Source: Methylobacterium bullatum (lineage in GTDB: Bacteria; Pseudomonadota; Alphaproteobacteria; Rhizobiales; Beijerinckiaceae). From it: a stretch of DNA of 64,000 nucleotides. Within the stretch, counting starts at the first letter, position 1. Every line of letters begins with the position of its first letter. Under the pieces are notes generated by a model that was given only the letters and a program-made list of their open reading frames with translations, did not search any database and was not told where the DNA came from. Made by a program: the position numbers and the translations under genes. This document shows, one piece after another, positions 1-64,000 of the stretch. The stretch spans positions 1,586,001 to 1,650,000 of the forward strand of contig LR743504.1 of assembly GCA_902712845.1 (NCBI GenBank). Direction: 5' to 3'.

Positions 1-2
1 CC

Positions 3-668
3 CCGCGCGAGGCCGCCGTCGAGGCCCTGATGCGGCTCGCTGCCGTGCAGCCCTGGAGCGACATCGAGATCGGCGACATCGCCCGCGAGGCCGGCCTGTC
101 GCTGGCCGAGTTCCGCGAACTGTTCCCCTCCAAGGGGGCCGTGCTGGGCGGCCTGTCGCGGATCATCGACCGCAAGGTGTTGGAGGGCGATTCCTCGGAT
201 CTGGCCGAGGAGCCCACCCGCGAGCGTCTGTTCGACGTGCTCATGCGCCGGCTCGATGCGATGACCCCCTACAAGGACGCCCTGCGCCGGATTTCCTATG
301 CGTTGCGCGGCGATCCGCTTTCCCTCGTGGCCCTGAACGGCGTGGCGCTGAACTCCCACCGCTTCATGCTGGCGGCCGCCGGCATCGACACCGAGGGGCC
401 GCTCGGCCGGATCAAGCTCCAGGGCGTGGTCATCGCCTTCGCCCGCACGGTAGAAGTCTGGCTCGACGACGACGATCCGGCCCTCGCCCGCACCATGGCC
501 CGGCTCGATAAGGAGATCCGCAACGGCGAGCGCTTCATGGAGCGCGCCGAAGACGCCCGCCGCCTCACCGCGCCGTTCCGCGCCCTGGGCCGCTCGCTCC
601 TCGACCGCGGCGCCCGCCAGCGTCGGGGCAAGCGGCCCGAGGACGAGGTCGACCAGCAGACGGTGTGA
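3..668 (+). CDS. TetR-like transcriptional regulator, 5' end outside window
   Basis: The reading frame is open from the first bases of the window, so the gene probably starts upstream; the first in-window ATG is at 30 but would cut into the helix-turn-helix. The N-terminal part (IGDIAREAGLSLAEFRELFPSK) has the spacing of a TetR DNA-binding domain, where the recognition helix follows 'AGLS' and ends in 'LFPSK'. The rest is a helical ligand or dimer domain with no motif I recognise; the end is basic and low in complexity. COQ9-like helical proteins share this look and are an alternative. Family assignment is moderate and the regulated genes are unknown. Confidence 0.65.
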   Translation, partial: PREAAVEALMRLAAVQPWSDIEIGDIAREAGLSLAEFRELFPSKGAVLGGLSRIIDRKVLEGDSSDLAEEPTRERLFDVLMRRLDAMTPYKDALRRISYALRGDPLSLVALNGVALNSHRFMLAAAGIDTEGPLGRIKLQGVVIAFARTVEVWLDDDDPALARTMARLDKEIRNGERFMERAEDARRLTAPFRALGRSLLDRGARQRRGKRPEDEVDQQTV

Positions 669-671
669 CAG

Positions 672-850
672 AACGCTTTCCCTCCCCCCTCTGCGGGGGA
701 GGGTGGTCGCGGAGCGACCGGGAGAGGGGCCGCAAGCACCCTCTCCCGCAGAGGCTACGGCATTCAAACGTCTCGCAGGATGCGCGGGTCCCCTCTCCTG
801 GAAGGAGAGGGAGCCGGTCGCGCCTCATGGCGAACTCGCTTGGATCGAGC
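672..850. repeat. Palindromic intergenic repeats (CCTCTCC / GGAGAGG type)
   Basis: The 300 bases between the TetR-like gene and the DUF4142 gene hold several GC-rich inverted segments: a 'cctccccc...gggggagg' hairpin near 680-705, 'ggtcgcggagcgacc' near 705-720, 'ctctccc' pairing with upstream 'gggagagg', and 'cccctctcctggaaggagaggg' near 791-812. They look like dispersed non-coding repeats. No ORF here looks genuine. Confidence 0.6.
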
Positions 851-920
851 GAACGGCCATCGAGCAGATGTGTGAATCTGGTAGCCCGCAGAGGTGTGAG
901 GGTGGATTGAGCACAAATGA

Positions 921-949
921 AAAAGGGCCGCCCCATCGGGCGGCCCTTT
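921..949 (-). terminator. Rho-independent terminator of the DUF4142 gene
   Basis: A perfect 9-bp GC stem (925-933 with 938-946) and a 4-nt loop are flanked by A-run and T-run, so it can act in both directions. On the minus strand it lies just past the stop of the DUF4142 gene and is followed by a T-run. Confidence 0.85.
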
Positions 950-967
950 CCATGTCGTACCGGTCGA

Positions 968-1690
968 TCAGCCGCCGATGCGGTTGGCCAGGACCGCCGA
1001 GTGGCCATGCTGGTTGGCGATGTAGGGGAGCGCCTGGTTGGCGAATTCGCGGCCCTGGGCGTTGTCGCCGTTGCGCGAGTAGGACTCGTAGAGGCCGAGG
1101 GTGCGGGCGTCGGAACGGGCCTGCTGCTGCACGAAGGTGCGGTCGAAATCGCGGCCGGTGGGGGCGTTCTTCAGGCGGTCGATGCGGGCCTGGCCCTCGG
1201 GGCCGATGGCGACGCGGCGGCCGGGCTCGCCGGGGGTGTTGTCGATGATGCCGACGCCGCCGAGCACGCCGCCGACGATCTTCGAGGCGATGCTGGCCGA
1301 GATCGTCACCGGGGCGAGGACGACGCCCACCGGGTTGTCGAAGCGGGTCTCGAAGGGCTGGCTGTCGGACACGACGGTGCCGCCAGCGGTCAGGGAGGTG
1401 CCCTCTGGCAGCAGCGCCTTGGTGGTGGCCTCACGTTCGACCAGCACGTTCTTGGCGTAGTTGCGGACGTTCGGGTTGCGCGAACGCTCCAGAGCGATGC
1501 GGCTCGACTCGATGCTCACGGCATCCGAGCGCAGGGCGGCGGCGCGGAACGAGGAGGTGTCGCGGGCCTCGGGGGCGTTGGCATCGAACTGGGGGGCGAC
1601 GCGGATGCCGAGGGGCTCCTGGGCGAGAGCCGGGGTCGTGATCGCCGCGACGGTGAGGCCGAGGGCGGCGAGAAGCTTGGTGTTGATCAT
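968..1690 (-). CDS. DUF4142 family exported protein
   Basis: About 240 residues starting MINTKLLAALGLTVAAITTPALAQ, a clear Sec signal peptide with an ALA-Q cleavage site; a start six codons upstream (1708) is possible but only lengthens the n-region. After the signal, the segment 'AVSIESSRIALERSRNPNVRNYAKNVL' has the DUF4142 pattern (a helical, ferritin-like fold in periplasmic or outer-membrane-associated proteins). The C-terminal half again has the paired-helix pattern after a Gly/Ile-rich linker. The biochemical role of the family is not settled. A candidate EcfG promoter upstream suggests stress induction, and a strong terminator follows the stop. Confidence 0.75.
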   Translation of the reverse strand: MINTKLLAALGLTVAAITTPALAQEPLGIRVAPQFDANAPEARDTSSFRAAALRSDAVSIESSRIALERSRNPNVRNYAKNVLVEREATTKALLPEGTSLTAGGTVVSDSQPFETRFDNPVGVVLAPVTISASIASKIVGGVLGGVGIIDNTPGEPGRRVAIGPEGQARIDRLKNAPTGRDFDRTFVQQQARSDARTLGLYESYSRNGDNAQGREFANQALPYIANQHGHSAVLANRIGG

Positions 1691-1752
1691 GGCGGAGGTT
1701 GTCCTCACACGCCTTTACGGCGTTTGGTTGAACGAACGTTTCGTCCGGCATG

Positions 1753-1777
1753 AACGTTTCGTTAACGGGGCGGTTCC
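1753..1777 (-). promoter_or_regulatory. Candidate EcfG promoter (GGAAC-N16-CGTT) for the DUF4142 gene
   Basis: On the minus strand GGAAC (1777-1773) is followed after 16 bases by CGTT (1756-1753), which fits the alphaproteobacterial EcfG general-stress consensus. It lies about 65 bases upstream of the start at 1690. A second copy of the AACGTTTCGT sequence (1735-1744 and 1753-1762, 18 bp apart) gives a direct repeat that could also bind a regulator. Confidence 0.5.
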
Positions 1778-1859
1778 TGCGTCGGGGGCATGTCTGTGGT
1801 GCGGTGCGGCATGCTTCACCTATTTGTGACATGGCTATCGTGAGCCCTCCCACCCGATC

Positions 1860-1972
1860 ACCTCGTCCTGAGGCACCGCGAAGCGGCCTAGAAGGAGCGG
1901 GCCAGGGATCGCAGTGGTTTCTGGAAGCCTCCTTCGAGGCCTCCGCTACGCTCCGGCACCTCAGGATGAGGC
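1860..1972. repeat. Palindromic intergenic repeat, copy A
   Basis: The ends are inverted: 'cctcgtcctgaggc' at 1861 and 'gcacctcaggatgagg' near 1956-1971, with 'ggcctccttcgaggcct'-like internal symmetry. It is the same family as the copies at 2301-2417 and 2479-2568, on either side of the GIY-YIG gene. Confidence 0.7.
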
Positions 1973-2281
1973 GGGTGAGTTGGGCAAATGTTGAGCGGCG
2001 GGACGTTTCGAAAGGTACCTCAATGCGTCCCAATCACTGGCGATGAGCGCTTCCTTCTTCGCCCGGCTCCAGCCTTTTACCTGACGCTCGAAGGCAATCG
2101 CCTCGGTGATCCGTTCGAACTCCTCGGCATAGACAAGAACCAGGGGACGGCGCTTGCTCGTGTAACCCTGGAACGTCCCGGCGTGATGCTCGCCGAGCCG
2201 CTTGTCCACGGTCTCACCTCGAGCCGATCCGACGTAGTAACTGCCGTCGGCACAGCGCAGAATGTAGACGAAGGCGGCCAT
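1961..2281 (-). CDS. GIY-YIG nuclease superfamily protein
   Basis: This 106-residue protein begins MAAFVYILRCADGSYYVGSA, the GIY-YIG hallmark in its small-protein form (VYIL...YYVGSA), followed by the Arg in 'DKRLGEHHAG' and the 'PLVLVYAEEFERITEAIAFERQVKGWSRAKKEALI' pattern typical of stand-alone YhbQ-like bacterial proteins, including the catalytic-type Glu in 'AFERQ'. These are small single-domain proteins of uncertain cellular role. The C-terminal residues extend into palindromic repeat copy A, which probably supplied the stop codon. Confidence 0.85.
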   Translation of the reverse strand: MAAFVYILRCADGSYYVGSARGETVDKRLGEHHAGTFQGYTSKRRPLVLVYAEEFERITEAIAFERQVKGWSRAKKEALIASDWDALRYLSKRPAAQHLPNSPASS

Positions 2282-2300
2282 CCCGAACTCCTACCCAACC

Positions 2301-2417
2301 ACCTCATCCTGAGGTGCCCGCGGTAGCGGGCCTCGAAGGAGGGCTCCTGAACACGCTGAGCGAACTGGAGGCCTCCTTCGAGGCCTTCGCTGCGCTGCGG
2401 CACCTCAGGATGAGGTG
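2301..2417. repeat. Palindromic intergenic repeat, copy B
   Basis: The outer arms 'acctcatcctgaggtgc' (2301) and 'gcacctcaggatgaggt' (ending 2417) are a near-perfect inverted repeat about 117 bp long overall. The interior carries 'cctcgaaggagg' and 'aacacgctgagcgaactgga', also found in copy C. Confidence 0.8.
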
Positions 2418-2478
2418 GTTTGCTGGAATGAACTTGGGAGCGGCAGGTCCCATGCCGTCGCCAGACCTCCTACCCCAT

Positions 2479-2568
2479 CACCCCATCCTGAGGCGCCGCG
2501 TAGCAGCCTCGAAGGAGAGTCCCAGAACACGCTGAGCGAACTGGAGGGCTCCGCCTCGGGATAAGGTG
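2479..2568. repeat. Palindromic intergenic repeat, copy C (degenerate)
   Basis: It shares 'catcctgaggc', 'gcctcgaaggag' and 'gaacacgctgagcgaactgga' with copy B. The right arm is worn ('cctcgggataaggtgag'). Together with copy B it fills the roughly 300-base gap before the polA stop; no gene is seen there. Confidence 0.7.
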
Positions 2569-2585
2569 AGAGAGCAGCACAACAT

Positions 2586-5500
2586 TCAATGCGCCTCCTC
2601 CCAATTCCCTGCCGCCTGCGCTTCCACCACCAGCGGCACGCGTAGGGTCAGCGCGGGTGCGGGCGCCTCGACCATCACCCGGCGGATCACCGGCAGGGCC
2701 TTCTCCACCTCGTCCTCGGGGGCCTCGAAGACCAGTTCGTCGTGCACCTGCAGCAGCATGGTCACGTTGAGTTTTTCCGCCCGCAGCGCCTGCTCCATCC
2801 GGGTCATGGCCCGGCGGATGATGTCGGCGGCCGAGCCCTGGATCGGGGCGTTGATGGCCTGGCGTTCCACCGAGGCGCGCTCGTTCGGGTTGTTGGAGCG
2901 GATCTGCGGATAGTGGCAGACGCGGCCGAACAGGGTGGTGACGTAGCCGAGATCGCGGCAGAGCTTCTTGGTGTCGTCGATATAGGCGCGGATGCCGGGG
3001 AAGCGCTCGAAATACTGCTTGATGAAGGCGGAGGCCTCCTCGCGGCCGATGCCGAGCCGGTCGGCGAGCCCGAAGGCCGAGATCCCGTAGATGATGCCGA
3101 AATTGATGGTCTTGGCGCGCCGGCGCAGGTCCGAGGTCATGTCCTTCAAGGGCACGCCGAACATGGCGCTGGCGGTGGCCGCGTGGATGTCGACGCCGTC
3201 TTCGAAGGCCTGGCGAAGCTGCGGGATATCGGCGATGTGGGCCAGGATGCGCAGTTCGATCTGGCTGTAATCGGCCGAGATGAGCTTCCTGCCCTCCGGG
3301 GCCACGAAGGCGCGGCGGATGCGCCGGCCCTCCTCGGTGCGGATCGGGATGTTCTGCAGGTTCGGCTCCGAGGAGGAGAGCCGGCCGGTGGTGGTGGCGG
3401 CCAGCGAGAACGAGGTGTGGACCCGGTCGGTTTCCCGGTCGGCATGCTGCTGCAGCGAATCCGTGTAGGTGGATTTCAGCTTGGCGAGCTGGCGCCATTC
3501 CAGAATCTTCTTCGGCAGTTCGTGGCCCGCCTGGGCCAGTTCCTCCAGCAGGGTGGCGGGCGTCGCCCATTGGCCGGACGGCGTCTTCTTGGCGCCGGGC
3601 AGGCCCATCTTGCCGAACAGGATGTCGCCGATCTGCTTTGGCGAGGAGACCTGGAAGCGCTCGCCGGCATCCTCCTGGATCTCCTCCTCCAACCGCACGA
3701 GGATCTGCGAGAAATCCCCCGAAAGCCGGCTCAGCATGTTGCGGTCGACGCGGATGCCCGCCGCCTCCATCCGGGCGATGACGGGGACGAGGGGACGTTC
3801 CAGGGTCTCGTAGACCGTCACCCGGCGCTCGGCGACGAGGCGCGGCTTCATCATCCGCCACAGGCGCAAGGTGACGTCCGCATCCTCGGCGGCGTAGGCG
3901 GTGGCCTTGTCGAGCGGCACCTTGTCGAAGGTGATCTTGGCCTTGCCGGTGCCGGCCACGTCCGAGAAGCTGATCGGCTGGTGGCCGAGATGGCGGCGGG
4001 CGAGCTCATCCATGCCGTGCCCGCCCTTGCCGGCATCGAGCACGTAGGAGATCAGCATCGTGTCGTCGAAGGGAGCGATCTCGATGGCGACGCTCTGGCG
4101 CCGGAACACCAGCCAGTCGTACTTGATGTTCTGGCCGACCTTCAGGACGCCCGGATCTTCGAGGAGCGGCTTCAGGGCCTTCAAGGCGGCATCGATCGGG
4201 ATCTGCCCGCTGACCGGGCTGAACTGTCCCGTGGCCGCCTTGGCATCGCCGAACAGGTCGCTGGCCTCGGAGGCCGCCACCGGTTCGAGATGGGCGAGGG
4301 GGATGTAGGCCGCCCGCCCCGGCGCCACCGCCAGGGAGACCCCGACGAGGGCGGCGTTGTTGGCGTCGAGGGAGTCGGTCTCGGTATCCACCGCCACCAC
4401 CCCGGCCTCGCGTGCCTCGGCGATCCAGGCCTCCAGTTGGCCGAGACCGGTGATGGTCTCGTAACCCGTGGTGTCGATGGGGTTCGTCGCCTCGGCCGCG
4501 CGCAGGGCGACGAGGCCGGAGGGCGTCGGTTCGGAGGGGCCGCGCGGCTTCGCTTCGCCTTCCGGCAGGTTCAGGTCGGCGAAGGGATCGACCTCGCCGC
4601 CTTGTGCCGTCGCCTCGAACGGGGGCGCGTCGGTCCCGTCCGAGCCCGGCAGCAGGGACGGATCGGGCTTCACCGTCTCCGGGTCCACATGCAGCATCGA
4701 GGCGATGCGGCGGGTCAGGGTGTTGAACTCCATCGCCTTGAGGAACCCGACGAGTTTTTGCGGGTCCGGCGCCGGCAGGCGCAAATCGTCGAGGGCGACA
4801 GGGAGCGGCACGTTCTCCTCCAGCGCCACGAGCCTCCGTGAAAGCTTCGCCTGATCGATGCTGGCGAGCAGGGTCTCGCGGCGCTTGGGCTGCTTGATCT
4901 CGCCCGCCCGTTCCAGCAGCGCGTCGAGACTGCCGTATTCCTTGATCAGCGCGGCCGCCGTCTTGAGACCGATGCCGGGCACGCCGGGCACGTTGTCGGA
5001 CGTGTCGCCGATGAGCGCCAGGGCGTCGCCGATCTGGTTCGGCTGCAGGCCTTCCCATTTGGCGATGATGGCGTCGAGGTCGAGGTTACGCTCGGGCCGG
5101 TGGCCGGGCTTGCCCTTCACGCCGGATTCGAAATCGTAGAACCGCACCAGCGGCCCCACCAGCTGCATCAAGTCCTTGTCGGAGGAGACGATGATGACGC
5201 CGGCCCCGCGCGCCTCGGCCTGGCGCGAATAGGTGGCGATGAGGTCGTCGGCCTCGTAGCGCTCCAACTCGATGGGCTGCAGGCCGAAGGAGCGCACGGC
5301 CTCGCGCATCAGCGGCATCTGGCGCTTGAGGTCGTCGGGCGCGTCGGGGCGGTGGCCCTTGTAGTCGGGGAAGAGCTCCTTGCGGAACGAGCCCTCCGAC
5401 TTGTCGAACACGATGGCCAGATGCGTCGGCTTGATCCCCGCCGCCCCGTCCTGAACGAACTGGGCGATCTTGGTGCAGAACAGCCGGACCGCCCCCGTGG

Positions 5501-5639
5501 GCAGGCCGTCCGAGGGCCGGGTGTTGTACTTCTGGTCCTGGTTGATCGACTGGAAGTAGGCCCGGAAGATGAAGGACGACCCGTCCACCAGGATGATCTG
5601 ATCGCCGGGGCCGACGGGGGCGGAAGCGCTGGTCGTCAT
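2586..5639 (-). CDS. polA: DNA polymerase I
   Basis: This 1017-residue family-A polymerase fills gaps and removes RNA primers. The N-terminal 5'-3' exonuclease domain (about 1-310) contains VDGSSFIFRAYF, 'SSDKDLMQLV' and 'GDTSDNVPGVPGIG'. The 3'-5' proofreading domain (about 390-590) keeps its acidic residues: DTET near 417, the 'DDTMLISYVLD' segment and 'YAAEDADVT'. The polymerase domain has motif A (DYSQIELR, near 790), motif B (RRAKTINFGIIYG, near 840) and motif C (QVHDELVF, near 960). The length, above E. coli's 928, comes mainly from a Pro-rich linker between the exonuclease domains. All three activities look intact. Confidence 0.98.
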   Translation of the reverse strand: MTTSASAPVGPGDQIILVDGSSFIFRAYFQSINQDQKYNTRPSDGLPTGAVRLFCTKIAQFVQDGAAGIKPTHLAIVFDKSEGSFRKELFPDYKGHRPDAPDDLKRQMPLMREAVRSFGLQPIELERYEADDLIATYSRQAEARGAGVIIVSSDKDLMQLVGPLVRFYDFESGVKGKPGHRPERNLDLDAIIAKWEGLQPNQIGDALALIGDTSDNVPGVPGIGLKTAAALIKEYGSLDALLERAGEIKQPKRRETLLASIDQAKLSRRLVALEENVPLPVALDDLRLPAPDPQKLVGFLKAMEFNTLTRRIASMLHVDPETVKPDPSLLPGSDGTDAPPFEATAQGGEVDPFADLNLPEGEAKPRGPSEPTPSGLVALRAAEATNPIDTTGYETITGLGQLEAWIAEAREAGVVAVDTETDSLDANNAALVGVSLAVAPGRAAYIPLAHLEPVAASEASDLFGDAKAATGQFSPVSGQIPIDAALKALKPLLEDPGVLKVGQNIKYDWLVFRRQSVAIEIAPFDDTMLISYVLDAGKGGHGMDELARRHLGHQPISFSDVAGTGKAKITFDKVPLDKATAYAAEDADVTLRLWRMMKPRLVAERRVTVYETLERPLVPVIARMEAAGIRVDRNMLSRLSGDFSQILVRLEEEIQEDAGERFQVSSPKQIGDILFGKMGLPGAKKTPSGQWATPATLLEELAQAGHELPKKILEWRQLAKLKSTYTDSLQQHADRETDRVHTSFSLAATTTGRLSSSEPNLQNIPIRTEEGRRIRRAFVAPEGRKLISADYSQIELRILAHIADIPQLRQAFEDGVDIHAATASAMFGVPLKDMTSDLRRRAKTINFGIIYGISAFGLADRLGIGREEASAFIKQYFERFPGIRAYIDDTKKLCRDLGYVTTLFGRVCHYPQIRSNNPNERASVERQAINAPIQGSAADIIRRAMTRMEQALRAEKLNVTMLLQVHDELVFEAPEDEVEKALPVIRRVMVEAPAPALTLRVPLVVEAQAAGNWEEAH

Positions 5640-5682
5640 CGGGCGGCAATGTCTCGCGAAGGATGCTTCAGGTCGCCCGCTC

Positions 5683-6042
5683 TCACGGGGCCGGCGGCCT
5701 GCTCAGCTCGGCGCGGCAGACCTCGATGATCTCGGTCAACTGGTCGTGGACGGTCTTCCAGACGATGTCCAGCGCCAGGCGGTGATAGGCGTGCCGGTAG
5801 AAGTTGCCGGCATCGGCGATCTCGCGCCAGGGTATTCGGGGATGCCGCGCCTTGGTTTCCGGCCTGAGCCGCCTGCTGGCTTCGGAGATGATCTCCAGGC
5901 AGCGGACGACGGCATAGTTCGTTCGCTGATCGGCTTCGAAGGCCGCGAAGGTCATCCCGGCCGTGAAGTCGAAAGCGGCCTCAGCATTCTCGATGATGGT
6001 CTCGCAAGCCTCACGCTCGCGCTCAGAAGGCGGGAATGGCAT
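5683..6042 (-). CDS. HepT-like (DUF86) HEPN protein
   Basis: About 119 residues from MPFPPSERE (a start at 6066 is also open). An all-helical HEPN protein of the DUF86/HepT type, the toxin side of type VII MntA/HepT systems, where the HEPN RNase is silenced by the nucleotidyltransferase. Its start overlaps the end of the mntA-like gene by about 20 bases, the usual coupling. In the R-x4-H-x-Y active-site region it reads GNFYRHAYHR: H-x-Y is present but the expected Arg is Gly, with an Arg directly before the His. The activity may therefore be altered, or this is a subfamily variant. Confidence 0.75.
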   Translation of the reverse strand: MPFPPSEREREACETIIENAEAAFDFTAGMTFAAFEADQRTNYAVVRCLEIISEASRRLRPETKARHPRIPWREIADAGNFYRHAYHRLALDIVWKTVHDQLTEIIEVCRAELSRPPAP

Positions 6043-6319
6043 CCCGTTCCACCCGCGCCCGGACACGCTCCTTCAAGGTTCTGCGGTTCGCCACATCGAC
6101 CGCCACCGGAAACAGGTCGTCGATGAAGGTGCAGAGACCGACATAGCCGTAGACATCGAGGCCGATATCCTCGTCGAGGTCGATGACGATGTCGATATCG
6201 CTTCCGGCATGGCTCTCGCCGCGCGCGACAGAGCCGAATAGAGCGGCGTGACGAACGCCGCGCCGCTGCAACTCGCCTTCATGTGCACGAAGGATATCGA
6301 TGGCCGTCCGGGAATCCAT
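6023..6319 (-). CDS. MntA-like minimal nucleotidyltransferase (antitoxin)
   Basis: The likely start is ATG 6319 (MDSRTAIDILRAHEGEL), giving 98 residues; longer upstream frames are Arg/Ser/Gly-rich and not protein-like. The motif GSVARGESHAGSDIDIVID matches the GS-x10-D-x-D active site of minimal nucleotidyltransferases. In the known system MntA adds AMP to a Tyr of HepT and thereby neutralises it. It lies directly upstream of, and overlaps, the HEPN gene. Confidence 0.8.
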   Translation of the reverse strand: MDSRTAIDILRAHEGELQRRGVRHAALFGSVARGESHAGSDIDIVIDLDEDIGLDVYGYVGLCTFIDDLFPVAVDVANRRTLKERVRARVERDAIPAF

Positions 6320-6402
6320 GCGGCGACGATAGCGCAAGACCGGGCTTTGCTGAAGAGGCTGCGATCGGCCGCGCGAGAGAACGAGTGCAAGTGTCGCGTG
6401 CC

Positions 6403-6428
6403 GGAACAGCCGATTCCGAGCCCGCGTT
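6403..6428 (+). promoter_or_regulatory. Candidate EcfG promoter (GGAAC-N17-CGTT)
   Basis: GGAAC at 6403-6407 and CGTT at 6425-6428 with a 17-base spacer, about 38 bases upstream of the dehydrogenase start at 6466. It fits the EcfG consensus but rests on 9 bases only. Confidence 0.4.
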
Positions 6429-6465
6429 CCCGATGCATCCTTCACAGCCCCGGATACTGCCCCGC

Positions 6466-7656
6466 ATGATTCAGATCCGCCGCCCGGCGCTTCTCGCCCT
6501 GACCCTCGCCCTTTCCACCGCCCCGCTCCCGGTCCTCGCCCAGGCGCTGCAGAACCCCGGCACCGCGACGATCGAGGCCCATGTGGTGAAGGCCGCGCCG
6601 CTCGAAGCGACACCGGAACGGATCGCTGCCCTGAAACTCCCCGCAGGGTTCAAGATCGAGGCCTTCGCCCGCGATCTCGGCGCGCCCCGCGTCATCGTCG
6701 TGGCCCCCGACGGGGCGCTCTATGTGAGCGACCGCGACGCCGGTACGGTCACCCGGATCGATGCGGCCGACGCGTCAAAGCGTCAGGTCGTCCTGAAGAA
6801 GCCGGACGTGCATGGCCTCGCCATCCATGACGACACCCTGTTCTATGTGACGGTGAAAGAGATCTTCTCCGCGCCGATGAAGCCCGACGGCGGCCTCGGC
6901 CCCGAAACCAGGCTCGTCTCCGACTTGCCCGATGCCGGCCAACATCCCAACCGCACCATCGGCTTCGGGCCGGACGGCTGGCTCTATGCGAGCCTCGGCT
7001 CCACCTGCAACGAATGCGAGGAGCGCAACCCCGAGAACGCCACCATGGTACGGATGAAGCCGGACGGGTCGGGCCGGGAGATCGTCGCCTCGGGACTTCG
7101 CAACACCATCGGTTTTGCCTGGGAGCCGGGGACGAAGGCCCTCTACGGTTGGGACGACGGCGTCGACTGGCTCGGTGACGACGAGACGCCGGAGGAGTTG
7201 AACCGGATCGAGCCGGGCAAGAAGTACGGCTGGCCCTACATCTTCGGCGCCGGCATCAAGAACCTCTATCGCGAGGTCCCGAAGAGCTCCCTGGAGCAAT
7301 GGGACAAGGACAGCGAACGGCCGGTGCTCACTTGGACGGCACACGCCTCCTCGATGCAGTTCGCCTTCTACGACGGCGCGCAGTTCCCGGCCGAATACAA
7401 GGGCGACGCCTTCGTCACCATGCACGGCTCTTGGAACCGCAAGCCGCCGAGCGGCTACGAGGTCCTGCGCGTGCATTTCGAAAAGGGCCGTCCGACGTCG
7501 ATTACCCCGTTCGTGTCGGGCTTCCTCACCGAGGGCGGCCCGAGCGGCTGGTCTCGTTTCGCCCGGCCCTTCGGTCTGGCGGTGGCCAAGGACGGAAGCC
7601 TCTATCTCGGCGACGATCAGCACGGCATCGTCTACCGGATCAGCTACAAGGGCTGA
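6466..7656 (+). CDS. Exported sorbosone/glucose dehydrogenase-like beta-propeller protein
   Basis: Start ATG 6466 gives MIQIRRPALLALTLALSTAPLPVLAQA, a good Sec signal peptide; the upstream open frame lacks protein character. The 396-residue product has the pattern of the PQQ-type L-sorbosone/glucose dehydrogenase superfamily: 'LPAGFKIEAFARDLGAPRVIVVAPDGALYVSDR', a 'HPNRTIGFGPDGWLYASLGSTCNEC' segment, 'LRNTIGFAWEP' and 'FVTMHGSWNRKPPSGYEV', a six-bladed propeller with His and Arg cofactor-binding positions. Members oxidise sugars in the periplasm with PQQ, but many relatives have unknown substrates. The gene is monocistronic. Confidence 0.85.
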   Translation: MIQIRRPALLALTLALSTAPLPVLAQALQNPGTATIEAHVVKAAPLEATPERIAALKLPAGFKIEAFARDLGAPRVIVVAPDGALYVSDRDAGTVTRIDAADASKRQVVLKKPDVHGLAIHDDTLFYVTVKEIFSAPMKPDGGLGPETRLVSDLPDAGQHPNRTIGFGPDGWLYASLGSTCNECEERNPENATMVRMKPDGSGREIVASGLRNTIGFAWEPGTKALYGWDDGVDWLGDDETPEELNRIEPGKKYGWPYIFGAGIKNLYREVPKSSLEQWDKDSERPVLTWTAHASSMQFAFYDGAQFPAEYKGDAFVTMHGSWNRKPPSGYEVLRVHFEKGRPTSITPFVSGFLTEGGPSGWSRFARPFGLAVAKDGSLYLGDDQHGIVYRISYKG

Positions 7657-7684
7657 TCCGGCCGTGGGGACACGTGGGTGCCGC

Positions 7685-8857
7685 TCAGCGCGCGGCGCCC
7701 ACCGTGTCGGCCATGCGGGCGTCGCGGGTGCCGAGCGGCTGTTCGCGTCCCACAGTGGTGTCGATCTCGGTCTGGTGCTCCATCTCGGCGTTGATCTCGG
7801 CACCGAGCAGCACGATCGTGGTCGAGATCCAGATCCAGGTCATGAAGCCGACGACGGCGCCGAGGGACCCATAGGTCTCGTTGTACTTGCCGAAATTCGA
7901 GACGTACCAGGAAAAGCCCAACGAGCCCGCGAGCCAGAGCACGCCGGCGATGGCGCTGCCCCAGGTCACCCAGCGCCAGCGCGGCGCGTCCCGGCTCGGA
8001 CCGTAGCGGTAGAGCAGGGCGAGACCGGCGAGCACCGCCAGCAGTAGCACCGGCCAGCGCAGGAGCGAGATGTACCAAGCCTCCGCGCTGAGACCGACGA
8101 CATTGATCACCGCCGGCACTACGACGATGCCCACCAGCGCCAGTACGATGAAGAGCAGGGCGCCCGCCGTGAAGGCGAGGGAGCGTAGGTTGAGCCAGAA
8201 GAAGTTCCGGGTCTCGCGCTCCTCGTAGACGATGTTGAGGGCCTGGAAGACCGCCTTTATCCCGCCATTGGCGCTCCAGATCGAGAGGCCGAGACCGGTG
8301 AAGAAGGTGAGGCCCAGGGTGGTGTCACCCTTCTCCGCGATGCGCTTCACCTGCTCGCCGATGATGTCGAGGGCACCGGACGGGATCACGCCCTGAAGCG
8401 TTCGGATATGGTCGTTGATGGTGGCGACATCCGCCACCAGCCCGTAGCAGGAAACCAGCGCCGCGATGGCTGGGAAGATCGCCAGGAGGACGTAGAAGGT
8501 CACCCCTGCCGCCACCGAGACGAGGTTGTTCTCGCCGACATCGTGGAAGACCCGCAGGCCGATGTCCTTCCAGCCCTTGGCCGGGATTTCCGAGGGCTTG
8601 GATGCCTGCCGCCCACGTTCGGTTTCGGTCCTGGCGACATGCTTGGCGTCCTGTCCCTCATGGGATGGGGAGGGCTCGCTCGTGCGCGGGGGGGAGGGGG
8701 ACGTGTCCGACAATGACCCGGACGAGGATGAGCGCCCGCCCTTCCTCGGCAGGACGACGAGACCGACGAGCGCCGTCACGAGCCCCAGCGTCCATAGGGT
8801 GGAGCCCGATTGTTCAGGCCCCGCCGCTCGCGCCGCTTCGTGTTGTGGTTCGGCCAT
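7685..8857 (-). CDS. YihY/BrkB family inner-membrane protein
   Basis: This 390-residue protein has the UPF0761/BrkB core from about residue 95: 'VFHDVGENNLVSVAAGVTFYVLLAIFPAIAALVS', 'WSANGGIKAVFQALNIVYEERETRNFFWLN' and 'FGKYNETYGSLGAVVGFMTWIWIS', with about six membrane segments. The family was once labelled ribonuclease BN, which is wrong; its function is unknown. One N-terminal membrane segment (about 20-40) is followed by a Ser/Pro/Glu-rich stretch (about 44-85) whose DNA looks like an inserted palindromic repeat. The C-terminal tail is hydrophilic. Confidence 0.85.
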   Translation of the reverse strand: MAEPQHEAARAAGPEQSGSTLWTLGLVTALVGLVVLPRKGGRSSSSGSLSDTSPSPPRTSEPSPSHEGQDAKHVARTETERGRQASKPSEIPAKGWKDIGLRVFHDVGENNLVSVAAGVTFYVLLAIFPAIAALVSCYGLVADVATINDHIRTLQGVIPSGALDIIGEQVKRIAEKGDTTLGLTFFTGLGLSIWSANGGIKAVFQALNIVYEERETRNFFWLNLRSLAFTAGALLFIVLALVGIVVVPAVINVVGLSAEAWYISLLRWPVLLLAVLAGLALLYRYGPSRDAPRWRWVTWGSAIAGVLWLAGSLGFSWYVSNFGKYNETYGSLGAVVGFMTWIWISTTIVLLGAEINAEMEHQTEIDTTVGREQPLGTRDARMADTVGAAR

Positions 8858-9147
8858 CGGCGGTTCGTCCTATAGGGCGAGGCGTGAATACAATTTCCCT
8901 GCGACAACCTTCCGCCGCGCGGAGGGTTTCATGCCGCGTCCCCAACGGTCTCTCAGTGGACGGAACTGTCTTCCAGCGTACGGAGAAGGCCGGCGGAGCC
9001 GCCGGAACGCCGTTCGGCACGGTGCGTGCTCCCAGGCACGGACTTTCAATCCGTCTGCGGTTATGAGGCGCCACTCGGCGTTTGCCCTCGGCCGCCGTTG
9101 CCCTCACCGTTTTCGCGAAATTTCCCAAACGAGGACACGACCGCCCC

Positions 9148-10974
9148 GTGCCGCACGCGACAGAGCTGATTGCCATCATCGCCCTCGGTCTCGTGCTGGC
9201 CTTCGCCTGCGGGATGCTGGCTCAACGCCTGCGGCTGCCTCCCCTGGTCGGTTATCTCCTCGCCGGCGTGCTCGTGGGGCCGTACACGCCCGGCTTCGTC
9301 GGCAACAGCCAGCTCGCGAGTCAGCTCGCCGAGATCGGCGTGATCCTGCTGATGTTCGGGGTCGGCCTGCACTTCTCGATCAAGGACCTGATGGCGGTGC
9401 GCACCATCGCCCTTCCGGGCGCGATCGTGCAGATCGTGGCCGCCACCGCCATGGGTGGGCTGCTGGCGCATCTCTGGGGCTGGGGCATCGGCGCGGGTCT
9501 CGTCTTCGGCCTCGCCTTGTCGGTGGCGAGTACCGTGGTGCTGCTGCGGGCGCTGGAGGAGCGTCGCCTCCTCGACAGCGACAAGGGCCGCATCGCGGTG
9601 GGATGGCTCATCGTCGAGGATCTGGCGATGGTCCTCGCCCTGGTCCTGCTCCCCGCCCTCGCGCCATCCCTCGGCGGAGTTGGCGACGGCGCGGCCCACC
9701 ATGTGGGGGACGGCAACATCTGGCTCACCCTGGCGCTGACGCTGGCCAAGGTCGCGGTGTTCGCCCTGGTGATGCTGGTGGGCGGGCGCCGCGTGGTGCC
9801 CTGGCTCCTCGATCAGGCGGCGCGCACCGGCTCGCGTGAGCTCTTCACCCTGGCGGTCCTCGCCCTCGCGCTCGGCATTGCCTTCGGTTCGGCCGAACTC
9901 TTCGGGGTCTCCTTCGCGCTGGGCGCCTTCTTCGCCGGCATGGTGCTGGCCGAATCCGACCTGAGCCATCAGGCGGCGGCCGATTCCCTGCCGCTGCAGG
10001 ATGCTTTCGCGGTTCTGTTCTTCGTCTCCGTGGGCATGCTGTTCGACCCCGGCATCCTCCTCCGCGAGCCGCTCTCGGTGCTCGCCGTCCTCGGCATCAT
10101 CCTCCTCGGCAAGTCCATCGCCGCGGTGGCGATCGTCCTGGCGTTCAAGCATCCCATCGGCACGGCCCTCACCATCGCGGCGAGTCTGGCGCAGATCGGC
10201 GAGTTCTCGTTCATCCTGGTCAGCCTCGGGCTCTCGCTGAAGCTGCTCCCCACCGAGGGGCGCGATCTCATCCTCGGCGGCGCCATCCTCTCCATCACTC
10301 TCAATCCGCTGTTCTTCGTCCTGGCCGACCGGGCGACGCGTTTCTTCTCCGAGCGGCCGGATCTCGCCGCTCGGTTCGAGCGGCGAGGTGCTGCGGCGAT
10401 GGCCGTCACCGAGGAGGCCAAACCTCATCGCGGCCACGCCATCGTCATCGGCTACGGCCGTGTCGGCAGCACCATCGCCAATGCCTTCGCCACCTGGGAC
10501 ATGCCCTACCTCGTGATCGACCGCGACCGCCGCCGCGTCCTCGACCTGCGCAAGGACGGCGTCGAGGCGGTGTTCGGGGACGCCACCGCGCCGGGTATCC
10601 TCGAAGCGGCCGATATCGGACAGGCGAAGCTCATCGTGATCGCGTCGCCCGAACCGCATACGGCGCGGCGCCTCGTCGAACTCGCCCGCGAGGCCAATCC
10701 CGGCATCGACACGCTGGTGCGCACCCACAACGACGGCGAGCGGCGCCATTTCGAGGAGCAGCGCGTCGGCCTCGTCCTCATGGCCGAGCGCGAACTCGCC
10801 TACGGGATGACGCTCTATGCCCTGCGCAGCCTCGGGCTGAAGGAGGGCGAAGCGCGCATCTTCGTCGACAGCACCCGCGTGGAAAGCCGCTCGGCTCCCG
10901 TGGAGGCCGAGATCGACCAGGGCGCGCCGGAACTGCGCCCGCACAAGTCGGACGCGGTGGAAGGGAAGGGGTAG
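9148..10974 (+). CDS. YbaL/KefB-like monovalent cation:proton antiporter (CPA2) with TrkA-N domain
   Basis: I prefer GTG 9148 as start because the protein then begins (M)PHATELIAII, aligning residue for residue with the start of E. coli YbaL; an ATG at 9082 would add 22 unrelated residues. About 608 residues: 12-13 membrane segments (about 1-385) with 'PLVGYLLAGVLVGPYTPGF' and the CPA2 ion-path region 'AFFAGMVLAESDLSHQAA', then a cytosolic TrkA-N Rossmann domain (HAIVIGYGRVGSTIANAF) that binds NAD(H) and gates transport. It exports K+ or Na+ in exchange for protons. No ancillary KefF-like gene is adjacent. Confidence 0.9.
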   Translation: MPHATELIAIIALGLVLAFACGMLAQRLRLPPLVGYLLAGVLVGPYTPGFVGNSQLASQLAEIGVILLMFGVGLHFSIKDLMAVRTIALPGAIVQIVAATAMGGLLAHLWGWGIGAGLVFGLALSVASTVVLLRALEERRLLDSDKGRIAVGWLIVEDLAMVLALVLLPALAPSLGGVGDGAAHHVGDGNIWLTLALTLAKVAVFALVMLVGGRRVVPWLLDQAARTGSRELFTLAVLALALGIAFGSAELFGVSFALGAFFAGMVLAESDLSHQAAADSLPLQDAFAVLFFVSVGMLFDPGILLREPLSVLAVLGIILLGKSIAAVAIVLAFKHPIGTALTIAASLAQIGEFSFILVSLGLSLKLLPTEGRDLILGGAILSITLNPLFFVLADRATRFFSERPDLAARFERRGAAAMAVTEEAKPHRGHAIVIGYGRVGSTIANAFATWDMPYLVIDRDRRRVLDLRKDGVEAVFGDATAPGILEAADIGQAKLIVIASPEPHTARRLVELAREANPGIDTLVRTHNDGERRHFEEQRVGLVLMAERELAYGMTLYALRSLGLKEGEARIFVDSTRVESRSAPVEAEIDQGAPELRPHKSDAVEGKG

Positions 10975-11071
10975 GTGCGCGGCTCCTCCCGTCGGCTATG
11001 CAAGACGGGAACGAGCCGGCGGCGGCATCCCGGCCGGTGAACCGACCTTGAGGGTCGCGGTCATCCGCGCC

Positions 11072-12022
11072 TCAGCCTGGTGCGGACAAGGCGCTCTTCG
11101 GCAGCAGCATGTGGACGCCCTTGTTGCCGTCGACCGTCTGCGTGATGCGCAGATTGCCGGCCAACGAGCACAGCATGTAGGCCTGATTGCGGGTCAGTCC
11201 GCTGCGTGCGCAGACGTGACGGACCATCTCGCGCACCGCCTGGCGCATGGCCTCGTCGAGGCTCTCATGCAGGCCGATCGTCATGAGATCGGTGGGCGTC
11301 TCGGCGAAGGGCCACGCATAGTCGAGATCCTTGCGCACGGTGAGCCGGAAGGTGCCCGAAAGCCCCGTCTCGAGGGCCGTGATGCAGACCTCGCCGTCGC
11401 CCTGCACGCCGTGGCCGTCCCCGGCATAGAATCCGGCGCCGGGATTGAAGACGGGCAGATAGAGCGACGTGCCGACCTTGAGCTCCTTGTTGTCCATGTT
11501 TCCGCCGAAGGCGCGGGGGACCGGAGAGCCGACCCTCCCCCAGGCGGCGGGAGGCGCCGTGCCCATGATCCCGAAGAACGGATCGAGGGGCAGCTCGGCG
11601 CCCCAGGGCAGGATCGCGACGGCGCGGGCGACGTCGATGTCGGGATGGATCGTCTCGTAGTCGGTGAACTCGTCCGGCAGGGTGCCGAGCAGGGGCAGGA
11701 TCGCCACGAAGCCCCAATCCATGCGGAATTTGAGATCGAGGATGTCGACCTGGAGCACGTCGCCGGGTTCGGCCCCGCGGACATGGACCGGGCCGGTGAC
11801 GAAATGCGGCCCGGGGCCGGAGGCGAGGGTGTCGAGGGCGGCGAGATAATCGGCCGGCACCCGGTCCGGGTCGGGATGGAGGGATTCCCGTCCGCCGGCC
11901 GGAAACGAATGGAGCGTGACGGTATCGCCGGACTCGATCTCCAGGACCGGCGGCAGAGCGGCGTCAAAATAGCCGAGCACCATCCTGTCGGGTGTCGCGG
12001 GAATCTCGTGATGCGTCGGCAT
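11072..12022 (-). CDS. fmdA: Acetamidase/formamidase family protein
   Basis: This 316-residue protein matches the FmdA/AmdA family, which hydrolyses formamide or acetamide to ammonia and the acid. Visible signatures are the N-terminal 'GDTVTLHSFPAGG', the central 'HFVTGPVHVRGAEPGDVLQVDILDL', 'NPGAGFYAGDGHGVQGDGEVC' and the 'ETGLSGTFRLTVRKDL' strand. It is cytosolic, for nitrogen scavenging. Such genes often follow UrtABCDE-like amide transporters; here only a decayed piece of the ATPase gene remains upstream on the same strand, so this amidase may be orphaned. The choice of formamide or acetamide cannot be made from sequence. Confidence 0.88.
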   Translation of the reverse strand: MPTHHEIPATPDRMVLGYFDAALPPVLEIESGDTVTLHSFPAGGRESLHPDPDRVPADYLAALDTLASGPGPHFVTGPVHVRGAEPGDVLQVDILDLKFRMDWGFVAILPLLGTLPDEFTDYETIHPDIDVARAVAILPWGAELPLDPFFGIMGTAPPAAWGRVGSPVPRAFGGNMDNKELKVGTSLYLPVFNPGAGFYAGDGHGVQGDGEVCITALETGLSGTFRLTVRKDLDYAWPFAETPTDLMTIGLHESLDEAMRQAVREMVRHVCARSGLTRNQAYMLCSLAGNLRITQTVDGNKGVHMLLPKSALSAPG

Positions 12023-12059
12023 GAGGGATCCTTTCGGCGATCTGATGGGACGCGGGTCG

Positions 12060-12353
12060 GACGGCGATGTGCCGATCGAGGGCGGCGTGGCCCGAGCGCT
12101 CCCGTGAGCCCCGTTCGACCACCCCGCCGCGCGTGAGCACGGCGAAGCAATCGGCGAGCCGGAGCGCGACTTCGCGATACTGCTCCACGAAGACCACGGT
12201 GATCCGGCTTTCGATCGTCGAGACGATGGAGGGCCGGATGCCCTCGGTCGAAGAGGACGAGGCGGGAACGGGAGCCTGAGCGTGCGGGCGATGGCGACCT
12301 GCCGCGTCCTCCCGGCGGGCGAGTCTGCGCCGGCCGATGCGCCCGGCCATGCG
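12060..12353 (-). pseudogene. Remnant of a branched-chain amide/urea ABC transporter ATPase (UrtE/LivF-like)
   Basis: Pieces of one ATPase appear in different frames: 'RQVAIARTL' (after the signature motif), 'RLVLFD' (Walker B), then, after what looks like loss of about 8 bases, 'TEGIRPSIVSTIESRI' and 'TVVFVEQYREVALRLADCFAVLTRGGVVERG' (switch His region replaced by VEQY, as in UrtE/LivF). The Walker A half is absent. It lies just upstream of fmdA in the same direction. The rest of 12354-12560 shows nothing I can assign. Confidence 0.7.
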
Positions 12354-12560
12354 CGCCCGCGATGACCGCGCCGACGGGGCGGCCGGACAGGAGAGGGAGA
12401 CTACTCATGCGGGCATGGATTGCCGCCGAGCCCCGTAGCGTTCCCGAACATCGGCAGCGTGGCGACATCCCCCGGCCGCCCGGGCATCTCATCGAACGTC
12501 CCATGGCCAACGACCTTGTTGCGCGCGGCCACGGCTTGGGTTAGGTGTCGTCCACGGTCA

Positions 12561-12637
12561 GCACCCGTAGCTCAGCTGGATAGAGCGTTGCCCTCCGAAG
12601 GCAAAGGTCACACGTTCGAATCGTGTCGGGTGCGCCA
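12561..12637 (+). tRNA. tRNA-Arg(CCG)
   Basis: Complete cloverleaf: acceptor arms GCACCCG and CGGGTGC followed by G-CCA, D-arm GCTCAGCTGGATAGAGC, anticodon stem TTGCC/GGCAA around loop CTCCGAA (anticodon CCG), T-arm ACACG-TTCGAAT-CGTGT. Its 3' half is the left attachment site of the 18-kb element, so the last 49 tRNA bases are supplied by the element's repeat copy. Confidence 0.97.
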
Positions 12638-12639
12638 AT
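12589..12639 (+). repeat. attL of the 18-kb integrated element
   Basis: These 51 bases, running from the anticodon arm to two bases past the CCA of tRNA-Arg, are repeated identically at 30562-30612. A direct repeat covering a tRNA 3' end, with an integrase gene just inside the far copy, is the classical attachment-site arrangement. Confidence 0.95.
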
Positions 12640-12685
12640 CTTTTCAATGTTTTAGCAGGTTTTGACGGCGCCTCTACGGTGGTTT

Positions 12686-12705
12686 GTGTCACCGCAGTGT
12701 CACCA
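12686..12705 (+). promoter_or_regulatory. Left arm-type integrase site (paired GTGTCACC)
   Basis: Two GTGTCACC octamers at 12686 and 12697 (11-bp pitch) lie 47 bases inside attL. The same pair in the same orientation occurs at 30416-30435 near the other end. Paired short repeats close to both att cores are typical of the arm sites bound by a tyrosine integrase N-terminal domain. Confidence 0.6.
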
Positions 12706-12770
12706 GAAGCTAGCGGACTTGATTGCTATGATTCGACAATTTTAGAAACCGTGCTTCTTTTTTCGGCCAT

Positions 12771-12800
12771 AAAAAGACCCCAGGCCGACTGAGCCTGGGG
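12771..12800 (-). terminator. Terminator at the left end of the element
   Basis: Perfect 8-bp stem CCCCAGGC/GCCTGGGG (12778-12785 with 12793-12800) with a 7-nt loop, followed on the minus strand by CTTTTT. It would stop leftward transcripts from the head-gene operon before they reach the host tRNA. Confidence 0.75.
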
Positions 12801-12823
12801 CGAAACCGTCAACGAGTAGAAGC

Positions 12824-13498
12824 TTGCCGAGCCTTCGCGGCTGGCTTGCAAAGTGGCATCTGAATCGACATGCGATGCTCTCCTTGACGAGAGGGCGAGA
12901 GATTTCCCGCCTGCTCCTCATCGATTATGAAGTTGGTGTTCGCAACAAACAGTATCAAGGCCGATTGATGATTAAGGATGCCAGTGAGGCTGCTGATCAA
13001 AGGGCGATACTAAGCTTACTTAGAGCAAGTCTTCGTCGTTATGCATTCGTATTTACAGCGATAGGTGCATTCTTCACAGGGGCAAATGTCATACATCAAA
13101 TGTATATCCGTTCAATAGAGCGGGCAACGATGCTGTCTCTGAATCCAACTCTTGTTGAAAAACAAGAACTTTTGCGTAAAAATAGCGACGGCGGTAAAGA
13201 CTATAAGATTGCAAGCAATAAATCGGACGATTTTGCGGTAGCGTTGGCTGTCTTGATGAATTATTACGAAGCAACAGCTAATATGGTCGAGAACTATGCC
13301 CTTATTGGTCCCGTCGTCCGTGGCGAGTTAAAATGTCCCCTAAATAAGCATGCTAAAATTTTTCTACTTGGACAAAGCCGAGAAGGGTCCTGGAAAACGG
13401 ACGGAGCTTTTTTCACTCCTGATCAGTATAAAATGACAAGAAAGCTCTACAAATCACTAAGTGACGCTGATCGCGAATGTGCACCTGCCTATAAATAA
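12824..13498 (+). CDS. Low-GC membrane-anchored protein of unknown function (moron-like)
   Basis: An AT-rich gene pointing against the head operon at the element's left edge. The longest frame has 224 residues; the real start may be 12875 (MLSLTRG) or 12968 (MIKDASE). One membrane segment is visible (about residues 75-92, FVFTAIGAFFTGANVIHQ). The C-terminal half has 'VLMNYYEATANMVENYALIGPVVRGEL', faintly recalling DUF4760-type proteins, but I would not name it. Codon use differs sharply from the head genes, indicating separate acquisition. Position and composition fit an accessory cargo gene. Confidence 0.55.
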   Translation: MPSLRGWLAKWHLNRHAMLSLTRGREISRLLLIDYEVGVRNKQYQGRLMIKDASEAADQRAILSLLRASLRRYAFVFTAIGAFFTGANVIHQMYIRSIERATMLSLNPTLVEKQELLRKNSDGGKDYKIASNKSDDFAVALAVLMNYYEATANMVENYALIGPVVRGELKCPLNKHAKIFLLGQSREGSWKTDGAFFTPDQYKMTRKLYKSLSDADRECAPAYK

Positions 13499-13603
13499 GT
13501 AAATTTACTTTGTAGATATTTCGTTGCTATATTAATTTAGAGTTCTCGGGCCGCGGCGTCTAATAAGGCGACGGCTTAAATTTGTTCGACAGGATGCGGT
13601 TGA

Positions 13604-13763
13604 CTAGTGCTGCTGCGGCGACTGTTGTGTCGCTACGCACCACGTTGGATCGAAGTCTTCCACGTCGTAGGCCGAGCGCTGGCCGCCGGCGGCATCTGCG
13701 CGACCCATCGCCATTGCAGCTGCCACCAGGGCGTCGATCGCCTGCGTGCTCTTCTTCAAGCTG
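13604..13763 (-). pseudogene. Detached 3' fragment of a second TerL gene
   Basis: Read on the minus strand this encodes KKSTQAIDALVAAAMAMGR... ending DVEDFDPTWCVATQQSPQQH-stop, closely matching the last 40 or so residues of the intact TerL (14883-16493) but with many base changes and a longer tail. It is not a recent copy: the two 3' ends have diverged. It abuts the truncated tail-tip gene, marking a recombination joint. The sequence from 13499 to 13603 is AT-rich and empty. Confidence 0.8.
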
Positions 13764-14235
13764 ATCGGGCGTCGAGAGCATCAGCCAGCACTCGCCCGCC
13801 CGGAGGGATCGGGCTGCTGATCGCCGCAGTCGCCAGCGCTGTCGGTACGCCCGCGGCCGCCGCTCCCGTGATACCGATGGCCCCGAGCAGGTTGGCCGCA
13901 TAGAACTGGCCCGCGGCGATGGCGGCCACAGTCACCGCGATCAGCAGGACGTTTTTCAAAGCGTCGCCCTGCGGGACGATTCGAATGAGGACGTGCATCC
14001 CGGCCTTGGCGCGGACGCGGTGCCAATTTTCGGCCTCAACGGGATGGCCGTTGACCGTGACGCGGACGTAGCTCGCTCCCATTTCGCGGGCCAGAGGCAG
14101 TGCCTCGTCTATCATCTCGGCAATGGTCTGGCCCGGCAGAACGGTGAGTTCGACGCGATCCCGCGTCGGGTCCAGGACGTGCGGCAGGCCGATGATGCGG
14201 ATGGGGTCCGGTGCGGTCTCAAGCTGCATCAGCAT
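13756..14235 (-). CDS. Truncated tail-tip (TipJ-like) protein, N-terminal stub
   Basis: 159 residues beginning MLMQLETAPDPIRIIGLPHVLDPTRDRVELTVLPGQ, a small ubiquitin-like beta domain with 'VRVTVNGHPVEAENWHRV', followed by 'PQGDALKNVLLIAVTVAAIAAGQFYAANLL', a hydrophobic Ala-rich stretch. This is how large TipJ-family host-specificity tail proteins start; the normal length is over 1000 residues. The frame ends a few codons into the TerL fragment, so the remainder has been lost. It overlaps the upstream gene by 17 bases. The product may be dead or may act as a small adaptor. Confidence 0.6.
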   Translation of the reverse strand: MLMQLETAPDPIRIIGLPHVLDPTRDRVELTVLPGQTIAEMIDEALPLAREMGASYVRVTVNGHPVEAENWHRVRAKAGMHVLIRIVPQGDALKNVLLIAVTVAAIAAGQFYAANLLGAIGITGAAAAGVPTALATAAISSPIPPGGRVLADALDARSA

Positions 14236-14869
14236 GCACTCCCACGATCGGCTCGTCCCAGCGGTGGACGATGTGGGTCGAGATGCCGTCTCGCGTCACG
14301 CTGGTGAGCTGGACGAATCCGCCGATGATGGCCTCCGGGTGTCGGCGCTGCATCTCGATGGCCCGCACGCCCCAACGGGCCGGATCAAGCTCGTCGCCTG
14401 ACGTGACATCGCCGTAGGCCTCATGGAATTCGGCCTGGATCTCCGGGGTGCTCGGCCACAGTGAACAATCGCCGTGGGTGAGTGCGACCCATGGTTCTGC
14501 GATGCGCTCGCAGGTGGTGACGCTGAAGGCGTCGGGCCCAGTGGTCTCGGAGAGGCCGGCGACTACTAGAAGCACTTCGGGCGTACCTTCACCGATGAAG
14601 ACGTGTGATGCCTCGCCCACCGCCTTGCTGAGCAGGGTCGGCGCCCACCGCTTAAGCTCATCGTAGGTGGTCACCGACAGCAGTAGGTTCGATAGAATCA
14701 GCGGCGACCACATCAGGCTGCCACTCGTCGCGATCACCGCGTTGAGGTGCGGGACCGGAAACGCCTTGCAGGTGCTGGCCGCGTAGCGCGAGCCGTCCCG
14801 GCACGTAGCGCCGTCGGTCAGCATGTGGACCGAATCGCTCTGCTTGATGACGTTGATGGCTGTCATGGT
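14219..14869 (-). CDS. Phage tail-tip-associated protein, possible Ntn-hydrolase fold
   Basis: The preferred start MTAINVIKQSDSVHMLTDGAT (14869 region; the frame is open to 14926) gives about 216 residues. Proteins of this look, with an N-terminal 'HMLTDGA' strand-turn and 'PHLNAVIATSGS', resemble HslV/Ntn-type folds and in alphaproteobacterial prophages sit beside tail-tip genes; that link is from memory. The function is unknown. Here it follows TerL directly and precedes the TipJ stub, with no tail tube, tape measure or chaperone genes between. Confidence 0.5.
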   Translation of the reverse strand, partial: TMTAINVIKQSDSVHMLTDGATCRDGSRYAASTCKAFPVPHLNAVIATSGSLMWSPLILSNLLLSVTTYDELKRWAPTLLSKAVGEASHVFIGEGTPEVLLVVAGLSETTGPDAFSVTTCERIAEPWVALTHGDCSLWPSTPEIQAEFHEAYGDVTSGDELDPARWGVRAIEMQRRHPEAIIGGFVQLTSVTRDGISTHIVHRWDEPIVGVHADAA

Positions 14870-14882
14870 CGTTCCTTCGGGC

Positions 14883-16493
14883 TCAGTTCGCGACGCACCA
14901 ATTCGGGTCGAAGTCTTCCTCGTCATAGGCGGAGCGCTGGCCGCCGGCCGCGTCGGCGCGGCCCATGGCCATTGCCGCCGCTACCAGGGCGTCGATCGCC
15001 TGCGTGCTCTTCTTCTTCGAGATGTACGGGAGGCCGGTGTCGCCATAGATCGGCACGGCGTTCTGAACGCACCATCGCAGGACCGGATGCCCGCCATGGC
15101 GGAATCGCCGGCCGATGATGGCCTTCTGCAGGTCGCTGTAGAACGGCCCCATGATGAGGGGGCGCTGCTGAACCTCGACGGCCGGGAGGTCGTCCTCGAT
15201 CAGCCGGCCCATCATCTTGGCCGCGAACTTCGGATCGAAGGCGATTTCCTGCACGTCGTAGAGACCGCACAACTCGCGTAGCTTCCCCTCGATCACGCCA
15301 TCGTCGATGAGGTCGCCGGGGATCACAGTGAGGTCACCGGCCTCCCGCCACTGGCGCAGAGCCACGTCCGGCAACTCATCGCAGCGACGCTTGAATGCCG
15401 TCTCCGGCAGGAAGGCCCAGGTCAGAGCACGGAAGCCGCCGGCCGGGTCGAGGAACACCGCCACGATGGCGGTCAGGTCGTAGCTCTTGGACAGGTCGAC
15501 CCCGATCCAGCACTGCTCGCCTACCAACTCTTCGGTGTCGATTTTTGCCCCGGCCTCGTCGTAGGTCGCCATCTCTATCCAGCCGGCGACCGAACCGTCC
15601 TGCCAGATGTTCAGGTGGGTCTGCTTGAACCCCTCCCGGAGCTGCGGAAGTTCGCGGGCGATGCGGGCTTCCGAGCGCAGCTCGTCGAGATCGGGGAAGC
15701 CGTCAGCGAGACCAGGGTTCACCGCATGCCACAGCGCCTCGTCCTGCCAATCCACCTTTGGATCGGCCTGGAACAGAATGGGCAGGAAAGACGGGTCGCG
15801 CTCTGGATCGTGGTGGCAGCGAAGGGCGTACTGAAACAGGTCGTAGCAGATGCCCTCGGCCCGCTCGCCGGCCGTCGTGATGATGACCGTAAGGGAGCCG
15901 GGCGTCTTCGAGGCGCCGGTTTTCAGGGCGTTCCAAAGCGAGAAGCCGCGCCAGACGTGAAGCTCGTCGGCTAGAACGAAGGTGGGTGTCTTGCCGTGCT
16001 GCGCGTCGCCCTCGGCGGAGATCGCGACATAGCTCGATCCGCTCCGGCGATGCTCGATACGGTTCTTCGTGTCGCGGATACGGGTCGCCCCAACGAGGCG
16101 ATCGTCGGCCCGGAGCATGTCCGAAGCTTCGTCGAAAGCGATGCGGGCCTGCGTCCGGTCACTCGCCGCGGCGACCACCTGCCCGCCCTGCCGTTGCTCG
16201 GGACCGATGGTGTGGCCGAGCGCCAGGACCGATGCCAGCGTAGTTTTGCGGGCGCCGCGCGGGAGGAGCGCGAACACCGTCGAGACCTGGCGCCGGCCGT
16301 CGTCGGTGGACGGCCCATAGATGCGCTCGATGATGCGACGCTGCCACCGGGCTTGCAGGGGGCGCTTGTCGGAGCCTGTAGTTTTCGGGTGCCGGAGGAT
16401 GTCGGCGAAACGCAGCATATTCGCAGCCCGCCCGTGCGCGTCCGGAATCACGCTGTCGTCAAATGCCCAGGTCGGAATAAGCGTCATAGCCAT
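14883..16493 (-). CDS. terL: Phage terminase large subunit (HK97/Terminase_1 type)
   Basis: 536 residues. The ATPase part has a P-loop variant LLPRGARKTT (about 76-85) and Walker B FVLADEL (about 172-178, D176/E177). The nuclease part has 'IGVDLSKSYDLTAIVAVF' and 'AFDPKFAAKMM', with acidic residues at the expected points. It packages DNA into the prohead and cuts concatemers. The gene overlaps the end of terS by about 35 bases. Full length and intact, unlike the stray 3' fragment at 13604-13763. Confidence 0.93.
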   Translation of the reverse strand: MAMTLIPTWAFDDSVIPDAHGRAANMLRFADILRHPKTTGSDKRPLQARWQRRIIERIYGPSTDDGRRQVSTVFALLPRGARKTTLASVLALGHTIGPEQRQGGQVVAAASDRTQARIAFDEASDMLRADDRLVGATRIRDTKNRIEHRRSGSSYVAISAEGDAQHGKTPTFVLADELHVWRGFSLWNALKTGASKTPGSLTVIITTAGERAEGICYDLFQYALRCHHDPERDPSFLPILFQADPKVDWQDEALWHAVNPGLADGFPDLDELRSEARIARELPQLREGFKQTHLNIWQDGSVAGWIEMATYDEAGAKIDTEELVGEQCWIGVDLSKSYDLTAIVAVFLDPAGGFRALTWAFLPETAFKRRCDELPDVALRQWREAGDLTVIPGDLIDDGVIEGKLRELCGLYDVQEIAFDPKFAAKMMGRLIEDDLPAVEVQQRPLIMGPFYSDLQKAIIGRRFRHGGHPVLRWCVQNAVPIYGDTGLPYISKKKSTQAIDALVAAAMAMGRADAAGGQRSAYDEEDFDPNWCVAN

Positions 16494-16854
16494 CCTCCCC
16501 GTCCGGCGGCTTGCCCGCCTTGTTGCGGGAGGTCGGCGTCAAGCCGAGTTCAGCGGCGAGTCGGCGGTGCTCCGTCATCATCTGGCCGAGCGTCTGGAAA
16601 GACGGATGCCGCTTGCCGTCGAGGGTGTCGCCCTCAGCCGCGATCGTGTTCTGGCACCGTCGGATGGTGCCGGCGGCGAGGCAGTAATTCTCGACCGTGC
16701 CCATGTCGGCGGCCGTGAGGATGCGGCGCGCGATGAGGCTGGGGAGGACGCGCTTCCATTCGTCCTTCGCCTCGGGTGGCAGCCAAGCCGGGGCGCGGGG
16801 GACGGATGCGAGACCGCCCTCAATGGCGCGAAGCTCGGGCTTGCGACCGCGCAT
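16459..16854 (-). CDS. terS: Phage terminase small subunit, P27 family
   Basis: Start MRGRKPELRAIEGG (16854), the usual opening of P27-family small terminases; the frame is open to 16893 but that extension overlaps the connector gene. 131 residues with 'PAWLPPEAKDEWKRVLPSLIARRILTAADMGTVENYCLAAGTIRRCQ' and 'HPSFQTLGQMMTEHRRLAAELGLTPTSR', both family hallmarks. It recognises the packaging site and hands DNA to TerL. In a satellite this protein would decide packaging specificity. Confidence 0.9.
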   Translation of the reverse strand: MRGRKPELRAIEGGLASVPRAPAWLPPEAKDEWKRVLPSLIARRILTAADMGTVENYCLAAGTIRRCQNTIAAEGDTLDGKRHPSFQTLGQMMTEHRRLAAELGLTPTSRNKAGKPPDGEDGYDAYSDLGI

Positions 16855-16855
16855 C

Positions 16856-17479
16856 TCAGCAACTCCACACCACGAAGTCGCGGAGGAGGTCATCAGCGGC
16901 CGACATGATGAGCCGGCTGGCGGTGTCAGAGACGGTCCACTGTGTCTCGCCCACGCCTTCGATCGACTCGCTGCGAAGCGAGAGATCCTGCGCAGTCAGG
17001 CCGTGAAGCTGCGTCGCCATGAGCAGGACGGCTTGCCGCACGGTGCCGAGTTCGGGGTCGCCGTCATCATAACCGGCCTCATACCGGATGCGGATGGCCT
17101 CCGGCCGACGCGGGGTGCTCGGCCAACGCCCGCCGATCGGCGCGACCGACCCGCCTGTCGTCCCGATCCCGAAGACGAAGTAGGAGGCGGGATCGACCGT
17201 CTGTTCCTCGCCGGCATCGTTCACGTAGACGATCGACGCGACTGAACGGAGCGGTGGCCAAGGCAACGCGATCTCGCGTTCATCGAAGCTGTCGAGCCGG
17301 GCTTCCAGGGTCTGTGCTCCGAAGGCGCGACCGATCCATGACCGCTCGATCCGGGACTGAGCCGCCGCCAGCAATCCGGCCACGCGAAGGTCGTCTGCCT
17401 CGGCGAGAACCGGAGCCTGGAGCTTCGCGTCGGGCACGTTGAAGAGCGCGGCCGGCGGGGTGAGGACGGTCACTCGCAT
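16856..17479 (-). CDS. Phage head-tail connector (gp6/gp8-like adaptor)
   Basis: 207 residues, all-helical ends with a beta middle: 'PVLAEADDLRVAGLLAAAQSRIERSWIGRAF', 'LPWPPLRSVASIVYVNDAGEEQTVDPASYFV' and 'IRIRYEAGYDDGDPELGTVRQAVLLMATQL', the pattern of the phiE125 gp8/HK97 gp6 connector family that sits under the portal and provides the tail docking surface. This is the last head gene present; no stopper or tail-completion gene is obvious. It overlaps the HNH gene end by 10 bases. Confidence 0.85.
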   Translation of the reverse strand: MRVTVLTPPAALFNVPDAKLQAPVLAEADDLRVAGLLAAAQSRIERSWIGRAFGAQTLEARLDSFDEREIALPWPPLRSVASIVYVNDAGEEQTVDPASYFVFGIGTTGGSVAPIGGRWPSTPRRPEAIRIRYEAGYDDGDPELGTVRQAVLLMATQLHGLTAQDLSLRSESIEGVGETQWTVSDTASRLIMSAADDLLRDFVVWSC

Positions 17480-17922
17480 GGCGGAAGCCCGGAGTTGCCC
17501 AATTCCAGTGTGTCTCGCGTCGTGGACCCCATGCGGTCCCGGCCCCCTCCGGTCGAAATTCCGATGGTGCCCCCCACCCTTCGACCGAAGCCGCCCTCGT
17601 GGCGCACTGCCTTGCGGCTGTTGCAGCCTCGCGCCATCGGCTGCCAGTTCGACCGAGACCAGAACAGGCGCTGATCGCCCTTGTGCGCCTCCTTATGGTC
17701 GATCACGCCGGCAGGCCGACCGCATCCGCAGGCACAAGCACGGTTCTCAGGAAGGGCGAGGAATGCCTTGCTCTCTCGGTCCCACTTCGAGGTGTAGCCA
17801 CGTTGGCGTGCGGTCGGGCGGGCGCGCTCGGCGGCCTGCGCACGCTGCACCTGGCAGGGGCAGCGCTCACCAGACGCGATCTTATGGCCGCATCCGCAGA
17901 TGCGTGGGGCACGCTGGCCCAT
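17470..17922 (-). CDS. HNH endonuclease, packaging-associated
   Basis: Start ATG 17922 (MGQRAPRICGCGHKIASGERCPC) gives 150 residues; upstream Met codons add unlikely sequence. Zinc-binding Cys pairs at the N-terminus and in 'CACGCGRPAGVIDHKEAHKGD', then 'NWQPMARGCNSRKAVRH', complete the HNH core. HNH nucleases next to terS/terL in HK97-type phages and satellites take part in terminase cleavage. The position beside connector and terminase genes supports that role. Confidence 0.88.
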   Translation of the reverse strand: MGQRAPRICGCGHKIASGERCPCQVQRAQAAERARPTARQRGYTSKWDRESKAFLALPENRACACGCGRPAGVIDHKEAHKGDQRLFWSRSNWQPMARGCNSRKAVRHEGGFGRRVGGTIGISTGGGRDRMGSTTRDTLELGNSGLPPCE

Positions 17923-18074
17923 GGCTCTACCTCTCATAAATGTGCCGGGCTCGCTGACCTTGACCGTTCCAACTGCTGGCTCATTCGAACCAGGGAGGCG
18001 CCACGGAGGTCTGCTTCTCGTTGTTGGGTTGCCCGGCGTTGCCCTCAAAGGACGGCGCCTCTCATGACCAGAGG

Positions 18075-18518
18075 TTAGGCCGCGACCGGCATCGTGCGGG
18101 CATTGCCCAAGATGGCGGTGGCGGCGATCGGTGTGCCCGTACCGTGGGTGCCGGCGAACGCGGCGCGCAGGCGGACGTAACGCTTCTGGCCGACGATCCC
18201 ATCGACATAGCCGAAGCGGTGCGTGGTCGGGTCCGGGTGCGCCGTGCGCTGGCTCAGGACGATGCCGCTGCCGGTGACCGTCGCACCGAGCACATTGGTT
18301 GAGACTACGGGCAACCAGATGGCGCCATCGTCGCTATGCTCCATCGTGAGATCGATCCGGTTGGCGCCGGTGAAGGTGATGCCTCCGGCGCCGATCTGCG
18401 CCACGAACGTCAGGGAGTCGTAGCCCGCGCGGTCGACAGTGATGGCAGCGGGCTCGGCGGCGAGGATGGCCGGGACGATGGCCGTCACGGCGCCCATGGA
18501 ATTGGTCTGATCGCGCAT
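18075..18518 (-). CDS. Phage head-associated protein of unknown function
   Basis: 147 residues, beta-rich and Ala/Thr/Gly-rich ('GYDSLTFVAQIGAGGITFTGANRIDLTMEHSDDGAIWLPV', 'QKRYVRLRAAFAGTHGTGTPIAATAILG'). It sits directly after the capsid gene with 12 bases between, the place usually held by a decoration or head-fibre protein, which is an inference from position and fold type only. The region 17923-18074 has no further gene. Confidence 0.6.
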   Translation of the reverse strand: MRDQTNSMGAVTAIVPAILAAEPAAITVDRAGYDSLTFVAQIGAGGITFTGANRIDLTMEHSDDGAIWLPVVSTNVLGATVTGSGIVLSQRTAHPDPTTHRFGYVDGIVGQKRYVRLRAAFAGTHGTGTPIAATAILGNARTMPVAA

Positions 18519-18530
18519 GTGCGTGTCTCC

Positions 18531-19676
18531 TCAGTTCGCCGCGACGCGCAGCTTGCGGATGGCCTCGGGGCGGACGACGGAGCCGGCGACGCGGCGGCGA
18601 GCCGTGAACCGGGTCTGGCCGTAGACGTCGAGGGTGTAGGGGTTGCGCAGGACAGACAGGCCGACCCGGTCATAGATGCGGTAGGCCGCTCCGATGTCGC
18701 CGTAGATCAGCGGCGTCGAGTTGGCGGCCACGTCCGGCATGTCGATGGACTCGACGACAGGTCGGCCGAGGATCGTGGCGGGCTGTCCGTTCTGGATGCC
18801 GGTCTGCCAGAGATAGTTGCCCTGGCCGTCCTTCAGCTTGCGGATGGTGGCGATGGTCGTGCCGTTCATCATCCACGCGCCGTTGTTCCGGTAGGCCGGC
18901 GGTAGGGAATAGAAGAGGTCGATCAGCGCATCGCCCGTGATGGACGTGGCCGCGCGAGTCGGGATGGTCGGAACTGTGGGATCGGACATGATGCCCAGCG
19001 GCTTCTTCACGCCGTCGCCGTTGACGAAGGCCGTGCCTTCCAGACGACCGAACTCCTCGGAGAAGTCGAAGGACAGTTCGGCCTCGATGTTGATGGCCGA
19101 GTCCTCGAGGAGCTGGTTGGAAACGTCGACGTAGCAGGACATCTCGTGAGCCTCGAGCGCGGTCATGCCGTAGGCCGGTTCGGTACGCGGGCGCTCCTCA
19201 ATCTCGTCCACCCACTGCGCCGTGATTCGACCGGTGCGACGGGGGATCTTGATCGAACCCACCGACATGCTGCCGACACGGGCCGCGGCACGCACTGGCG
19301 AGAATTGCACGATCTCCTTCAGCAGCTCGGTCGAGAACTCGCCCGGTGCCAGGAAGCCGCCCTTGGTATCATCGGCGACGCGGAGCGCTTTCACCTCGTC
19401 GGACGGCATCCGCTCAACGCCGTGACGGACGAAGCCAACGAAGGCCTTGCGCTCGATCGTCGGCTCGCCGTCCTTGCGTTCATGCGGACCGGGCCGATTG
19501 AGCTTCACCTCCAGGGCGTCGGCGCGGTCCTTCTGTGCCTTCAGTTCGGTGGACACCTCGCCCATGCGGGTCTCGAAGGTGGCCGTGAGGTCGGAGATTG
19601 CCTTCTCGACATCCGGGCCATCGCCCTCGGCCTTGGTCTCCAGCGCATCGAGCGCGTGGCGGCTGTGATAGTTCAT
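18531..19676 (-). CDS. HK97-family major capsid protein
   Basis: 381 residues. Residues about 1-90 form the charged coiled-coil delta (scaffold) domain removed by the protease ('LETKAEGDGPDVEKAISDLTATFETRMGEVSTELKAQKDRADALEVKLN'). The mature part has 'GGFLAPGEFSTELLKEIVQFSPVRAAARV', 'AYGMTALEAHEMSCYVDVSNQLLEDSAINIEAEL' and 'LPPAYRNNGAWMMNGTTIATIRKLKDGQGNYLW', all standard HK97-fold segments. It builds the icosahedral shell with the upstream portal and protease. It appears complete, so the element should be able to form its own capsids. Confidence 0.95.
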   Translation of the reverse strand: MNYHSRHALDALETKAEGDGPDVEKAISDLTATFETRMGEVSTELKAQKDRADALEVKLNRPGPHERKDGEPTIERKAFVGFVRHGVERMPSDEVKALRVADDTKGGFLAPGEFSTELLKEIVQFSPVRAAARVGSMSVGSIKIPRRTGRITAQWVDEIEERPRTEPAYGMTALEAHEMSCYVDVSNQLLEDSAINIEAELSFDFSEEFGRLEGTAFVNGDGVKKPLGIMSDPTVPTIPTRAATSITGDALIDLFYSLPPAYRNNGAWMMNGTTIATIRKLKDGQGNYLWQTGIQNGQPATILGRPVVESIDMPDVAANSTPLIYGDIGAAYRIYDRVGLSVLRNPYTLDVYGQTRFTARRRVAGSVVRPEAIRKLRVAAN

Positions 19677-19687
19677 CGTGTCTGTCC

Positions 19688-20224
19688 TCAGGAGCGCAGC
19701 GCCGCCGTGGCGCGATGGAGAGCGGCGACGATGCGGGACGCGCGCTCGGGATCGTGGATGGATTTGACGGCTGAGATCGCGGCCTTGTCGTTCGACCCGA
19801 AGGTGACGATGGAGATCTCGCGGAGGTCGACTTCCTCGACGTGCCGCACCGCCGCTTTCCGGTCGAAGCGGTCCCGCTTGGTGCGGAAGCCGATGGAGAG
19901 CTGATCGAGGGCGCCTTCCTTCATCAGGGCGTAGGTCTGAGCGGCGAGAGGCACTTCGCAGATCAGCCGGCCTTTGACGTGGAGGCCCTTGCTGTCCTCA
20001 GCCGCCGCGATCCAGACGCCAATCGGCTCGTCCTGCCGGTGCTGGCGCAGCATTTTCACTCGCGAGACCGGCCGTTCGGCCAGTGACGACTTAAAGGCGC
20101 CAACCGCGATCACGTCCCGGTGCGAGTCCATATGGCCGAAGACGGAGGCGTAGCCCTCGAACGTGCCGTCGTCGCCGATGGCCTTGGTGTCGAGGTGGAT
20201 GCCGGATGCGATCTCGATGTTCAT
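19688..20224 (-). CDS. HK97-family prohead protease
   Basis: Start MNIEIASGIHLDTKAIG (20224) overlaps the portal stop by 4 bases (ATGA), giving 178 residues. 'GTFEGYASVFGHMDSHRDVIAVGAF' and 'MLRQHRQDEPIGVW' contain the catalytic His region, and 'LDQLSIGFRTKRDRFD' carries the catalytic Ser of peptidase family U35/S78. It trims the capsid delta domain during maturation. Confidence 0.92.
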   Translation of the reverse strand: MNIEIASGIHLDTKAIGDDGTFEGYASVFGHMDSHRDVIAVGAFKSSLAERPVSRVKMLRQHRQDEPIGVWIAAAEDSKGLHVKGRLICEVPLAAQTYALMKEGALDQLSIGFRTKRDRFDRKAAVRHVEEVDLREISIVTFGSNDKAAISAVKSIHDPERASRIVAALHRATAALRS

Positions 20225-21471
20225 GCGACCACCCGCAGGTTGCTGGGCTGCTCGGTCGCGGGCGCATCGGCGCTTGGCGCGGCGACGCCCTGAGGCAGGT
20301 TGAGCTTGCTGCCGCCGTCGATGTCGGGCCGGTTCTCGACGGCGCGGCCTTCGTTCGCGGTAAGCCAGGGACCACCGATCGCCTTGTTGAGCGCGTCGAA
20401 GCGCTGAAGGATGTTGCCGCGCAGCAGGTCGTCCAACTGGAATTCGAGGAAGTGCGTGTCCCGCTCGGCTTCCGAGAACAGCACCCGCGAGAGCGCGCCT
20501 TCGATCAGGTCGCACCACGGGCGGATGCAATAGGCGACGAACTGAAGGCCGAGCTCTTCCGAGTTCGCGTGGGTCGCCCGGTCCATCTCGGCGAGCATGT
20601 GCGGCGGGACGCGGAAGACGCGGGCGATCTCAAGCACCTGGTGCCGGCGCAGTTCGATATACTGGAGGTCGACCGAGTTGAGCGTCAGGCCGGTGTAGCT
20701 GGCCGACCGATCCATGACCGCCGTGCCGCCGGAGCGACCACCGCCGTGGACGGCATTCCAGACCGCGACCCGGTTCTTGATCTCCACCGGGCTCAGCTTA
20801 TCGGCGAAGCTCAGAATGCCGCTCGGCCGGGCACCGTTCCCGAACAGTCGGGCTCCGTGCTTCTCCAGGGTCGAAGCGAATCCGATTGCCTCGCGCGCCA
20901 GCGAGATCAGCGAGACCGGCGCACCGTCGCTCGGGACCGGCACAAGGTGCACCACATCGTCCCACTGATAGGTACGGTCGCCACCGGTCGTGCGGCTCAG
21001 CTTGTAGGTCGGTTCGCCGGTAGCTGGATCGTACTCGACGCGCATCCCACCAGGGGCGATCCGGTGAAGCTCGCGCACGGTGTCGCCGCCCCGCGCCGCG
21101 ACCGCGAAGGCCTGCCCGTGACGGATCGCATCGAAGATCAGGCGGAGCTTGAACTCGTAGGGGCCGAGCCACGGGGCGGGCCGGTCCAGCACCTTTGCGG
21201 CGGCATGATCCCGGTCGCGCTGGCGGGAGCCATCGGCGCCCCGGCGATAGACGTGGATGGGAAGGCTGCTGAGCGTCTCGGCGATCGTGCGAACTGCAGC
21301 GACGACAGCCGGGACGCGAAGGGCGCTATCGGGACCGACCGTTTCGCCGGAAGCAGTGGCCGTGCCAGCGCCGAATAGGGAAAGCAGCTCGGCGCCAGGG
21401 GCATCGAGCGTCCAGGCCTTCTCTTCGAGCTGCTCTGCCTTCCGACGGGACTTCTTCGACATCGACATCAC
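20221..21471 (-). CDS. HK97-family phage portal protein
   Basis: 416 residues with 'ALRVPAVVAAVRTIAETLSSLPIHVYRR', 'LIFDAIRHGQAFAVAARGG', 'LHRIAPGGMRVEYDPATGEPTYKL', 'ILEIARVFRVPPHML'-type sequence and 'FVAYCIRPWCDLIEGALSRVLF', all portal signatures. It forms the dodecameric DNA gate at one capsid vertex. It is the first gene of the head operon here (portal, protease, capsid, HNH, connector, terS, terL), which differs from the common terS-terL-portal-protease-capsid order. Confidence 0.93.
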   Translation of the reverse strand: MMSMSKKSRRKAEQLEEKAWTLDAPGAELLSLFGAGTATASGETVGPDSALRVPAVVAAVRTIAETLSSLPIHVYRRGADGSRQRDRDHAAAKVLDRPAPWLGPYEFKLRLIFDAIRHGQAFAVAARGGDTVRELHRIAPGGMRVEYDPATGEPTYKLSRTTGGDRTYQWDDVVHLVPVPSDGAPVSLISLAREAIGFASTLEKHGARLFGNGARPSGILSFADKLSPVEIKNRVAVWNAVHGGGRSGGTAVMDRSASYTGLTLNSVDLQYIELRRHQVLEIARVFRVPPHMLAEMDRATHANSEELGLQFVAYCIRPWCDLIEGALSRVLFSEAERDTHFLEFQLDDLLRGNILQRFDALNKAIGGPWLTANEGRAVENRPDIDGGSKLNLPQGVAAPSADAPATEQPSNLRVVA

Positions 21472-22004
21472 GCGTGAAACCGTGACGATTGCCGATCCTC
21501 ACGCTAGATGAAACAAGCAATCTGCCTGACGCCCCATCCAGATTTTCCGTGGGTTACTGTGGTTTACCGTTGGGCGATTGTCATAAGCTCGAATTGTTTT
21601 GAGCGTTGGTTAGGCGACCACCGTGGCGGGGATACGGCCGGAGAGTTTTACGGCTTTCTCGTAAAACTACAGTCGCGCATCGCGGAGGCCGGTTCGACCG
21701 ACGCAGATTTGCACCGGTCGGATTGGAGACCTTCCGGAAGTTTCCTTGCAGGCCAGATAGGACAACGCAATTTTGCGTCGTGCTCTGGTTGTCGACTGCT
21801 TTGAGGGTTTCTGCCCGATCTGGCGGAAACCAGAACCTCCGATGATCCACCCAGCGCGGGGAACCAACTAGTGAGCTCCCCCGATCCGGGGAGCGCAAAT
21901 TGCCGGTCCCCAAAACGGGGGAGCGGCCACGGACCGGATAAGCCATTGAAAAGCAAAGGCTGAAAATTCAGCCGCAGCGGCGAGGCCTGAGTTTTCAGGG
22001 CTGC
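21472..22004. other. Non-coding divider between replication and head modules, with two hairpins
   Basis: About 530 bases with no convincing gene; frames on both strands here lack family features. It carries two GC hairpins: GCTCCCC/GGGGAGC at 21875-21894 and TCCCC-AAAAC-GGGGGA near 21913-21930, sharing the CTCCCC/GGGGAG core. It is the only long gap inside the leftward operon and is a reasonable place for a late promoter, a replication origin or a packaging site; which of these cannot be told. Confidence 0.5.
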
Positions 22005-22919
22005 TCATCGGCCTGTCCCCGTCATCAAGGCGAGCGCCGGCCGCTCCGCCGGATGCCGGATGCCGAACTCGGCCAGGATGCTTGGCGGAACCTTCGTCCG
22101 TGGGTCGTCGGGCGGTTCGGTGCGCTGCTGCCAAGGCCAGTGGCCGCCGCGCGCTTTCCAGGCCCGGACCCGCTCGCGCCAGACGTCGGCCGGGATCTCT
22201 GCCGCTGCAGAGGGCTCGCCGGTACTCTGGGCATAATCCCGCCACCGCCGCTGATGCAGCCAGGCATCGGCGGTCTTGACGAACTCGGTGCCGGCCTTAC
22301 CGATGCGCTCCTGCTCGGCGGCGTAGGCCTTGGCGCCAGCGATGATCTCGGCAGGTGTGGCTCCCCGTCGTCGAGCCTCGAGCCAGCGCTTCCGAGCGTA
22401 GGTTGTCGGGAACGCGACGTTGCGTTTCGGGTAGGCCGATTTGAACTCGGCGAAGCCTTCGGGATCCTCGTCCCCTGTGGGGACTATAGGGGATTCTTTA
22501 GCTTTAGCTTTAGCTGCTTTCGTTTCGCTTTCGTTTTCCTTTCCAATTGCGGAACCTAATGCCTCCCCCTGATCCTGTAATTCCAATGACTTAGGACGTC
22601 CGCCCTGCCTCCCCGCGGCGCGTTTCCGCTCGACTTTTTCGCTAACGAATTGATGCTCGCGAGCGACCTGATCGTTGCTCCAATTACCTTTTTGGAGCGC
22701 CCAATTGGCCAGCACGATTGGCTTCAGAACGGCCCAGCGCTTCAGAGTAGTCCCGAGCATGCGGGCGAACCGAGCGTCATCATCCGGCAGACAGCAGCCC
22801 GGCGAGCGCCACGCGAAGATCTGCAGGCGGAAGTAGGCGCCGGCCTCCTCGTTCGTCATGTGAGCCGTGTCGGCGATGTGCCTGTCGACGCCTACCGGCA
22901 TGGTCGGGAGCGAGCTCAT
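22005..22919 (-). CDS. DUF1376 (YdaU-type) replication-associated protein
   Basis: 304 residues. The N-terminus (MPVGVDRHIADTAHMTNEEAGAYFRLQIFAWRSPGCCLPDDDARFARMLG) is the DUF1376 winged-helix-like domain of phage replication initiators such as YdaU. A basic linker 'KVERKRAAGRQGGRPKSLE' and a Lys/Ala-rich spacer follow, then a C-terminal helical domain with 'WLHQRRWRDY'. Such proteins recruit helicase to the origin. It overlaps the dnaB-like gene by 4 bases (ATGA). Confidence 0.8.
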   Translation of the reverse strand: MSSLPTMPVGVDRHIADTAHMTNEEAGAYFRLQIFAWRSPGCCLPDDDARFARMLGTTLKRWAVLKPIVLANWALQKGNWSNDQVAREHQFVSEKVERKRAAGRQGGRPKSLELQDQGEALGSAIGKENESETKAAKAKAKESPIVPTGDEDPEGFAEFKSAYPKRNVAFPTTYARKRWLEARRRGATPAEIIAGAKAYAAEQERIGKAGTEFVKTADAWLHQRRWRDYAQSTGEPSAAAEIPADVWRERVRAWKARGGHWPWQQRTEPPDDPRTKVPPSILAEFGIRHPAERPALALMTGTGR

Positions 22920-24322
22920 CGAGCCACCTCCGCCAGCACGTTGCAGCCGACGTCGCAGAAGCAGGTGATTCGGATCGTGGGGCCCGAACGCTGCTTCAGA
23001 ATTTCGATCTCGAGCTCATTCTGACAGTTGAAGAGCCGGATCTCCTCGTCGTCTGTCCGGTCGGCCTTATGCTCGAGGTAGTAGGCCTCCCGGTACAGGC
23101 CGAGCACCACGTCGGCGTCCTGCTCAATCGACCCGGATTCGCGCAGGTCTGAGAGCTGCGGACGCTTGTCCTGCCGCTTCTCAACCTCGCGGTTGAGCTG
23201 CGAGAGGCCGACCACGGGAATGCCGAGTTCCTTGGCCAGCCCCTTTAGACCCGTGGTGATCTCGGTCATCTCCTGGACTCGGTTGCCCTGGTAGCGTTTG
23301 GAGGGGCGGATCAGGCCGATGTGGTCGATAATGATGGCCGCGAGCGGGATACCTCTACGCTCGGCGCGCAGACGCATCTGACGGGCCCGTGCCGCGATCT
23401 GCGCCAGCGTCAGGCCGGACTGCGGCTCGATCCAGAGCGGGATGTCGGCACAGGTCTTCTCGGCTTCCTGCAGGCGCCACATGGCTTCCGGTGAAAGGCT
23501 GCGAGCTTCGGCGATGGCGCGATAGGTAATCGGCTCCTGCGAGCGCGGATCGTAAGCTGCGGCGGCGAGCACCCGCTCCGAGAGCTCATCGGCCCCCATC
23601 TCGAGCGAGAAGAAGCCCACGGCACCGGCGCGTCGAGCGGCAGCGAGAGCGATGTGCAAGGCGACTGTCGATTTGCCCATGCCGGGCCGACCGGCGAGCA
23701 CGATGAACTGTGCCGGCCGCATGCCGAGGGTGGCGGTATCGAGCTTGGGCAGACCGTAGGGGGCGCCACGGGGGGCGAGGCCCTGCCGGGTCTGCTCGAC
23801 CCGAGCGAGGACACTGGCGACGCTACTCACCAACGTTACGCGGCGGGCGTGCTCGGCGAGGCCAGCGCTGGCTACCTCGTCGAGCTGCTCAATCATGTGC
23901 GTGGCATAGTCGGCGGGGCTGTGAACCGAACCGTCCGTCATCCGCGCTACCGCGGCCTGCGCCGTCTCCAGCACCGTCCGCATCCGAGCAGCGTCGGCAA
24001 TCATCCGGGCGTACCCAGGCGCACCGACGACTGTGATGGCCTCAGATGCCAGGCGAGCGAGGTAGGCGCCGGCGGTCAATCCACCGAGGTCGTCGTCACC
24101 GAGGGCGGCCCTCATCAGCTTCCAGTCGATGGCGTCGCCGGCATCGCGGCGCTCGCACATCACACCGAAGATGTGCCGATGCACGTCCTCGAAGAAGTCC
24201 TCGGCCCGAACGTGATCGCGAGCCCGATCCAGAGCCTCCGGGTTGATTAGGATCGCACCGAGCAAAGCCTGCTCCGCTTCGATCGTGCTCGGCGGCACGA
24301 CGTCATGAATGACCGGCATCAT
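22916..24322 (-). CDS. Replicative DNA helicase, DnaB family
   Basis: 468 residues. The N-terminal DnaB domain ('STIEAEQALLGAILINPEALDRARDHVRAEDFFEDVHRHIFGVM') is followed by the RecA-like core with Walker A GRPGMGKST (about 208-216), 'LSEIDELSERVLA'-type helices, Walker B 'AAIIIDHIGLIRP', and 'LKGLAKELGIPVVGLSQLNREVEKRQDKRPQLSDLRESGSIEQDADVVLGLYR'. It unwinds DNA for element replication. Together with the DUF1376 protein it gives the element its own replication module. Confidence 0.93.
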   Translation of the reverse strand: MMPVIHDVVPPSTIEAEQALLGAILINPEALDRARDHVRAEDFFEDVHRHIFGVMCERRDAGDAIDWKLMRAALGDDDLGGLTAGAYLARLASEAITVVGAPGYARMIADAARMRTVLETAQAAVARMTDGSVHSPADYATHMIEQLDEVASAGLAEHARRVTLVSSVASVLARVEQTRQGLAPRGAPYGLPKLDTATLGMRPAQFIVLAGRPGMGKSTVALHIALAAARRAGAVGFFSLEMGADELSERVLAAAAYDPRSQEPITYRAIAEARSLSPEAMWRLQEAEKTCADIPLWIEPQSGLTLAQIAARARQMRLRAERRGIPLAAIIIDHIGLIRPSKRYQGNRVQEMTEITTGLKGLAKELGIPVVGLSQLNREVEKRQDKRPQLSDLRESGSIEQDADVVLGLYREAYYLEHKADRTDDEEIRLFNCQNELEIEILKQRSGPTIRITCFCDVGCNVLAEVAR

Positions 24323-24552
24323 CGCGATACCTCCCGCTCTGCGGCCTGCAAAGCCCGGATCAGCTCCGGCAGCTTCGCCCGGCTCAGACAGATGCCTGCG
24401 GGCGTCGGATGCGGTTCCCCTTCACCTCCGCGTCGCGGCGCCGCGAAGACCCGCATATCCACCAGAGCGTAGCCGTCCTGGATGCTGACGCTTACCCGGA
24501 TCTCTTGGGTGTTGTTCTTCTTCAGAACGGCGATCGTGCGAAGGTCGCTCAT
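24319..24552 (-). CDS. PC4/p15-like ssDNA-binding protein
   Basis: 77 residues with the PC4-type layout: 'EIRVSVSIQDGYALVDMRVF' (two strands), a Gly/Pro loop, then 'GICLSRAKLPELIRALQAAE' (final strand and helix). PC4-like proteins dimerise and bind single-stranded DNA or act as transcription coactivators. It is placed just ahead of the helicase gene with a 4-base overlap, consistent with a replication or late-transcription accessory. Confidence 0.7.
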   Translation of the reverse strand: MSDLRTIAVLKKNNTQEIRVSVSIQDGYALVDMRVFAAPRRGGEGEPHPTPAGICLSRAKLPELIRALQAAEREVSR

Positions 24553-24812
24553 GAGGCACCTCCTGCCCGTAAAAAGGCGCGGGCATCGCTCTGCTGGCCG
24601 AACAAGCTGTAGCCGATGAAGGCACCCTCATCGCTGAAGAGGGCGATCATGGTCTGTCTTGTCAGGGCCCGCGGCTTATGGTTTGAGGAATGGGTGAGGG
24701 GTTTCGATGCCTGCTCGCTCTTCCTGCCGTTCCGGGCTCCAACCCCCGGGACGGCAGTCTGCTTTAGGGGCCTTGGCGGCGCGCAGCCGCTCCCCTGCGC
24801 TGTGATGCGCAT
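24549..24812 (-). CDS. Small protein of unknown function
   Basis: It overlaps the PC4-like gene by 4 bases, which supports translation. The frame is open for 87 residues, but the first half is Pro/Arg-rich and poorly protein-like; the credible part may start at the internal Met of 'MIALFSDEGAFIGYSLFGQQSDARAFL' (about 24647), giving 32 residues. No family is recognised. Confidence 0.35.
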   Translation of the reverse strand: MRITAQGSGCAPPRPLKQTAVPGVGARNGRKSEQASKPLTHSSNHKPRALTRQTMIALFSDEGAFIGYSLFGQQSDARAFLRAGGAS

Positions 24813-24854
24813 GATGGTATTCTCCTAGTTCGCTGGGGTTGGATGGGAGCGGTG

Positions 24855-25136
24855 CTAAGCGAGCTGGCTGCTGTTCCGGACGGGGGCGGTCAGTTTCTCT
24901 GCCACCCATGCGTCGAGGCCGGTGACAGGGTACAACGGCGTCCTGTTGATCCTCTCGAACGCGGGTCCGCCGCCGACCGTCACCCACTTCGCTAGGGTGG
25001 TCGGTGCGATTCCTATCCCGTGAACTAAGCTGAGGTATTCGGCAGCTTCCCAACGTCGAAGGCGTGGCTTCCGCAGATGCACAGGCAGACAAAGCTTCGC
25101 CGACCCACCCGAGATGGGCTCCAAATTATCACTCAT
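24855..25136 (-). CDS. AlpA/excisionase-like DNA-binding protein
   Basis: Start [11 protein letters not shown] (25136), 93 residues; the open frame upstream is not protein-like. '[57 protein letters not shown]' has the MerR/excisionase winged-helix arrangement: helix-turn-helix, a 'GGGPAF' wing and a 'LDAWVAEKL' end helix. In satellites, AlpA-type proteins drive excision and replication-operon expression. It heads the leftward replication operon, as such a regulator should. Confidence 0.7.
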
Positions 25137-25210
25137 GGCTTTCCTGTATTTGTAAGGTCCGACCGGTTCATTCAGAACGCGGTCGAAGGTAAAGAACGAA
25201 GAATGCGGTC

Positions 25211-25819
25211 TTAGTCGTCCAACTCGTCGCCCGGCTTCGCACTCTCGAACGGTGCCTGGTCGGTAAGGCGCCACTTGGTCAAATGTGCCATGTAGCGGAA
25301 GACGGTACCTCGGATGACGCCACGCTTATAAATCAGACGTACACCCTCGTTTTCGGATTCCGGCTGTGCGTTCGGCACGGAGAAGACCTGGGTCTCGCGC
25401 CCAATAATGGCGATTTCTCCGCGATCGAGCCTGAACTCAACTTCTTGGATGCCAATTGCTGCTTCATAGTCGGAGAGAAGGACATGGAACGCTCTCTCCA
25501 ACGGGGACAGGATGCCCGCGGCATCCTTTTCATCAAGGTACTTTTCACGGCCGCCCGGCGTCATTTTGTTCGCCATCTCGACGGCGTCGTGAGCGTCAGA
25601 GAGCGAGTTCGCGCCGGCTATCGCGAACATGAGGCGTGCGATGAAATTGGGGTGGGCTGCCCAGATGTTTCTCCCGGCACTTTTGGGAAGCCACGATTCA
25701 TTGGCTGCCCCACCATTCTCTTGAAGGGCGCGATAGTAAGGCTGAACCTCAGACCATTGCATCCCAGCACCCTGAGCGAGGCGCCGAGATGCAGCGAGGA
25801 GGGAGTCGGGCTTAGTCAT
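25211..25819 (-). CDS. Hypothetical protein of the integrated element
   Basis: Likely start [17 protein letters not shown] (25819; 25837 is also open), about 202 residues, mixed alpha/beta, moderately lower GC than neighbours. '[32 protein letters not shown]' looks helical; '[21 protein letters not shown]' is beta. Its place upstream of the AlpA-like gene would suit an early regulatory protein, but no DNA-binding motif is evident. Confidence 0.6.
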
Positions 25820-25912
25820 TTGCGATATCCAATCCAAAACCTATCGCAGAGTACGATAAGGTTTTTGAATTGCAATCCCAAAAACGTGGCTATTTGCTGG
25901 TATGGGCGATTA

Positions 25913-26083
25913 TCAACGTCGCGCCATGCCGCAGCGCGCGGCAAGTGAATGTGCAAGACGCATCCGCTCCTCTCCGCGCTGGAGAGCCTCAGTAGCCAGC
26001 CGATCAAGCATCTGCGACCTCGCGAGATCCGCCAGGGCTAGCCGGGTCTGCGCGAGGGCGAGATAGCCGAAGATCAGACGCAT
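25913..26083 (-). CDS. Small helical protein of unknown function
   Basis: 56 residues from MRLIFGYLALAQTRLALADLARSQ, all helical and Ala/Leu/Arg-rich. Its start overlaps the end of the preceding gene by about 10 bases, which argues for translation. Nothing further can be said. Confidence 0.5.
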   Translation of the reverse strand: MRLIFGYLALAQTRLALADLARSQMLDRLATEALQRGEERMRLAHSLAARCGMARR

Positions 26084-26466
26084 CGAACGCCCTCCCGCCA
26101 ACGCAGGGGGCCGTACTGGACACCACACTGATCTTCGGCCTCCGGGTGCGTCAGGGGGCACCCGGCCGCTGCCAGCATGATGGGCGCTCGCTGGATAGCT
26201 TCTCGAGCACTGTCGCGCGGGTGTTGCCCGTCACGGCCATGGAACACCGCGCCGGGATTCATCATCGGGATGAACCCATCCCCGTTGATGCCCCACATCA
26301 AATAGCGTTGCTCGAAGTGGAGCCAAGCGAGGTAGGTCGCCACCGTACCACCAGTGACCGACACGGCGGCGGCGGTTGGCCTGCCAATGAGCGCCACGCT
26401 GCCACCAATGAGCGGGAGCGAGGCGAGGCCGGAGAGGAAGTTCCGGCGGGATGCGGGGGCGGCCAT
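26074..26466 (-). CDS. Hypothetical protein with Tat-like signal
   Basis: 130 residues. It starts MAAPASRRNFLSGLASLPLIGGSVALI, an SRRNFL twin-arginine motif followed by a hydrophobic stretch, so export by Tat is predicted. The remainder ('WLHFEQRYLMWGINGDGFIPMMNPGAVFHGRDG', 'CPLTHPEAEDQCGVQYGPL') has no family I know. An exported protein is unusual for an early-region phage gene. It abuts the next gene upstream. Confidence 0.6.
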   Translation of the reverse strand: MAAPASRRNFLSGLASLPLIGGSVALIGRPTAAAVSVTGGTVATYLAWLHFEQRYLMWGINGDGFIPMMNPGAVFHGRDGQHPRDSAREAIQRAPIMLAAAGCPLTHPEAEDQCGVQYGPLRWREGVRCV

Positions 26467-26954
26467 CAGTAGCCGAGTCCGAAGAAATCGCCGTCCTCGT
26501 TCACGGTCTCCGGCATATCGCCAGCGTCTTCCTCGCGGTCGTCATCCGAGCCGCCAGCCCAACGCTCGCCCTTGAAGCCGAAGCCGGTCAGCATGCGCGC
26601 GGTGCCCGTGCCGCCAAGCGAGCCTAGCGACGGCTCATCGTCGGCTCCGTCCTCAAAATCGGGATCGCCACCGGCGGCGTCGAGGAAGGCAATTGCGACC
26701 TCCACCGCATTCGCGACACGGCGCCGTAGGTCTCGAAGTGCCTTGGCCTCCTCGACCATCTGACGCTGTCGCATCTCCGAGGAGGAGCGCTCGTTCGGCC
26801 GGACGCCGCGGATCGCGAGCGTCACTGGCCCCGGCGTGTTGTCCCGGTCTGCATCTAATAAGGATCGGCGGGCTTGCTGAGTGCCTAATAAGGCCCGGCG
26901 CTCCGAGTCCGTGGCGGGTAATAAGCTGGGTGTGGTATAGGCGTGCGTAGCCAT
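26466..26954 (-). CDS. Hypothetical acidic-tailed protein with TTA-TTA leucine pairs
   Basis: 162 residues. The N-terminus (PSLLPATDSERRALLGTQQ, then ARRSLLDAD) has three Leu-Leu pairs, each encoded TTA-TTA, a codon otherwise very rare in this GC-rich DNA. A helical middle ('MVEEAKALRDLRRRVANAVEVAIAFLDAAG') and a Gly/Asp/Glu-rich C-terminus follow. First gene of the leftward early operon, divergent from the ribbon-helix-helix gene with its operators between. Function unknown. Confidence 0.65.
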   Translation of the reverse strand: MATHAYTTPSLLPATDSERRALLGTQQARRSLLDADRDNTPGPVTLAIRGVRPNERSSSEMRQRQMVEEAKALRDLRRRVANAVEVAIAFLDAAGGDPDFEDGADDEPSLGSLGGTGTARMLTGFGFKGERWAGGSDDDREEDAGDMPETVNEDGDFFGLGY

Positions 26955-27023
26955 GCCGCTCTCCTAACAGAGTGGTGGGGTCAGGCTCGGCTGGGGAGCT
27001 TCCACCTTCCCGCCGAGCCAATT

Positions 27024-27067
27024 TCGTGATATCACCGAAAATGTGCATCAGTCAAGTCGTGATATCA
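27024..27067. promoter_or_regulatory. Twin operator TCGTGATATCA in the divergent early control region
   Basis: TCGTGATATCA occurs at 27024-27034 and 27057-27067, 33 bp apart (about three helical turns); its core TGATATCA is a perfect palindrome. The right copy ends on the first base of the RHH gene's ATG. It lies between divergent early genes and is well placed for autorepression by the RHH protein. Confidence 0.65.
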
Positions 27068-27267
27068 TGAAACTGCGACAACTGCCGAAGCCTCGCACTC
27101 GTGCCCCTACCACCGGCACGCCGATCCTCGTCCGGATCCAGGCGGAGCAGCTCGCTGTGCTTGACGCTTGGATTGCTAATCAGCCGGACCCCAAGCCTTC
27201 GAGGCCGGAAGCGATACGCCAAGCGCTAGCAGATTGGCTCTGCAGTCAGGGAGGAGGACAATCATAA
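27067..27267 (+). CDS. Ribbon-helix-helix (CopG-like) regulator
   Basis: Start ATG 27067, 66 residues: 'TGTPILVRIQAEQLAVLDAWIANQPDPKPSRPEAIRQALADWL', i.e. a beta ribbon, then two helices with 'SRPEAIRQAL', the RHH pattern. The operator directly abuts the start codon, so no Shine-Dalgarno is present and the message may be leaderless. Probably the element's own control-region repressor. An upstream in-frame ATG (27043) would put the operator inside the gene and is less likely. Confidence 0.75.
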   Translation: MKLRQLPKPRTRAPTTGTPILVRIQAEQLAVLDAWIANQPDPKPSRPEAIRQALADWLCSQGGGQS

Positions 27268-27353
27268 ATTAGTGAGTGATTTGAGGGGTTTATAAGCGCC
27301 AGTTTGGTGGTGCTGGCAAACGTGATATTGCTGCCCTATGTCTTGTTGCAGAC

Positions 27354-28124
27354 GTGAAAGGGCTTCGCTTGCCATCTTCCGTACATGTTCCGCAGTGCCG
27401 ATCATCCAGCTTCGCGATTAATTTCCCGAGGCAGACGAACGTGCGCCGTTTGGCATATAATTTTGAAGATGTTCTCAGTAGCGATTACAGCCAAGCGAAC
27501 GTTTTTTCAGTTGCTGACGAAGCTGATCCGCAGCTGCCACGCATTGCATTTGCTTCTAAGCACGGTTTTTCACAGATCTATATAAGCCAAGTGAATCTTT
27601 CGCTTATTGTGAATTACTCCCGAGATGAATGGGCATTTGATCATCACAGAAGGTCGTCTTATCTTCTGCCTCGCATTGAGCGTTTATTCGATTTATTGCG
27701 TTTAATGCCGGGCGTTGATGCCGCATATTCTGGTGTTACTCATAATTATTGGATTGACAGCCTTCTTAGTGATCTTGATATCATAGAGAGGCTTCAAAAG
27801 TTCTATTTTGGAAAAGTCGACGCCGCTCTTGATGACGTAATAATTCGATTTTCTCATGTTGTTGCAGATAGATTTTACAGCAATGTTGTAGTTCAGACTA
27901 GTAGAGAGTGGCCGCACATAGATCCGTTATCGATGGCGCGTCTTCCGAAGGCCTCAGCTGTTCGGCGGGGTATAGCAATCGAACACGATCTGAATGATAG
28001 GTTCGCTTATAACGAAATTCCTGAATTTCATTCTAGTATGGATTCTGCTAGTAAAATGATGGAAGTTGTCAATAGAATTGATAGTGATGTTCTTGGCGCT
28101 GTCTCGGAGGCTTTGAATGGCTAA
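27354..28124 (+). CDS. Cargo operon gene 1: TIGR04255-like protein
   Basis: GTG start, 256 residues, strongly AT-rich compared with the rest. The beta-rich N-half ('SQIYISQVNLSLIVNYSRDEWAFDHH') and C-terminal 'IEHDLNDRFAYNEIPEF...MMEVVNRIDSDVLGAVSEAL' follow the general plan of TIGR04255-type proteins, which are sporadic and mobile; the match is by eye and weak. First of three overlapping genes between the RHH gene and the integrase, the usual cargo slot. Possibly a sensor or scaffold of a defence or interference system. Confidence 0.55.
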   Translation: MKGLRLPSSVHVPQCRSSSFAINFPRQTNVRRLAYNFEDVLSSDYSQANVFSVADEADPQLPRIAFASKHGFSQIYISQVNLSLIVNYSRDEWAFDHHRRSSYLLPRIERLFDLLRLMPGVDAAYSGVTHNYWIDSLLSDLDIIERLQKFYFGKVDAALDDVIIRFSHVVADRFYSNVVVQTSREWPHIDPLSMARLPKASAVRRGIAIEHDLNDRFAYNEIPEFHSSMDSASKMMEVVNRIDSDVLGAVSEALNG

Positions 28125-28464
28125 TATTGTCGCGAATCGACTTAGCAATTCTATTGCCAGCACCGCTATGGTTGCTCTGATGAATTTTTCGTTTCCTCAA
28201 GCGAATGGTTTGATAGAGCGCGCTCCCAGCGTTGCTATACCGACCATGCCGCAGCGTCGACGTTATAGTACAGCCAACGCAATTGTTAGTGTCTTCTCGC
28301 TCCCGTTTGATGCATTTGATATCATGCCCGACTACGCGAGTTTGGGCCTGTATTCAACGGATGCAATTCCTGAGATAAGTATTACTCCAGACTTTATGGG
28401 TTTTGTTCTAGAATCACCCCAACTGGCTGGTGCGTACTTGCAGGAGTATGGCGATCTCAAATGA
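28117..28464 (+). CDS. Cargo operon gene 2: small protein of unknown function
   Basis: 115 residues, AT-rich. The start codon lies 8 bases inside gene 1 and the stop overlaps gene 3 by 4 bases, so the three are translationally coupled. The N-terminal 'NIVANRLSNSIASTAMVALMNFSFPQ' is a possible amphipathic or weak membrane segment. No motif is recognised. Confidence 0.55.
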   Translation: MANIVANRLSNSIASTAMVALMNFSFPQANGLIERAPSVAIPTMPQRRRYSTANAIVSVFSLPFDAFDIMPDYASLGLYSTDAIPEISITPDFMGFVLESPQLAGAYLQEYGDLK

Positions 28465-29087
28465 TTATCGACAGCGCCTACGTCAATCCAGCTGACCAAC
28501 TCGCTAATTTTTGGCCACAACTGCAGCAGGGCGATATTGTTGACAATATTCCTTTCACTCTTGCGGATCTGTCAAAATTAGGCCTAGTAAGTGATCAAAA
28601 AACCTCGGGAGTAGATGTGTCTTTATCGGCTATCCCTGCCGAAGCACAACTGATAGCTGCCCAATTTGAGATACTTCCAGGAATAATAGTCTCTCAAACC
28701 TGTGATTTAGAGCGATGCGACAGGCCCATAATGATTGCGCCGTTGAGGGCCTATAGCTACCTTTACAAAACTAAAACGATAGGTTCGAAAGCATTTTTTG
28801 ATCATATTAAGCAGCTTGCAAATCCTGGAAAGTTTCCCGTTGGTTTCCCAATGCCGCCGCTTGTTTCCCTGAATTTCAGCTTGGATTACACAATTGCTGA
28901 TCTTCATATGATAACAACGCTGGCTCCCGCAAGCCGGAATGCTTTGATTTACCGAAGAAAAGCTCGCCTTGGACCAGACTTACTGTCCTTATTTCAAGAA
29001 AGAGTTGCAAATTTCTTTGGTCGTGTTGCGGCCCCGGAGGGTATATATTTCAGTGAGAATCACATTAGAGAGCAATTTGCAGTTTAG
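28461..29087 (+). CDS. Cargo operon gene 3: 'QGDIV...SQTCDLER' family protein
   Basis: 208 residues, AT-rich, overlapping gene 2 (ATGA). It contains 'LQQGDIVDNIPFTL' and 'LPGIIVSQTCDLERCDRPIMIAPL', a combination I recall from scattered proteins in mobile and defence-like loci, with Cys and Asp in a conserved 'SQTCD' turn. That could be catalytic or metal-binding, but no reaction is known to me. It ends 59 bases before the convergent integrase stop. Confidence 0.55.
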   Translation: MIIDSAYVNPADQLANFWPQLQQGDIVDNIPFTLADLSKLGLVSDQKTSGVDVSLSAIPAEAQLIAAQFEILPGIIVSQTCDLERCDRPIMIAPLRAYSYLYKTKTIGSKAFFDHIKQLANPGKFPVGFPMPPLVSLNFSLDYTIADLHMITTLAPASRNALIYRRKARLGPDLLSLFQERVANFFGRVAAPEGIYFSENHIREQFAV

Positions 29088-29145
29088 ACATACTATTTAT
29101 TGAATTTTTTGTAAATAATCATTCAAAAATTGACTATGAAAATGC

Positions 29146-30390
29146 TTACTTGTGGTGCGCGCGAAGGTTTGCAAGGATCTGATTGGCAACGCGCCTAGCG
29201 GCAGCGAGCAAGACCGCGTCAAGATGGTGTACGTATCGGCTCGTAACGGTACTGCCGGCATGGCCGAGCATCGCGCCAATGGTAGAGTCGCTGTAGCCGA
29301 GATCGCCGGCGGTGGAAGCGAACGAGTGCCGCAGCGTATGAGCTGTGACGCCCTCCAGCCCAGCGCGGGCCATGATCCGTTCAAGAGCGTCGTCGAGGCT
29401 GGCGAAGGCACCGAGGCCGCGCGCCGCTGGCAGGACGTAGGTGGAGCTTGCCGTCCGCGGTAGGCCATCCAACAGGGACAGTACTGCGCTGCCGATCGGC
29501 CGAACCGATGCGCCTTCCTTCGTGTCTTCAAGCCTGAGGGAGGGGCCAGACCGATCCACCTCGGACCAGCGCAACTTAACTATCTCACCGAGACGGCATC
29601 CGGTGAGGGCGAGCAGGCGGACGCCAGCAGCAGCTTGCCAGCGCTCCTCCGCTCCCGCCTCCATCTCTGCGATGGCTTTGCCAAGGGCGCCGTACTCCTC
29701 GACGGTGAGACGGCGCGTGCGCTTCTTGTCGGCCGGCTTCCGTACCCCTGCCGCCGGGTTAATCGTGATGATGCGCTCGGAGATCGCGAAGCTCATGATG
29801 CCGCCGAGGAGGCCGACAGTGCGTGCTGCGGTGCCCGCGCCGCCTTCGACGACTGCCTTGCCCCTGAGGCCAGTCTTTACGATCCCCGCGGTCTTGCCGG
29901 CCTGCACGTCGCGCACGAACCGTTGAACGTCCGGCTGCGTCAGGTCGACGACGAGCTTCTTGCCCAACAGCGGCTTGATGTGTCGCTCGATCCGTCCCCG
30001 GTCGACGTAGAGAGTGGAGGCCTTCTTCGCTTTGCCGCCCTTTCCCATCACGAGGCCCGCGTCGGTAGCCTCAAGGTAACGGTCGCATAGCTCGGCAACG
30101 GTGAGAGAGCTTCGACGGGTAGCGCGCTCTTCGGCTGGGTCTTCACCGCGGATCACGTCGCCCAGGGTGACGATGGCGAGCTTGCGGGCCTCCTCGACCG
30201 TGATCTTGCCGTGTGGGCCGAGCGACATGCGCCGCCTGGTGCCGCCCTTGGTCCGATAATCGGCGTAGTAGACCCGCTTGCCGCTGGGGAAGACGCGGAC
30301 GCCGAAGCCCGGCAACTCGCTGCACCAGACGAAGAACGTGGCCTCGCGCGGAGCTGCAGCGTCGACGACTTTTTTGGTGAGCTTTGGCAT
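29146..30390 (-). CDS. int: Tyrosine-type integrase of the 18-kb element
   Basis: 414 residues: an N-terminal DUF4102-like arm-binding domain ('LTKKVVDAAAPREATFFVWCSELPGFGVRVFPSGKRVYYADYRTKGG'), a SAM-like core-binding domain, and a catalytic domain with Arg in TGCRLGEI (about 262), HTLRHSFAS (about 346-354), GHAGSTVTSRYVHH (Tyr about 384). All catalytic residues are present. It points inward from attR; its promoter region contains the right pair of arm-type sites, so it is probably autoregulated. Confidence 0.95.
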   Translation of the reverse strand: MPKLTKKVVDAAAPREATFFVWCSELPGFGVRVFPSGKRVYYADYRTKGGTRRRMSLGPHGKITVEEARKLAIVTLGDVIRGEDPAEERATRRSSLTVAELCDRYLEATDAGLVMGKGGKAKKASTLYVDRGRIERHIKPLLGKKLVVDLTQPDVQRFVRDVQAGKTAGIVKTGLRGKAVVEGGAGTAARTVGLLGGIMSFAISERIITINPAAGVRKPADKKRTRRLTVEEYGALGKAIAEMEAGAEERWQAAAGVRLLALTGCRLGEIVKLRWSEVDRSGPSLRLEDTKEGASVRPIGSAVLSLLDGLPRTASSTYVLPAARGLGAFASLDDALERIMARAGLEGVTAHTLRHSFASTAGDLGYSDSTIGAMLGHAGSTVTSRYVHHLDAVLLAAARRVANQILANLRAHHK

Positions 30391-30415
30391 CCCCGACCTT
30401 TGCCTTCTGACTTCG

Positions 30416-30435
30416 GTGTCACCGTAGTGTCACCA
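30416..30435 (+). promoter_or_regulatory. Right arm-type integrase site (paired GTGTCACC)
   Basis: GTGTCACC at 30416 and 30427 (11-bp pitch), differing from the left pair (12686) by one base in the spacer. It lies 26 bases upstream of the int start codon and 127 bases inside attR. Confidence 0.6.
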
Positions 30436-30561
30436 CAGAAGCGCCGTTTCGGGAATAGGCGTGGAATTGCTCGCTAAGGCTGATCTGCAGAAAATGCTTT
30501 GATTTTAGCGACTTAGCTATCCTGCGCCATCGCGGGTAAATCCGGGAAAACCTTGCAGGTC

Positions 30562-30612
30562 TGCCCTCCGAAGGCAAAGGTCACACGTTCGAATCGTGTC
30601 GGGTGCGCCAAT
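30562..30612 (+). repeat. attR of the 18-kb integrated element
   Basis: Perfect 51-bp copy of 12589-12639. The bases before it do not form a tRNA 5' half, so this copy is the displaced chromosomal tRNA end; the original tRNA terminator follows at 30632-30660. Confidence 0.95.
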
Positions 30613-30631
30613 TATTTTCTTCGACGGACGC

Positions 30632-30660
30632 AAGGGCTTAGCATTCAGCTAAGCCCTTTT
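30632..30660 (+). terminator. Original tRNA-Arg terminator, displaced by the insertion
   Basis: Perfect 11-bp stem AAGGGCTTAGC/GCTAAGCCCTT with loop ATTCA and trailing T's, 20 bases after attR. Before integration it would have followed tRNA-Arg directly. Confidence 0.8.
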
Positions 30661-30744
30661 CTGTTGTGTCCTCTGCTTACTGGAGATCGGCCCAAGTAGG
30701 CACTTGGTCAGCAAGCCAGGGGGGTGATTTTTTCGAATGACTGT

Positions 30745-31046
30745 TTAGTTCCGGCATTCGATGGATTGGATCGCTGATGAAGCGATCCGTCTCCAAAGTC
30801 CGCCCGTTGCAGATGAACACGTATGGCGTGAGCCCCTTGAGGGTTTTGAGGCGGCGGCCGACGTTGTAGGCGGCGACAAAGCTTGGTCTTGCGATCGGCT
30901 GTCGTGGTTGGCGTCTTCCATTTGGCCGCGGTCTTCGGGTTGATCCCGTAGCGCTTGGCCAGTGCCCTCAGGCTTTTCGCCTCTGCTGTATCGCCCGACG
31001 GATCGCCTCTGTGGTCGTGAGGCTTGCGGGGGGAACCTCGCCCATA
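30745..31046 (-). pseudogene. Internally deleted IS481-type transposase
   Basis: The start at 31046 gives MGEVPPASLTTTEAIRRAIQQ, then SLRALAKRYGINPKTAAKW, the IS481 N-terminal helix-turn-helix. The frame then jumps to C-terminal sequence 'AAYNVGRRLKTLKGLTPYVFICNGRT' and 'DPIHRMPELN-stop' (frame-shifted). The central DDE catalytic core is missing, so the gene is dead. Confidence 0.8.
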
Positions 31047-31084
31047 GTGCCTCCTTCCACGGCTGCGAAAAGATCGCACCATCA

Positions 31085-31714
31085 AAGCCCAGGATCAAAC
31101 ACCGAGAGACCCCGGGCGGATCGGCAGCCCCCGCCGCGGATCGGCCTCATCCTAAATCTGTCGAAGGACGCCCCGCAATTGGCACGATGGTCGTCGATGA
31201 AGGCGATGATGTCCGCGACTGGCGGTCGAACTCGGCAAAAGCAAGATACGCGCTGGCCTTGGGCAAGATCTCCCTGCGCGGTCCTTCGGTGCGTTGGGCC
31301 GGCGCAACTCGCGGTTCTCGCGCTCCAGTGCCTCGACCCGCTCGTGCTCGTCCGTCGCCGGTGCGGCCCGCTGGCCTCTATCCCGCCCGGCTTGCCGAAC
31401 CCGGTTCCGCAGCGTCTCGGCCGAGCAGCCGATCTTGGCCGCAATCAAGTAGATCACCGCGTACCGGGTTGCCCTGATGCTCGAATAACCATCCGGACCG
31501 CGAGTTCACGGACCTGATACCAAATCACATCGAGTCCGCCCCAAAGGTCGAGCTTACTGAGGCCTGACGCGACCGCCGCCGCGCCGTGGTGCGGACAGGC
31601 CGCGATGAGGCGGGCTCATCGAGGCCTGATATCGGGTGAAACTTTGCTGTTTGCTTCGTCATGGCTCCGTCCTCTCGAGAGCTGGAGCCCGAGGGAGAGC
31701 CGGGGCGGTCCAAA
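31085..31714 (-). pseudogene. Degraded IS3-family element
   Basis: 'LIAAKIGCSAETLRNRVRQAG', 'ERVEALERENRELRRPNAP' and, in another frame, 'IIAFIDDHRANCG' are pieces of IS3 OrfA and the start of OrfB, with several frameshifts. The left terminal sequence (GGACCGCCCCGGCTCTCCC on the minus strand, from about 31712) and the 'GAGGACGGAGCCATGACGAAG' initiation region are recognisable. The catalytic part of OrfB is gone. Confidence 0.75.
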
Positions 31715-32119
31715 ATCTGAAGCCGAGATGGGTTGGGCTTCTCCTGCGGCCTCCGGCACTGCTCGCCTCGGACCATCCCACAGGAAAGAGCGAGATCCCG
31801 CCGATGCCATGAGTGGCAATGATTACTCGCGATTGCGCATTAAATACGAAGTCGAATGACAAAAATTCTCAATTTGCCGCAAATATTGCTGTAGAAAAAT
31901 TTTTAAATACAAGGGCTGTATTAAACTATACGTTTGAAATATAATAATATATCTCGGCATCTAAGTATAAGCTCTCCAATTTTGAGATTTAACTCTTTAT
32001 TAAGTTGTTAGAAATATGATATATTCAATCAAGAGGGGCGCTTGCAACACGAGAGCAAGTCTAAATAAAACGCCAAGAAACTACGTCTCGCCCTACATCC
32101 CATTTCATGCACGCTCGCC
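31715..32119. other. Intergenic region with AT-rich upstream zone of the chemosensory operon
   Basis: About 400 bases without a gene. From 31860 to 32050 the DNA becomes strikingly AT-rich (runs such as AATATAATAATATATC near 31938-31952), against a GC-rich background. It probably contains the promoter of the MCP-led operon, though I cannot fix -35 and -10 boxes. The 12-mer ATATATCTCGGC (31947-31958) recurs upstream of the giant exoprotein gene. Confidence 0.5.
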
Positions 32120-34114
32120 GTGAGCATGGTCCTCCGGCAAGGCACGTCCTTCTCCACTCCCTCCGTTACTCAGGTATCGACGATGGCTCTCGCGAAGAAA
32201 TCCGCCCTTCATACCCTGCCTGCCTCGGTCGCCATCCGGGAGGACAGGCCTTCCGTTACCGGTCGGTCGCACCTCGTCGCCGAGGCCGAGAAGCGCAAGG
32301 CCCGGACGTTCGCGCGCCAGCAGAAGGCCGCCGAGCGGATCGCCTCGGCGACCGCCGAACTCTCCAGCGGGATCGCCGAAGCCGCCGCGGCGGCCGAGGA
32401 ACTGCGCAAGGCCTCCGAGCAGATCGGCGTCGGTGCCGAGGAGGCGGCGGGCGCCGCGCAGGAGACCATGAAGGCCATCAATCAAGGGGGGGCCCTCATC
32501 CAGGCGGCCAAGGAGAACGCCAGCGCCGCCCTGACCAAGACGCAGGCCCTGTCCGGACTCATCGTCGACACCGCCGCGCAGATCGGCGCCTCCGTCGCGG
32601 CGATCGCCAAGGCCTCCGAGCGTCAGGAGGCATCGGTCAAGCTGGTCGAGGAACTCGACCGGCAGGCCAGCGCCATCGGCGAGATCGTCAAGGCCGTCGC
32701 CCGCATCGCCGACCAGACGAACCTGCTCGCACTCAATGCGGCCATCGAGGCGGCTCGTGCGGGGCAGCACGGGAAAGGGTTCGCCGTGGTGGCCGACGAG
32801 GTACGCACCCTCGCCGAGACCAGCGAGAAATCGGCCCGCGACATCCAGGAACTGGTGGCGCAGATCCAGGCCGACGTGAAGATCGCCGCCGACGGCATCA
32901 ACAACTCGGCGGTGTCGGCCCGCTCCGAGGCCGAGAAGGGCCGCGTGGTCACGGCTCAGCTCGAGCGCATTCGTGCCGACATGGCCGAGATCATGACGGG
33001 CTGTGACGACATCGCCCGCGCTTCCGACGAATCCGCCGTGGCGTCCGTCGAGGCCCAGAAGGGGGCGGAGATCATCGCCGCCGCGGCCGAGGAGCAGAGC
33101 GCGGCCTGTCAGGAAACCGGCAAGATGGTGGAGCAGCAGACCACCGCGCTCACCCAGAGCGAGCAGGCCGCCCAGGAATTGTCCGGTCTCGCCGAGGAGC
33201 TGAAGAACAGCACGAATATCGGCAAGAGCGCGGAAGAGGTCGCCTCCGCCGCGGAGGAACTGTCGAGCGCGGTGGAGGAGATCAACCGCGCCGGAGCGCA
33301 AGTCACCATCGCGCTGGACCAGATCACCAAGGGCGCGCAGCAGCAATCCGCGGCCACCCAGCAATCCTCCGCCGCCATCGCCCAGATCGAGCGCCGGGCG
33401 CAGGTGAACCAGTCCCTCGCCGGCACCGCCGTGGAGAAGGCGCAGGTCATTTCCGATCTGCTCGCGGAGAACAAGGCAATGGTCGATGCGATGGTCGACG
33501 GCCTCGGGCGGTCCGTCGGCGCCGGCCGCGCGAGCCGCGACCAGATCGCCGCCCTCGAACAGGTCAGCCGGCGGATCGACAAGATCGTCGACGCGATCAC
33601 CACGGTCTCGATCCAGACCAACATGCTGGCGGTGAACGGCTCCGTCGAGGCGGCCCGGGCCGGCGAGTTCGGTAAGGGGTTCGCGGTCGTCTCGACGGAT
33701 ATCCGCAACCTCGCGCGGGATTCCGCCGAGAACGCCGACCGGATCAAGGACACCGTCAAGACCATCCAGGACACCATCGCCTTCGTCCGGGGCGATCTCC
33801 AGGAGATCGCCGAAGGTGCGGCCGCCGAGGTGGAGAAGAGCGGCGCCATCACCCGGAACCTCGACTCCGTGACCAAGGTCATGACCGAGGTGCTGGCCGG
33901 CAACAGGGAAATCCTGAGCGGTTCGGACGGGATCGTCCGCATGGTCCGGGAGATCCAGACGGCCATCGAGCAGGTCGCCGCCGCGGCGCAGCAGGCCGCG
34001 CGGACCTCGGGGGAAGCCGGCAGGGCGGCCAGCGAGCAGGCCAAGGGTGCCGAGCAGCTCGCCGCGGCGATCGAGGAGATCGCCTCCCTCGCCGACGAAC
34101 TCCAGGCCGCCTGA
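32120..34114 (+). CDS. Soluble methyl-accepting chemotaxis protein with two signalling tips
   Basis: 664 residues (a start at 32183, [12 protein letters not shown], is an equal candidate). No membrane segment. Almost all coiled coil, rich in Ala and Glu. Two separate receptor tips: [20 protein letters not shown] (about 196-215) with [13 protein letters not shown], and [20 protein letters not shown] (about 496-515) with [13 protein letters not shown]. The first is canonical, the second diverged. No sensory domain is recognisable, so input may come from partners. It leads the che cluster and probably forms a cytoplasmic array with the triple CheW and CheA. Confidence 0.88.
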
Positions 34115-34145
34115 GCCGACCGCATCGAGAGCGAAGGACAGATCC

Positions 34146-35744
34146 ATGGCAAGCGCAGTCGCTCGGGCGGTGCACACGCTCGAGGCCGAATTCACGTCGG
34201 ACGCGGGACAGTCGATCCCGCGTCCGGAGCAGGAGACGGCCCGCGCCGAAGCCCGCCAGTTCGTGATCTTCCACGTCGAGACGGAGATGTTCGCCGTCTC
34301 GCTCGCCGAGGTGAAGGAGATCATCCGGGTTCCGGAGGTGGTCCGGGTGCCCCTCAGCCCCCCCTCGCTGCTGGGATTGGCCAACCTGCGCGGTACGGTG
34401 CTCCCGGTGCTGAACCTGCGGGACGTCTTCGCCTTCCCGCCCGCCCTTCACGATGACGCCACGCGGGTCGTGGTGCTCGATCAGGGTAGCCCGATCGGCC
34501 TCGTGGTCGACCGGATGGCCAACGTCGTCACCGTGGACGCCGACCGGATCGAGCCCACCTCGGCGATCGAGGGGACGATCGACACCGATCTCCTGACCGG
34601 AATGATCAAGACGAATGACGGCCGGTCGCTGGTGATGATCCTCGATGCGGGCCAGCTCATCCGCCGCGAATTCAGCCGGATCTCGGCCAGGGGCCAAACG
34701 GGTGCCGGCGCGGCCCAGACCGGCGCGACGGATGCGCCGACGGCGGCGGAACCTCTGGTGGACGAGGATCAGCTCGTCAGCTTCGAGGTGGCGGGGCAGG
34801 AATATGCCTTTCCGATCGAGCGGGTCCAGGAGATCGTCCAGCTCCCCGAGCACGTGTCCCGCGTCCCGAACGCGCCGGCCCACGTGCTCGGCGTGATCAC
34901 CCTGCGCAACCGCCTGCTCCCGCTCGTCTCCCTGCGGGAAATGTTCGGGCTCGAGACGAAGGAATTCACCGAGACCAACAAGGTCGTCGTGGTGTCCCTC
35001 GGCACGAAACCGGGCTTCTCCGCGGGCATCGTAATGGACAGCGTCAAGGAAGTATTGCGCGTCAACCGCAGCCTCGTCGAACCGATGCCGGCTCTCCTCG
35101 CGCAGGATGCGGGCATGGACGACATCCAGGCGATCTGCCGCCTGCAGGACGGGCAGCGTCTCGTTTCGGTCCTCTCGGTGGAGCGGATGTTCGACATCGC
35201 CGAGCTGCGCGCGCTCGTGGCAACGGGGGATGAGAGAATGGCCGCCGAGGAACGACAGGACGTGACCGAAGCTCGGGAGGCGGCCGACGAGGAGCAGTTC
35301 GTCGTGTTCCGGCTGATGGGCGAGGAATACGGTGTGCCGATCGCCGCCGTGCAGGAGATCGTCCGCGTTCCGGAGGAACTCACCCGCATTCCGAAGGCGC
35401 CGCCCTTCGTGGAGGGCGTGATCAACCTGCGGGGCGTGGTCCTGCCGGTGATCGACCAGCGGAGGCGGTTCAACCTGGCCGACATGGAGCGCAACGACCG
35501 GCAGCGGATCATGGTGTTCACCATTCGCGGCGTTCGGACCGGCTTCATCGTCGATTCCGTGTCCGAAGTGATGCGGATATCGGCCGCTGCCATCGGCGAC
35601 GCTCCGGACCTCTCGGACGAGCAGACCCGCCTCATCCGTCGGGTGGCCAACCTCGAGAACCAGAAGCGCATGATCCTGCTCCTCGACACGATGCAACTGC
35701 TGGATACCCAGGAAGCGGCCGCCATTCGGCACTCGACCCGCTGA
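34146..35744 (+). CDS. cheW: Triple-domain CheW scaffold protein
   Basis: Start ATG 34146 (MASAVARAVHTLEAEF), 532 residues. Three CheW domains in tandem, about 38-170, 200-345 and 370-520, each with the 'F.V....(F/Y).(V/F)....V.EI...P' opening and the 'G(L/V).NLRG.VLPV..LR' or equivalent 'GVITLRNRLLPLVSLREMFGL' strand-turn. Ordinary CheW has one domain and bridges receptor and CheA. Three in one chain could tile a ring or link the two tips of the adjacent receptor. It follows the MCP gene after 31 bases. Confidence 0.92.
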   Translation: MASAVARAVHTLEAEFTSDAGQSIPRPEQETARAEARQFVIFHVETEMFAVSLAEVKEIIRVPEVVRVPLSPPSLLGLANLRGTVLPVLNLRDVFAFPPALHDDATRVVVLDQGSPIGLVVDRMANVVTVDADRIEPTSAIEGTIDTDLLTGMIKTNDGRSLVMILDAGQLIRREFSRISARGQTGAGAAQTGATDAPTAAEPLVDEDQLVSFEVAGQEYAFPIERVQEIVQLPEHVSRVPNAPAHVLGVITLRNRLLPLVSLREMFGLETKEFTETNKVVVVSLGTKPGFSAGIVMDSVKEVLRVNRSLVEPMPALLAQDAGMDDIQAICRLQDGQRLVSVLSVERMFDIAELRALVATGDERMAAEERQDVTEAREAADEEQFVVFRLMGEEYGVPIAAVQEIVRVPEELTRIPKAPPFVEGVINLRGVVLPVIDQRRRFNLADMERNDRQRIMVFTIRGVRTGFIVDSVSEVMRISAAAIGDAPDLSDEQTRLIRRVANLENQKRMILLLDTMQLLDTQEAAAIRHSTR

Positions 35745-35768
35745 ACGACGCTCGCGACGCACCGACCG

Positions 35769-36896
35769 ATGAGAGAGAGTGACAAGGGGATGATCAGAGC
35801 GTTGGTTGCCGACGATTCCGCATTGATGCGCCGGCACCTCACCCAACTCCTCGAATCGGCCGGTGGCTTCGTGGTGCAGACCGCCCGCAACGGTGTCGAG
35901 GTTCTCGAAGCGTTGCAGGATTTCGACCCGCACGTGATCACCCTCGACGTCAACATGCCGGAGATGGACGGGATCACCTGCCTCTCGCGGATCATGAGCG
36001 AGGATCCGCGACCGGTGGTCATGGTCTCCTCGCTCACCGAAGAGGGTGCGGAGACGACGCTTCAGGCGCTGAGCCTCGGCGCGGTGGATTTCGTCCAGAA
36101 GCCCGGTGGCACGATCTCCCTGTCGATCGACCGTATCCACCGCGAACTCCTGCTCAAGATCCGCGCCGCTGCGACGACAAAGGTCCGGCGCAGCCGTGGT
36201 CTGCGCGGGCGCCTCGCCAGCCAGCGCCGCCCCTCCGCCCCGCCGCCTCAGGCCGCCCTTTCCTCCTCCGGCCGTCCCGGTCTCGTGCTCGTCGGCGTGT
36301 CGACCGGCGGTCCGGGCGTGCTGGAAGAGTTTCTGTCGCTCTTGCCCGCGGACTTCCCCTGGCCCATCCTGATCGCGCAGCACATGCCGAGCAGTTTCAC
36401 CGGTGTCTTCGCCCGGAGACTGGACGAGGTCTGCGCCCTGTCCGTCGTCGAGGCTTCCCGGCAGATGCCGATCGAGCCCGGCACGGTCTACATCGCCAAA
36501 GGCGATGCCGACCTCGTCGTCACACGCCGCGGCACCGGCTATTCCGCGACACCGCTGCCCCAGAGCGACGCGCATATCTGGCATCCCAGCGTCACCCGCA
36601 TGGTGGAAAGCGCCCTCGCGCTCTTTCCCGCCAACCGCCTGATCGGCGTCCAGCTCACCGGCATGGGCGACGACGGCGCCGACGCCATGGCCCGGCTGAG
36701 GGCCGGCGGCGGATTGACCATCGCGCAGGACGAAGAGACCTGCGTCGTCTTCGGAATGCCGAACGAGCTGATCAAGCGCGGCGGGGCCAGCGTGGTCCTG
36801 CCGAGCGATGAGATCGCCGGTCAGCTCGTCGCTTGGCTCGACGGCGCGTCACCGCGGGCACGGGCGCGGATCGAAGGAGGTCGTTTTGGCGCTTAG
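35769..36896 (+). CDS. cheB: CheB protein-glutamate methylesterase
   Basis: 375 residues; 35790 (MIRALVADDSALMRRHL) may be the true start. The receiver domain has phosphoacceptor Asp in 'HVITLDVNMPEMDGITC'. A Pro/Arg-rich linker follows, then the methylesterase domain with Ser in 'GVSTGGPG', His in 'LIAQHMPSSFT' and Asp in 'TGMGDDGADAM'. It removes methyl groups from receptor Glu residues upon phosphorylation by CheA. Confidence 0.95.
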   Translation: MRESDKGMIRALVADDSALMRRHLTQLLESAGGFVVQTARNGVEVLEALQDFDPHVITLDVNMPEMDGITCLSRIMSEDPRPVVMVSSLTEEGAETTLQALSLGAVDFVQKPGGTISLSIDRIHRELLLKIRAAATTKVRRSRGLRGRLASQRRPSAPPPQAALSSSGRPGLVLVGVSTGGPGVLEEFLSLLPADFPWPILIAQHMPSSFTGVFARRLDEVCALSVVEASRQMPIEPGTVYIAKGDADLVVTRRGTGYSATPLPQSDAHIWHPSVTRMVESALALFPANRLIGVQLTGMGDDGADAMARLRAGGGLTIAQDEETCVVFGMPNELIKRGGASVVLPSDEIAGQLVAWLDGASPRARARIEGGRFGA

Positions 36897-37506
36897 GAAA
36901 CCCGTCCGGCCCCTCGATCCGTCCCTAGACGCGGCGCCCGCCGCGGACATCCACACCCTCACGGCGGCCCTCGCGGCCCCGGAGAGCGCGGAGCGTCGCC
37001 GGGTCGCCCGGGAGCTCGGCGCCTTCCCGGCCGCGGCCTCCCTCCTGTGCGAGCAGCTTTGCCTTGAGCCGGCGGCGAGTGTCCGCGCCGTCATCCTGAC
37101 GTCGCTGATCCGCATCGGGTCCCCGGCCGTCGTCGCGGGACTGCTGCCCCTGCTGCGCAGCGAGAACAGCGGCCTGCGGAACGCCGCCATCGAGGTTCTG
37201 CAGGAGATGCCGGCCGAGGTGGAGCCACATGTGGCGGCCCTCCTGGCGGATCCGGACAGCGATGTCCGCATCCTCACGGTCAACCTCCTGAGTCTGCTGC
37301 CGCATCCGAAGGCTCCCTTCTGGCTGAGCCAGGTCGTGGCGCAGGATCCGCACGTCAATGTCTGCGCGGCCGCCATCGACGGTCTGGCCGAGATCGGCGA
37401 CGCGCAGGCCGTCGCGCCGCTTCGAACCCTTCCCGAGCGCTTTCCAGAGGTTCCCTTCATCCGCTTCGCCGTCGCCGCCGCGTTACGCCGGATCGGAGAC
37501 GCGTAA
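36886..37506 (+). CDS. HEAT-repeat protein of the chemosensory cluster
   Basis: I place the start at TTG 36886: a strong AAGGAGG at 36874-36880 sits 5 bases ahead and the frame overlaps cheB by 11 bases; an ATG at 36808 would overlap by 89. About 206 residues of paired helices with 'PAVVAGLLPLLRSENSGLRNAAIEVLQEM' and 'VNVCAAAIDGLAEIGDAQAVAPLRTL', i.e. HEAT/PBS-lyase-like repeats, about five. It is probably a protein-protein scaffold. Its stop overlaps the cheR start by one base. Confidence 0.85.
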   Translation: MALRKPVRPLDPSLDAAPAADIHTLTAALAAPESAERRRVARELGAFPAAASLLCEQLCLEPAASVRAVILTSLIRIGSPAVVAGLLPLLRSENSGLRNAAIEVLQEMPAEVEPHVAALLADPDSDVRILTVNLLSLLPHPKAPFWLSQVVAQDPHVNVCAAAIDGLAEIGDAQAVAPLRTLPERFPEVPFIRFAVAAALRRIGDA

Positions 37507-38381
37507 TGCCCATGTCCAGCATCCTCACGGCAGCGCCACCGGCGGTTCAGATCACGGAAGAGGAATACGAAAAATTCTACGAGTTCTTCTATCGCCGCAC
37601 CGGGATCTCGTTCACGGGGAAGAAGGAATATTTCGTCGAGAAGCGGCTCCTCGATCGGATCTACAAAACCGGCAGCGATAGTTTCAAGGCGTATTTCACA
37701 CTGCTTCGGTTCCAGGTCTCGGGGGAGGAGCTTCAGCATCTCGTCAACACCATGACGGTGAACGAGACCTACTTCTTTCGCGAAGACTATCAGTTCGACG
37801 CCCTGGTGCAGGGCATCCTTCCGGAGATCGGCCGCACGCGCCGGCCCGGCGAGACGCTGCGCATCTGGTCCATGCCCTGCTCGACGGGGGAGGAGCCGTA
37901 CTCGATCGCGATCCAGATCCTGGAGCACTGGTCGCGGGCCGACGACTTCGCCATCGAGATCTGCGCCTCGGACATCGATTCGCGCGTGCTGATGGAAGCG
38001 CGCCAGGGGATCTACGGCAACCGGGCCCTGCAGCGGCTCTCACCGGAGATCCGCAGGAAGTATTTCCGTGTCCTCGGCGAGGACCGGCACGAGATCCACG
38101 AAGAGCTGCGCAGCTCGATCGAGTTCTCCATGGCCAATATCGCCGATCCCATCCAGATGCGCCGCTATCGTGCGATGGACGTGATCTTCTGTCGTAACAT
38201 GCTGATCTACTTCGACGACGCGTCGAGACGGGCTGCCGTGGAGGCGCTGTACGAGTGCCTCGTGCCGGGCGGCTTCATTTGTCTCGGACATTCCGAGAGC
38301 ATGAGCCGCATGTCGTCGATGTTCCTGCCGCGGAAATTCGGGGACACGATCGTTTATCAGAGGCCGATCGAACATGATTGA
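37506..38381 (+). CDS. cheR: CheR protein-glutamate methyltransferase
   Basis: 291 residues. N-terminal CheR helical domain (EEYEKFYEFFYRRTGISF... 'VNTMTVNETYFFRE'), then the SAM-binding domain 'LRIWSMPCSTGEEPYSIAI', 'ICASDIDSRVLMEARQGIY', 'DVIFCRNMLIYFD' and 'GGFICLGHSES'. It methylates receptor Glu residues, opposing CheB. Confidence 0.95.
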   Translation: MPMSSILTAAPPAVQITEEEYEKFYEFFYRRTGISFTGKKEYFVEKRLLDRIYKTGSDSFKAYFTLLRFQVSGEELQHLVNTMTVNETYFFREDYQFDALVQGILPEIGRTRRPGETLRIWSMPCSTGEEPYSIAIQILEHWSRADDFAIEICASDIDSRVLMEARQGIYGNRALQRLSPEIRRKYFRVLGEDRHEIHEELRSSIEFSMANIADPIQMRRYRAMDVIFCRNMLIYFDDASRRAAVEALYECLVPGGFICLGHSESMSRMSSMFLPRKFGDTIVYQRPIEHD

Positions 38382-38388
38382 GGCGCAC

Positions 38389-38766
38389 ATGCTCGAGAAG
38401 CGAATACTCGTCGTCGAGGACGGCATCACCATGCGCATGTTCTATCAGGACGTGCTCGGCAAGGCCGGCTTTGCAGTGGAGGAGGCGGCGAACGGCGTGG
38501 AAGGGCTGGAGAAGGCCCTGCTGGGTCATTTCGACCTGATGATCGTCGACATCAACATGCCGAAGATGGACGGCTACGAGCTGGTGACGCGCATCCGCCG
38601 CGAACCCTCCCTGCGGGCGATTCCGGTGGTCACCATCAGCACCGAAGCACAGGGCGAGGACGCGACGCGGGCCTACGAAGCCGGCGCCAACTTCTACATC
38701 GTCAAACCCGCCGACCCCGAAAGCCTCGTCGAAATGGCCCGCCTGCTGACCGGAGCGCGGGCATGA
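38389..38766 (+). CDS. Single-domain response regulator (CheY-like)
   Basis: Start MLEKRILVVEDGITMRMF (38389) with GAGG six bases upstream; ATG 38374 inside cheR is also possible. About 125 residues, one receiver: acidic 'VVED', Asp in 'LMIVDINMPKMDGYE', Thr/Ser in 'VVTISTEA', Lys in 'FYIVKPADPESL'. It takes phosphate from CheA; with no flagellar genes near, its output is unclear. The stop overlaps cheA by 4 bases. Confidence 0.93.
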   Translation: MLEKRILVVEDGITMRMFYQDVLGKAGFAVEEAANGVEGLEKALLGHFDLMIVDINMPKMDGYELVTRIRREPSLRAIPVVTISTEAQGEDATRAYEAGANFYIVKPADPESLVEMARLLTGARA

Positions 38767-41393
38767 ACGCATCCCTTCTCGCCCGGTTCATTCCCGAAGC
38801 GCGCGAATTGCTGCAGACCTCCGCGGGCGGGCTCCTGAAGCTCGAGCGCGGCCCCACGGACGAGACGGCCATCAACGAGGTCTTCCGGGCCGTCCATACG
38901 CTGAAGGGCTCATCCGGCCTGTTCGAGGCCGCAGCCCTGACACGCCTCGTCCATGCCGCGGAGGACCTCCTCTGCGCCGTCCGGGCGGAGCAGCTGCAGA
39001 TCGATTCGAGCCTCATCGACATGCTGCTCGACAGTCTCGATCAGATGAGTCTCTGGATCGATCAGCTGGAGGCACGGGCTGAGCTGCCGGCGGATGCCGA
39101 CGGCGTCGCGCACCGGATGTCGATCGCGCTGCGCGGCCGGCTCGGCACGCCGGTGGAGTCCGCGGAGACCATGTCGGAGGCCTCCATGCTGCCGGCCCCT
39201 TCCTCCGTCACCGCTGCGTCTCCGGCGACGCTCGACCGCATGCCCGTCGAGAGCCGCCTCGAAGCGTTCCGCCTCGCCTGCGCAGGCCACGCGATCCACG
39301 CCGTCCGCTACGAGCCCGATCCGGGCTGCTTCTACAACGGCACCGACCCGCTGCAGGCGATCCTGCAGGTTTCCGGGTCGATCGTCCTCGACATCGAGAC
39401 GATCCGACCCTGGGAGCCGCTGGCGGACCTCGATCCCTACCAGTGCAACCTTCGCTTCTCCCTGCTGACCACCGCCACCCAGCTCGAGATCGAGCAGGCG
39501 ATGCGCTACGAGCTGGAGCAGATCGAGGTCGCGCCGGTGCGCGTCCGCGACCTGATCCGCATCGACGGTCAGCCGGGCGACGGACCGATCTGGGACGACT
39601 TCCACGAGGGCGCCTCCGCGCTCCTCGCGGCGGAGAACTATGCCGGCCTGGCCGATGCCGCCGCTTCTCTGCGCGGTGGCGCCGACCCGACGCTCTGGCG
39701 CAGCCATGCCCTCGCCTGGCTGGAGGCGGCCGCCTCGGCCGCGCAACCGGAGCCGGGCCTCGTCGCCTTCCTCGTCGCGACGGTCGGCTCTAGGTCGCTC
39801 ACCCCGCCGACCTCTACCCCGGCCGATTTTGACTCGCGCCAGGCGCTGGCCCGGACCATCCTGATCGACCAGCGTCTGGCGCTCGTCAGCGCGGGCTACG
39901 ACGAGGTTCGCCTCGCCTCGGTGGGAACCATTGTCGGCAACGTCCTGAGCAGCCTCGGCCGCAACGCGCAGCGCGCGGCGTTCCAGACCGCCCTCGACGT
40001 GGCGCGCGAGGCGCGTTCGATCGCGCCGCTGCTCACCGCCATAGCCGCCTTCCTCGGTGACGACGATACGGAGGCCGCGCCGGCCGCCCTTGCCCCCACC
40101 GATCACCGCGCGGAGCCCTCGGTCGCAGCACCGGTCGTCCCAAAACCGGTAGCGACCGCGCAGGAATCGGCGCAGACCGCAAAGGACTCGGCACCGGTCC
40201 CAGTGGATGCGGAAGTCCGGGCGGCGGCGAAGACCCTGAAAGTCGACCAGGCGAAGATCGACCTGCTGATGAATCTCATCGGCGAGCTCGTCGTTTCCAA
40301 GAACGCCCTGCCGTTCCTCGCCAAACGCGCCGAGGAAACCTACGGCTCGCGGGAGATGTCCCGGGAGATCAAGGAGCAATACGCGATCATCGATCGGCTC
40401 GCCCAGGAGATGCAGGGCGCGATCATGCAGGTCCGCATGCTGCCGGTGTCGGACATCTTCGACCGGTTCCCGCGCCTCGTGCGCGACCTCGCACGCAAGC
40501 TCGGCAAGCGGATCGACCTCGTCGTCGAGGGCGGGGATACCGCGGCCGACAAGACCATCATCGAGGCGCTCGGCGATCCACTGCTGCACATCGTCCGCAA
40601 CTCCCTCGATCACGGCATCGAGGGGCCGGACGAGCGTCTCGCGGCGGCCAAGCCGGCGACGGCGCGCCTGCTGCTCAAGGCCCGCCAGGAGACCGACCGG
40701 GTCGTCATCGAGCTCCAGGACGACGGTCGCGGCATCGATCCGGCCAGGATCCGCGCCGTGGCGGTCGCCAAGGGCGTCATCGATCAGGAAGAGGCCGACC
40801 GCCTGTCCGATCAGGAGGCGATCAACCTCATCTACCGTCCCGGCTTCTCGACGGCGCAGGAGATCTCCGACCTGTCCGGCCGCGGGGTCGGCATGGACGT
40901 GGTGCTGACCACGGTGGAGAAGCTCGGCGGCCAGGTCTCCGTGACCTCCCGTCTCGGCGAGGGGACGACGACGAGTCTCTCCATGCCGCTCAGCATGGCG
41001 GTGACCCGGATCATGATGGTGGAGGCCGCCGGCAGCCTCTACGGGGTGCCGATGGACATGATCGTCGAGACGGTGCGCGTCCCGAGAGAGCGCATCCGGA
41101 CGATCAAGAAGGCCGAGACGTTCGTGCTGCGCCAGACCGTCATCCCGCTGATCCGGATGTCGCGCCTGCTGCGGTTGACCGACCGGCCGCAGGACGACGC
41201 GGAAGCCGCGGTGCTTGTCTGCCAGGTGAACGGCCGGCGCGTCGGATTGATCATCGACAACTTCCGCGAAGGCATGGACGTGATCCTGAAGCCGCTCGAG
41301 GGCGTCCTCACCGGCATAGGCGGCTATTCCGGAACGGCCCTCCTCGGCGACGGCCGCGTCCTCCTGGTCCTCGACCTCAAGGAGCTCCTGTGA
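38763..41393 (+). CDS. cheA: CheA histidine kinase
   Basis: 876 residues, longer than the usual 650-700. P1 Hpt with His45 in AVHTLKGSSGL. A long middle (about 110-490) contains a domain beginning 'EAFRLACAGHAIHAVRYEPDPGCFYNGTDPLQAILQ' common in proteobacterial CheA, then Ala/Pro-rich linker. P3 dimer helices from 'VDQAKIDLLMNLIGELVVSKNAL'. P4 ATPase with N-box HIVRNSLDHGIE (about 609), 'DDGRGID' (about 652) and 'GRGVGMDVV'. P5 CheW-like to the end. It phosphorylates itself and then the receivers and CheB. Confidence 0.96.
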   Translation: MNASLLARFIPEARELLQTSAGGLLKLERGPTDETAINEVFRAVHTLKGSSGLFEAAALTRLVHAAEDLLCAVRAEQLQIDSSLIDMLLDSLDQMSLWIDQLEARAELPADADGVAHRMSIALRGRLGTPVESAETMSEASMLPAPSSVTAASPATLDRMPVESRLEAFRLACAGHAIHAVRYEPDPGCFYNGTDPLQAILQVSGSIVLDIETIRPWEPLADLDPYQCNLRFSLLTTATQLEIEQAMRYELEQIEVAPVRVRDLIRIDGQPGDGPIWDDFHEGASALLAAENYAGLADAAASLRGGADPTLWRSHALAWLEAAASAAQPEPGLVAFLVATVGSRSLTPPTSTPADFDSRQALARTILIDQRLALVSAGYDEVRLASVGTIVGNVLSSLGRNAQRAAFQTALDVAREARSIAPLLTAIAAFLGDDDTEAAPAALAPTDHRAEPSVAAPVVPKPVATAQESAQTAKDSAPVPVDAEVRAAAKTLKVDQAKIDLLMNLIGELVVSKNALPFLAKRAEETYGSREMSREIKEQYAIIDRLAQEMQGAIMQVRMLPVSDIFDRFPRLVRDLARKLGKRIDLVVEGGDTAADKTIIEALGDPLLHIVRNSLDHGIEGPDERLAAAKPATARLLLKARQETDRVVIELQDDGRGIDPARIRAVAVAKGVIDQEEADRLSDQEAINLIYRPGFSTAQEISDLSGRGVGMDVVLTTVEKLGGQVSVTSRLGEGTTTSLSMPLSMAVTRIMMVEAAGSLYGVPMDMIVETVRVPRERIRTIKKAETFVLRQTVIPLIRMSRLLRLTDRPQDDAEAAVLVCQVNGRRVGLIIDNFREGMDVILKPLEGVLTGIGGYSGTALLGDGRVLLVLDLKELL

Positions 41394-41644
41394 TGCCGAT
41401 CCGAATCGCGCGCAACGTCGTCCATCTCGAGGGCCATTGCACGGTGGAGGAAGCGCTCACGCTTCTGGAAGCTCTCCGCAAGCCGCGCCAGCCCAAGATC
41501 GTGCTCACCGCATGCCTGGGGATGCACAGCGCCGTCCTTCAGGTCCTCGCCGCCGCGCCGCGCGTCACCATCGCGCCGCCCGCCGATCCGACGCTGGCCG
41601 GCATCGTCATGCCGTTCCTGCAGGCCTCTCGGGCAGCGTCCTGA
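41393..41644 (+). CDS. Small STAS-like protein
   Basis: 84 residues overlapping the cheA stop (TGATG); a GTG at 41390 is also in frame. 'VVHLEGHCTVEEALTLLEAL', 'PKIVLTACLGMHSAVLQVLAAA' gives the beta-alpha alternation of a STAS domain, with Thr-Ala-Cys where a phosphorylatable Ser/Thr would be expected. If correct, it is a link to the STAS proteins of the downstream stressosome genes. Family call by eye. Confidence 0.55.
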   Translation: MPIRIARNVVHLEGHCTVEEALTLLEALRKPRQPKIVLTACLGMHSAVLQVLAAAPRVTIAPPADPTLAGIVMPFLQASRAAS

Positions 41645-41749
41645 AAATGACCCGCGCCCCGCGCGGGCATAGCCTTCACCGAACGGATGCGGCACCCCCG
41701 GCGCCGCGATCCGATACCCCAACGCAAGCATTACACCGAGGAGACTAGG

Positions 41750-42124
41750 ATGGCCGCGACGATCATGATTGTCGACGACTCGCCGACCATGCTGCTGAGC
41801 ATCGAAGGCATTCTGACCAAGGCCGGCCTCACCGTGGTCAAGGCACCGAGCGGCGAGAAGGCCCTGGATACGTTGAAGTCGGGCACCAAGCCCAACCTGC
41901 TCATCACCGACCTCAACATGGGCGAGATGAACGGCATCGACCTGATCCGCAAGGTTCGCAAGCTGCCCGGATTCGCCTTCCTGCCGATCCTGATGTTGAC
42001 CACCGAGTCGCAGCAGGACAAGCGCAACGAGGCGAAATCGGCGGGTGCCACGGGCTGGATCGTCAAGCCGGTGGATTCCGACGGACTGCTCGGCGTGATC
42101 CGCCAGCTCGTTCCCGGAGCGTGA
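41750..42124 (+). CDS. Single-domain response regulator (CheY-like)
   Basis: Start [18 protein letters not shown] (41750) after a good GAGGAG; 124 residues. Receiver with 'IVDDSP', Asp in '[15 protein letters not shown]', Thr in '[10 protein letters not shown]', Lys in '[12 protein letters not shown]'. This is the classic chemotaxis CheY look. It directly precedes a membrane receptor. Confidence 0.94.
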
Positions 42125-42126
42125 CC

Positions 42127-43350
42127 ATGTCGCTTGCGGGTCGAACGCTTTCTCCCAGATGGATCGGCCCGCTCTGCGCAGGGCTCGCTGCCTTGTGCCT
42201 CTCCGCCATCGCCGCCGCGGCCTTCGGGCCGGTGCCCGGCGTGGCCCTGATCGCGGTGGCCGGTTTCGTCATGGTCTGGAGCTCGACCGCGCTGATGAGC
42301 CTGTCGCTGGGTTCGCAACGGACCCCGCCCGCAAAGGACCATCCGGATGTCGGGGCGGCGCCGGAGGCCGACGCGCAGCCGGAACCCGAACCGGTGGCAT
42401 CGGAGCCCCGACTCGACCTGACGGGGGCCCTGGCTGATCATTTCACGGCCTATGACCGACTCTTCGAGCGCGCATCGCAGGACACCGCGTCGGTGACGGA
42501 AGAAACGGAGGCCGCCGCCTTCGACATCATGTCGAGCCTGAAGGCCGTGGACGGCGCGATGACCGATCTCCTGACCTTCCTCGACGTGTCGGGTTCCAAC
42601 GTCCGGGTGATGGAGATCGTCGATCAGACCGATCAGCAGTTGATCGAGAACCGCCGCCTCATCACGGTGTTCCTGGCGCAACGCGACTCGGATATCGAGG
42701 AATCCCAGCGGCGCCTCGAAATTCTCGACGACACCACCGAGGAACTGACCCGCGCCATCGACGGGGTTCAGACGATCGCCCGTCAGACCAACCTGCTCGC
42801 TCTGAACGCGACGATCGAGGCGGCCCGCGCGGGCGAGGCCGGTCGCGGTTTCGCGGTGGTGGCCGCCGAGGTCAAGCAACTCTCCCATGCCTCGGCAGCC
42901 ACCGCGACCCGGATCGGCAAGGGCCTCGCCAGCCTCCGCGAATCGATCCGGGACAACTTCGCCACTCTGGTCAGCCAGCGCATCGAAGGGGAGCGGGGCG
43001 AGCTCATGAAGATCTCGTCGGCCATCTCGGGCCTGACGGAGAACATGGAACGCCTGGTCTCTCACCAGAGGGACACGCTGGTGAAAGTCCAGGAAGAGAG
43101 CGTCCGCATCGCCGAACCCGTCGTCCAGCTCATCGGATCGATCCAGTTCCAGGACGTCACGCGACAGCGGCTGCAGCATCTCGAGGGAATCTTCGCGGCG
43201 GCCCGTAGGAATCTCGATGCAATGGATCTTTCCAATCCCCTCCCCGAGACATGGCCGGATGCTGTCGCCTTTGCCGAACTGGCCTTGGCGGAAGGCCCGT
43301 CTCCGCCCCGGTCGAGACTGAAACGCGCGAACGACATCGAGCTGTTCTGA
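42127..43350 (+). CDS. Membrane-bound methyl-accepting chemotaxis protein
   Basis: About 407 residues from ATG 42127 (a GTG at 42121 is possible). Two membrane helices lie close together (about 15-33 and 37-60), so there is almost no periplasmic loop and sensing is probably cytoplasmic or within the membrane. A Pro/Glu linker, then the signalling hairpin with [20 protein letters not shown] and [12 protein letters not shown]. The end carries '[14 protein letters not shown]', typical of receptors with short membrane anchors. Confidence 0.92.
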
Positions 43351-43359
43351 TCGGGTCCG

Positions 43360-43382
43360 GCAAAACCGGCCGCCGGTTTTGC
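43360..43382 (+). terminator. Hairpin at the end of the chemosensory operon
   Basis: Perfect 10-bp stem GCAAAACCGG/CCGGTTTTGC (43360-43369 with 43373-43382) with a 3-base loop, starting 10 bases after the receptor stop. The T's lie within the stem and there is no U-tract after it, so termination may be partial. Confidence 0.55.
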
Positions 43383-43399
43383 GTAACAAGACCTGCGTC

Positions 43400-43441
43400 A
43401 TTTCAAAGACCTAAGCGGGGCGAAGCGTTGGCCGGCCAATG
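43400..43441. repeat. Left inverted repeat flanking a response-regulator gene
   Basis: 42 bases that match the reverse complement of 43934-43975 at 34 of 42 positions. It contains the perfect palindrome TTGGCCGGCCAA. Confidence 0.7.
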
Positions 43442-43546
43442 CGGACCTGCTTAGAATCCCGCCGCCCAGTGGCGCGGGCAGACGGCGATGAGATCCACCC
43501 ATCGCCGTCTCATATCAGCGGATACATGCGGTGAGAGTATCGATCC

Positions 43547-43924
43547 ATGGCCTCGATCCTACTGACGGACGACGTCGCCGTTGTCCGGATGACGATCCGG
43601 CGCTTTCTCGAACGGGGCGGTCACACGGTCAGGGACTGTGACTCCGCCGAAGCGGCGGAACAGATCCTGTCCAGCCAGTCGTTTGACATCCTCGTCACCG
43701 ACCTGTGGATGCCCGGCCGGGACGGCCTGACGCTGATCGCCTGGGTGAAAGCCCAGCACCGCGGCATGCCCATCATCGCGGTCACCGGGGGGGCTCCACG
43801 GACGCCGCAGGTCTTCTCCATGGAGGAGGCGGCTCGGGCCGGTGCCGACCGCGTGCTCATGAAACCCGTCGGCATGCAGGAACTCCTGTCCACCGTCACC
43901 GATCTCATCGGATCGCGCGTCTAG
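43547..43924 (+). CDS. Single-domain response regulator flanked by inverted repeats
   Basis: 125 residues: 'LLTDDVAVVRMTIRRFLERGGHTV', Asp in 'ILVTDLWMPGRDGLT', Thr in 'IIAVTGGAP', Lys in 'RVLMKPVGMQEL'. Unlike its neighbours it is a lone transcription unit (about 195 bases upstream gap, about 115 downstream) and both flanks carry a 42-bp inverted repeat. It may connect the che and rsb halves. Confidence 0.92.
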   Translation: MASILLTDDVAVVRMTIRRFLERGGHTVRDCDSAEAAEQILSSQSFDILVTDLWMPGRDGLTLIAWVKAQHRGMPIIAVTGGAPRTPQVFSMEEAARAGADRVLMKPVGMQELLSTVTDLIGSRV

Positions 43925-43933
43925 ACAGGTTGG

Positions 43934-43975
43934 CATTGGCAAGCCAACGCTTCACTTCACTTAGGCCTTTGAAGT
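43934..43975. repeat. Right inverted repeat flanking a response-regulator gene
   Basis: Mate of 43400-43441 (81% identical when inverted). Its inner hairpin is GCATTGGC-AA-GCCAACGC. A further hairpin CGGGTTT/AAACCCG follows at about 43980-44002, ahead of the rsbR-like gene. Confidence 0.7.
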
Positions 43976-44041
43976 GTAGCGGGTTTTGAGATGCGAAACC
44001 CGTGACCACTTTTGCTGAACCTGCTTAGGAAAGCGGAACGC

Positions 44042-44884
44042 ATGCACAGTATCGGACAGATCATCCTCGACAATCGCGGGGCGGTCCTGGATGCATGGCT
44101 CGAACGCCTGCCCAGCGGCGCGGCGGGGGCGCGGCCGGCCACGTTCCAGTTGCTCAAGATCGAACTGGGGATGCTGGTCGACAAGCTCGTCTCCTATTTC
44201 AACGCGGGCGACCACGATCTCGGCGGCCCCCTCTTCAAGCCCGTCGAAGACCAGGCCGCCACGATCAGCGCCGCGTGTGCCCGCGACGGGCTGACCCCCC
44301 TGGAGACCGCGACCCTCATCATGTCGCTGAAGACCATCACGCGCGACCTTCTCGATCGGGAGGTTGGCGGCGACCGGGACGGGATGCGGATCGCGGTGGA
44401 TGCGGTGGTGGACAGGCTGGCGCTCGTCACCTTCGCGGCTTTCGTCGAAACGCGGGAGGACATCATCCAGCGTCAGGGCCGGGCACTCCTGGACATGGCG
44501 ACCCCGGCTCTTCCGATCTGGCGCCACATCATCCTGATGCCTTTGGTGGGAATCATCGACACCCAGCGGGCCAGACAGGTGATGGAGTGGCTGCTGGAGG
44601 CCCTCGCCCGGGAGGAAGCGCATATCGCGATCCTCGACGTCACGGGGGTGCCGTTGATCGATAGCCGCGTCGCTCTGCACCTGACCAAGACCGTCGAGGC
44701 AGCCCGCCTGCTCGGCTCCCAGGTGATCGTCACCGGCATCAGCCCGGACGCGGCGCAGACCCTGGTCAAGCTCGATGTCGATCTGTCCAGCATGATCACC
44801 AGGGGCACCCTGCAGGTGGGCTTGGCGGAAGCTTTCCGGCTGCTCGCCCAGCGGAACCAGGGCACGAGCGGGAGCCCCTTCTGA
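44042..44884 (+). CDS. rsbR: RsbR-like stressosome protein (N-terminal RsbRD domain plus STAS)
   Basis: Preferred start MHSIGQIILDNRGAVLDAWLE (44042; AGGAA upstream), about 280 residues. A helical N-terminal domain, then a STAS domain from about 150: 'PLVGIIDTQRARQVMEWLLEAL', 'IAILDVTGVPLIDSRVALHLTKTVEAARLLGSQVIVTGISP', with the conserved phospho-site Thr in DVTGVP. RsbR and RsbS build the stressosome shell. The stop overlaps rsbS by one base. Confidence 0.9.
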   Translation: MHSIGQIILDNRGAVLDAWLERLPSGAAGARPATFQLLKIELGMLVDKLVSYFNAGDHDLGGPLFKPVEDQAATISAACARDGLTPLETATLIMSLKTITRDLLDREVGGDRDGMRIAVDAVVDRLALVTFAAFVETREDIIQRQGRALLDMATPALPIWRHIILMPLVGIIDTQRARQVMEWLLEALAREEAHIAILDVTGVPLIDSRVALHLTKTVEAARLLGSQVIVTGISPDAAQTLVKLDVDLSSMITRGTLQVGLAEAFRLLAQRNQGTSGSPF

Positions 44885-45273
44885 TGCGCGTTCCCATTCT
44901 CCGGCTCGGCCGGGTCCTTCTGACCTCGCTGCCATCCGATCTCACGGATCAGCAGGTGATGGACCTCCAGATCGACGCCCTCGCGCTGATCCAGGCGGGC
45001 AAGGCCGACGGACTCGTCATCGACATCACCGCGGCGGACGTCGTCGACTCGTACATGGCCCGAATGCTCTCCGAAACGGCGAAGATGGTGACGATCATGG
45101 GCGGCATCGCCGTCCTGGCCGGCATGCGGCCCGCCGTGGCTCTGACCCTGGTCGAGATGGGCCAGAACATGATCCACATGGAGACCGCATTCGATCTCGA
45201 GGGCGGGGTCGCGAAAGTCGCTCGGCTGGTCGCGTCCCGCGGAGGTCGCCATGACGAAGTCCCCACGGTCTGA
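44884..45273 (+). CDS. rsbS: RsbS-like STAS protein
   Basis: 129 residues of a single STAS domain: 'VPILRLGRVLLTSLPSDLTDQQVMDLQIDAL', then 'LVIDITAADVVDSYMARMLSETAKM' with the Ser (DSYMAR) that RsbT phosphorylates, and 'AVLAGMRPAVALTLVEMG'. It is the stressosome core component that holds RsbT. It overlaps rsbT by 23 bases. Confidence 0.93.
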   Translation: MRVPILRLGRVLLTSLPSDLTDQQVMDLQIDALALIQAGKADGLVIDITAADVVDSYMARMLSETAKMVTIMGGIAVLAGMRPAVALTLVEMGQNMIHMETAFDLEGGVAKVARLVASRGGRHDEVPTV

Positions 45274-45697
45274 CCCGCTCGATGCGGTGACGCGGGACGA
45301 AACGGTTTGCGTCATTCCGATCCGGGTCCAGGAAGACATCCTCCGCGCCCGGCAATCGAGCCGCGGCGCGGCTGCGGCGATCGGATTCGGCACCGTCGAC
45401 CAGACCCGCCTCGCCACCGTCGTGTCCGAACTGGCGCGCAACATCCTGACCTATGCCGGCACCGGCGAATGCCGCGTGGTGAGCCGCCTGACGCCCGTGG
45501 AGCGGAGCATTGTGATCGAGATGGAGGATAGCGGGCCGGGAATCGACGACATCGCCGATGCGATGATGCCCGGATACTCCACCGGAGGGGGACTCGGCCT
45601 CGGCCTCCCCGCCGTGCACAAGCTGATGGACCACATGTCGGTGGAGACGCGGCCGGGACGCACCCTGATCCAAGCCTCGATGGCGAGGCGCCGATGA
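45251..45697 (+). CDS. rsbT: RsbT-like serine kinase / switch protein
   Basis: 148 residues of the GHKL (HATPase) type: 'RQSSRGAAAAIGFGTVDQTRLATVVSELARNILTYA' (N-box), 'EDSGPGIDDI', 'GGGLGLGLPAVHKLMD'. RsbT phosphorylates RsbR and RsbS and is then released to act on a partner. No RsbU phosphatase follows, so its target may be the histidine kinase at 46737 or the next ATPase. It overlaps the next gene by 4 bases. Confidence 0.93.
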   Translation: MTKSPRSDPLDAVTRDETVCVIPIRVQEDILRARQSSRGAAAAIGFGTVDQTRLATVVSELARNILTYAGTGECRVVSRLTPVERSIVIEMEDSGPGIDDIADAMMPGYSTGGGLGLGLPAVHKLMDHMSVETRPGRTLIQASMARRR

Positions 45698-46107
45698 CGC
45701 CGGAGCCGGACAGGCTCGACGTCAGGGTGACGTCCGAGATGGATGTCGTCGAGGCGCGCCAGAAGGCGCGTCTCCTCGCCCTGCGTCACGGGTTCGGGAC
45801 CGTGCGGGCGCACGGGATCGCGACTGCGGTCTCCGAGCTCGGCATGAACCTCGTGCTCCACACCGCGCGGGGCGGTCTGATCCACCTCACGGCACAGGGC
45901 GAGGCGGGAGCGGCCGTGGTCGAGGTGGTGGCCGAGGACGAGGGGCCGGGCATCTCCGATATCGCCCTCGCCATGCAGGACGGGTATTCGACCCGCGGCG
46001 GATTGGGCTGCGGTCTGCCCGGGACCCGTCGCCTGATGGACGAGTTCTCGATCACCTCCGAGGTCGGGCGCGGGACGCGCATCGTCTGCGCGATGCGGCG
46101 GCCATGA
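45694..46107 (+). CDS. Second RsbT-like GHKL ATPase
   Basis: 137 residues, a diverged duplicate of rsbT: 'ARQKARLLALRHGFGTVRAHGIATAVSELGMNLVLHT' (N-box with ELGMN and H), 'EDEGPGISDIALAMQDGYSTRGGLGCGLPGTRRLMDEF'. All ATP-binding motifs are present. Possibly an anti-sigma/anti-anti-sigma-type kinase or a competitor of RsbT on the stressosome. Its stop (46105-46107) lies inside the first unit of the 14-bp tandem repeat. Confidence 0.9.
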   Translation: MTPEPDRLDVRVTSEMDVVEARQKARLLALRHGFGTVRAHGIATAVSELGMNLVLHTARGGLIHLTAQGEAGAAVVEVVAEDEGPGISDIALAMQDGYSTRGGLGCGLPGTRRLMDEFSITSEVGRGTRIVCAMRRP

Positions 46108-46151
46108 GGACGCTGCCATGAGGACGCTGCCATGAGGACGCTGCCATGAGG
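46102..46151 (+). repeat. 14-bp tandem repeat forming an ATGA ladder of minicistrons
   Basis: Unit CCATGAGGACGCTG, three full copies (46102, 46116, 46130) plus CCATGAGG. ATGs at 46104, 46118 and 46132 each open a five-codon frame (M-R-T-L-P) ending in TGA that overlaps the next ATG; the fourth ATG (46146) starts the phosphatase gene. The first ATG overlaps the stop of the upstream ATPase gene. Confidence 0.9.
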
Positions 46152-46730
46152 GAATGGCCGAGGATCGCGGCCGCCTCACGGGTCTATCCCGGGGAGACCG
46201 TCTGCGGCGATCAGGTCTCCTGGTGGCGCGAGGGGCGGGCGACCCTGGCTTGTATCGCCGATGGGCTCGGCCACGGACCGGATGCCCATCGCGCCGCCCA
46301 GACCCTGCTCGCCCTGGTGGAGGGCCAGCCGGAGACCGACCTGGCGCAGCGGCTCGTGACCGCCGACCGGGCGATGCGCCACACCCGCGGCGCCGCCGCG
46401 GCCCTCGTCCGCATCGATCCCGGTACGAGGATCGTCACGGTGGCCGCGGTGGGAAACATCCAGGGGGCTCTGTTCGGCACGCGCACGCGCCGCTTCGACG
46501 GAACGCCAGGGATCGTGGGGGCGGGGCTCCGTCACCTCAAACCCCTCGACCTGCCCTTCGCGTGCGAAGATCTCCTGATCCTTTGGACCGACGGACTCCG
46601 GCCCGTGGATCTCGGGACCGACCCGACGGCGCCGCACGACGATCCGGAGCGGCTCGCCGCGCAGCTGATGGCCAGTCTCGGACGCCAGAGTGACGATTGC
46701 GCCGTCCTGTGCATCACCTTCGGCGAGTGA
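46146..46730 (+). CDS. rsbX: RsbX-like PP2C-type phosphatase
   Basis: 194 residues: 'CGDQVSWWREGRATLACIADGLGHGPDAHRAAQ', 'VGNIQGALFGTRTRRF', 'GIVGAGL', 'LLILWTDGLRP' and 'QSDDCAVLCITF', the SpoIIE/RsbX pattern with metal-binding Asp and Gly positions (CGD, ADGLGHG, TDG, DD). RsbX resets the stressosome by dephosphorylating RsbR/RsbS. Its start is the last ATG of the repeat ladder. Confidence 0.9.
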   Translation: MREWPRIAAASRVYPGETVCGDQVSWWREGRATLACIADGLGHGPDAHRAAQTLLALVEGQPETDLAQRLVTADRAMRHTRGAAAALVRIDPGTRIVTVAAVGNIQGALFGTRTRRFDGTPGIVGAGLRHLKPLDLPFACEDLLILWTDGLRPVDLGTDPTAPHDDPERLAAQLMASLGRQSDDCAVLCITFGE

Positions 46731-46736
46731 GACGGC

Positions 46737-47777
46737 ATGAAGGCGCTGCTCCAGCGATACACTACGGGCATGGCCAGCCACGTGGCGACCTGCGCCGAGG
46801 CATCGCTCCTCGACATCGAAGAGCTCGGCCGCCACGCGATCACGGAGGATTTCGCCCTCGACGAGATCGCCGGTCTGCACGAGGGCGCGGCCCTCGCCCT
46901 GGCCGACCAGGGGGTGCCGATCAACGAGCCGGAGATCATCCGGCGCATGTCGGCCTGCCTCAGCGCGCTGATGATCTCGTCGACCATCGCCTATCGCACC
47001 AAGATCGACCTGCTCGAGCGGCAGCGGCAGCAGGAGCGGGACAGGACCGAGCGGGACCGCCAGCGCCTCGAAACCCTCGGGCAGCTCATGGCCTCGGTGG
47101 CGCACGAACTCAACAACCTGCTCCAGCCCGTCTGCGGCATGACCGAGATCATGCTCCTCGACCTCGCGAAGAAGCCGCCCGAACGGGCCGATATCGAGGT
47201 CGTGGAATCCTGCGCCAAGCAGGCGGTCACCGTCATCCAGGGCATCCTCAGCTATGTCCGGCGCGAGACGATCGCGCCGCAGAGCCTGGCGTTCGGTGCC
47301 GCCGTGACGACGGCCTGCGACTTCATCCAGCCCGCCCTGCGTCAGCCGCTCGACGTGGCGATCCGGGATCATGAATCCCGGGTTCTCGCTTTGCCGGGAG
47401 AATTGACCCAGATCCTGCTGAACCTCGTTCAAAATTCGCTGCAGGCCGGGGCGACGCAGATCTCGGTCGAGGTGGATCGCATTTACCGTGACCGGCCGGA
47501 CGCCGCGGGGGTGCTCGGCGGACAGAGGCCGTGGATGCGGCTCGCGGTCATGGACAACGGCCACGGCATGTCGGCGGACGTGGTGGCACACGCGGCCGAT
47601 CCGTACTTCACCACGAAAGCGAGCGGGAAAGGGACCGGCCTCGGGCTCGCGATCGTCAAGGGGATCATTCTGGACTGGTCGGCCACCATGCAGATCACAT
47701 CGCAACCGGGGCACGGCACGACCGTCTCGATCGAACTCCCGATCTCATCCGGCCGACCTTTTCCCGCAGCCGTGTGA
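46737..47777 (+). CDS. Sensor histidine kinase with RsbU_N-like front end
   Basis: 346 residues, soluble. The N-terminal helical part (about 1-85: 'MKALLQRYTTGMASHVA...SLLDIEELGRHAITEDFALDEIAGLHEGAAL') has the look of the RsbU N-terminal domain that RsbT grips. A coiled coil follows, then HisKA with 'LMASVAHELNNLLQPVCGM' (phospho-His in AHELNN) and HATPase with 'NLVQNSLQAG', 'MDNGHGM', 'GKGTGLGLAIVKG'. It may be the stressosome's output target in place of RsbU. Last gene of the cluster; no cognate regulator follows. Confidence 0.88.
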   Translation: MKALLQRYTTGMASHVATCAEASLLDIEELGRHAITEDFALDEIAGLHEGAALALADQGVPINEPEIIRRMSACLSALMISSTIAYRTKIDLLERQRQQERDRTERDRQRLETLGQLMASVAHELNNLLQPVCGMTEIMLLDLAKKPPERADIEVVESCAKQAVTVIQGILSYVRRETIAPQSLAFGAAVTTACDFIQPALRQPLDVAIRDHESRVLALPGELTQILLNLVQNSLQAGATQISVEVDRIYRDRPDAAGVLGGQRPWMRLAVMDNGHGMSADVVAHAADPYFTTKASGKGTGLGLAIVKGIILDWSATMQITSQPGHGTTVSIELPISSGRPFPAAV

Positions 47778-48621
47778 AGCCGCGGGGCAATCGGGTGAGT
47801 TTCTCCATTGTGTGACGATGGCTCGGACGAAGTTGTCGTCCCATGCGGCGACCCCGCGTCTGAGACGGAAAGAACCCTTGCCTGGCGCGGTTCGGCTGAG
47901 GGTGGTGATGTTGGCAGGGGCATTGTGGGTGCGCACGCGGCATGAGCCGCTCTCGGTTTTCCCGGAGGCTCCCACTCTTGCGAGGATGGAGCCATGATGA
48001 CGCGAATCCCACGGTATTCGGTCATGTTCCTCGGTGTGGTGTAGCTCGCTGATGGCCACTACGCCCAGGGACACGACCCGCAGGGCGAGCCGACTTTTGG
48101 CTGGATGAGCCGCTGGGGCGGGCTGTACCGCAAGCGCAACGGGTCGTCTCACCTGCGTCGCCAGCCTCATGGCCGCTTACGTCCTCGACATTCCAGACCA
48201 AAATGAAGACCACAGGCAGACTTGAACTCCTCTCCCGGTTCGGCTCGCGATTAACGCCGACAAACCGAGGCAATTTAAGAGATGCCGGTGCAATAGATTT
48301 GAAATCCTACCCAAGGCATAAGCTTCGATCAATACTTAGAGAAGATATATCTCGGCGAAATTACCGGCGGCCTATAATATAAATAAGCCAATGATTTATA
48401 TTATTATATTTTTGTTACCTTTTTTCTGATATTATAAGACGTGCGATGATAAAGCATACATAATTTCTTCATCGAACCCAGGCTATATAAGCCCGCTCGT
48501 GAGCATCAAGATATCGATTGTATATCATCTCCCGAACATCGTCGCGAGAAGCTCGCAGCAGGGTTTTCCTGAAACCGGAACGTAGTGCGGCGTCCTGATC
48601 TCGGGAGCCGGGAGATCAGTT
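47778..48621. other. Intergenic region with IS3 left-end relic and AT-rich promoter zone
   Basis: 840 bases without an intact gene. At 47941-48020 a relic of an IS3-type left end is visible: a TGAGCCGCTCTCGG-type terminus, 'GAGGATGGAGCCATGATGACG' and a decayed OrfA start (MTRIPRYSVMF). 48040-48190 holds protein-like but broken sequence ('GHYAQGHDPQGEPTFGWMSRWGGLYRKR') that I cannot assign. From 48290 to 48530 the DNA is AT-rich and probably carries the exoprotein promoter; ATATATCTCGGC (48345-48356) is shared with the zone ahead of the MCP gene. Confidence 0.5.
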
Positions 48622-51600
48622 ATGGCCCTTGGAAATCAGATGCTTCAGCCAGTGCTTTCGGGTACGCAGAGCGCCCTCGCTGTTGGCACTGAGGACGAGG
48701 TCTACACGATCACCAAGGCGCAGTTGCTCGAGAACTGGTCCGACCCCGATGGGGAGGATCTGTCGGTGACGGGCCTCACCGCATCCCGTGGTACGGTCGC
48801 AGCCAACCCGGACGGCAGTTACACGATCAGCCAGATCGCTGACGCCAACGGCTTGATCACGCTGAACTACAGCGTGAGCGACGGCACCACCGCGCCGGTC
48901 CCGGCGATACGCACGTTCACGCTCGCTGCCGTCAACGACGCGCCGTCGTTCAACGGCGTCGGGACCGGCTTGGTCCTCACTCCGGTCGGCACCGGCACGT
49001 CGAACGATTTCGCTAGAAGCGTCACGGTGCAGGCAGACGGGAAAATCATCGTCGCGGGCCAAGGCTCCGGCAGTGGCGGCAACGACTTCGCGGTGGTGCG
49101 CTACAACCCGGACGGCAGCCTCGACGCCACTTTCGGCACGGGCGGCAAGGTTCTCACCCCGGTCAGCACCGGCACGTCGAACGACTTTGGTCAAAGCGTC
49201 ACGGTTCAGGCGGACGGCAAGATCCTCGTCTCGGGCCGAGGCGAGAGCAGCACGGGCGGGTACGACTTCGCGGTGGTGCGCTACAACGCGGACGGCAGCC
49301 TCGACACCGGCTTCGGCACGGGCGGGACCGGCAAGGTCCTCACCCCAATCGGCGCCGGCACGTCGACCGACGTCGGTTACAGCGTCACGGTGCAGGCGGA
49401 CGGCAAGATCGTCGTCGCGGGCCAAGGTGCCGGCAGCACGACCGACGTCGACTTCGCGGTGGTGCGCTACAACGCGGACGGCAGCCTCGACACCGGCTTC
49501 GGCTCGGGCGGGACCGGCAAGGTCCTCACCCCAATCGGCGCCGGCACGTCGACCGACGTCGGCTACAGCGTCACGGTGCAGGCGGACGGCAAGATCGTCG
49601 TCGCGGGCTACGGCGGCGGCGGCGGCAGCGATTTCGCGGTGGTGCGCTACAACGCGGACGGCAGCCTCGACACCGGCTTCGGCACGGACGGGACCGGCAA
49701 GATCCTCACCCCGGTCAGCGCCGGTACGTCGAACGACTTTGGTCAAAGCGTCACGGTGCAGGCGGACGGCAAGATCGTCGTCGCGGGCTATGGCAGCGGC
49801 AGCGGCGGCATTGACTTCGCGGTGGTGCGCTACAACGCGGACGGTACCCTCGACACCGGCTTCGGTCCGGACGGGACCGGCAAGATCCTCACCCCGATCA
49901 GCGCCGGCACGTCGACAGACTACGGCTACAGCGTCACGGTGCAGGCGGACGGTAAGATCGTTGTCGCGGGCCAAGGCTCCGGCAGTGGCGGCAACGACTT
50001 CGCGGTGGTGCGCTACAACGCGGACGGCAGCCTCGACACCGGCTTCGGTCCGGACGGGACCGGCAAGATCCTCACCCCGATCAGCACCGGGACATCGACC
50101 GACGTCGGCCAGAGTGTCACGGTTCAGGCGGACGGCAAGATCGTCGTGGCGGGCTTTGGCCAGGGCAGCGGCAGCGGTTACGACTTCGCGGTGGTGCGCT
50201 ACAATGCTGATGGCAGCCTCGACACCACGTTCAACCTGCAGAGTTCGCTCGGCGGCACGGTCGCCTTCACCGAGAACGGCAGCTTCGTTCGCCTCGACAC
50301 CGACGTCACCCTCTCCGATCCCGACCTCGACGCGCTGCACGGCGGTCTGGGCGACTATGCCGGCGCCACGCTGACGCTTGCCCGCCAGGGCGGAGCGGAC
50401 GCGAGCGACGCGTTCGGCTTCGACGCCCAGGTCTTCACGGTCTCGGGCAACGACCTGCGCGACACGAACGGGGCGGTCTTCGCCACCTTCACCGACACGG
50501 CCGGCACGCTCACCGTCACCTTCACCGGCACGGAGGTGGCCACCTCGGCGCTGGCCGACGCGGTGGCGCGCGCCGTCACCTATGCCAACACCTCCGATAC
50601 GCCCCCATCGGCAGTCACGCTCGCCTGGACGTTCTCGGACGGCAATGTCGGCGCCCAGGGCCCCGACGGGGCCGCGACCACCACCGGAACCACCACCGTC
50701 ACGATCACGCCGGTGAACGACGCGCCGCTGCTCACCGGCAGCCCGGCGACGCTCGTGGCCGGCACGGAGGACACCGCCTTCACGGTGACGGAGGCCCAGC
50801 TGCTGCAGGGCTTCGCCGATCCCGAGGGCACGGCCCTCGTCCTCTCCGGCCTCAGCGTCGATCACGGCACCATCGTCAGCGACGGGGCGGGCGGCTACAC
50901 CGTCACCCCGGCGGCCGACTACAACGGTCCGATCGTCATCAGCTACTCCGTCGGCGACGGCTCGGCCTCGATCCCCGCCACCCTGAGCACGGTGATCGCG
51001 CCGGTGAACGAAGCGCCGTCGTTTAACGGCGTCGGGACTGGCAAGGTGCTCACCCCGGTCGGCACCGGCACGTCGAACGACATGGCCCGTAGCGTCGTGG
51101 TCCAGGCGGACGGCAAGATCGTCGTCGCGGGCATTGGCCAGGGCAGCGATGGCCCGCCCGATTTCGCGCTGGTGCGCTACAATACGGACGGCAGCCTCGA
51201 CACCAGCTTCGGCCCGAACGGAACGGGCAAGATCCTCACACCGGTCGGCAACACATCGAACGACCAGGGCTACAGCGTCACACTCCAGGCGGATGGCAAG
51301 ATTGTCGTCGCGGGCCAAGGCACCAGCAGTGGCACCAGCGACGACTTCGCGGTGGTGCGCTACAACGCGGACGGGAGCCTCGACACCAGCTTCGGCACCG
51401 CCGGGACCGGTAAGATCCTGACCCCGGTCGGCACCGGCACGTCGAACGACACTGGCACCAGCGTCACGGTGCAGGCGGACGGCAAGGTCCTGGTCGCGGG
51501 CTATGGAAACGGCAGCGGCGGCACCGACTTCGCGGTGGTGCGCTACAACACGGACGGCACACTGGACACCGGCTTCGGCACGGCCGGCAAGGTCCTTACC

Positions 51601-54600
51601 CCGGTCAGCACCGGTACGACCTCAGATTTCGCCTATAGCGTCACAGTGCAGGCGAACGGGAAGATCCTGCTCACGGGCTACGGCATGGGCAGCGGGACCA
51701 GCAACGACATCGCGCTGGTGCGCTACAATACGGACGGCAGCCTTGACACCGGCTTCGGCACGGGGGGCAAGATCCTCACCCCTGTCGGCACCGGCACGTC
51801 GAACGATGTTGGCCAGAGCGTCACGGTCCAGGCGGACGGCAGGATTCTCGTCGCGGGCTATGGCCAGGGCAGCGGCACCAGTTTCGACGTCGCACTGGTG
51901 CGCTACAACGTGGACGGTAGCCTCGACACCAGTTTCGGCACGGGCGGCAAGATCCTCACCCCGGTCGGCACCGGCACGTCACTTGACGCCGGCACCAGCG
52001 TCACGGTGCAGGCGGACGGCAAGATCGTCGTCGCGGGCTACGGCACCGGCACCGGCGGCCAAGACTTCGCCATGGTCCGCTACAACACGGATGGCAGCCT
52101 CGACACCAACTTCGGCCCGGACGGCACCGGCAAGATCACCACCCCGGTCAGCACAGGCACAGCGGGTGACGCCGGCCAAAGCGTCACGGTCCAGGCGGAC
52201 GGTAAGATCGTCGTCGTGGGCTATGGCGCCGGCAATGGCACCAGTAACGACTTCGCGGTGGTGCGCTACAATGCTGATGGCAGCCTCGACACCACGTTCA
52301 ACGCCCCGAGCACGCTCGGCGGCACGGTCGCCTTCACCGAGAACGGCAGCTTCGTTCGCCTCGACACCGACGTCACCCTCTCCGATCCCGACCTCGACGC
52401 GCTGCACGGCGGTCTGGGCGACTATGCTGGCGCCACGCTGACCCTTGCCCGCCAGGGCGGAGCGGACGCGAGCGACGCGTTCGGCTTCGACGCCCAGGGC
52501 TTCACGGTCTCGGGCAACGACCTGCGCGACACGAACGGGGCGGTCTTCGCCACCTTCACCGACACGGCCGGCACGCTCACCGTCACCTTCACCGGCACGG
52601 AGGTGGCCACCTCGGATCTGGCCGACGCGGTGGCGCGCGCCGTCACCTATGCCAACACCTCCGATACGCCCCCATCGGCAGTCACGCTCGCCTGGACGTT
52701 CTCGGACGGCAATGTCGGCGCCCAGGGCCCCGACGGGGCCGCGACCGCCACCGGAACCACCACCGTCACGATCACGCCGGTGAACGACGCGCCGCTGCTC
52801 ACCGGCAGCCCGGCGACGCTCCTGGCCGGCACGGAGGACACCGCCTTCACGGTGACGGAGGCCCAGCTGCTGCAGGGCTTCGCCGATCCCGAGGGCACGG
52901 CCCTCGTCCTCTCCGGCCTCAGCGTCGATCACGGCACCATCGTCAGCGACGGGGCGGGCGGCTACACCGTCACCCCGGCGGCCGACTACAACGGTCCGAT
53001 CGTCATCAGCTACTCCGTCGGCGACGGCTCGGCCTCGATCCCCGCCACCCTGAGCACCACCCTCGAGGCCGCGAACGACGCACCGCGCCTCACCGGCACC
53101 CAGGCGACGCTCCTGGCCGGCACGGAGGACACCGCCTTCACGGTGACGGAAGCCCAGCTGCTGCAGGGCTTTGCCGATCCCGAGGGTACCGCCCTCGTCC
53201 TCTCCGGCCTCAGCGTCGACCACGGCACCATCGTCAGCGACGGGGCGGGCGGCTACACCGTCACCCCGGCCGCCGACTACAACGGTCCGATCGTCATCAG
53301 CTACAGCGTCGAAGACGGCTCGGCCTCGATCCCCGCCACCCTGAGCACCACCCTCGAGGCCGCGAACGACGCCCCGCGTCTCACCGGCACCCAGGCGACG
53401 CTCCTGGCCGGCACGGAGGACACCGCCTTCACGGTGACGGCGGCCGAGCTGCTGCAGGGCTTCGTCGATCCCGAGGGTACCGCCCTCGTCCTCTCCGGCC
53501 TCAGCGTCGACCACGGCACCATCGTCAGCGACGGCACGGGCGGCTACACCGTCACGCCTGACGCGAACTACAGCGGCCAGATCACTATCAGCTACTCCGT
53601 CGGCGACGGCACGACGTCGATCCCCGCCACCCTGAGCACGACCCTCGCGACCGTGAACGACGCGCCGTCATTCTTCGGCGCGGGGACCGGCAAGGTGCTC
53701 ATCCCGGTCGGCGCCGACGGGTCGACCGACCTGGGCCGAAGCGTCACGGTGCAGGCGGACGGCAAGATCGTCGTCGCGGGCTATGGCAGCGGCAGCGGCG
53801 GCATTGACTTCGCGGTGGTGCGCTACAACGCGGACGGCAGCCTCGACACCGGCTTCGGCCCGGACGGGACCGGCAAGATCCTCACCCCGGTCAGCGCCGG
53901 TACGTCGACAGACCAGGGCTACAGCGTCACGGTGCAGGCAGACGGCAAGATCGTCGTGGCGGGCTATGGCTTCGGCAGCGGAACCGGCCAAGACTTCGCA
54001 CTGGTGCGCTACAACGCGGACGGTAGCCTCGACACCGGCTTCGGCCCGGACGGAACCGGCAAGATCCTCACCCCGGTCGGCACCGGCACCTCGTCAGACA
54101 TTGCTTACAGCGTCACGGTTCAAGCGGACGGCAAGATCGTCGTCGCCGGCTATGGCGTCGGCAGCGGAACCGGCCAAGATTTCGCGGTGGTGCGCTACAC
54201 CGTAGACGGTAGCCTCGACACGAGCTTCGGCCCGGACGGGACCGGTAAGATTCTTACCCCGGTCGGCACCGGCACATCGGGAGATCTTGCATATAGCGTC
54301 ACAGTGCAGTCGGACGGCAAGATCGTCGTCATGGGTTATGGCGATGGCAGCGAGACCGCTTTAGACTTCGCGGTGGCGCGCTACAATGCAAACGGCACGC
54401 TCGACACCAGCTTCGGCTCGGGCGGCAAGATCCTCACCCCGGTCGGCGCTGACGGCTCGCTCGACCGTGCCCTCAGCGGCAGGGTGCAGTCGGACGGCAA
54501 GATCATCGTCGTGGGTTATGGCGAGGGCGGTGGGACCGGTTACGACTTCGCTGTGGTGCGCTACAATGCGGACGGCAGCCTCGACACCAGCTTCGGCTCG

Positions 54601-57600
54601 GGCGGCAAGATTCTCACCCCAATCAGCACCGGCTCGTCGACTGACATCGCCAACAGCGTCACGGTACAGGCGGACGGCAAGATCGTCGTCGCGGGCCAAG
54701 GACAGGGCAGCGGCGGCAACGACTTCGCGGTGGTGCGCTACAACGCCAACGGCAGCCTCGATACCACCTTCGGTCCAGATGGGACCGGTAAGATCGTCAC
54801 CCCGGTCGCCGCCGGGATGGGAGCAGACGTTGCCTACAGCGTCACGATCCAGGCAGACGGCAAGATCGTCGTCGCGGGCACCAGCCAGGGGACCGACACC
54901 GGTTCCGACTTCGCGGTGGTGCGCTACAACGCGGACGGCAGCCTCGACACCACGTTCAACCTGCAGAGTTCGCTCGGCGGCACGGTCGCCTTCACCGAGA
55001 ACGGCAGCTTCGTTCGCCTCGACAGCGACGTCACCCTCTCCGATGCCGAACTCTACGCGCTGCACGGCGGTCTGGGCGACTATGCCGGCGCCACGCTGAC
55101 GCTTGCCCGCCAGGGCGGGGCGGAGGCGAGCGACACGTTCGGCTTCGACGCCCAGGGCTTCACGGTCTCGGGCAACAGCCTGCTCGACACGAACGGGGCG
55201 GCCTTCGCCACCTTCACCGACACGGCCGGCACGCTCACCGTCACCTTCACCGGCACGGAGGTGGCCACCTCGGCGCTGGCCGACGCGGTAGCGCGCGCCG
55301 TCACCTATGCCAACACCTCCGACACGCCGGCCTCTTCGGTCACGCTCGCCTGGACGCTCTCGGACGGCAATGCCGGCGCCCAGGGCCCCGACGGGGCCGC
55401 GACCACCACCGGAACCACTACCGTCACGATCACGCCGGTGAACGACGCGCCGCTGCTCACCGGCACCCAGGCGACGCTCGTGGCCGGCAGGGAGGACGCT
55501 GCCTATACGGGTCGGCTCTCCGACCTACTGAAGGGCTTCACCGACACCGACAGCGCAACGCTCGCGGTCACGAACCTGAGGGCCGACCATGGCACGGTGA
55601 CGATCACGGGCGGGACCTTCACGCTCACGCCGGACGCCGACTATCACGGCCCGGTCACGCTCAGCTACGATGTCGGCGACGGCACGGACGTCACGGCCGC
55701 AACCCGCGCACTGACGCTCGCCTCAGTCAACGACGCCCCCGCCGTGACCGATGATACGATCGAGGTTGTTCAGCGAAGTTCCGTGGTGAGTGGCGTGCTC
55801 GGCAACGACATCGACACCGACGGCGGCACCCTGACGATCACCGCGATCAGGGCGGTAACCGCAGGCACGGCCCGGACGGACGTGGACGGCGCCACGGTGA
55901 TCGCCGGCCGCTACGGCACGCTCACCCTCCAGGGGAACGGCAGCTACACGTACGAAGCCAATGCCGAGGGTCGGGTCGCGGTGGGAGCGAGCGTCGTCGA
56001 CGACTTCCTCTACACGCTCTCCGACGGTCAGGGTGCCGCCGGTTCCGCGCATCTGCGGGTGACTGTCACTGGCTCCAACCAGGGCGATCCGGGCAACAAC
56101 ATCTTCCTGCTGACCGGCCCGGGGACGAGGGCCTCCGGGTATGACGGCGACGACACCTACATCGTCGACGATGCCGGCGACCGTGTCGTCGAGGCGACCG
56201 GCGGTGGCATCGACACGGTCAAGACCAGCGTAAGCTACACGCTGGCAGCCGGCCAGGAGATCGAGACGCTGAGGACGACGAGCGAGGCCGGTACGACCGC
56301 CATCAATCTCACCGGCAACGCGTTCGACAACAAGCTTGTGGGCAATGACGGCGACAACGTTCTCAACGGCGGCGAGGGAGCCGACCAGCTCTACGGCAGC
56401 GCCGGCGACGACACCTACATCGTCGATTATGCCGGCGACCGTGTGGTCGAGGCGGCCGACGGTGGCACCGACACGGTCAAGACCAGCGTCACTTACACCC
56501 TGGCAGCCGGCCAGGAGATCGAGACGCTGAGGACGACGAACGCCGCCGGTACGGTCGCCATCAAGCTCACCGGCAACGCGTTCGACAACAAGCTCGTGGG
56601 CAATGACGGCGACAACGTCCTCAATGGCGGCGAGGGAGCCGACCAGCTCTACGGCGGCGCTGGTAACGACACCTACATCGTCGATGAGGCCGGTGATCGC
56701 GTCTTCGAGGCGGCTGACGGGGGCACCGACACGGTCAGGACCAGCGTGACTTACACGCTGGCGGCCGGCCAGGAGATCGAGACGCTGAGGACCACGAGCG
56801 ACGCCGGTACGGTCGCCATCAAGCTCACCGGCAACGCGTTCGACAACAAGCTCGTGGGCAATGACGGCGACAACGTCCTCAACGGCGGCGGGGGAGCCGA
56901 CCAGCTCTACGGCAGCGCTGGCGACGACACCTACATCATCGACGAGGCCGGTGATCGCGCCTTCGAGGCGACTGGCGGGGGCGCCGATTCGGTCAAGACC
57001 AGCGTCACTTACAGGCTGGCAGCCGGCCAGGAGATCGAGACGCTGAGGACAACAAGCGACGCCAGCACGGTCGCCATCAATCTCACCGGCAACGAGTTCG
57101 ACAACAAGCTCGTGGGCAATGACGGTGACAACGTTCTCAACGGCGGCGAGGGAGCCGACCAGCTCTACGGCAGCGCCGGCGACGACACCTACATCGTCGA
57201 TTATGCCGGCGACCGTGTGGTCGAGGCGGCCGACGGTGGCACCGACACGGTCAAGACCAGCGTAAGCTACACTCTGTTGGCCGGCCAGGAGGTCGAGACG
57301 TTGAGGACCACGAGCGGCGTCGGCATGGCCTCCATCGACCTCACCGGTAATGCGCTCGCGAACAAACTGGTGGGCAATGACGGCGACAACGTGCTGAACG
57401 GCGGCGCCGGTGCCGACGTGATCTATGGCAGGGACGGGAGCGATACGTTCGTTTTCTCGTCGAACCTCGACTCTGCCAATGTCGACCGCCTCGTCGACTT
57501 CTCGGTGCCGGAGGACACGATCCAACTGGCTCGGGCAGTGTTCGGCGCTCTCGCCACGGGGCAGCTTGCGGAGGCCGCGTTCAAGGATCTTGGCAATGCC

Positions 57601-57759
57601 GGTGCCGTGGTGGATGCGAGCGACCGCATTCTCTACGACCACAAGACCGGCGCGCTCTCCTACGACGCCGATGGCAACGGCACGGCCAGCACCGCCGTCC
57701 AGTTTGCCGTCATCGGCACGAAGGAAACGCTGACCTACCTCGACTTCCTGGTGGCGTAA
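48622..57759 (+). CDS. Giant RTX exoprotein with delta-60 propellers and cadherin-like repeats
   Basis: 3045 residues, no N-terminal signal. Layout: cadherin-like domain (about 8-103); seven delta-60 repeats (about 114-535; 'VTVQADGKIVVAG...DFAVVRYNADGSLDT.FG'); a 'LGGTVAFTENGSFVRL' domain with one cadherin-like repeat; seven delta-60 repeats (about 803-1223); the same domain with three cadherin-like repeats; seven delta-60 repeats (about 1683-2113); the domain with two; a VCBS-like domain; five 86-residue RTX units ('GNDGDNVLNGGEGADQLYG') and a serralysin-like C-terminus (VIYGRDGSDTFVF... ending TYLDFLVA). The end fits type I secretion. Probably a calcium-dependent adhesin or matrix protein. 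No secretion genes are in the window. Confidence 0.95.
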   Translation: MALGNQMLQPVLSGTQSALAVGTEDEVYTITKAQLLENWSDPDGEDLSVTGLTASRGTVAANPDGSYTISQIADANGLITLNYSVSDGTTAPVPAIRTFTLAAVNDAPSFNGVGTGLVLTPVGTGTSNDFARSVTVQADGKIIVAGQGSGSGGNDFAVVRYNPDGSLDATFGTGGKVLTPVSTGTSNDFGQSVTVQADGKILVSGRGESSTGGYDFAVVRYNADGSLDTGFGTGGTGKVLTPIGAGTSTDVGYSVTVQADGKIVVAGQGAGSTTDVDFAVVRYNADGSLDTGFGSGGTGKVLTPIGAGTSTDVGYSVTVQADGKIVVAGYGGGGGSDFAVVRYNADGSLDTGFGTDGTGKILTPVSAGTSNDFGQSVTVQADGKIVVAGYGSGSGGIDFAVVRYNADGTLDTGFGPDGTGKILTPISAGTSTDYGYSVTVQADGKIVVAGQGSGSGGNDFAVVRYNADGSLDTGFGPDGTGKILTPISTGTSTDVGQSVTVQADGKIVVAGFGQGSGSGYDFAVVRYNADGSLDTTFNLQSSLGGTVAFTENGSFVRLDTDVTLSDPDLDALHGGLGDYAGATLTLARQGGADASDAFGFDAQVFTVSGNDLRDTNGAVFATFTDTAGTLTVTFTGTEVATSALADAVARAVTYANTSDTPPSAVTLAWTFSDGNVGAQGPDGAATTTGTTTVTITPVNDAPLLTGSPATLVAGTEDTAFTVTEAQLLQGFADPEGTALVLSGLSVDHGTIVSDGAGGYTVTPAADYNGPIVISYSVGDGSASIPATLSTVIAPVNEAPSFNGVGTGKVLTPVGTGTSNDMARSVVVQADGKIVVAGIGQGSDGPPDFALVRYNTDGSLDTSFGPNGTGKILTPVGNTSNDQGYSVTLQADGKIVVAGQGTSSGTSDDFAVVRYNADGSLDTSFGTAGTGKILTPVGTGTSNDTGTSVTVQADGKVLVAGYGNGSGGTDFAVVRYNTDGTLDTGFGTAGKVLTPVSTGTTSDFAYSVTVQANGKILLTGYGMGSGTSNDIALVRYNTDGSLDTGFGTGGKILTPVGTGTSNDVGQSVTVQADGRILVAGYGQGSGTSFDVALVRYNVDGSLDTSFGTGGKILTPVGTGTSLDAGTSVTVQADGKIVVAGYGTGTGGQDFAMVRYNTDGSLDTNFGPDGTGKITTPVSTGTAGDAGQSVTVQADGKIVVVGYGAGNGTSNDFAVVRYNADGSLDTTFNAPSTLGGTVAFTENGSFVRLDTDVTLSDPDLDALHGGLGDYAGATLTLARQGGADASDAFGFDAQGFTVSGNDLRDTNGAVFATFTDTAGTLTVTFTGTEVATSDLADAVARAVTYANTSDTPPSAVTLAWTFSDGNVGAQGPDGAATATGTTTVTITPVNDAPLLTGSPATLLAGTEDTAFTVTEAQLLQGFADPEGTALVLSGLSVDHGTIVSDGAGGYTVTPAADYNGPIVISYSVGDGSASIPATLSTTLEAANDAPRLTGTQATLLAGTEDTAFTVTEAQLLQGFADPEGTALVLSGLSVDHGTIVSDGAGGYTVTPAADYNGPIVISYSVEDGSASIPATLSTTLEAANDAPRLTGTQATLLAGTEDTAFTVTAAELLQGFVDPEGTALVLSGLSVDHGTIVSDGTGGYTVTPDANYSGQITISYSVGDGTTSIPATLSTTLATVNDAPSFFGAGTGKVLIPVGADGSTDLGRSVTVQADGKIVVAGYGSGSGGIDFAVVRYNADGSLDTGFGPDGTGKILTPVSAGTSTDQGYSVTVQADGKIVVAGYGFGSGTGQDFALVRYNADGSLDTGFGPDGTGKILTPVGTGTSSDIAYSVTVQADGKIVVAGYGVGSGTGQDFAVVRYTVDGSLDTSFGPDGTGKILTPVGTGTSGDLAYSVTVQSDGKIVVMGYGDGSETALDFAVARYNANGTLDTSFGSGGKILTPVGADGSLDRALSGRVQSDGKIIVVGYGEGGGTGYDFAVVRYNADGSLDTSFGSGGKILTPISTGSSTDIANSVTVQADGKIVVAGQGQGSGGNDFAVVRYNANGSLDTTFGPDGTGKIVTPVAAGMGADVAYSVTIQADGKIVVAGTSQGTDTGSDFAVVRYNADGSLDTTFNLQSSLGGTVAFTENGSFVRLDSDVTLSDAELYALHGGLGDYAGATLTLARQGGAEASDTFGFDAQGFTVSGNSLLDTNGAAFATFTDTAGTLTVTFTGTEVATSALADAVARAVTYANTSDTPASSVTLAWTLSDGNAGAQGPDGAATTTGTTTVTITPVNDAPLLTGTQATLVAGREDAAYTGRLSDLLKGFTDTDSATLAVTNLRADHGTVTITGGTFTLTPDADYHGPVTLSYDVGDGTDVTAATRALTLASVNDAPAVTDDTIEVVQRSSVVSGVLGNDIDTDGGTLTITAIRAVTAGTARTDVDGATVIAGRYGTLTLQGNGSYTYEANAEGRVAVGASVVDDFLYTLSDGQGAAGSAHLRVTVTGSNQGDPGNNIFLLTGPGTRASGYDGDDTYIVDDAGDRVVEATGGGIDTVKTSVSYTLAAGQEIETLRTTSEAGTTAINLTGNAFDNKLVGNDGDNVLNGGEGADQLYGSAGDDTYIVDYAGDRVVEAADGGTDTVKTSVTYTLAAGQEIETLRTTNAAGTVAIKLTGNAFDNKLVGNDGDNVLNGGEGADQLYGGAGNDTYIVDEAGDRVFEAADGGTDTVRTSVTYTLAAGQEIETLRTTSDAGTVAIKLTGNAFDNKLVGNDGDNVLNGGGGADQLYGSAGDDTYIIDEAGDRAFEATGGGADSVKTSVTYRLAAGQEIETLRTTSDASTVAINLTGNEFDNKLVGNDGDNVLNGGEGADQLYGSAGDDTYIVDYAGDRVVEAADGGTDTVKTSVSYTLLAGQEVETLRTTSGVGMASIDLTGNALANKLVGNDGDNVLNGGAGADVIYGRDGSDTFVFSSNLDSANVDRLVDFSVPEDTIQLARAVFGALATGQLAEAAFKDLGNAGAVVDASDRILYDHKTGALSYDADGNGTASTAVQFAVIGTKETLTYLDFLVA
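50226..55450 (+). repeat. Long near-identical internal repeats of the exoprotein gene
   Basis: The 'TENGSFVRL' plus cadherin module occurs at about 50226-50990, 52300-53057 and 54957-55450 with very high DNA identity, with extra cadherin copies at about 53070-53370 and 53370-53650. These are prime substrates for recombination and for assembly collapse. Confidence 0.85.
56149..57438 (+). repeat. Five RTX units with exact 258-bp period
   Basis: The sequence 'gacgacacctacatc' or its near variants begins at 56149, 56407, 56665, 56923 and 57181, each exactly 258 bp (86 codons) apart, with high identity between units. Confidence 0.9.
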
Positions 57760-57772
57760 GCGTCGCGACACC

Positions 57773-57805
57773 CCCTGGCCGATACATTCTGTTCGGCCAG
57801 GGCTT
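57773..57805 (+). terminator. Hairpin terminator of the exoprotein gene
   Basis: Stem CCCTGGCCGA/TCGGCCAGGG with a loop of about 9-10 bases, followed by CTTTG, 14 bases after the stop codon. The T-tract is short. Confidence 0.65.
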
Positions 57806-57872
57806 TGTGGGCTGTCTGAGCCTTCGTCTCCATGCGAGGCATAACGGCCCGGCAGGCATCTTGAGGCCGTTA

Positions 57873-58611
<739 letters not shown>

Positions 58612-58696
58612 TAGAGGTGGCTCGGCAAATCTGCACAGCGGGCTGAGTGGATTGTCTGCCTGAAGGCGGCCAGGATGGCTGCGATCAGGAGAGACG

Positions 58697-59011
58697 ATGA
58701 CGAAGAGACCCAGGCGGAACCACAGCCCTGCCTTCAAGGCGAAGGTGGCGTTGGCAGCAGTGCGCGGCGAGAAGACGCTGGCCGAGTTGGCGCAGCAGTT
58801 TGATGTGCATCCCAATCAGATCACGCAGTGGCGTTCCCAACTTCTGGAAGGGGCCGCCGGCGTCTTCGGATCTGAGGCCACCGTGATTGCCGCCACGCCA
58901 GTGATCGACGTGAAGACGCTGCATGCCAAGATCGGAGAGCTCACGCTGGCCAACGATTTTTTGGAAGGCGCGCTCGACAAGGCCGGACTGTTGCCGAGCG
59001 CAAGACGATGA
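58697..59011 (+). CDS. IS3-family transposase OrfA
   Basis: 104 residues with the OrfA helix-turn-helix 'AFKAKVALAAVRGEKTLAELAQQFDVHPNQITQWRSQLL' and a leucine-zipper-like helix 'DVKTLHAKIGELTLANDFLEGAL'. The stop overlaps the orfB start (ATGA at 59008); the fused transposase could arise by frameshifting upstream of this point. Confidence 0.92.
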   Translation: MTKRPRRNHSPAFKAKVALAAVRGEKTLAELAQQFDVHPNQITQWRSQLLEGAAGVFGSEATVIAATPVIDVKTLHAKIGELTLANDFLEGALDKAGLLPSARR

Positions 59012-59832
59012 TCGACCGCTCCCATGCTCTGCCGGTTGCCGGGCAGGCACGCGAACTCGGGATCAGCCGGGGAAGCGTCTACTACCTGCCGCGCCCTGTC
59101 TCGGCCGCCGATCTCGCACTCATGCGACGGATCGACGAACTGCATCTGGAATATCCCTTCGCCGGCAGCCGTATGCTGCGCGACCTACTGGCCGGGGAAG
59201 GCATCAGCGTTGGCCGCCTGCACGTCGCGACGCTGATGAAGCGCATGGCGATCGAGGCACTCTACCGCAGGCCGAACACGTCGAAGCCGGCGCCGGGCCA
59301 CAAGATCTACCCCTACCTGCTCCGCAAGCTGCCGGTGACGCACCCCAATCAGGTCTGGGCCATGGACATTACCTACATTCCCATGGCCCGGGGCTTCGTC
59401 TATCTCGCTGCCGTCGTCGACTGGTTCAGCCGGCGGGTGCTGAGCTGGCGGCTGTCCATCACGATGCAGGCGGACTTCTGCATCGAGGCCGTCGAAGAGG
59501 CCTTGGCTCGCTTCGGGCAACCCGAAATCTTCAATACCGATCAGGGTTCGCAGTTCACCAGCAACGACTTCACGAAGGTCATGCTGGCCAAGGAGATCAA
59601 GATCAGCATGGACGGCAAGGGCGCGTGGCGTGACAACGTCTTCGTCGAACGGCTCTGGAAATCGTTGAAATACGAGGAGGTCTATCTCCGGGCTTATGAG
59701 ACCGTCAGCCATGCCCGGGCATCAATCGGCCGATACCTCGACTTCTACAACGGACGACGCCTGCATTCGAGCCTGGGGCGCAAAACCCCAGACCACGCCT
59801 ACTTCAACAAGCCGCTTCTCGAAGCGGCATAA
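59008..59832 (+). CDS. IS3-family transposase OrfB
   Basis: 274 residues with an intact DDE core: 'QVWAMDITYIPM' (D), 'IFNTDQGSQFTS' (D), 'NVFVERLWKSLKYEEVYL' (E), and the terminal 'YLDFYNGRRLHSSLGRKTPDHAYF'. The element looks capable of transposition. Confidence 0.95.
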   Translation: MIDRSHALPVAGQARELGISRGSVYYLPRPVSAADLALMRRIDELHLEYPFAGSRMLRDLLAGEGISVGRLHVATLMKRMAIEALYRRPNTSKPAPGHKIYPYLLRKLPVTHPNQVWAMDITYIPMARGFVYLAAVVDWFSRRVLSWRLSITMQADFCIEAVEEALARFGQPEIFNTDQGSQFTSNDFTKVMLAKEIKISMDGKGAWRDNVFVERLWKSLKYEEVYLRAYETVSHARASIGRYLDFYNGRRLHSSLGRKTPDHAYFNKPLLEAA

Positions 59833-59893
59833 ACCCGGCAGGCAATCCACTTAGCAGGTCGCCGAGCCTGTTCAGACAAACCGAGCCACCTCT

Positions 59894-60296
59894 GGCAAAG
59901 CGTTGCGACACGCCATGCTCAGCAACGACGTAGTCGACACAAGCCCGGCGGCGAGCCGGGCTCAGAAGTTTCCCGATGCGGCCTCCTTGAGGATGAGCTT
60001 CTCCAAGGTCAGGTCGGAGATCGCCCGACGAAGCCGTTGGTTCTCCGTCTCCAGGGACTTCAGCCGTTTGACCTGGCCACCCTTCAAGCCGCCGTACTCA
60101 GAGCGCCAACGGTAATACGTGACCTCGGTTACCTCAATGGACCGGATTGCTTCGGCAACCTTGCGACCCTGCGAGACCAGAACATCCACTTGGCGCAGCT
60201 TGGCAACAATCTCTTCAGCCGTATGCTTCTTCCGTCCCATGATGACATCCTCCACATGGCTCAAAGCCATACCTCAGGGAGGACCACTTTTCAGGG
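59894..60296 (-). mobile_element. Left part of an IS407-type IS3 element
   Basis: Contains intact orfA and only the beginning of orfB ('LLSPARRRACVDYVVAEHGVSQRFA') before the junction with the neighbouring IS at 59893. The outer end is near 60296 (CCCTGAAAAGTGGTCCTCCC on the minus strand). Confidence 0.75.
59962..60240 (-). CDS. IS407-type transposase OrfA
   Basis: Start MGRKKHTAEEIVAKLRQVDV (60240), 92 residues, with 'EVTYYRWRSEYGGLKGGQVKRLKSLETENQRLRRAISDL' (helix-turn-helix and zipper). Complete, but its OrfB partner is truncated, so it is non-functional on its own. Confidence 0.88.
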   Translation of the reverse strand: MGRKKHTAEEIVAKLRQVDVLVSQGRKVAEAIRSIEVTEVTYYRWRSEYGGLKGGQVKRLKSLETENQRLRRAISDLTLEKLILKEAASGNF

Positions 60297-60640
60297 GGCA
60301 GGCCAGCTGCGGCCTTGGGGTCTTTCGTCTCGTTCAAAAGAAAGTCGCATGCCGCACCGGTCTTGGAAAGGTTCTGACTGATAAGCCCAGCGCGAGAATC
60401 CGCTTGAAGCTCATCGATCACGCTCAACAGAGTGGCCAGCGCGAGGCTGTCCCACTTTTCCGGCCTCCCGGCTCTCTTTCTCACGGGTGGTGGCGAGCCG
60501 GACATCGTCTCCGGTGCATACCTCTCGGCGAGACGAAGAGCGACCGTCCGCCAGTCCCTTGGATCAGTGACGCCGACATGTGCGAAGAGGGCCGGGTGAG
60601 AGAAGCCTACCTCGTCGCCGTAGTCCTCGGGTCGAAACTC
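60297..60640 (-). pseudogene. Broken gene downstream of the second integrase
   Basis: Frame on the minus strand: 'FRPEDYGDEVGFSHPALFAHVGVTDPRDWRTVALRLAERYAPETMSGSPPPVRKRAGRPEKW', then 'LALATLLSVIDELQADSRAGL' and 'DPKAAAGL', then cut by the IS. It is protein-like well upstream of its first ATG (60505), and no ATG, GTG or TTG is seen in the part that overlaps the integrase end. 3'-truncated, family unknown. Confidence 0.55.
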
Positions 60641-60648
60641 GTCCGCGA

Positions 60649-61830
60649 TTATGGGGGTGACTCCGACGACACGTAGGCGTCCCAGGCATTCATAAGTTCA
60701 CGCCGCTTATCGAGGGCGTCGCTCCGGCGATAAGCCGCCTCCGTTGCGTCGCCAACGGCATGCGCCAGAGCGGCCTCAGCGACTTCGCGGGGGAAGGTCG
60801 TCGCATCGCAAGCCCAATCCCTGAATGAGGACCGGAAGCCGTGCGTCGTCGCCTTGACGCCCATACGCTTCAACAGGGCGCTCAACGCCATGTCGCTCAT
60901 GGCCTTGTCGGCGCGGAAGGTCGGAAACACGTAGTCGCCACGCCGAAGCAGCGCCATCCTATCGATGATTTCCAGAGCGCGCTTGCCGAGCGGGACACGG
61001 TGAACAATTCCGGCCTTCATCCTTGAGGCGGGAACCGTCCATACCTTCGTCGTCCGGTCGATTTCAGACCATTGGCAACCCAAGGTCTCTCCCACGCGGG
61101 CGGCTGTTAGGATCGTAAATTCCAGCGCCGACGCCGCGACTGCCGTTCGCTCCCGAAGGCTGGCGACGAAGGCCGGAACGTCTTCAAAGGGCAGAGCCGC
61201 ATGGTGTCCGCGTGTCAGACGGCGACGCTTTGAGAGCAGGTGGTCGAGGTGCCCGCGCCAACGGGCCGGGTTCTCGCCCGTCCGCAAGCCCTTCGCTTTG
61301 GCGGCGTCGAGGATGCGTTCGATACGCCCTCTGACGCGAGAAGCAGTCTCGCTCTTATCGTCCCAGATGGGGCGTAGGACACCGAGGACGTCGTCGGTCG
61401 TGATGTCGGCGACGGGCTTAGCTCTGAGCGACGCAGCGTAGGTGTTGATCGTGCTCGTCCATTGCGCCTTGTGCTTCTCGTTGCGGAAGCCCTTGGCAAT
61501 CTCTGGAAGAAGCTCGTCCGCGAAGCCACCGAACGTCACGGCTTTGGCCGTAGCCGGATCGGGTTTTCGCTTCTCGGCGATGGGATCGCGGCCTTCCGCG
61601 ATCAAGCGTCGGATGTCGTCTCGCTTGCGGCGTGCCTCGACAAGAGAGGCGACCTTCACGCTGCCGAGACCCATCTCGCGCTGCTTGCTGTTCTGACGGA
61701 ACTTCATCTCCCAGCGACGCGCGCCGCCGGGATCGACGACGAGGTAGAGACCATCCCCGTCGCTGTACGTCCCCGGCGTGGTCATGCGACCGACTGTGAG
61801 CGCGTTGAGCTTGTTGACCAACCGAGCCAT
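60649..61830 (-). CDS. P4-type tyrosine integrase of a second integrative element
   Basis: Start MARLVNKLNALTVGRMTTPG (61830; 61842 is also open), 393 residues. N-terminal DUF4102 domain ('YSDGDGLYLVVDPGGARRWEMKFRQ'), core-binding domain, catalytic Arg in LTAARVGETLG (about 243), 'THGFRSSFRDWA' (about 327-338), 'LAHAVGDATEAAYRRSD' with Tyr about 364. Intact. It sits 146 bases from the 3' end of tRNA-Ser(CGA), its probable target. Confidence 0.93.
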   Translation of the reverse strand: MARLVNKLNALTVGRMTTPGTYSDGDGLYLVVDPGGARRWEMKFRQNSKQREMGLGSVKVASLVEARRKRDDIRRLIAEGRDPIAEKRKPDPATAKAVTFGGFADELLPEIAKGFRNEKHKAQWTSTINTYAASLRAKPVADITTDDVLGVLRPIWDDKSETASRVRGRIERILDAAKAKGLRTGENPARWRGHLDHLLSKRRRLTRGHHAALPFEDVPAFVASLRERTAVAASALEFTILTAARVGETLGCQWSEIDRTTKVWTVPASRMKAGIVHRVPLGKRALEIIDRMALLRRGDYVFPTFRADKAMSDMALSALLKRMGVKATTHGFRSSFRDWACDATTFPREVAEAALAHAVGDATEAAYRRSDALDKRRELMNAWDAYVSSESPP

Positions 61831-61975
61831 GTGTCCGCCCAACCCCCAGCATTCACCCCAGCAGGTGCGGGGGTATCAGGTGGGATTAAGCGAAACCGTG
61901 TCAATCACCTCAGCCGGAAAAGCTGAACGATCACAAGGGCTAAAAGTCTGGGGGAAACCGCCTCAAACAGGCAAG

Positions 61976-62065
61976 TGGCGGAGAGGGGGGGATTCGAACC
62001 CCCGATGGGCTTGCACCCATGCCGCATTTCGAGTGCGGTACAATCAACCGCTCTGCCACCTCTCC
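61976..62065 (-). tRNA. tRNA-Ser(CGA)
   Basis: 90 nt on the minus strand with CCA encoded. Acceptor GGAGAGG/CCTCTCC, anticodon stem CCGCA/TGCGG around CTCGAAA (anticodon CGA), a long variable arm (TGGGTGC...GCCCA) as in class II tRNAs, T-arm GGGGG-TTCGAAT-CCCCC. Confidence 0.97.
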
Positions 62066-62165
62066 GCGGGGCGCCTCAATGAGACGGAGGCTCGTTAACA
62101 CGAGTTCGGTCGAAATCACAAGTCGGGAGCGCACAAAGAATGCGCTCCCGTCGAACGCCGCGGGT

Positions 62166-63998
62166 TCAGGCGCCGGAGGCCAGGGCGGCAGCGACCTTGC
62201 GGGCGAAGGCGACGGGGTCGCGTGGGGTGTCGCCGTCCTGAATGCGGGCAAGGTCGACGAGGGTGCCGGCGGCCTCCGTCACGTCCTCCCCGGCCTCGGC
62301 CTTCGCTCCGAGGGAGGTGATCAGCGGGTGGCGCGGATTGATCTCGAGGATCGGCAATCCGCCGGCTCCGCGCCCGGCCCGGCGCAACAGGCGCTGCATC
62401 TGCAGGTCGGGCCCGCTGCCCGAGGCCGAGAGCACCACGGCACTCTCCACCAGCCGGTCCGTCGCGCGGACATCGGCCACATCCTTGGCCAGTGCCGTCT
62501 TGAGGGCGGCGACGAGGGCATCGACGGAGGCGGGCGCCTCGCCGGTTTCCTCGGTGGCGGCGATCTTCGAGAGGTCGAGGCCGCCCTGGGTCACCGAACG
62601 CAGGGGCTTCTCCTCGAAGCGGCCGAGCTGTTCCGGCCAGAACGCGTCGACATGGTCGGAGAGCAGCAGAACCTCGACACCGCGGGCGCGGAACCCCTCG
62701 AGCTGCGGCGAGGCGGCCAGGGCGTCGGCATCGTCGGCCACGAGGTAATAGATCGCCTCCTGACCGTCCTTCATGCGCGAGACGTAATCGGGCAGGGAGG
62801 TCCAGCCTTCCACCGCCGAGGAGCGGAAGCGCAGGAGCGGAGCGATCTCGCCCCGGCGCTCGTAATCCTCGTAAATACCCTCCTTCAGGACGGGGCCGAA
62901 ATTCTCCCAGAAGGACTGGTAGCCCTCCGCATCCTTGGCGCGGTTGCCGAGTTCGGAGAGGACGCGACCGGTGACCGCGCGGCGGATCTTGGTGAGGACG
63001 GGCGTCGCCTGCAGCATCTCGCGCGAGACGTTGAGGGGCAGGTCCTCGGTGTCGACGACGCCTTGGACGAAGCGCAGCCAGGTCGGCAGCAGCTCCGCCT
63101 CGTCGGTGATGAACATGCGCCGGACGTGGAGCCGAACCTTGCTCGCGCGTTCGCCCTCCACCGCCTGGAACGGCTTCATGCCGGGAATGAACAGCAGGGC
63201 CGAGAATTCGAGTGCGCCCTCCGCGCGCCAATGCAGGGTCGCCCAGGGCTCGTCGAAGTTCATGCCGACATGGCGGTAGAACTCGGTGTACTGCTCCGGG
63301 GTGACCTCGGATTTCGACTTGCGCCACAGGGCCGTGCCCTGGTTCGCGGTCTCGGTCTTGCCCTCGGAGACGATGGCCACCGGCACGGTGATGTGGTCGG
63401 CCCATTTGCGCACGACGTGATCGAGGCGGTAGCTCTCCAGATACTCGTCGGCATCCTCCTTGAGATGGAGGACGATGTCGGTGCCCGGCTCGTCGCGCGT
63501 TGCCTGTTCCAGGGTGTAGCTGCCCTGGCCGTCCGAGGCCCAGGTCCAGGATTCGTCGGAGCCGGCGCGGCGCGAGGTGACGGTGACGCGGTCGGCCACC
63601 ATGAAGGCGGAGTAGAAGCCGACGCCGAACTGGCCGATCAAGCTGGGTTTGTCTTCGGCTTTCGCGTCTCCGAGCGACTGGCTGAAGGCGCGGGTGCCGG
63701 AGCGGGCGATGGTGCCGAGATTCTGCGCCAGTTCGGCCTTGGTCATGCCGATGCCGGGATCGGAGATCGTCAGCGTGCGTGTGGTCTTCTCCGGCGTGAT
63801 CGTGACCTTCGCGTCGGCCGGCGGAGCCGAGACCGATTGCGTCAGCGCCTCGAAGCGGCGCCGGTCCAGGGCATCGGCGGCGTTGGCCACCAATTCGCGC
63901 AGGAAGATTTCACGGTCGGAGTAAAGGGCGTGGACCACGAGGTCCAACAGCCGGCCGACCTCGGCACCGAATTCGTGCCGTTCCAGGGTATCGCTCAA
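62166..63998 (-). CDS. htpG: Molecular chaperone HtpG (Hsp90)
   Basis: 610 residues, complete just inside the window edge ([44 protein letters not shown]). N-terminal GHKL ATPase motifs '[10 protein letters not shown]', '[11 protein letters not shown]', '[15 protein letters not shown]'; middle domain with '[12 protein letters not shown]' (catalytic Arg) and '[17 protein letters not shown]'; C-terminal dimer domain. A cytosolic ATP-dependent chaperone. Confidence 0.97.
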
Positions 63999-64000
63999 GG

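What the first reader, a model, noticed from the sequence alone, without database searches (positions are those of the whole stretch)
27354..29087. Three overlapping low-GC cargo genes between regulator and integrase
The genes overlap by 8 and 4 bases, are far more AT-rich than the element, and occupy the accessory slot where satellites carry anti-phage or interference genes. Gene 3 has a 'QGDIV...SQTCDLER' signature, gene 1 is TIGR04255-like by eye, and gene 2 is a small unknown. Neither composition nor architecture matches a named defence system known to me, so this could be an undescribed one.
Basis: partly seen in the sequence, partly recalled or inferred. Interest (0 to 1): 0.65.

Follow-up and report, generated by a model that had tools for sequence, protein, structure and literature searches.

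The report
Three-part toxin-antitoxin-like module in satellite
Three overlapping AT-rich genes on a phage-like island look like a bacterial toxin-antitoxin unit with a third, uncharacterised partner protein; the same partner-first layout occurs in distant bacteria with interchangeable toxins, which points to a wide, so far undescribed family of self-poisoning systems.

Summary
Three + strand ORFs overlap by 8 and 4 bases (27354-28124, 28117-28464, 28461-29087) and at 44.6% GC are the most AT-rich stretch of the window. They lie between an RHH-type regulator and a tyrosine integrase, inside an ~18-kb element in tRNA-Arg with HK97-type head genes but almost no tail genes. The unit recurs: g1-g2-g3 in 18 loci across phyla, and six more g1 loci with another third gene. 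True TIGR04255 genes head similar operons. The third gene is variously the g3 family, PemK/MazF, a PIN nuclease, a zeta toxin or protease-like. The predicted g3 structure matches MazF/CcdB toxins; the g1 model is confident and TBP-like; g2 is small and poorly conserved. The slot beside the same integrase in congeners carries PD-Lambda-1, AbiE and a SocA/Panacea antitoxin. Best reading: a tripartite toxin-antitoxin-like module (g3 toxin, g2 antitoxin, g1 stabiliser/sensor or autoregulator), serving abortive defence, element maintenance or both. Toxicity, neutralisation and phage protection are inferred, not shown. No paper in the searched library mentions TIGR04255. New variant of a known kind.

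The parts
27354..28124 (+). g1: 256-aa TBP-like-fold protein, third component of the module; paired with the TIGR04255 family by operon position and partners
   Evidence: phrog_22817 5e-19; 24% identity, E 3e-22 to a Leptospira phage protein; 19 genome loci; AlphaFold pLDDT 92.5; TBP Z 9.2, viral TBP hits
28117..28464 (+). g2: 115-aa middle gene, proposed antitoxin/linker
   Evidence: present between g1 and the third gene in all loci read, but poorly conserved (mean column identity 19%); hydrophobic N-terminal stretch in most relatives, weaker and central in this copy
28461..29087 (+). g3: 208-aa proposed toxin with a predicted MazF/CcdB fold, QGDI...SQTCD motif
   Evidence: A6 alignment; AlphaFold pLDDT 65, pTM 0.61; Foldseek top hits MazF; VIA Z 9.7 to S. 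aureus MazF, 109 of 115 residues
27043..27267 (+). RHH-like element regulator, left border of the cargo slot
   Evidence: RHH_1 0.0043, below cut-off; phrog_4738 repressor 0.0056
29146..30390 (-). tyrosine integrase, right border of the cargo slot
   Evidence: Phage_integrase 1.1e-16; phrog_1 6.3e-61
12589..12644 (.). attL: 3' part of tRNA-Arg(CCG) (12561-12637)
   Evidence: 56-nt direct repeat, 96%; ARAGORN
30562..30617 (.). attR: second copy of the tRNA-Arg 3' end
   Evidence: direct repeat
13756..24322 (-). element body: TerS/TerL, head-tail adaptor, HNH, major head protein, protease, portal, primosomal protein, DnaB-like helicase
   Evidence: PHROG hits; protease read from the ORF at 19688-20530 by eye

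Best explanation
The trio is a three-component toxin-antitoxin-like module carried in the cargo slot of a tailless, capsid-encoding phage satellite or remnant. g3 is the toxin, with a MazF/CcdB-type fold, and would stop growth by cutting RNA or poisoning another core target. g2 is a short, labile antitoxin whose C-terminal part is matched to the toxin and whose N-terminal part is usually hydrophobic. g1 is a TBP-fold protein that holds the pair in check, either by binding and stabilising g2 like a dedicated chaperone or sensor, or by repressing the operon. When g1 or g2 is lost or diverted, for example during infection by a competing phage, g3 is freed and growth stops. Shown: the conserved operon, swapping of the third gene among toxin-like families, the MazF-type predicted fold of g3, the TBP-like predicted fold of g1, and the defence/TA nature of the slot in related elements. 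Inferred: toxicity, neutralisation, g1's role, the trigger and any phage protection.
For: (1) Operon conservation across Alpha- and Gammaproteobacteria, a Leptospira phage, a cyanobacterium and Firmicutes. In 295 genomes of one order g1 is in 4 and g3 in 2, both g3 directly behind g1. (2) Third gene swaps. With g1: g3 in 18 loci, PIN nuclease in 3 (Pfam 1.3e-16, 3.2e-9 and a split ORF at 1.6e-4 just below cut-off), aspartyl-protease-like in 2 (2.5e-4 below cut-off, and 0.065), a CATFV-motif protein in 1. With TIGR04255: g3 (E 4e-29, 1e-28, 2e-24, 3e-13), PemK/MazF (1.1e-18), zeta toxin (3.1e-12), CATFV (E 2e-36 to the g1-linked one). (3) g3 structure: the first 38 Foldseek hits are MazF chains except one type III TA toxin; Z 9.7 over 109 of 115 residues; a relative has a weak PemK hit (0.16). 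(4) g1 model pLDDT 92.5 with a TBP-like arrangement. (5) Slot in congeners: PD-Lambda-1 2e-165, AbiEi 3e-68 with AbiEii 4.5e-98, SocA_Panacea 3.5e-20.
Against: The g3 model is only moderately confident (pLDDT 65), the best Foldseek E is 4.7e-3 and the Pfam PemK cut-off is not reached. The arginine of the MazF 'RP' motif, seen in the L033 MazF, is not conserved in g3, so RNase activity is unproven. g2 has no recognised antitoxin domain, and searches with middle-gene C-terminal parts from PIN and MazF loci found no classical antitoxin. The g1 fold match (Z about 9, rmsd about 5) is near the method's background, and there is no sequence link to SecB. No defence function was tested. Several TIGR04255 third genes remain of unknown family.
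Confidence: 0.66

Rival explanations
1. Regulator-antitoxin-toxin module, like paaR-paaA-parE or omega-epsilon-zeta: g1, encoded first and with a DNA-binder-like TBP fold, is the transcriptional autorepressor; g2 alone neutralises g3.
For: Gene order regulator-antitoxin-toxin; TBP-like fold by Foldseek/VIA and viral TBPs; g2 shows no DNA-binding domain; a TIGR04255 relative stands before a zeta toxin. The resemblance to the named systems is from general knowledge.
Against: A fold resemblance at Z about 9 does not show DNA binding. One TIGR04255 operon has an HTH domain in the middle gene (L034), which would make a separate repressor redundant. The hydrophobic N-terminus of most g2 proteins is unexplained.
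Confidence: 0.25
2. Canonical toxin-antitoxin-chaperone (TAC) system with g1 a SecB-like chaperone and g2 carrying a chaperone-addiction sequence.
For: Three-gene layout; variable toxins, as in TAC (PMC5105189, PMC11618068); hydrophobic N-terminal stretch in most g2 proteins.
Against: No SecB signal: no Pfam/NCBIfam hit, and profile comparison is no better than shuffles (27 of 60 at or above real). In the described TAC systems the addiction sequence is C-terminal. Fold searches point to TBP.
Confidence: 0.08
3. Pure addiction/maintenance cassette of the mobile element with no anti-phage role.
For: Sits on an integrated element next to its integrase; TIGR04255 relatives sit on plasmids.
Against: The same slot holds PD-Lambda-1 and AbiE, both linked to phage defence, in congeners. 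The two roles are not exclusive.
Confidence: 0.3
4. Unrelated cargo genes that merely travel together, with no joint function.
For: g2 is very poorly conserved.
Against: Fixed order and overlap or near-contact in the g1 loci across phyla, and third-gene replacement in register.
Confidence: 0.03

Closest known systems
TIGR04255 family operons (NCBIfam sporadTIGR04255)
   Same: About 250-aa first gene, small middle gene, variable third gene; shares the g3 and CATFV partner families with g1
   Different: Window g1 does not hit the model; only weak profile similarity (score 23.8, above 150 of 150 block shuffles). No paper in the searched library names the family
MazF/PemK/Kid and CcdB toxins
   Same: Predicted fold of g3; a true PemK/MazF takes the same third position in L033
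   Different: g3 is longer (about 180-220 aa against about 110), carries an invariant QGDI and a conserved C(D/H) motif, lacks the conserved RP arginine, and is below the Pfam PemK cut-off
Toxin-antitoxin-chaperone systems (M. tuberculosis TAC, CmdTAC)
   Same: Three genes, interchangeable toxins, an extra protein that may stabilise the antitoxin; CmdTAC is anti-phage (PMC11618068)
   Different: No SecB relation found for g1; third component encoded first; hydrophobic stretch of g2 mostly N-terminal rather than a C-terminal ChAD (PMC5105189)
PD-Lambda-1, AbiE, Panacea (PanAT)
   Same: Occupy the equivalent cargo slot next to homologous integrases in the same genus
   Different: Unrelated proteins
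Capsid-forming phage-inducible chromosomal islands
   Same: Integrase, tRNA att site, replication genes, HK97-type head and packaging genes, hardly any tail genes
   Different: Helper dependence and induction untested; a tail-fibre J fragment is present, so a decayed prophage is possible

Membership tests
Type II (protein-protein) toxin-antitoxin systems | Adjacent genes, one encoding a protein of a toxin family | tested here: met
   MazF/CcdB-type predicted fold of g3; PIN, PemK/MazF and zeta toxins in the same third position of related operons
Type II (protein-protein) toxin-antitoxin systems | The partner gene encodes a recognised antitoxin | tested here: inconclusive
   g2 has no family hit; C-terminal searches gave nothing informative
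Type II (protein-protein) toxin-antitoxin systems | Toxicity of g3 and its neutralisation | not testable with these tools
   Needs expression assays
MazF/PemK | MazF-like fold | tested here: met
   Z 9.7, rmsd 3.0, 109 of 115 residues; model pLDDT only 65
MazF/PemK | Score above the Pfam PemK_toxin cut-off | tested here: not met
   No hit for window g3; 12.6 bits for the L013 relative against a cut-off of 23.1
MazF/PemK | Conserved arginine of the RP motif | tested here: not met
   Not conserved in the 17-sequence g3 alignment
TIGR04255 | Score above the NCBIfam cut-off of 30 bits | tested here: not met
   No hit for window g1
TIGR04255 | Detectable distant profile similarity | tested here: inconclusive
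   hhalign score 23.8, E 0.01; 150 of 150 block shuffles lower, best 20.3
Toxin-antitoxin-chaperone (TAC) | SecB-like third component by sequence | tested here: not met
   No SecB model hit; profile match no better than shuffles
Toxin-antitoxin-chaperone (TAC) | SecB fold of g1 | tested here: inconclusive
   SecB not among the listed structural matches, which excludes nothing
Toxin-antitoxin-chaperone (TAC) | Antitoxin depends on the chaperone | not testable with these tools
   Needs co-expression experiments
Known anti-phage systems (PADLOC) | Match to a described defence protein | tested here: not met
   Only g1 to a type II restriction model at 17.8 bits, E 0.0003; g2 and g3 none
Capsid-forming satellite | Head and packaging genes without a tail module, integrase and att site | tested here: met
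   only a 158-aa tail-fibre J fragment
Capsid-forming satellite | Induction by, and use of tails of, a helper phage | not testable with these tools
   Needs a helper phage

The most novel reading that the evidence does not exclude
g1 and TIGR04255 are two branches of one superfamily of saddle-fold proteins that act as phage- or stress-sensing chaperones, onto which bacteria have repeatedly mounted different antitoxin-toxin pairs (MazF-fold, PIN, zeta, protease), making a large undescribed class of tripartite abortive-infection systems analogous to, but evolutionarily separate from, SecB-based TAC systems.
Probability: 0.33. Interest if true: 0.85.

Novelty: new variant of a known kind. Interest (0 to 1): 0.62.

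Why it matters
TIGR04255 genes occur in 18 of 200 sampled genomes of the window's phylum, yet no paper in the searched library mentions the family. Placing it and the g1 family as the constant part of tripartite toxin-antitoxin-like operons gives many anonymous genes a testable role, adds a divergent MazF-fold toxin family with a new motif, and offers a second, non-SecB route to three-part TA control. If the modules respond to phage, they would form a modular defence class that defence-gene catalogues do not list.

Tried and rejected
Housekeeping or tail family: no support in Pfam, NCBIfam or PHROGs. Type II restriction enzyme: the single PADLOC match of g1 (17.8 bits) was set aside because the model is confidently a TBP-like saddle and the family shows no conserved nuclease motif by eye. 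SecB: profile comparison no better than shuffles; SecB was also not among the listed structural matches, which proves nothing. Direct TIGR04255 membership of g1: no model hit, single-sequence hhalign nothing. Internal repeat of g1: halves not similar by profile. Solved relatives by sequence: none for g1, g3 or TIGR04255. C-terminal parts of middle genes as classical VapB/MazE antitoxins: no informative hits. Plasmid and phage collections with window g1 and g3: only the Leptospira phage for g1. Viral contigs: only the same Leptospira element.

Full report
Observation. The trio is the most AT-rich 1.7 kb of the window. The element around it is delimited by a 56-nt direct repeat, identical over its first 51 bases: the 3' end of tRNA-Arg(CCG) at 12589-12644 and a copy at 30562-30617, next to the integrase. 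Inside are terminase subunits, head-tail adaptor, HNH nuclease, major head protein, portal, a primosomal protein and a DnaB-like helicase. The only tail match is a 158-aa J fragment. This fits a capsid-forming satellite or a decayed prophage of about 18 kb.

The trio is a conserved unit. Window g1 finds, in the phage collection, a Leptospira phage protein (24.5%, E 8e-15) followed by a 99-aa and a 216-aa gene. The latter shares the QGDI...SxxCD core with g3 (26% over 85 residues, E 2e-4 for the single comparison). Stenotrophomonas sp. SY1 (L003/L011) has the same three genes. A scan of species genomes with the g1 alignment gave 19 loci from Firmicutes, deltaproteobacterial and Thermodesulfobacteriales MAGs, a cyanobacterial MAG and Stenotrophomonas. 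With the window, the Leptospira phage and three new loci, I count 24 distinct g1 loci. All have a small middle gene and a third gene on the same strand.

The third gene is exchangeable. Among the 24 loci it is g3 in 18, a PIN nuclease in three (L009 1.3e-16, L008 3.2e-9, L007 a split ORF at 1.6e-4 just below the cut-off), aspartyl-protease-like in two (L064 2.5e-4 below the cut-off, L065 0.065), and a 227-aa protein with a 'CATFV' motif in one (L024). In 295 genomes of one order, g1 occurs in four and g3 in two; both g3 genes lie directly behind g1. In 289 genomes of the window's class, g3 occurs in three: the window itself, L027 behind a true TIGR04255 gene, and L028 fused to a response-regulator-like part.

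Link to TIGR04255. Eighteen of 200 phylum genomes hold TIGR04255. Reading those loci shows the same pattern in many of them: TIGR04255, a small variable gene, a variable third gene. A g3 profile finds g3 behind TIGR04255 in L032 (4e-29), L035 (1e-28), L040 (2e-24) and L027 (3e-13). L033 carries a true PemK/MazF there (1.1e-18). L031 carries the CATFV protein (34% identity, E 2e-36 to the g1-linked one). A Vibrio plasmid record has TIGR04255, a 179-aa gene, then a zeta toxin. By sequence the two first-gene families are only weakly alike: hhalign score 23.8, E 0.01, collinear over the N-terminal half, above all 150 block-shuffled controls. So I treat g1 as a probable but unproven sister of TIGR04255, not a member.

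Structures. The g1 model is confident (pLDDT 92.5, pTM 0.88): two beta-alpha-beta3-alpha halves giving eight main strands. The best structural matches are TATA-binding proteins (Z 9.2, rmsd 5.1, 170 residues; guanido kinases tie), and viral TBPs appear in the viral library. Z near 9 is only slightly above the method's background, so this is a fold resemblance and not evidence of DNA binding. The g3 model is moderate (pLDDT 65, pTM 0.61), yet its matches are one-sided: the leading Foldseek hits are MazF (E 4.7e-3, probability 1.00), with CcdB lower down, and VIA gives Z 9.7 to S. aureus MazF over 109 of its 115 residues, with the 50 listed entries MazF, Kid or CcdB-type toxins. A relative of g3 also gives a weak PemK hit (E 0.16). 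The MazF arginine of the RP motif is not conserved; instead Q23-G24-D25-I26 and C81 are invariant, so the biochemical target is open.

The middle gene. g2 is poorly conserved. Most relatives have a hydrophobic stretch near the N-terminus (17-residue hydropathy about 1.1 to 2.1); in the window copy the strongest stretch is central (1.37 at residue 55). In L007 and L009, two PIN loci from different phyla, the C-terminal parts of g2 are alike (35% over 40 residues), as expected of a toxin-matched antitoxin tail, but I found no classical antitoxin relative.

Slot. Beside homologous integrases in the genus, the cargo position next to the integrase holds PD-Lambda-1 in L091 (2e-165), AbiEi/AbiEii in L097 (3e-68, 4.5e-98), a SocA/Panacea antitoxin in L093 (3.5e-20), and low-GC unknowns in L088, L092 and L094. 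This supports a defence/TA cargo slot. It is guilt by association, from ten relatives of which some carry no such cargo.

Mechanism. I commit to a tripartite toxin-antitoxin-like module: g3 the toxin, g2 the labile antitoxin, g1 the controlling third component. For g1 I keep two options. As stabiliser or sensor, g1 would be analogous to the chaperone of TAC systems, where a captured phage protein frees the toxin in CmdTAC (PMC11618068) and the antitoxin tail is chaperone-addicted (PMC5105189). As autorepressor, it would be analogous to three-gene regulator-antitoxin-toxin operons (general knowledge). SecB homology was tested and not found by sequence. Toxicity, neutralisation and defence all remain to be tested.

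Novelty. No curated family or defence model names the trio, and no paper in the searched open library mentions TIGR04255; preprints and most subscription papers were not covered. I rate it a new variant of a known kind.

Noticed in passing
L028:1462-2568: The g3 domain is fused to a weak response-regulator-like N-terminal part, beside a histidine-kinase-type ATPase and what look like a Dcm-type methyltransferase and a Vsr-type nuclease; possibly a separate signalling or defence use of the g3 domain.
   Followed up: partly
L002:3736-8446: In the Leptospira phage the trio stands directly before a His-Xaa-Ser (hxsA/D/B/C) peptide-modification cluster.
   Followed up: no
L030, L038, L039, L045, L046, L047: A frequent TIGR04255 operon type has a middle gene with a 'GWDGY'-like motif and often a third gene of 130-165 aa, both without any family; another candidate toxin-antitoxin pair.
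   Followed up: no
L048:1575-1946: Third gene behind TIGR04255 looks HEPN-like by eye ('SRAYYAAL'); only a sub-cut-off DUF5440 match in Pfam.
   Followed up: no
L024:2627-3310 and L031:2756-3400: Unnamed third-gene family with 'CHIGIIY'/'HVGIVY' and 'LTCATFVxAVF' motifs, possibly a cysteine hydrolase, shared by g1 and TIGR04255 operons.
   Followed up: partly
window 13630-13757 and 14888-15015: 128-nt direct repeat (88%) at the packaging end of the element, around a tail-fibre J fragment.
   Followed up: no
window 30700-31450: Scrambled transposase-like frames outside attR, probably an insertion-sequence remnant (by eye).
   Followed up: no
L092:3322-4872 and L088:3668-4810: Low-GC unknown single genes of 516 and 380 aa in the same cargo slot of related elements; candidates for new defence genes.
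   Followed up: no

Follow-up and report, generated by a model that had tools for sequence, protein, structure and literature searches.

Methylobacterium bullatum carries the genes for a chemosensory array (che) and those for a stressosome (rsb) in a single run, and the question raised by this locus is whether the two form one signalling system or are two systems that have become neighbours. The locus lies in a 64,000-nucleotide stretch of contig LR743504.1, referred to here as the window, and Pfam searches confirmed that all the genes named in an earlier note on this sequence are present at 32120-47777 in the order given there, every one of them on the + strand. The che half, defined as MCP1 to MCP2, encodes an MCP, a triple CheW, REC-CheB, a HEAT protein, CheR, a receiver, Hpt-CheA, a STAS-like ORF, another receiver and a second MCP; the rsb half, defined as RECc to the kinase, encodes a receiver, RsbR, RsbS, two HATPase proteins, a SpoIIE-type phosphatase and a HisKA-HATPase kinase. 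Active-site motifs were checked in CheA, CheB, CheR, RsbR, RsbS, RsbT1, RsbT2, RsbX, the receivers and the kinase, and all were intact. The likely true starts of MCP1 (ATG at 32183), CheW (ATG at 34146) and RsbR (ATG at 44042) are slightly off those of the corresponding ORFs. The features are as follows.

32183..34114, + strand: MCP1, cytoplasmic chemoreceptor with two tandem MCP signalling regions (Pfam MCPsignal, two stretches)
34146..35744, + strand: CheW protein with three CheW domains (Pfam CheW, three stretches, 5.9e-102)
35769..36896, + strand: CheB, REC plus methylesterase (Pfam)
36808..37506, + strand: HEAT-repeat protein (Pfam HEAT_2, 2.6e-19)
37506..38381, + strand: CheR methyltransferase (Pfam)
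38374..38766, + strand: RECa, single-domain receiver of the che half (Pfam; found in che-only loci)
38763..41393, + strand: CheA, with Hpt, dimerisation, ATPase and CheW domains and an unknown middle region of about 350 aa (Pfam)
41393..41644, + strand: small STAS-fold protein, ancestral che gene (AlphaFold, Foldseek; found in che-only loci)
41687..42124, + strand: RECb, single-domain receiver of the che half, likely start 41750 (Pfam; found in che-only loci)
42121..43350, + strand: MCP2, chemoreceptor with N-terminal TM segments (Pfam, TM segments)
43351..43546, no strand: gap between the che and rsb halves, with strong inverted repeats (83-147 bp elsewhere)
43547..43924, + strand: RECc, single-domain receiver, first gene of the rsb half (Pfam; adjoins rsbR in relatives)
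44042..44884, + strand: RsbR, RsbRD_N plus STAS (Pfam)
44884..45273, + strand: RsbS, STAS, with the conserved phosphosite motif VDSYM (Pfam, motif)
45251..45697, + strand: RsbT1, switch kinase (Pfam; ATP-binding motifs)
45694..46107, + strand: RsbT2, second RsbT-like ATPase (Pfam)
46146..46730, + strand: RsbX-like PP2C phosphatase (Pfam SpoIIE, 6e-11)
46737..47777, + strand: kinase (HK), with RsbU_N-like helical domain, linker helix, HisKA and HATPase (Pfam, profile, model)

The first half contains the elements of a Che system, namely MCP, CheW, CheA with Hpt and ATPase domains, receivers, CheR and CheB, and CheA has both the Hpt residue His45 and the ATPase motifs. MCP1, whose start was set by alignment with relatives, has no TM segment; it aligns along its full length in the relatives read, and two signalling regions in one soluble chain (32183-34114) make an unusual receptor layout. 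This array is not the sole che system in these bacteria, since at least one CheA (E<=1e-60) is carried by all 37 congeners sampled, and it is distinct from the genus-wide CheA system; G000 has a second CheA, 34% identical. The small STAS-like gene noticed earlier inside this half was found at 41393..41644. It had no Pfam match, while its AlphaFold model (pLDDT 88.7) showed a STAS fold, with RsbV as the best Foldseek match (probability 1.00, E 0.004). The idea that it could bridge the two halves found no support: che-only loci carry the gene as well, both in Methylobacterium and in alphaproteobacteria further removed, and the position of the phosphosite is occupied by Ser, Thr or Ala. As a substrate of the stressosome it was rejected, because the gene belongs to the ancestral che set and the residue at its phosphosite position varies. 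A ParA-like ATPase gene lies 3' of the STAS-fold gene in 9 of 11 loci of the joined type (e.g. L034:11865-12660) and was also present in both che-only Methylobacterium loci read; it is missing from the window (41644-41687) and from M. bullatum LMG 24788. One of those che-only loci, that of G036, encodes after MCP2, at the position of the rsb half, a small protein that by eye resembles a HisKA_2/HWE-type kinase (L058:14586-15479).

The second half constitutes an RSTX module, with RsbR (sensor plus STAS), RsbS, RsbT and RsbX encoded together. The VDSYM motif is invariant within the RsbS subfamily, and the phosphosite motifs IDTQ and IDSRV are present in RsbR. When RsbT1 was compared with the PDB only SpoIIAB chains were matched, a result that leaves RsbT, RsbW and SpoIIAB indistinguishable, so that its assignment is based on operon order and likeness among RSTX loci. 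The second RsbT-like ATPase is an ordinary feature of such loci, and in many others it is fused to RsbX. The RsbU, RsbV, RsbW and SigB genes of a sigma-B operon are not found downstream, where the kinase closes the block and the next large gene is of the RTX/cadherin type. Among RSTX loci of alphaproteobacteria analyzed with Pfam, the product of the gene following RsbX mostly joins an RsbT-like ATPase domain to kinase domains of the HisKA or HisKA_2/HWE type (the latter in L112, L113, L114, L119, L120 and L122), some loci end in a kinase without the RsbT-like domain, and one ends in a GGDEF-EAL protein. The PhyR general stress response is driven by kinases of the HisKA_2/HWE class, and a possible link from stressosome to PhyR would be worth testing. 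A search of plasmids with RsbS returned 98 records, all below 60% identity, and Methylobacterium was absent among the organism groups listed.

As to the surroundings of the block, the absence of adjacent flagellar or sigma-factor genes pointed out in the earlier note held for the subset of neighbouring ORFs scanned, the nearest being an integrase on the left and an RTX/cadherin-type gene on the right. The latter (48622-57759), directly 3' of the block, encodes a protein of 3045 aa in which 21 DUF5122 beta-propeller repeats are combined with RTX repeats and with cadherin-like and bacterial Ig domains. On the other side, the region 22005-30390 encodes a DUF1376 protein, a DnaB-type helicase and a tyrosine integrase, and is probably a remnant of a prophage or integrative element beside the block.

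The co-occurrence of CheA with RsbR-S-T in other genomes, put forward earlier as a check, was then a matter of distribution. In a first sample of 37 congeners, 7 genomes had a close CheA orthologue and 6 a close RsbT1 orthologue; 5 had both, and in all five the two loci were adjacent. Under independence this co-occurrence has p = 0.0003, a value that is indicative only, the genomes being related. Extended to 111 Methylobacterium species, the kinase was found in 11 and CheA in 19 (one of them a fragment), and in the 10 genomes with both, CheA ends 5.3-6.0 kb upstream of the kinase on the same contig. The two halves are thus not always apart in relatives, as 10 of the 11 kinase-bearing congeners have them joined. 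The same gene order was observed in M. brachiatum, M. mesophilicum, M. pseudosasicola, J-077, J-048, J-030, E-066 and Leaf91, for which the loci fetched begin within the che half. Either half can also be found alone: nine congeners have CheA without the kinase, and the two of these loci that were read (G012, G036) have no rsb genes, while WSM2598 and G035 have R-S-T1-T2-X alone, without RECc and the kinase. In two more distant alphaproteobacteria the che and rsb loci are 1.3 Mb apart (G775) or on separate contigs (G674), and about 35 other proteobacterial RSTX loci, sampled at the level of order, class and phylum, had no CheA or CheW within the up to 10 kb covered on each side. The pairing is real, conserved, not due to chance and limited to one Methylobacterium group, of which the joined form looks like an innovation, since elsewhere the halves are normally apart.

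With these data, we consider it moderately probable that two complete sensory modules, neighbours since the ancestor of a single Methylobacterium group, have stayed together, the stressosome having a two-component output; the joining probably happened once. A different reading is that both halves travel on one transferable island and are co-inherited without working together, which we regard as possible but rather unlikely. The flanks of relatives do not match those of the window, a phage integrase lies 1.7 kb upstream of the block, and each half looks like a transcription unit of its own, all of which would fit such an island; against it, the integrase near the block is known from the window only, and gene order is kept exactly, free of unrelated insertions, in species with block proteins of only 63-96% identity. 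The block aligns over 13.5-14.8 of 16 kb with four other species, while near it not a single base of the window flanks aligned in any relative tested, short repeats excepted, from which it follows that the block is kept as a unit and not just as part of a shared chromosomal context. Pairwise identities of the two halves are correlated (r 0.98) and three splits are shared between their trees. Strict co-descent of the halves within the M. mesophilicum-type group was nevertheless not borne out, given that several supported splits differ.

The situation in M. bullatum LMG 24788 bears on the separability of the halves. RsbS matches place the window in Methylobacterium with this strain as the nearest. 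Its RsbS is 100% identical to that of the window, and the part of the block shared by both, from the STAS-fold gene through the kinase, has 96% DNA identity. An IS3-type element adjoins the block within cheA, its transposase pair lying against the cheA 3' end (L062:75-1426), and the remainder of the close CheA was not found in this draft assembly, which breaks at the element. Most of the che half thus appears to be gone from this strain, with the rsb half retained, and the halves would be separable; a missed contig is a possible alternative cause, because the draft breaks at that point. A genuine loss would mean that the rsb half can be kept in the absence of the array, for a while at least.

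MCP2 and RECc are separated by 83-196 bp holding hairpins, so that the che and rsb halves are likely two adjacent transcription units; scans for sigma-70 promoters and terminators gave results at or under chance and leave the transcription units undecided. Strong inverted repeats surround RECc (43351-43546, 43925-44041) in the window and in M. bullatum, and in other species there is hardly any RECc-rsbR gap, while the hairpin between MCP2 and RECc is weakly conserved. EcfG-type promoters (GGAAC-N-CGTT) were discarded, with 3 matches against 2.2 expected in the window and the sole one in the block lying inside the RECc gene. The exchange of signals with CheA receivers proposed earlier is not supported by the way in which the receivers are distributed: RECa and RECb occur in che-only loci and belong to the che half, while RECc, whose stop overlaps or abuts rsbR in 9 relatives, begins the rsb unit, is found only together with the kinase and is absent from both che-only and rsb-only loci. 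The simplest assignment would couple RECa and RECb to CheA and RECc to the kinase, and the chances that RECc is indeed the partner receiver of the kinase seem to us slightly better than even.

Convergence of array and stressosome at the biochemical level, for example if CheA and the kinase phosphorylated or dephosphorylated a shared receiver (RECc, RECa or RECb), is in our opinion unlikely. The conservation of the block in 10 species with differing flanks would agree with it, and there is a precedent in Rhodospirillum centenum, where CheA3 acts on the kinase CheS3 (PMC3868531), but the receivers partition by half, the kinase has no receiver domain of its own, and in LMG 24788 the rsb genes seem to have outlived the che half. 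Nothing in the sequence indicates direct contact between the two modules, and crosstalk of the stressosome with CheA at the biochemical level is doubtful. The stronger version, an integrated hub in which a methylation-adapting cytoplasmic array and the stressosome jointly set the phosphorylation of one receiver, we hold to be improbable; if true, a behavioural array would tune the stress response, or the reverse.

Returning to the reading of two neighbouring modules, its two-component output depends on the front end of the kinase, which the earlier note had likened to RsbU_N. The window copy alone matches this domain weakly (E 0.014, 15.9 bits), under the Pfam curated cut-off, but the likeness is upheld by its relatives: RsbU_N was matched in 5 of 5 kinase orthologues scanned (best 4.3e-7), and a profile of 11 orthologues had RsbU structures as its top four matches in the PDB. 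Within the 37 congeners, RsbU_N occurs in 5, exactly the joined-locus genomes and only in the kinase gene, and among 14 control genomes only in B. subtilis. The N-terminus is modelled (pLDDT 95.9) as helices 2-18, 21-36 and 41-57 followed by a long helix, 65-111, towards HisKA, a predicted layout that matches the one in which RsbT orders the RsbU linker through RsbU_N in B. subtilis (PMC12143880). Foldseek gave nothing significant for this region and listed KaiA and globins besides RsbU, and is kept as compatible with the domain. The RsbT contact E24 of RsbU aligns with E21 of the kinase, invariant in 11 of 11 sequences, and the position of Y28, required for RsbT binding in B. subtilis according to the same source, is Leu or Val. 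It is likely, judging from these sequence comparisons, that RsbT acts on the kinase via this domain, which agrees with what was originally suggested. That RsbT1 acts instead on the second ATPase or the phosphatase, the kinase being an unrelated downstream gene, is very improbable, since the R-S-T-T2-X arrangement without kinase in WSM2598-type genomes and the unconserved Y28 speak for it but the RsbU_N domain on the kinase and the exact co-occurrence of this domain with the joined locus speak against it.

The first module would then be an array with a cytoplasmic tandem-tip receptor, a membrane receptor, CheW x3, CheA, CheB, CheR, the HEAT protein, two receivers and the STAS-fold protein, including in relatives the ParA ATPase. 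In the second, a core of RsbR and RsbS would hold RsbT; upon stress, RsbT would phosphorylate RsbR and RsbS and leave the core, and freed RsbT may bind RsbU_N of the kinase and rigidify the linker helix, turning the kinase on. The activated kinase would phosphorylate RECc, and RsbX would reset the RsbR/RsbS core. Both modules would probably be expressed as adjacent units serving one behaviour. Points that count against this reading are the replaced Y28, the Foldseek outcome, the scans that did not settle the transcription units, the apparent separability of the halves in LMG 24788 and a sequence that gives no sign of direct contact between the modules. The control exerted by stressosomes outside Bacillales is largely open, and this block offers a compact conserved case with a probable target kinase and a probable partner receiver, along with a natural series of genomes having both halves, either half or a broken half; the step from RsbT to the kinase and any link with the array can be directly tested in plant-associated bacteria that grow in the laboratory.

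The suggestion that the combined system may be undescribed holds in part. No mention of a joined che-stressosome locus was found in the open-access literature, subscription literature being outside the search; the wiring from RsbT to a kinase is already published, as PMC9237108 and PMC12143880 describe RsbU_N-bearing kinases in RSTX operons from alpha-, beta- and gammaproteobacteria. It is also general, because kinases follow RsbX in RSTX loci and RsbU_N kinases occur elsewhere; RsbU_N kinases or cyclases were found in two alphaproteobacteria and one proteobacterium of our phylum sample. The RSTX modules of Gram-negatives (Heinz et al., 2022, PMC9237108; PMC12143880) resemble the block in having RsbR-RsbS-RsbT-RsbX followed by a signalling protein, possibly with RsbU_N and including kinases, although those sources, in the parts available, describe no adjoining chemosensory array, and the block differs from them in T2 as a gene of its own before X, in RsbRD_N instead of a globin on RsbR and in the leading single receiver. 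The stressosomes of Vibrio vulnificus and V. brasiliensis likewise have RSTX beside two-component genes and no sigma-B cascade, but their RsbR carries a haem globin; in V. vulnificus RsbU_N was not detected in the downstream proteins and an interaction between VvRsbT and VvD1 was not seen (PMC9237108), and in V. brasiliensis a CheY-like gene was noted, not an array (PMC4976288). With the RsbRST-RsbU-SigB pathway of Bacillus subtilis the block shares RsbR, RsbS, RsbT, RsbX and RsbU_N as the target of RsbT, but its output is a kinase rather than a PP2C phosphatase, and rsbV, rsbW and sigB are absent. The Che3 cluster of R. centenum (PMC3868531) is an alphaproteobacterial che cluster of the non-motility type, to which the che half may also belong, and like the block it includes a second kinase and a single-domain receiver; it has no stressosome, and the hybrid kinase CheS3 carries receivers of its own, of which CheA3 phosphorylates one, only CheS3~P phosphorylating CheY3. 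Set against these systems, the block joins known modules in a new combination, which is real and is conserved within one clade.
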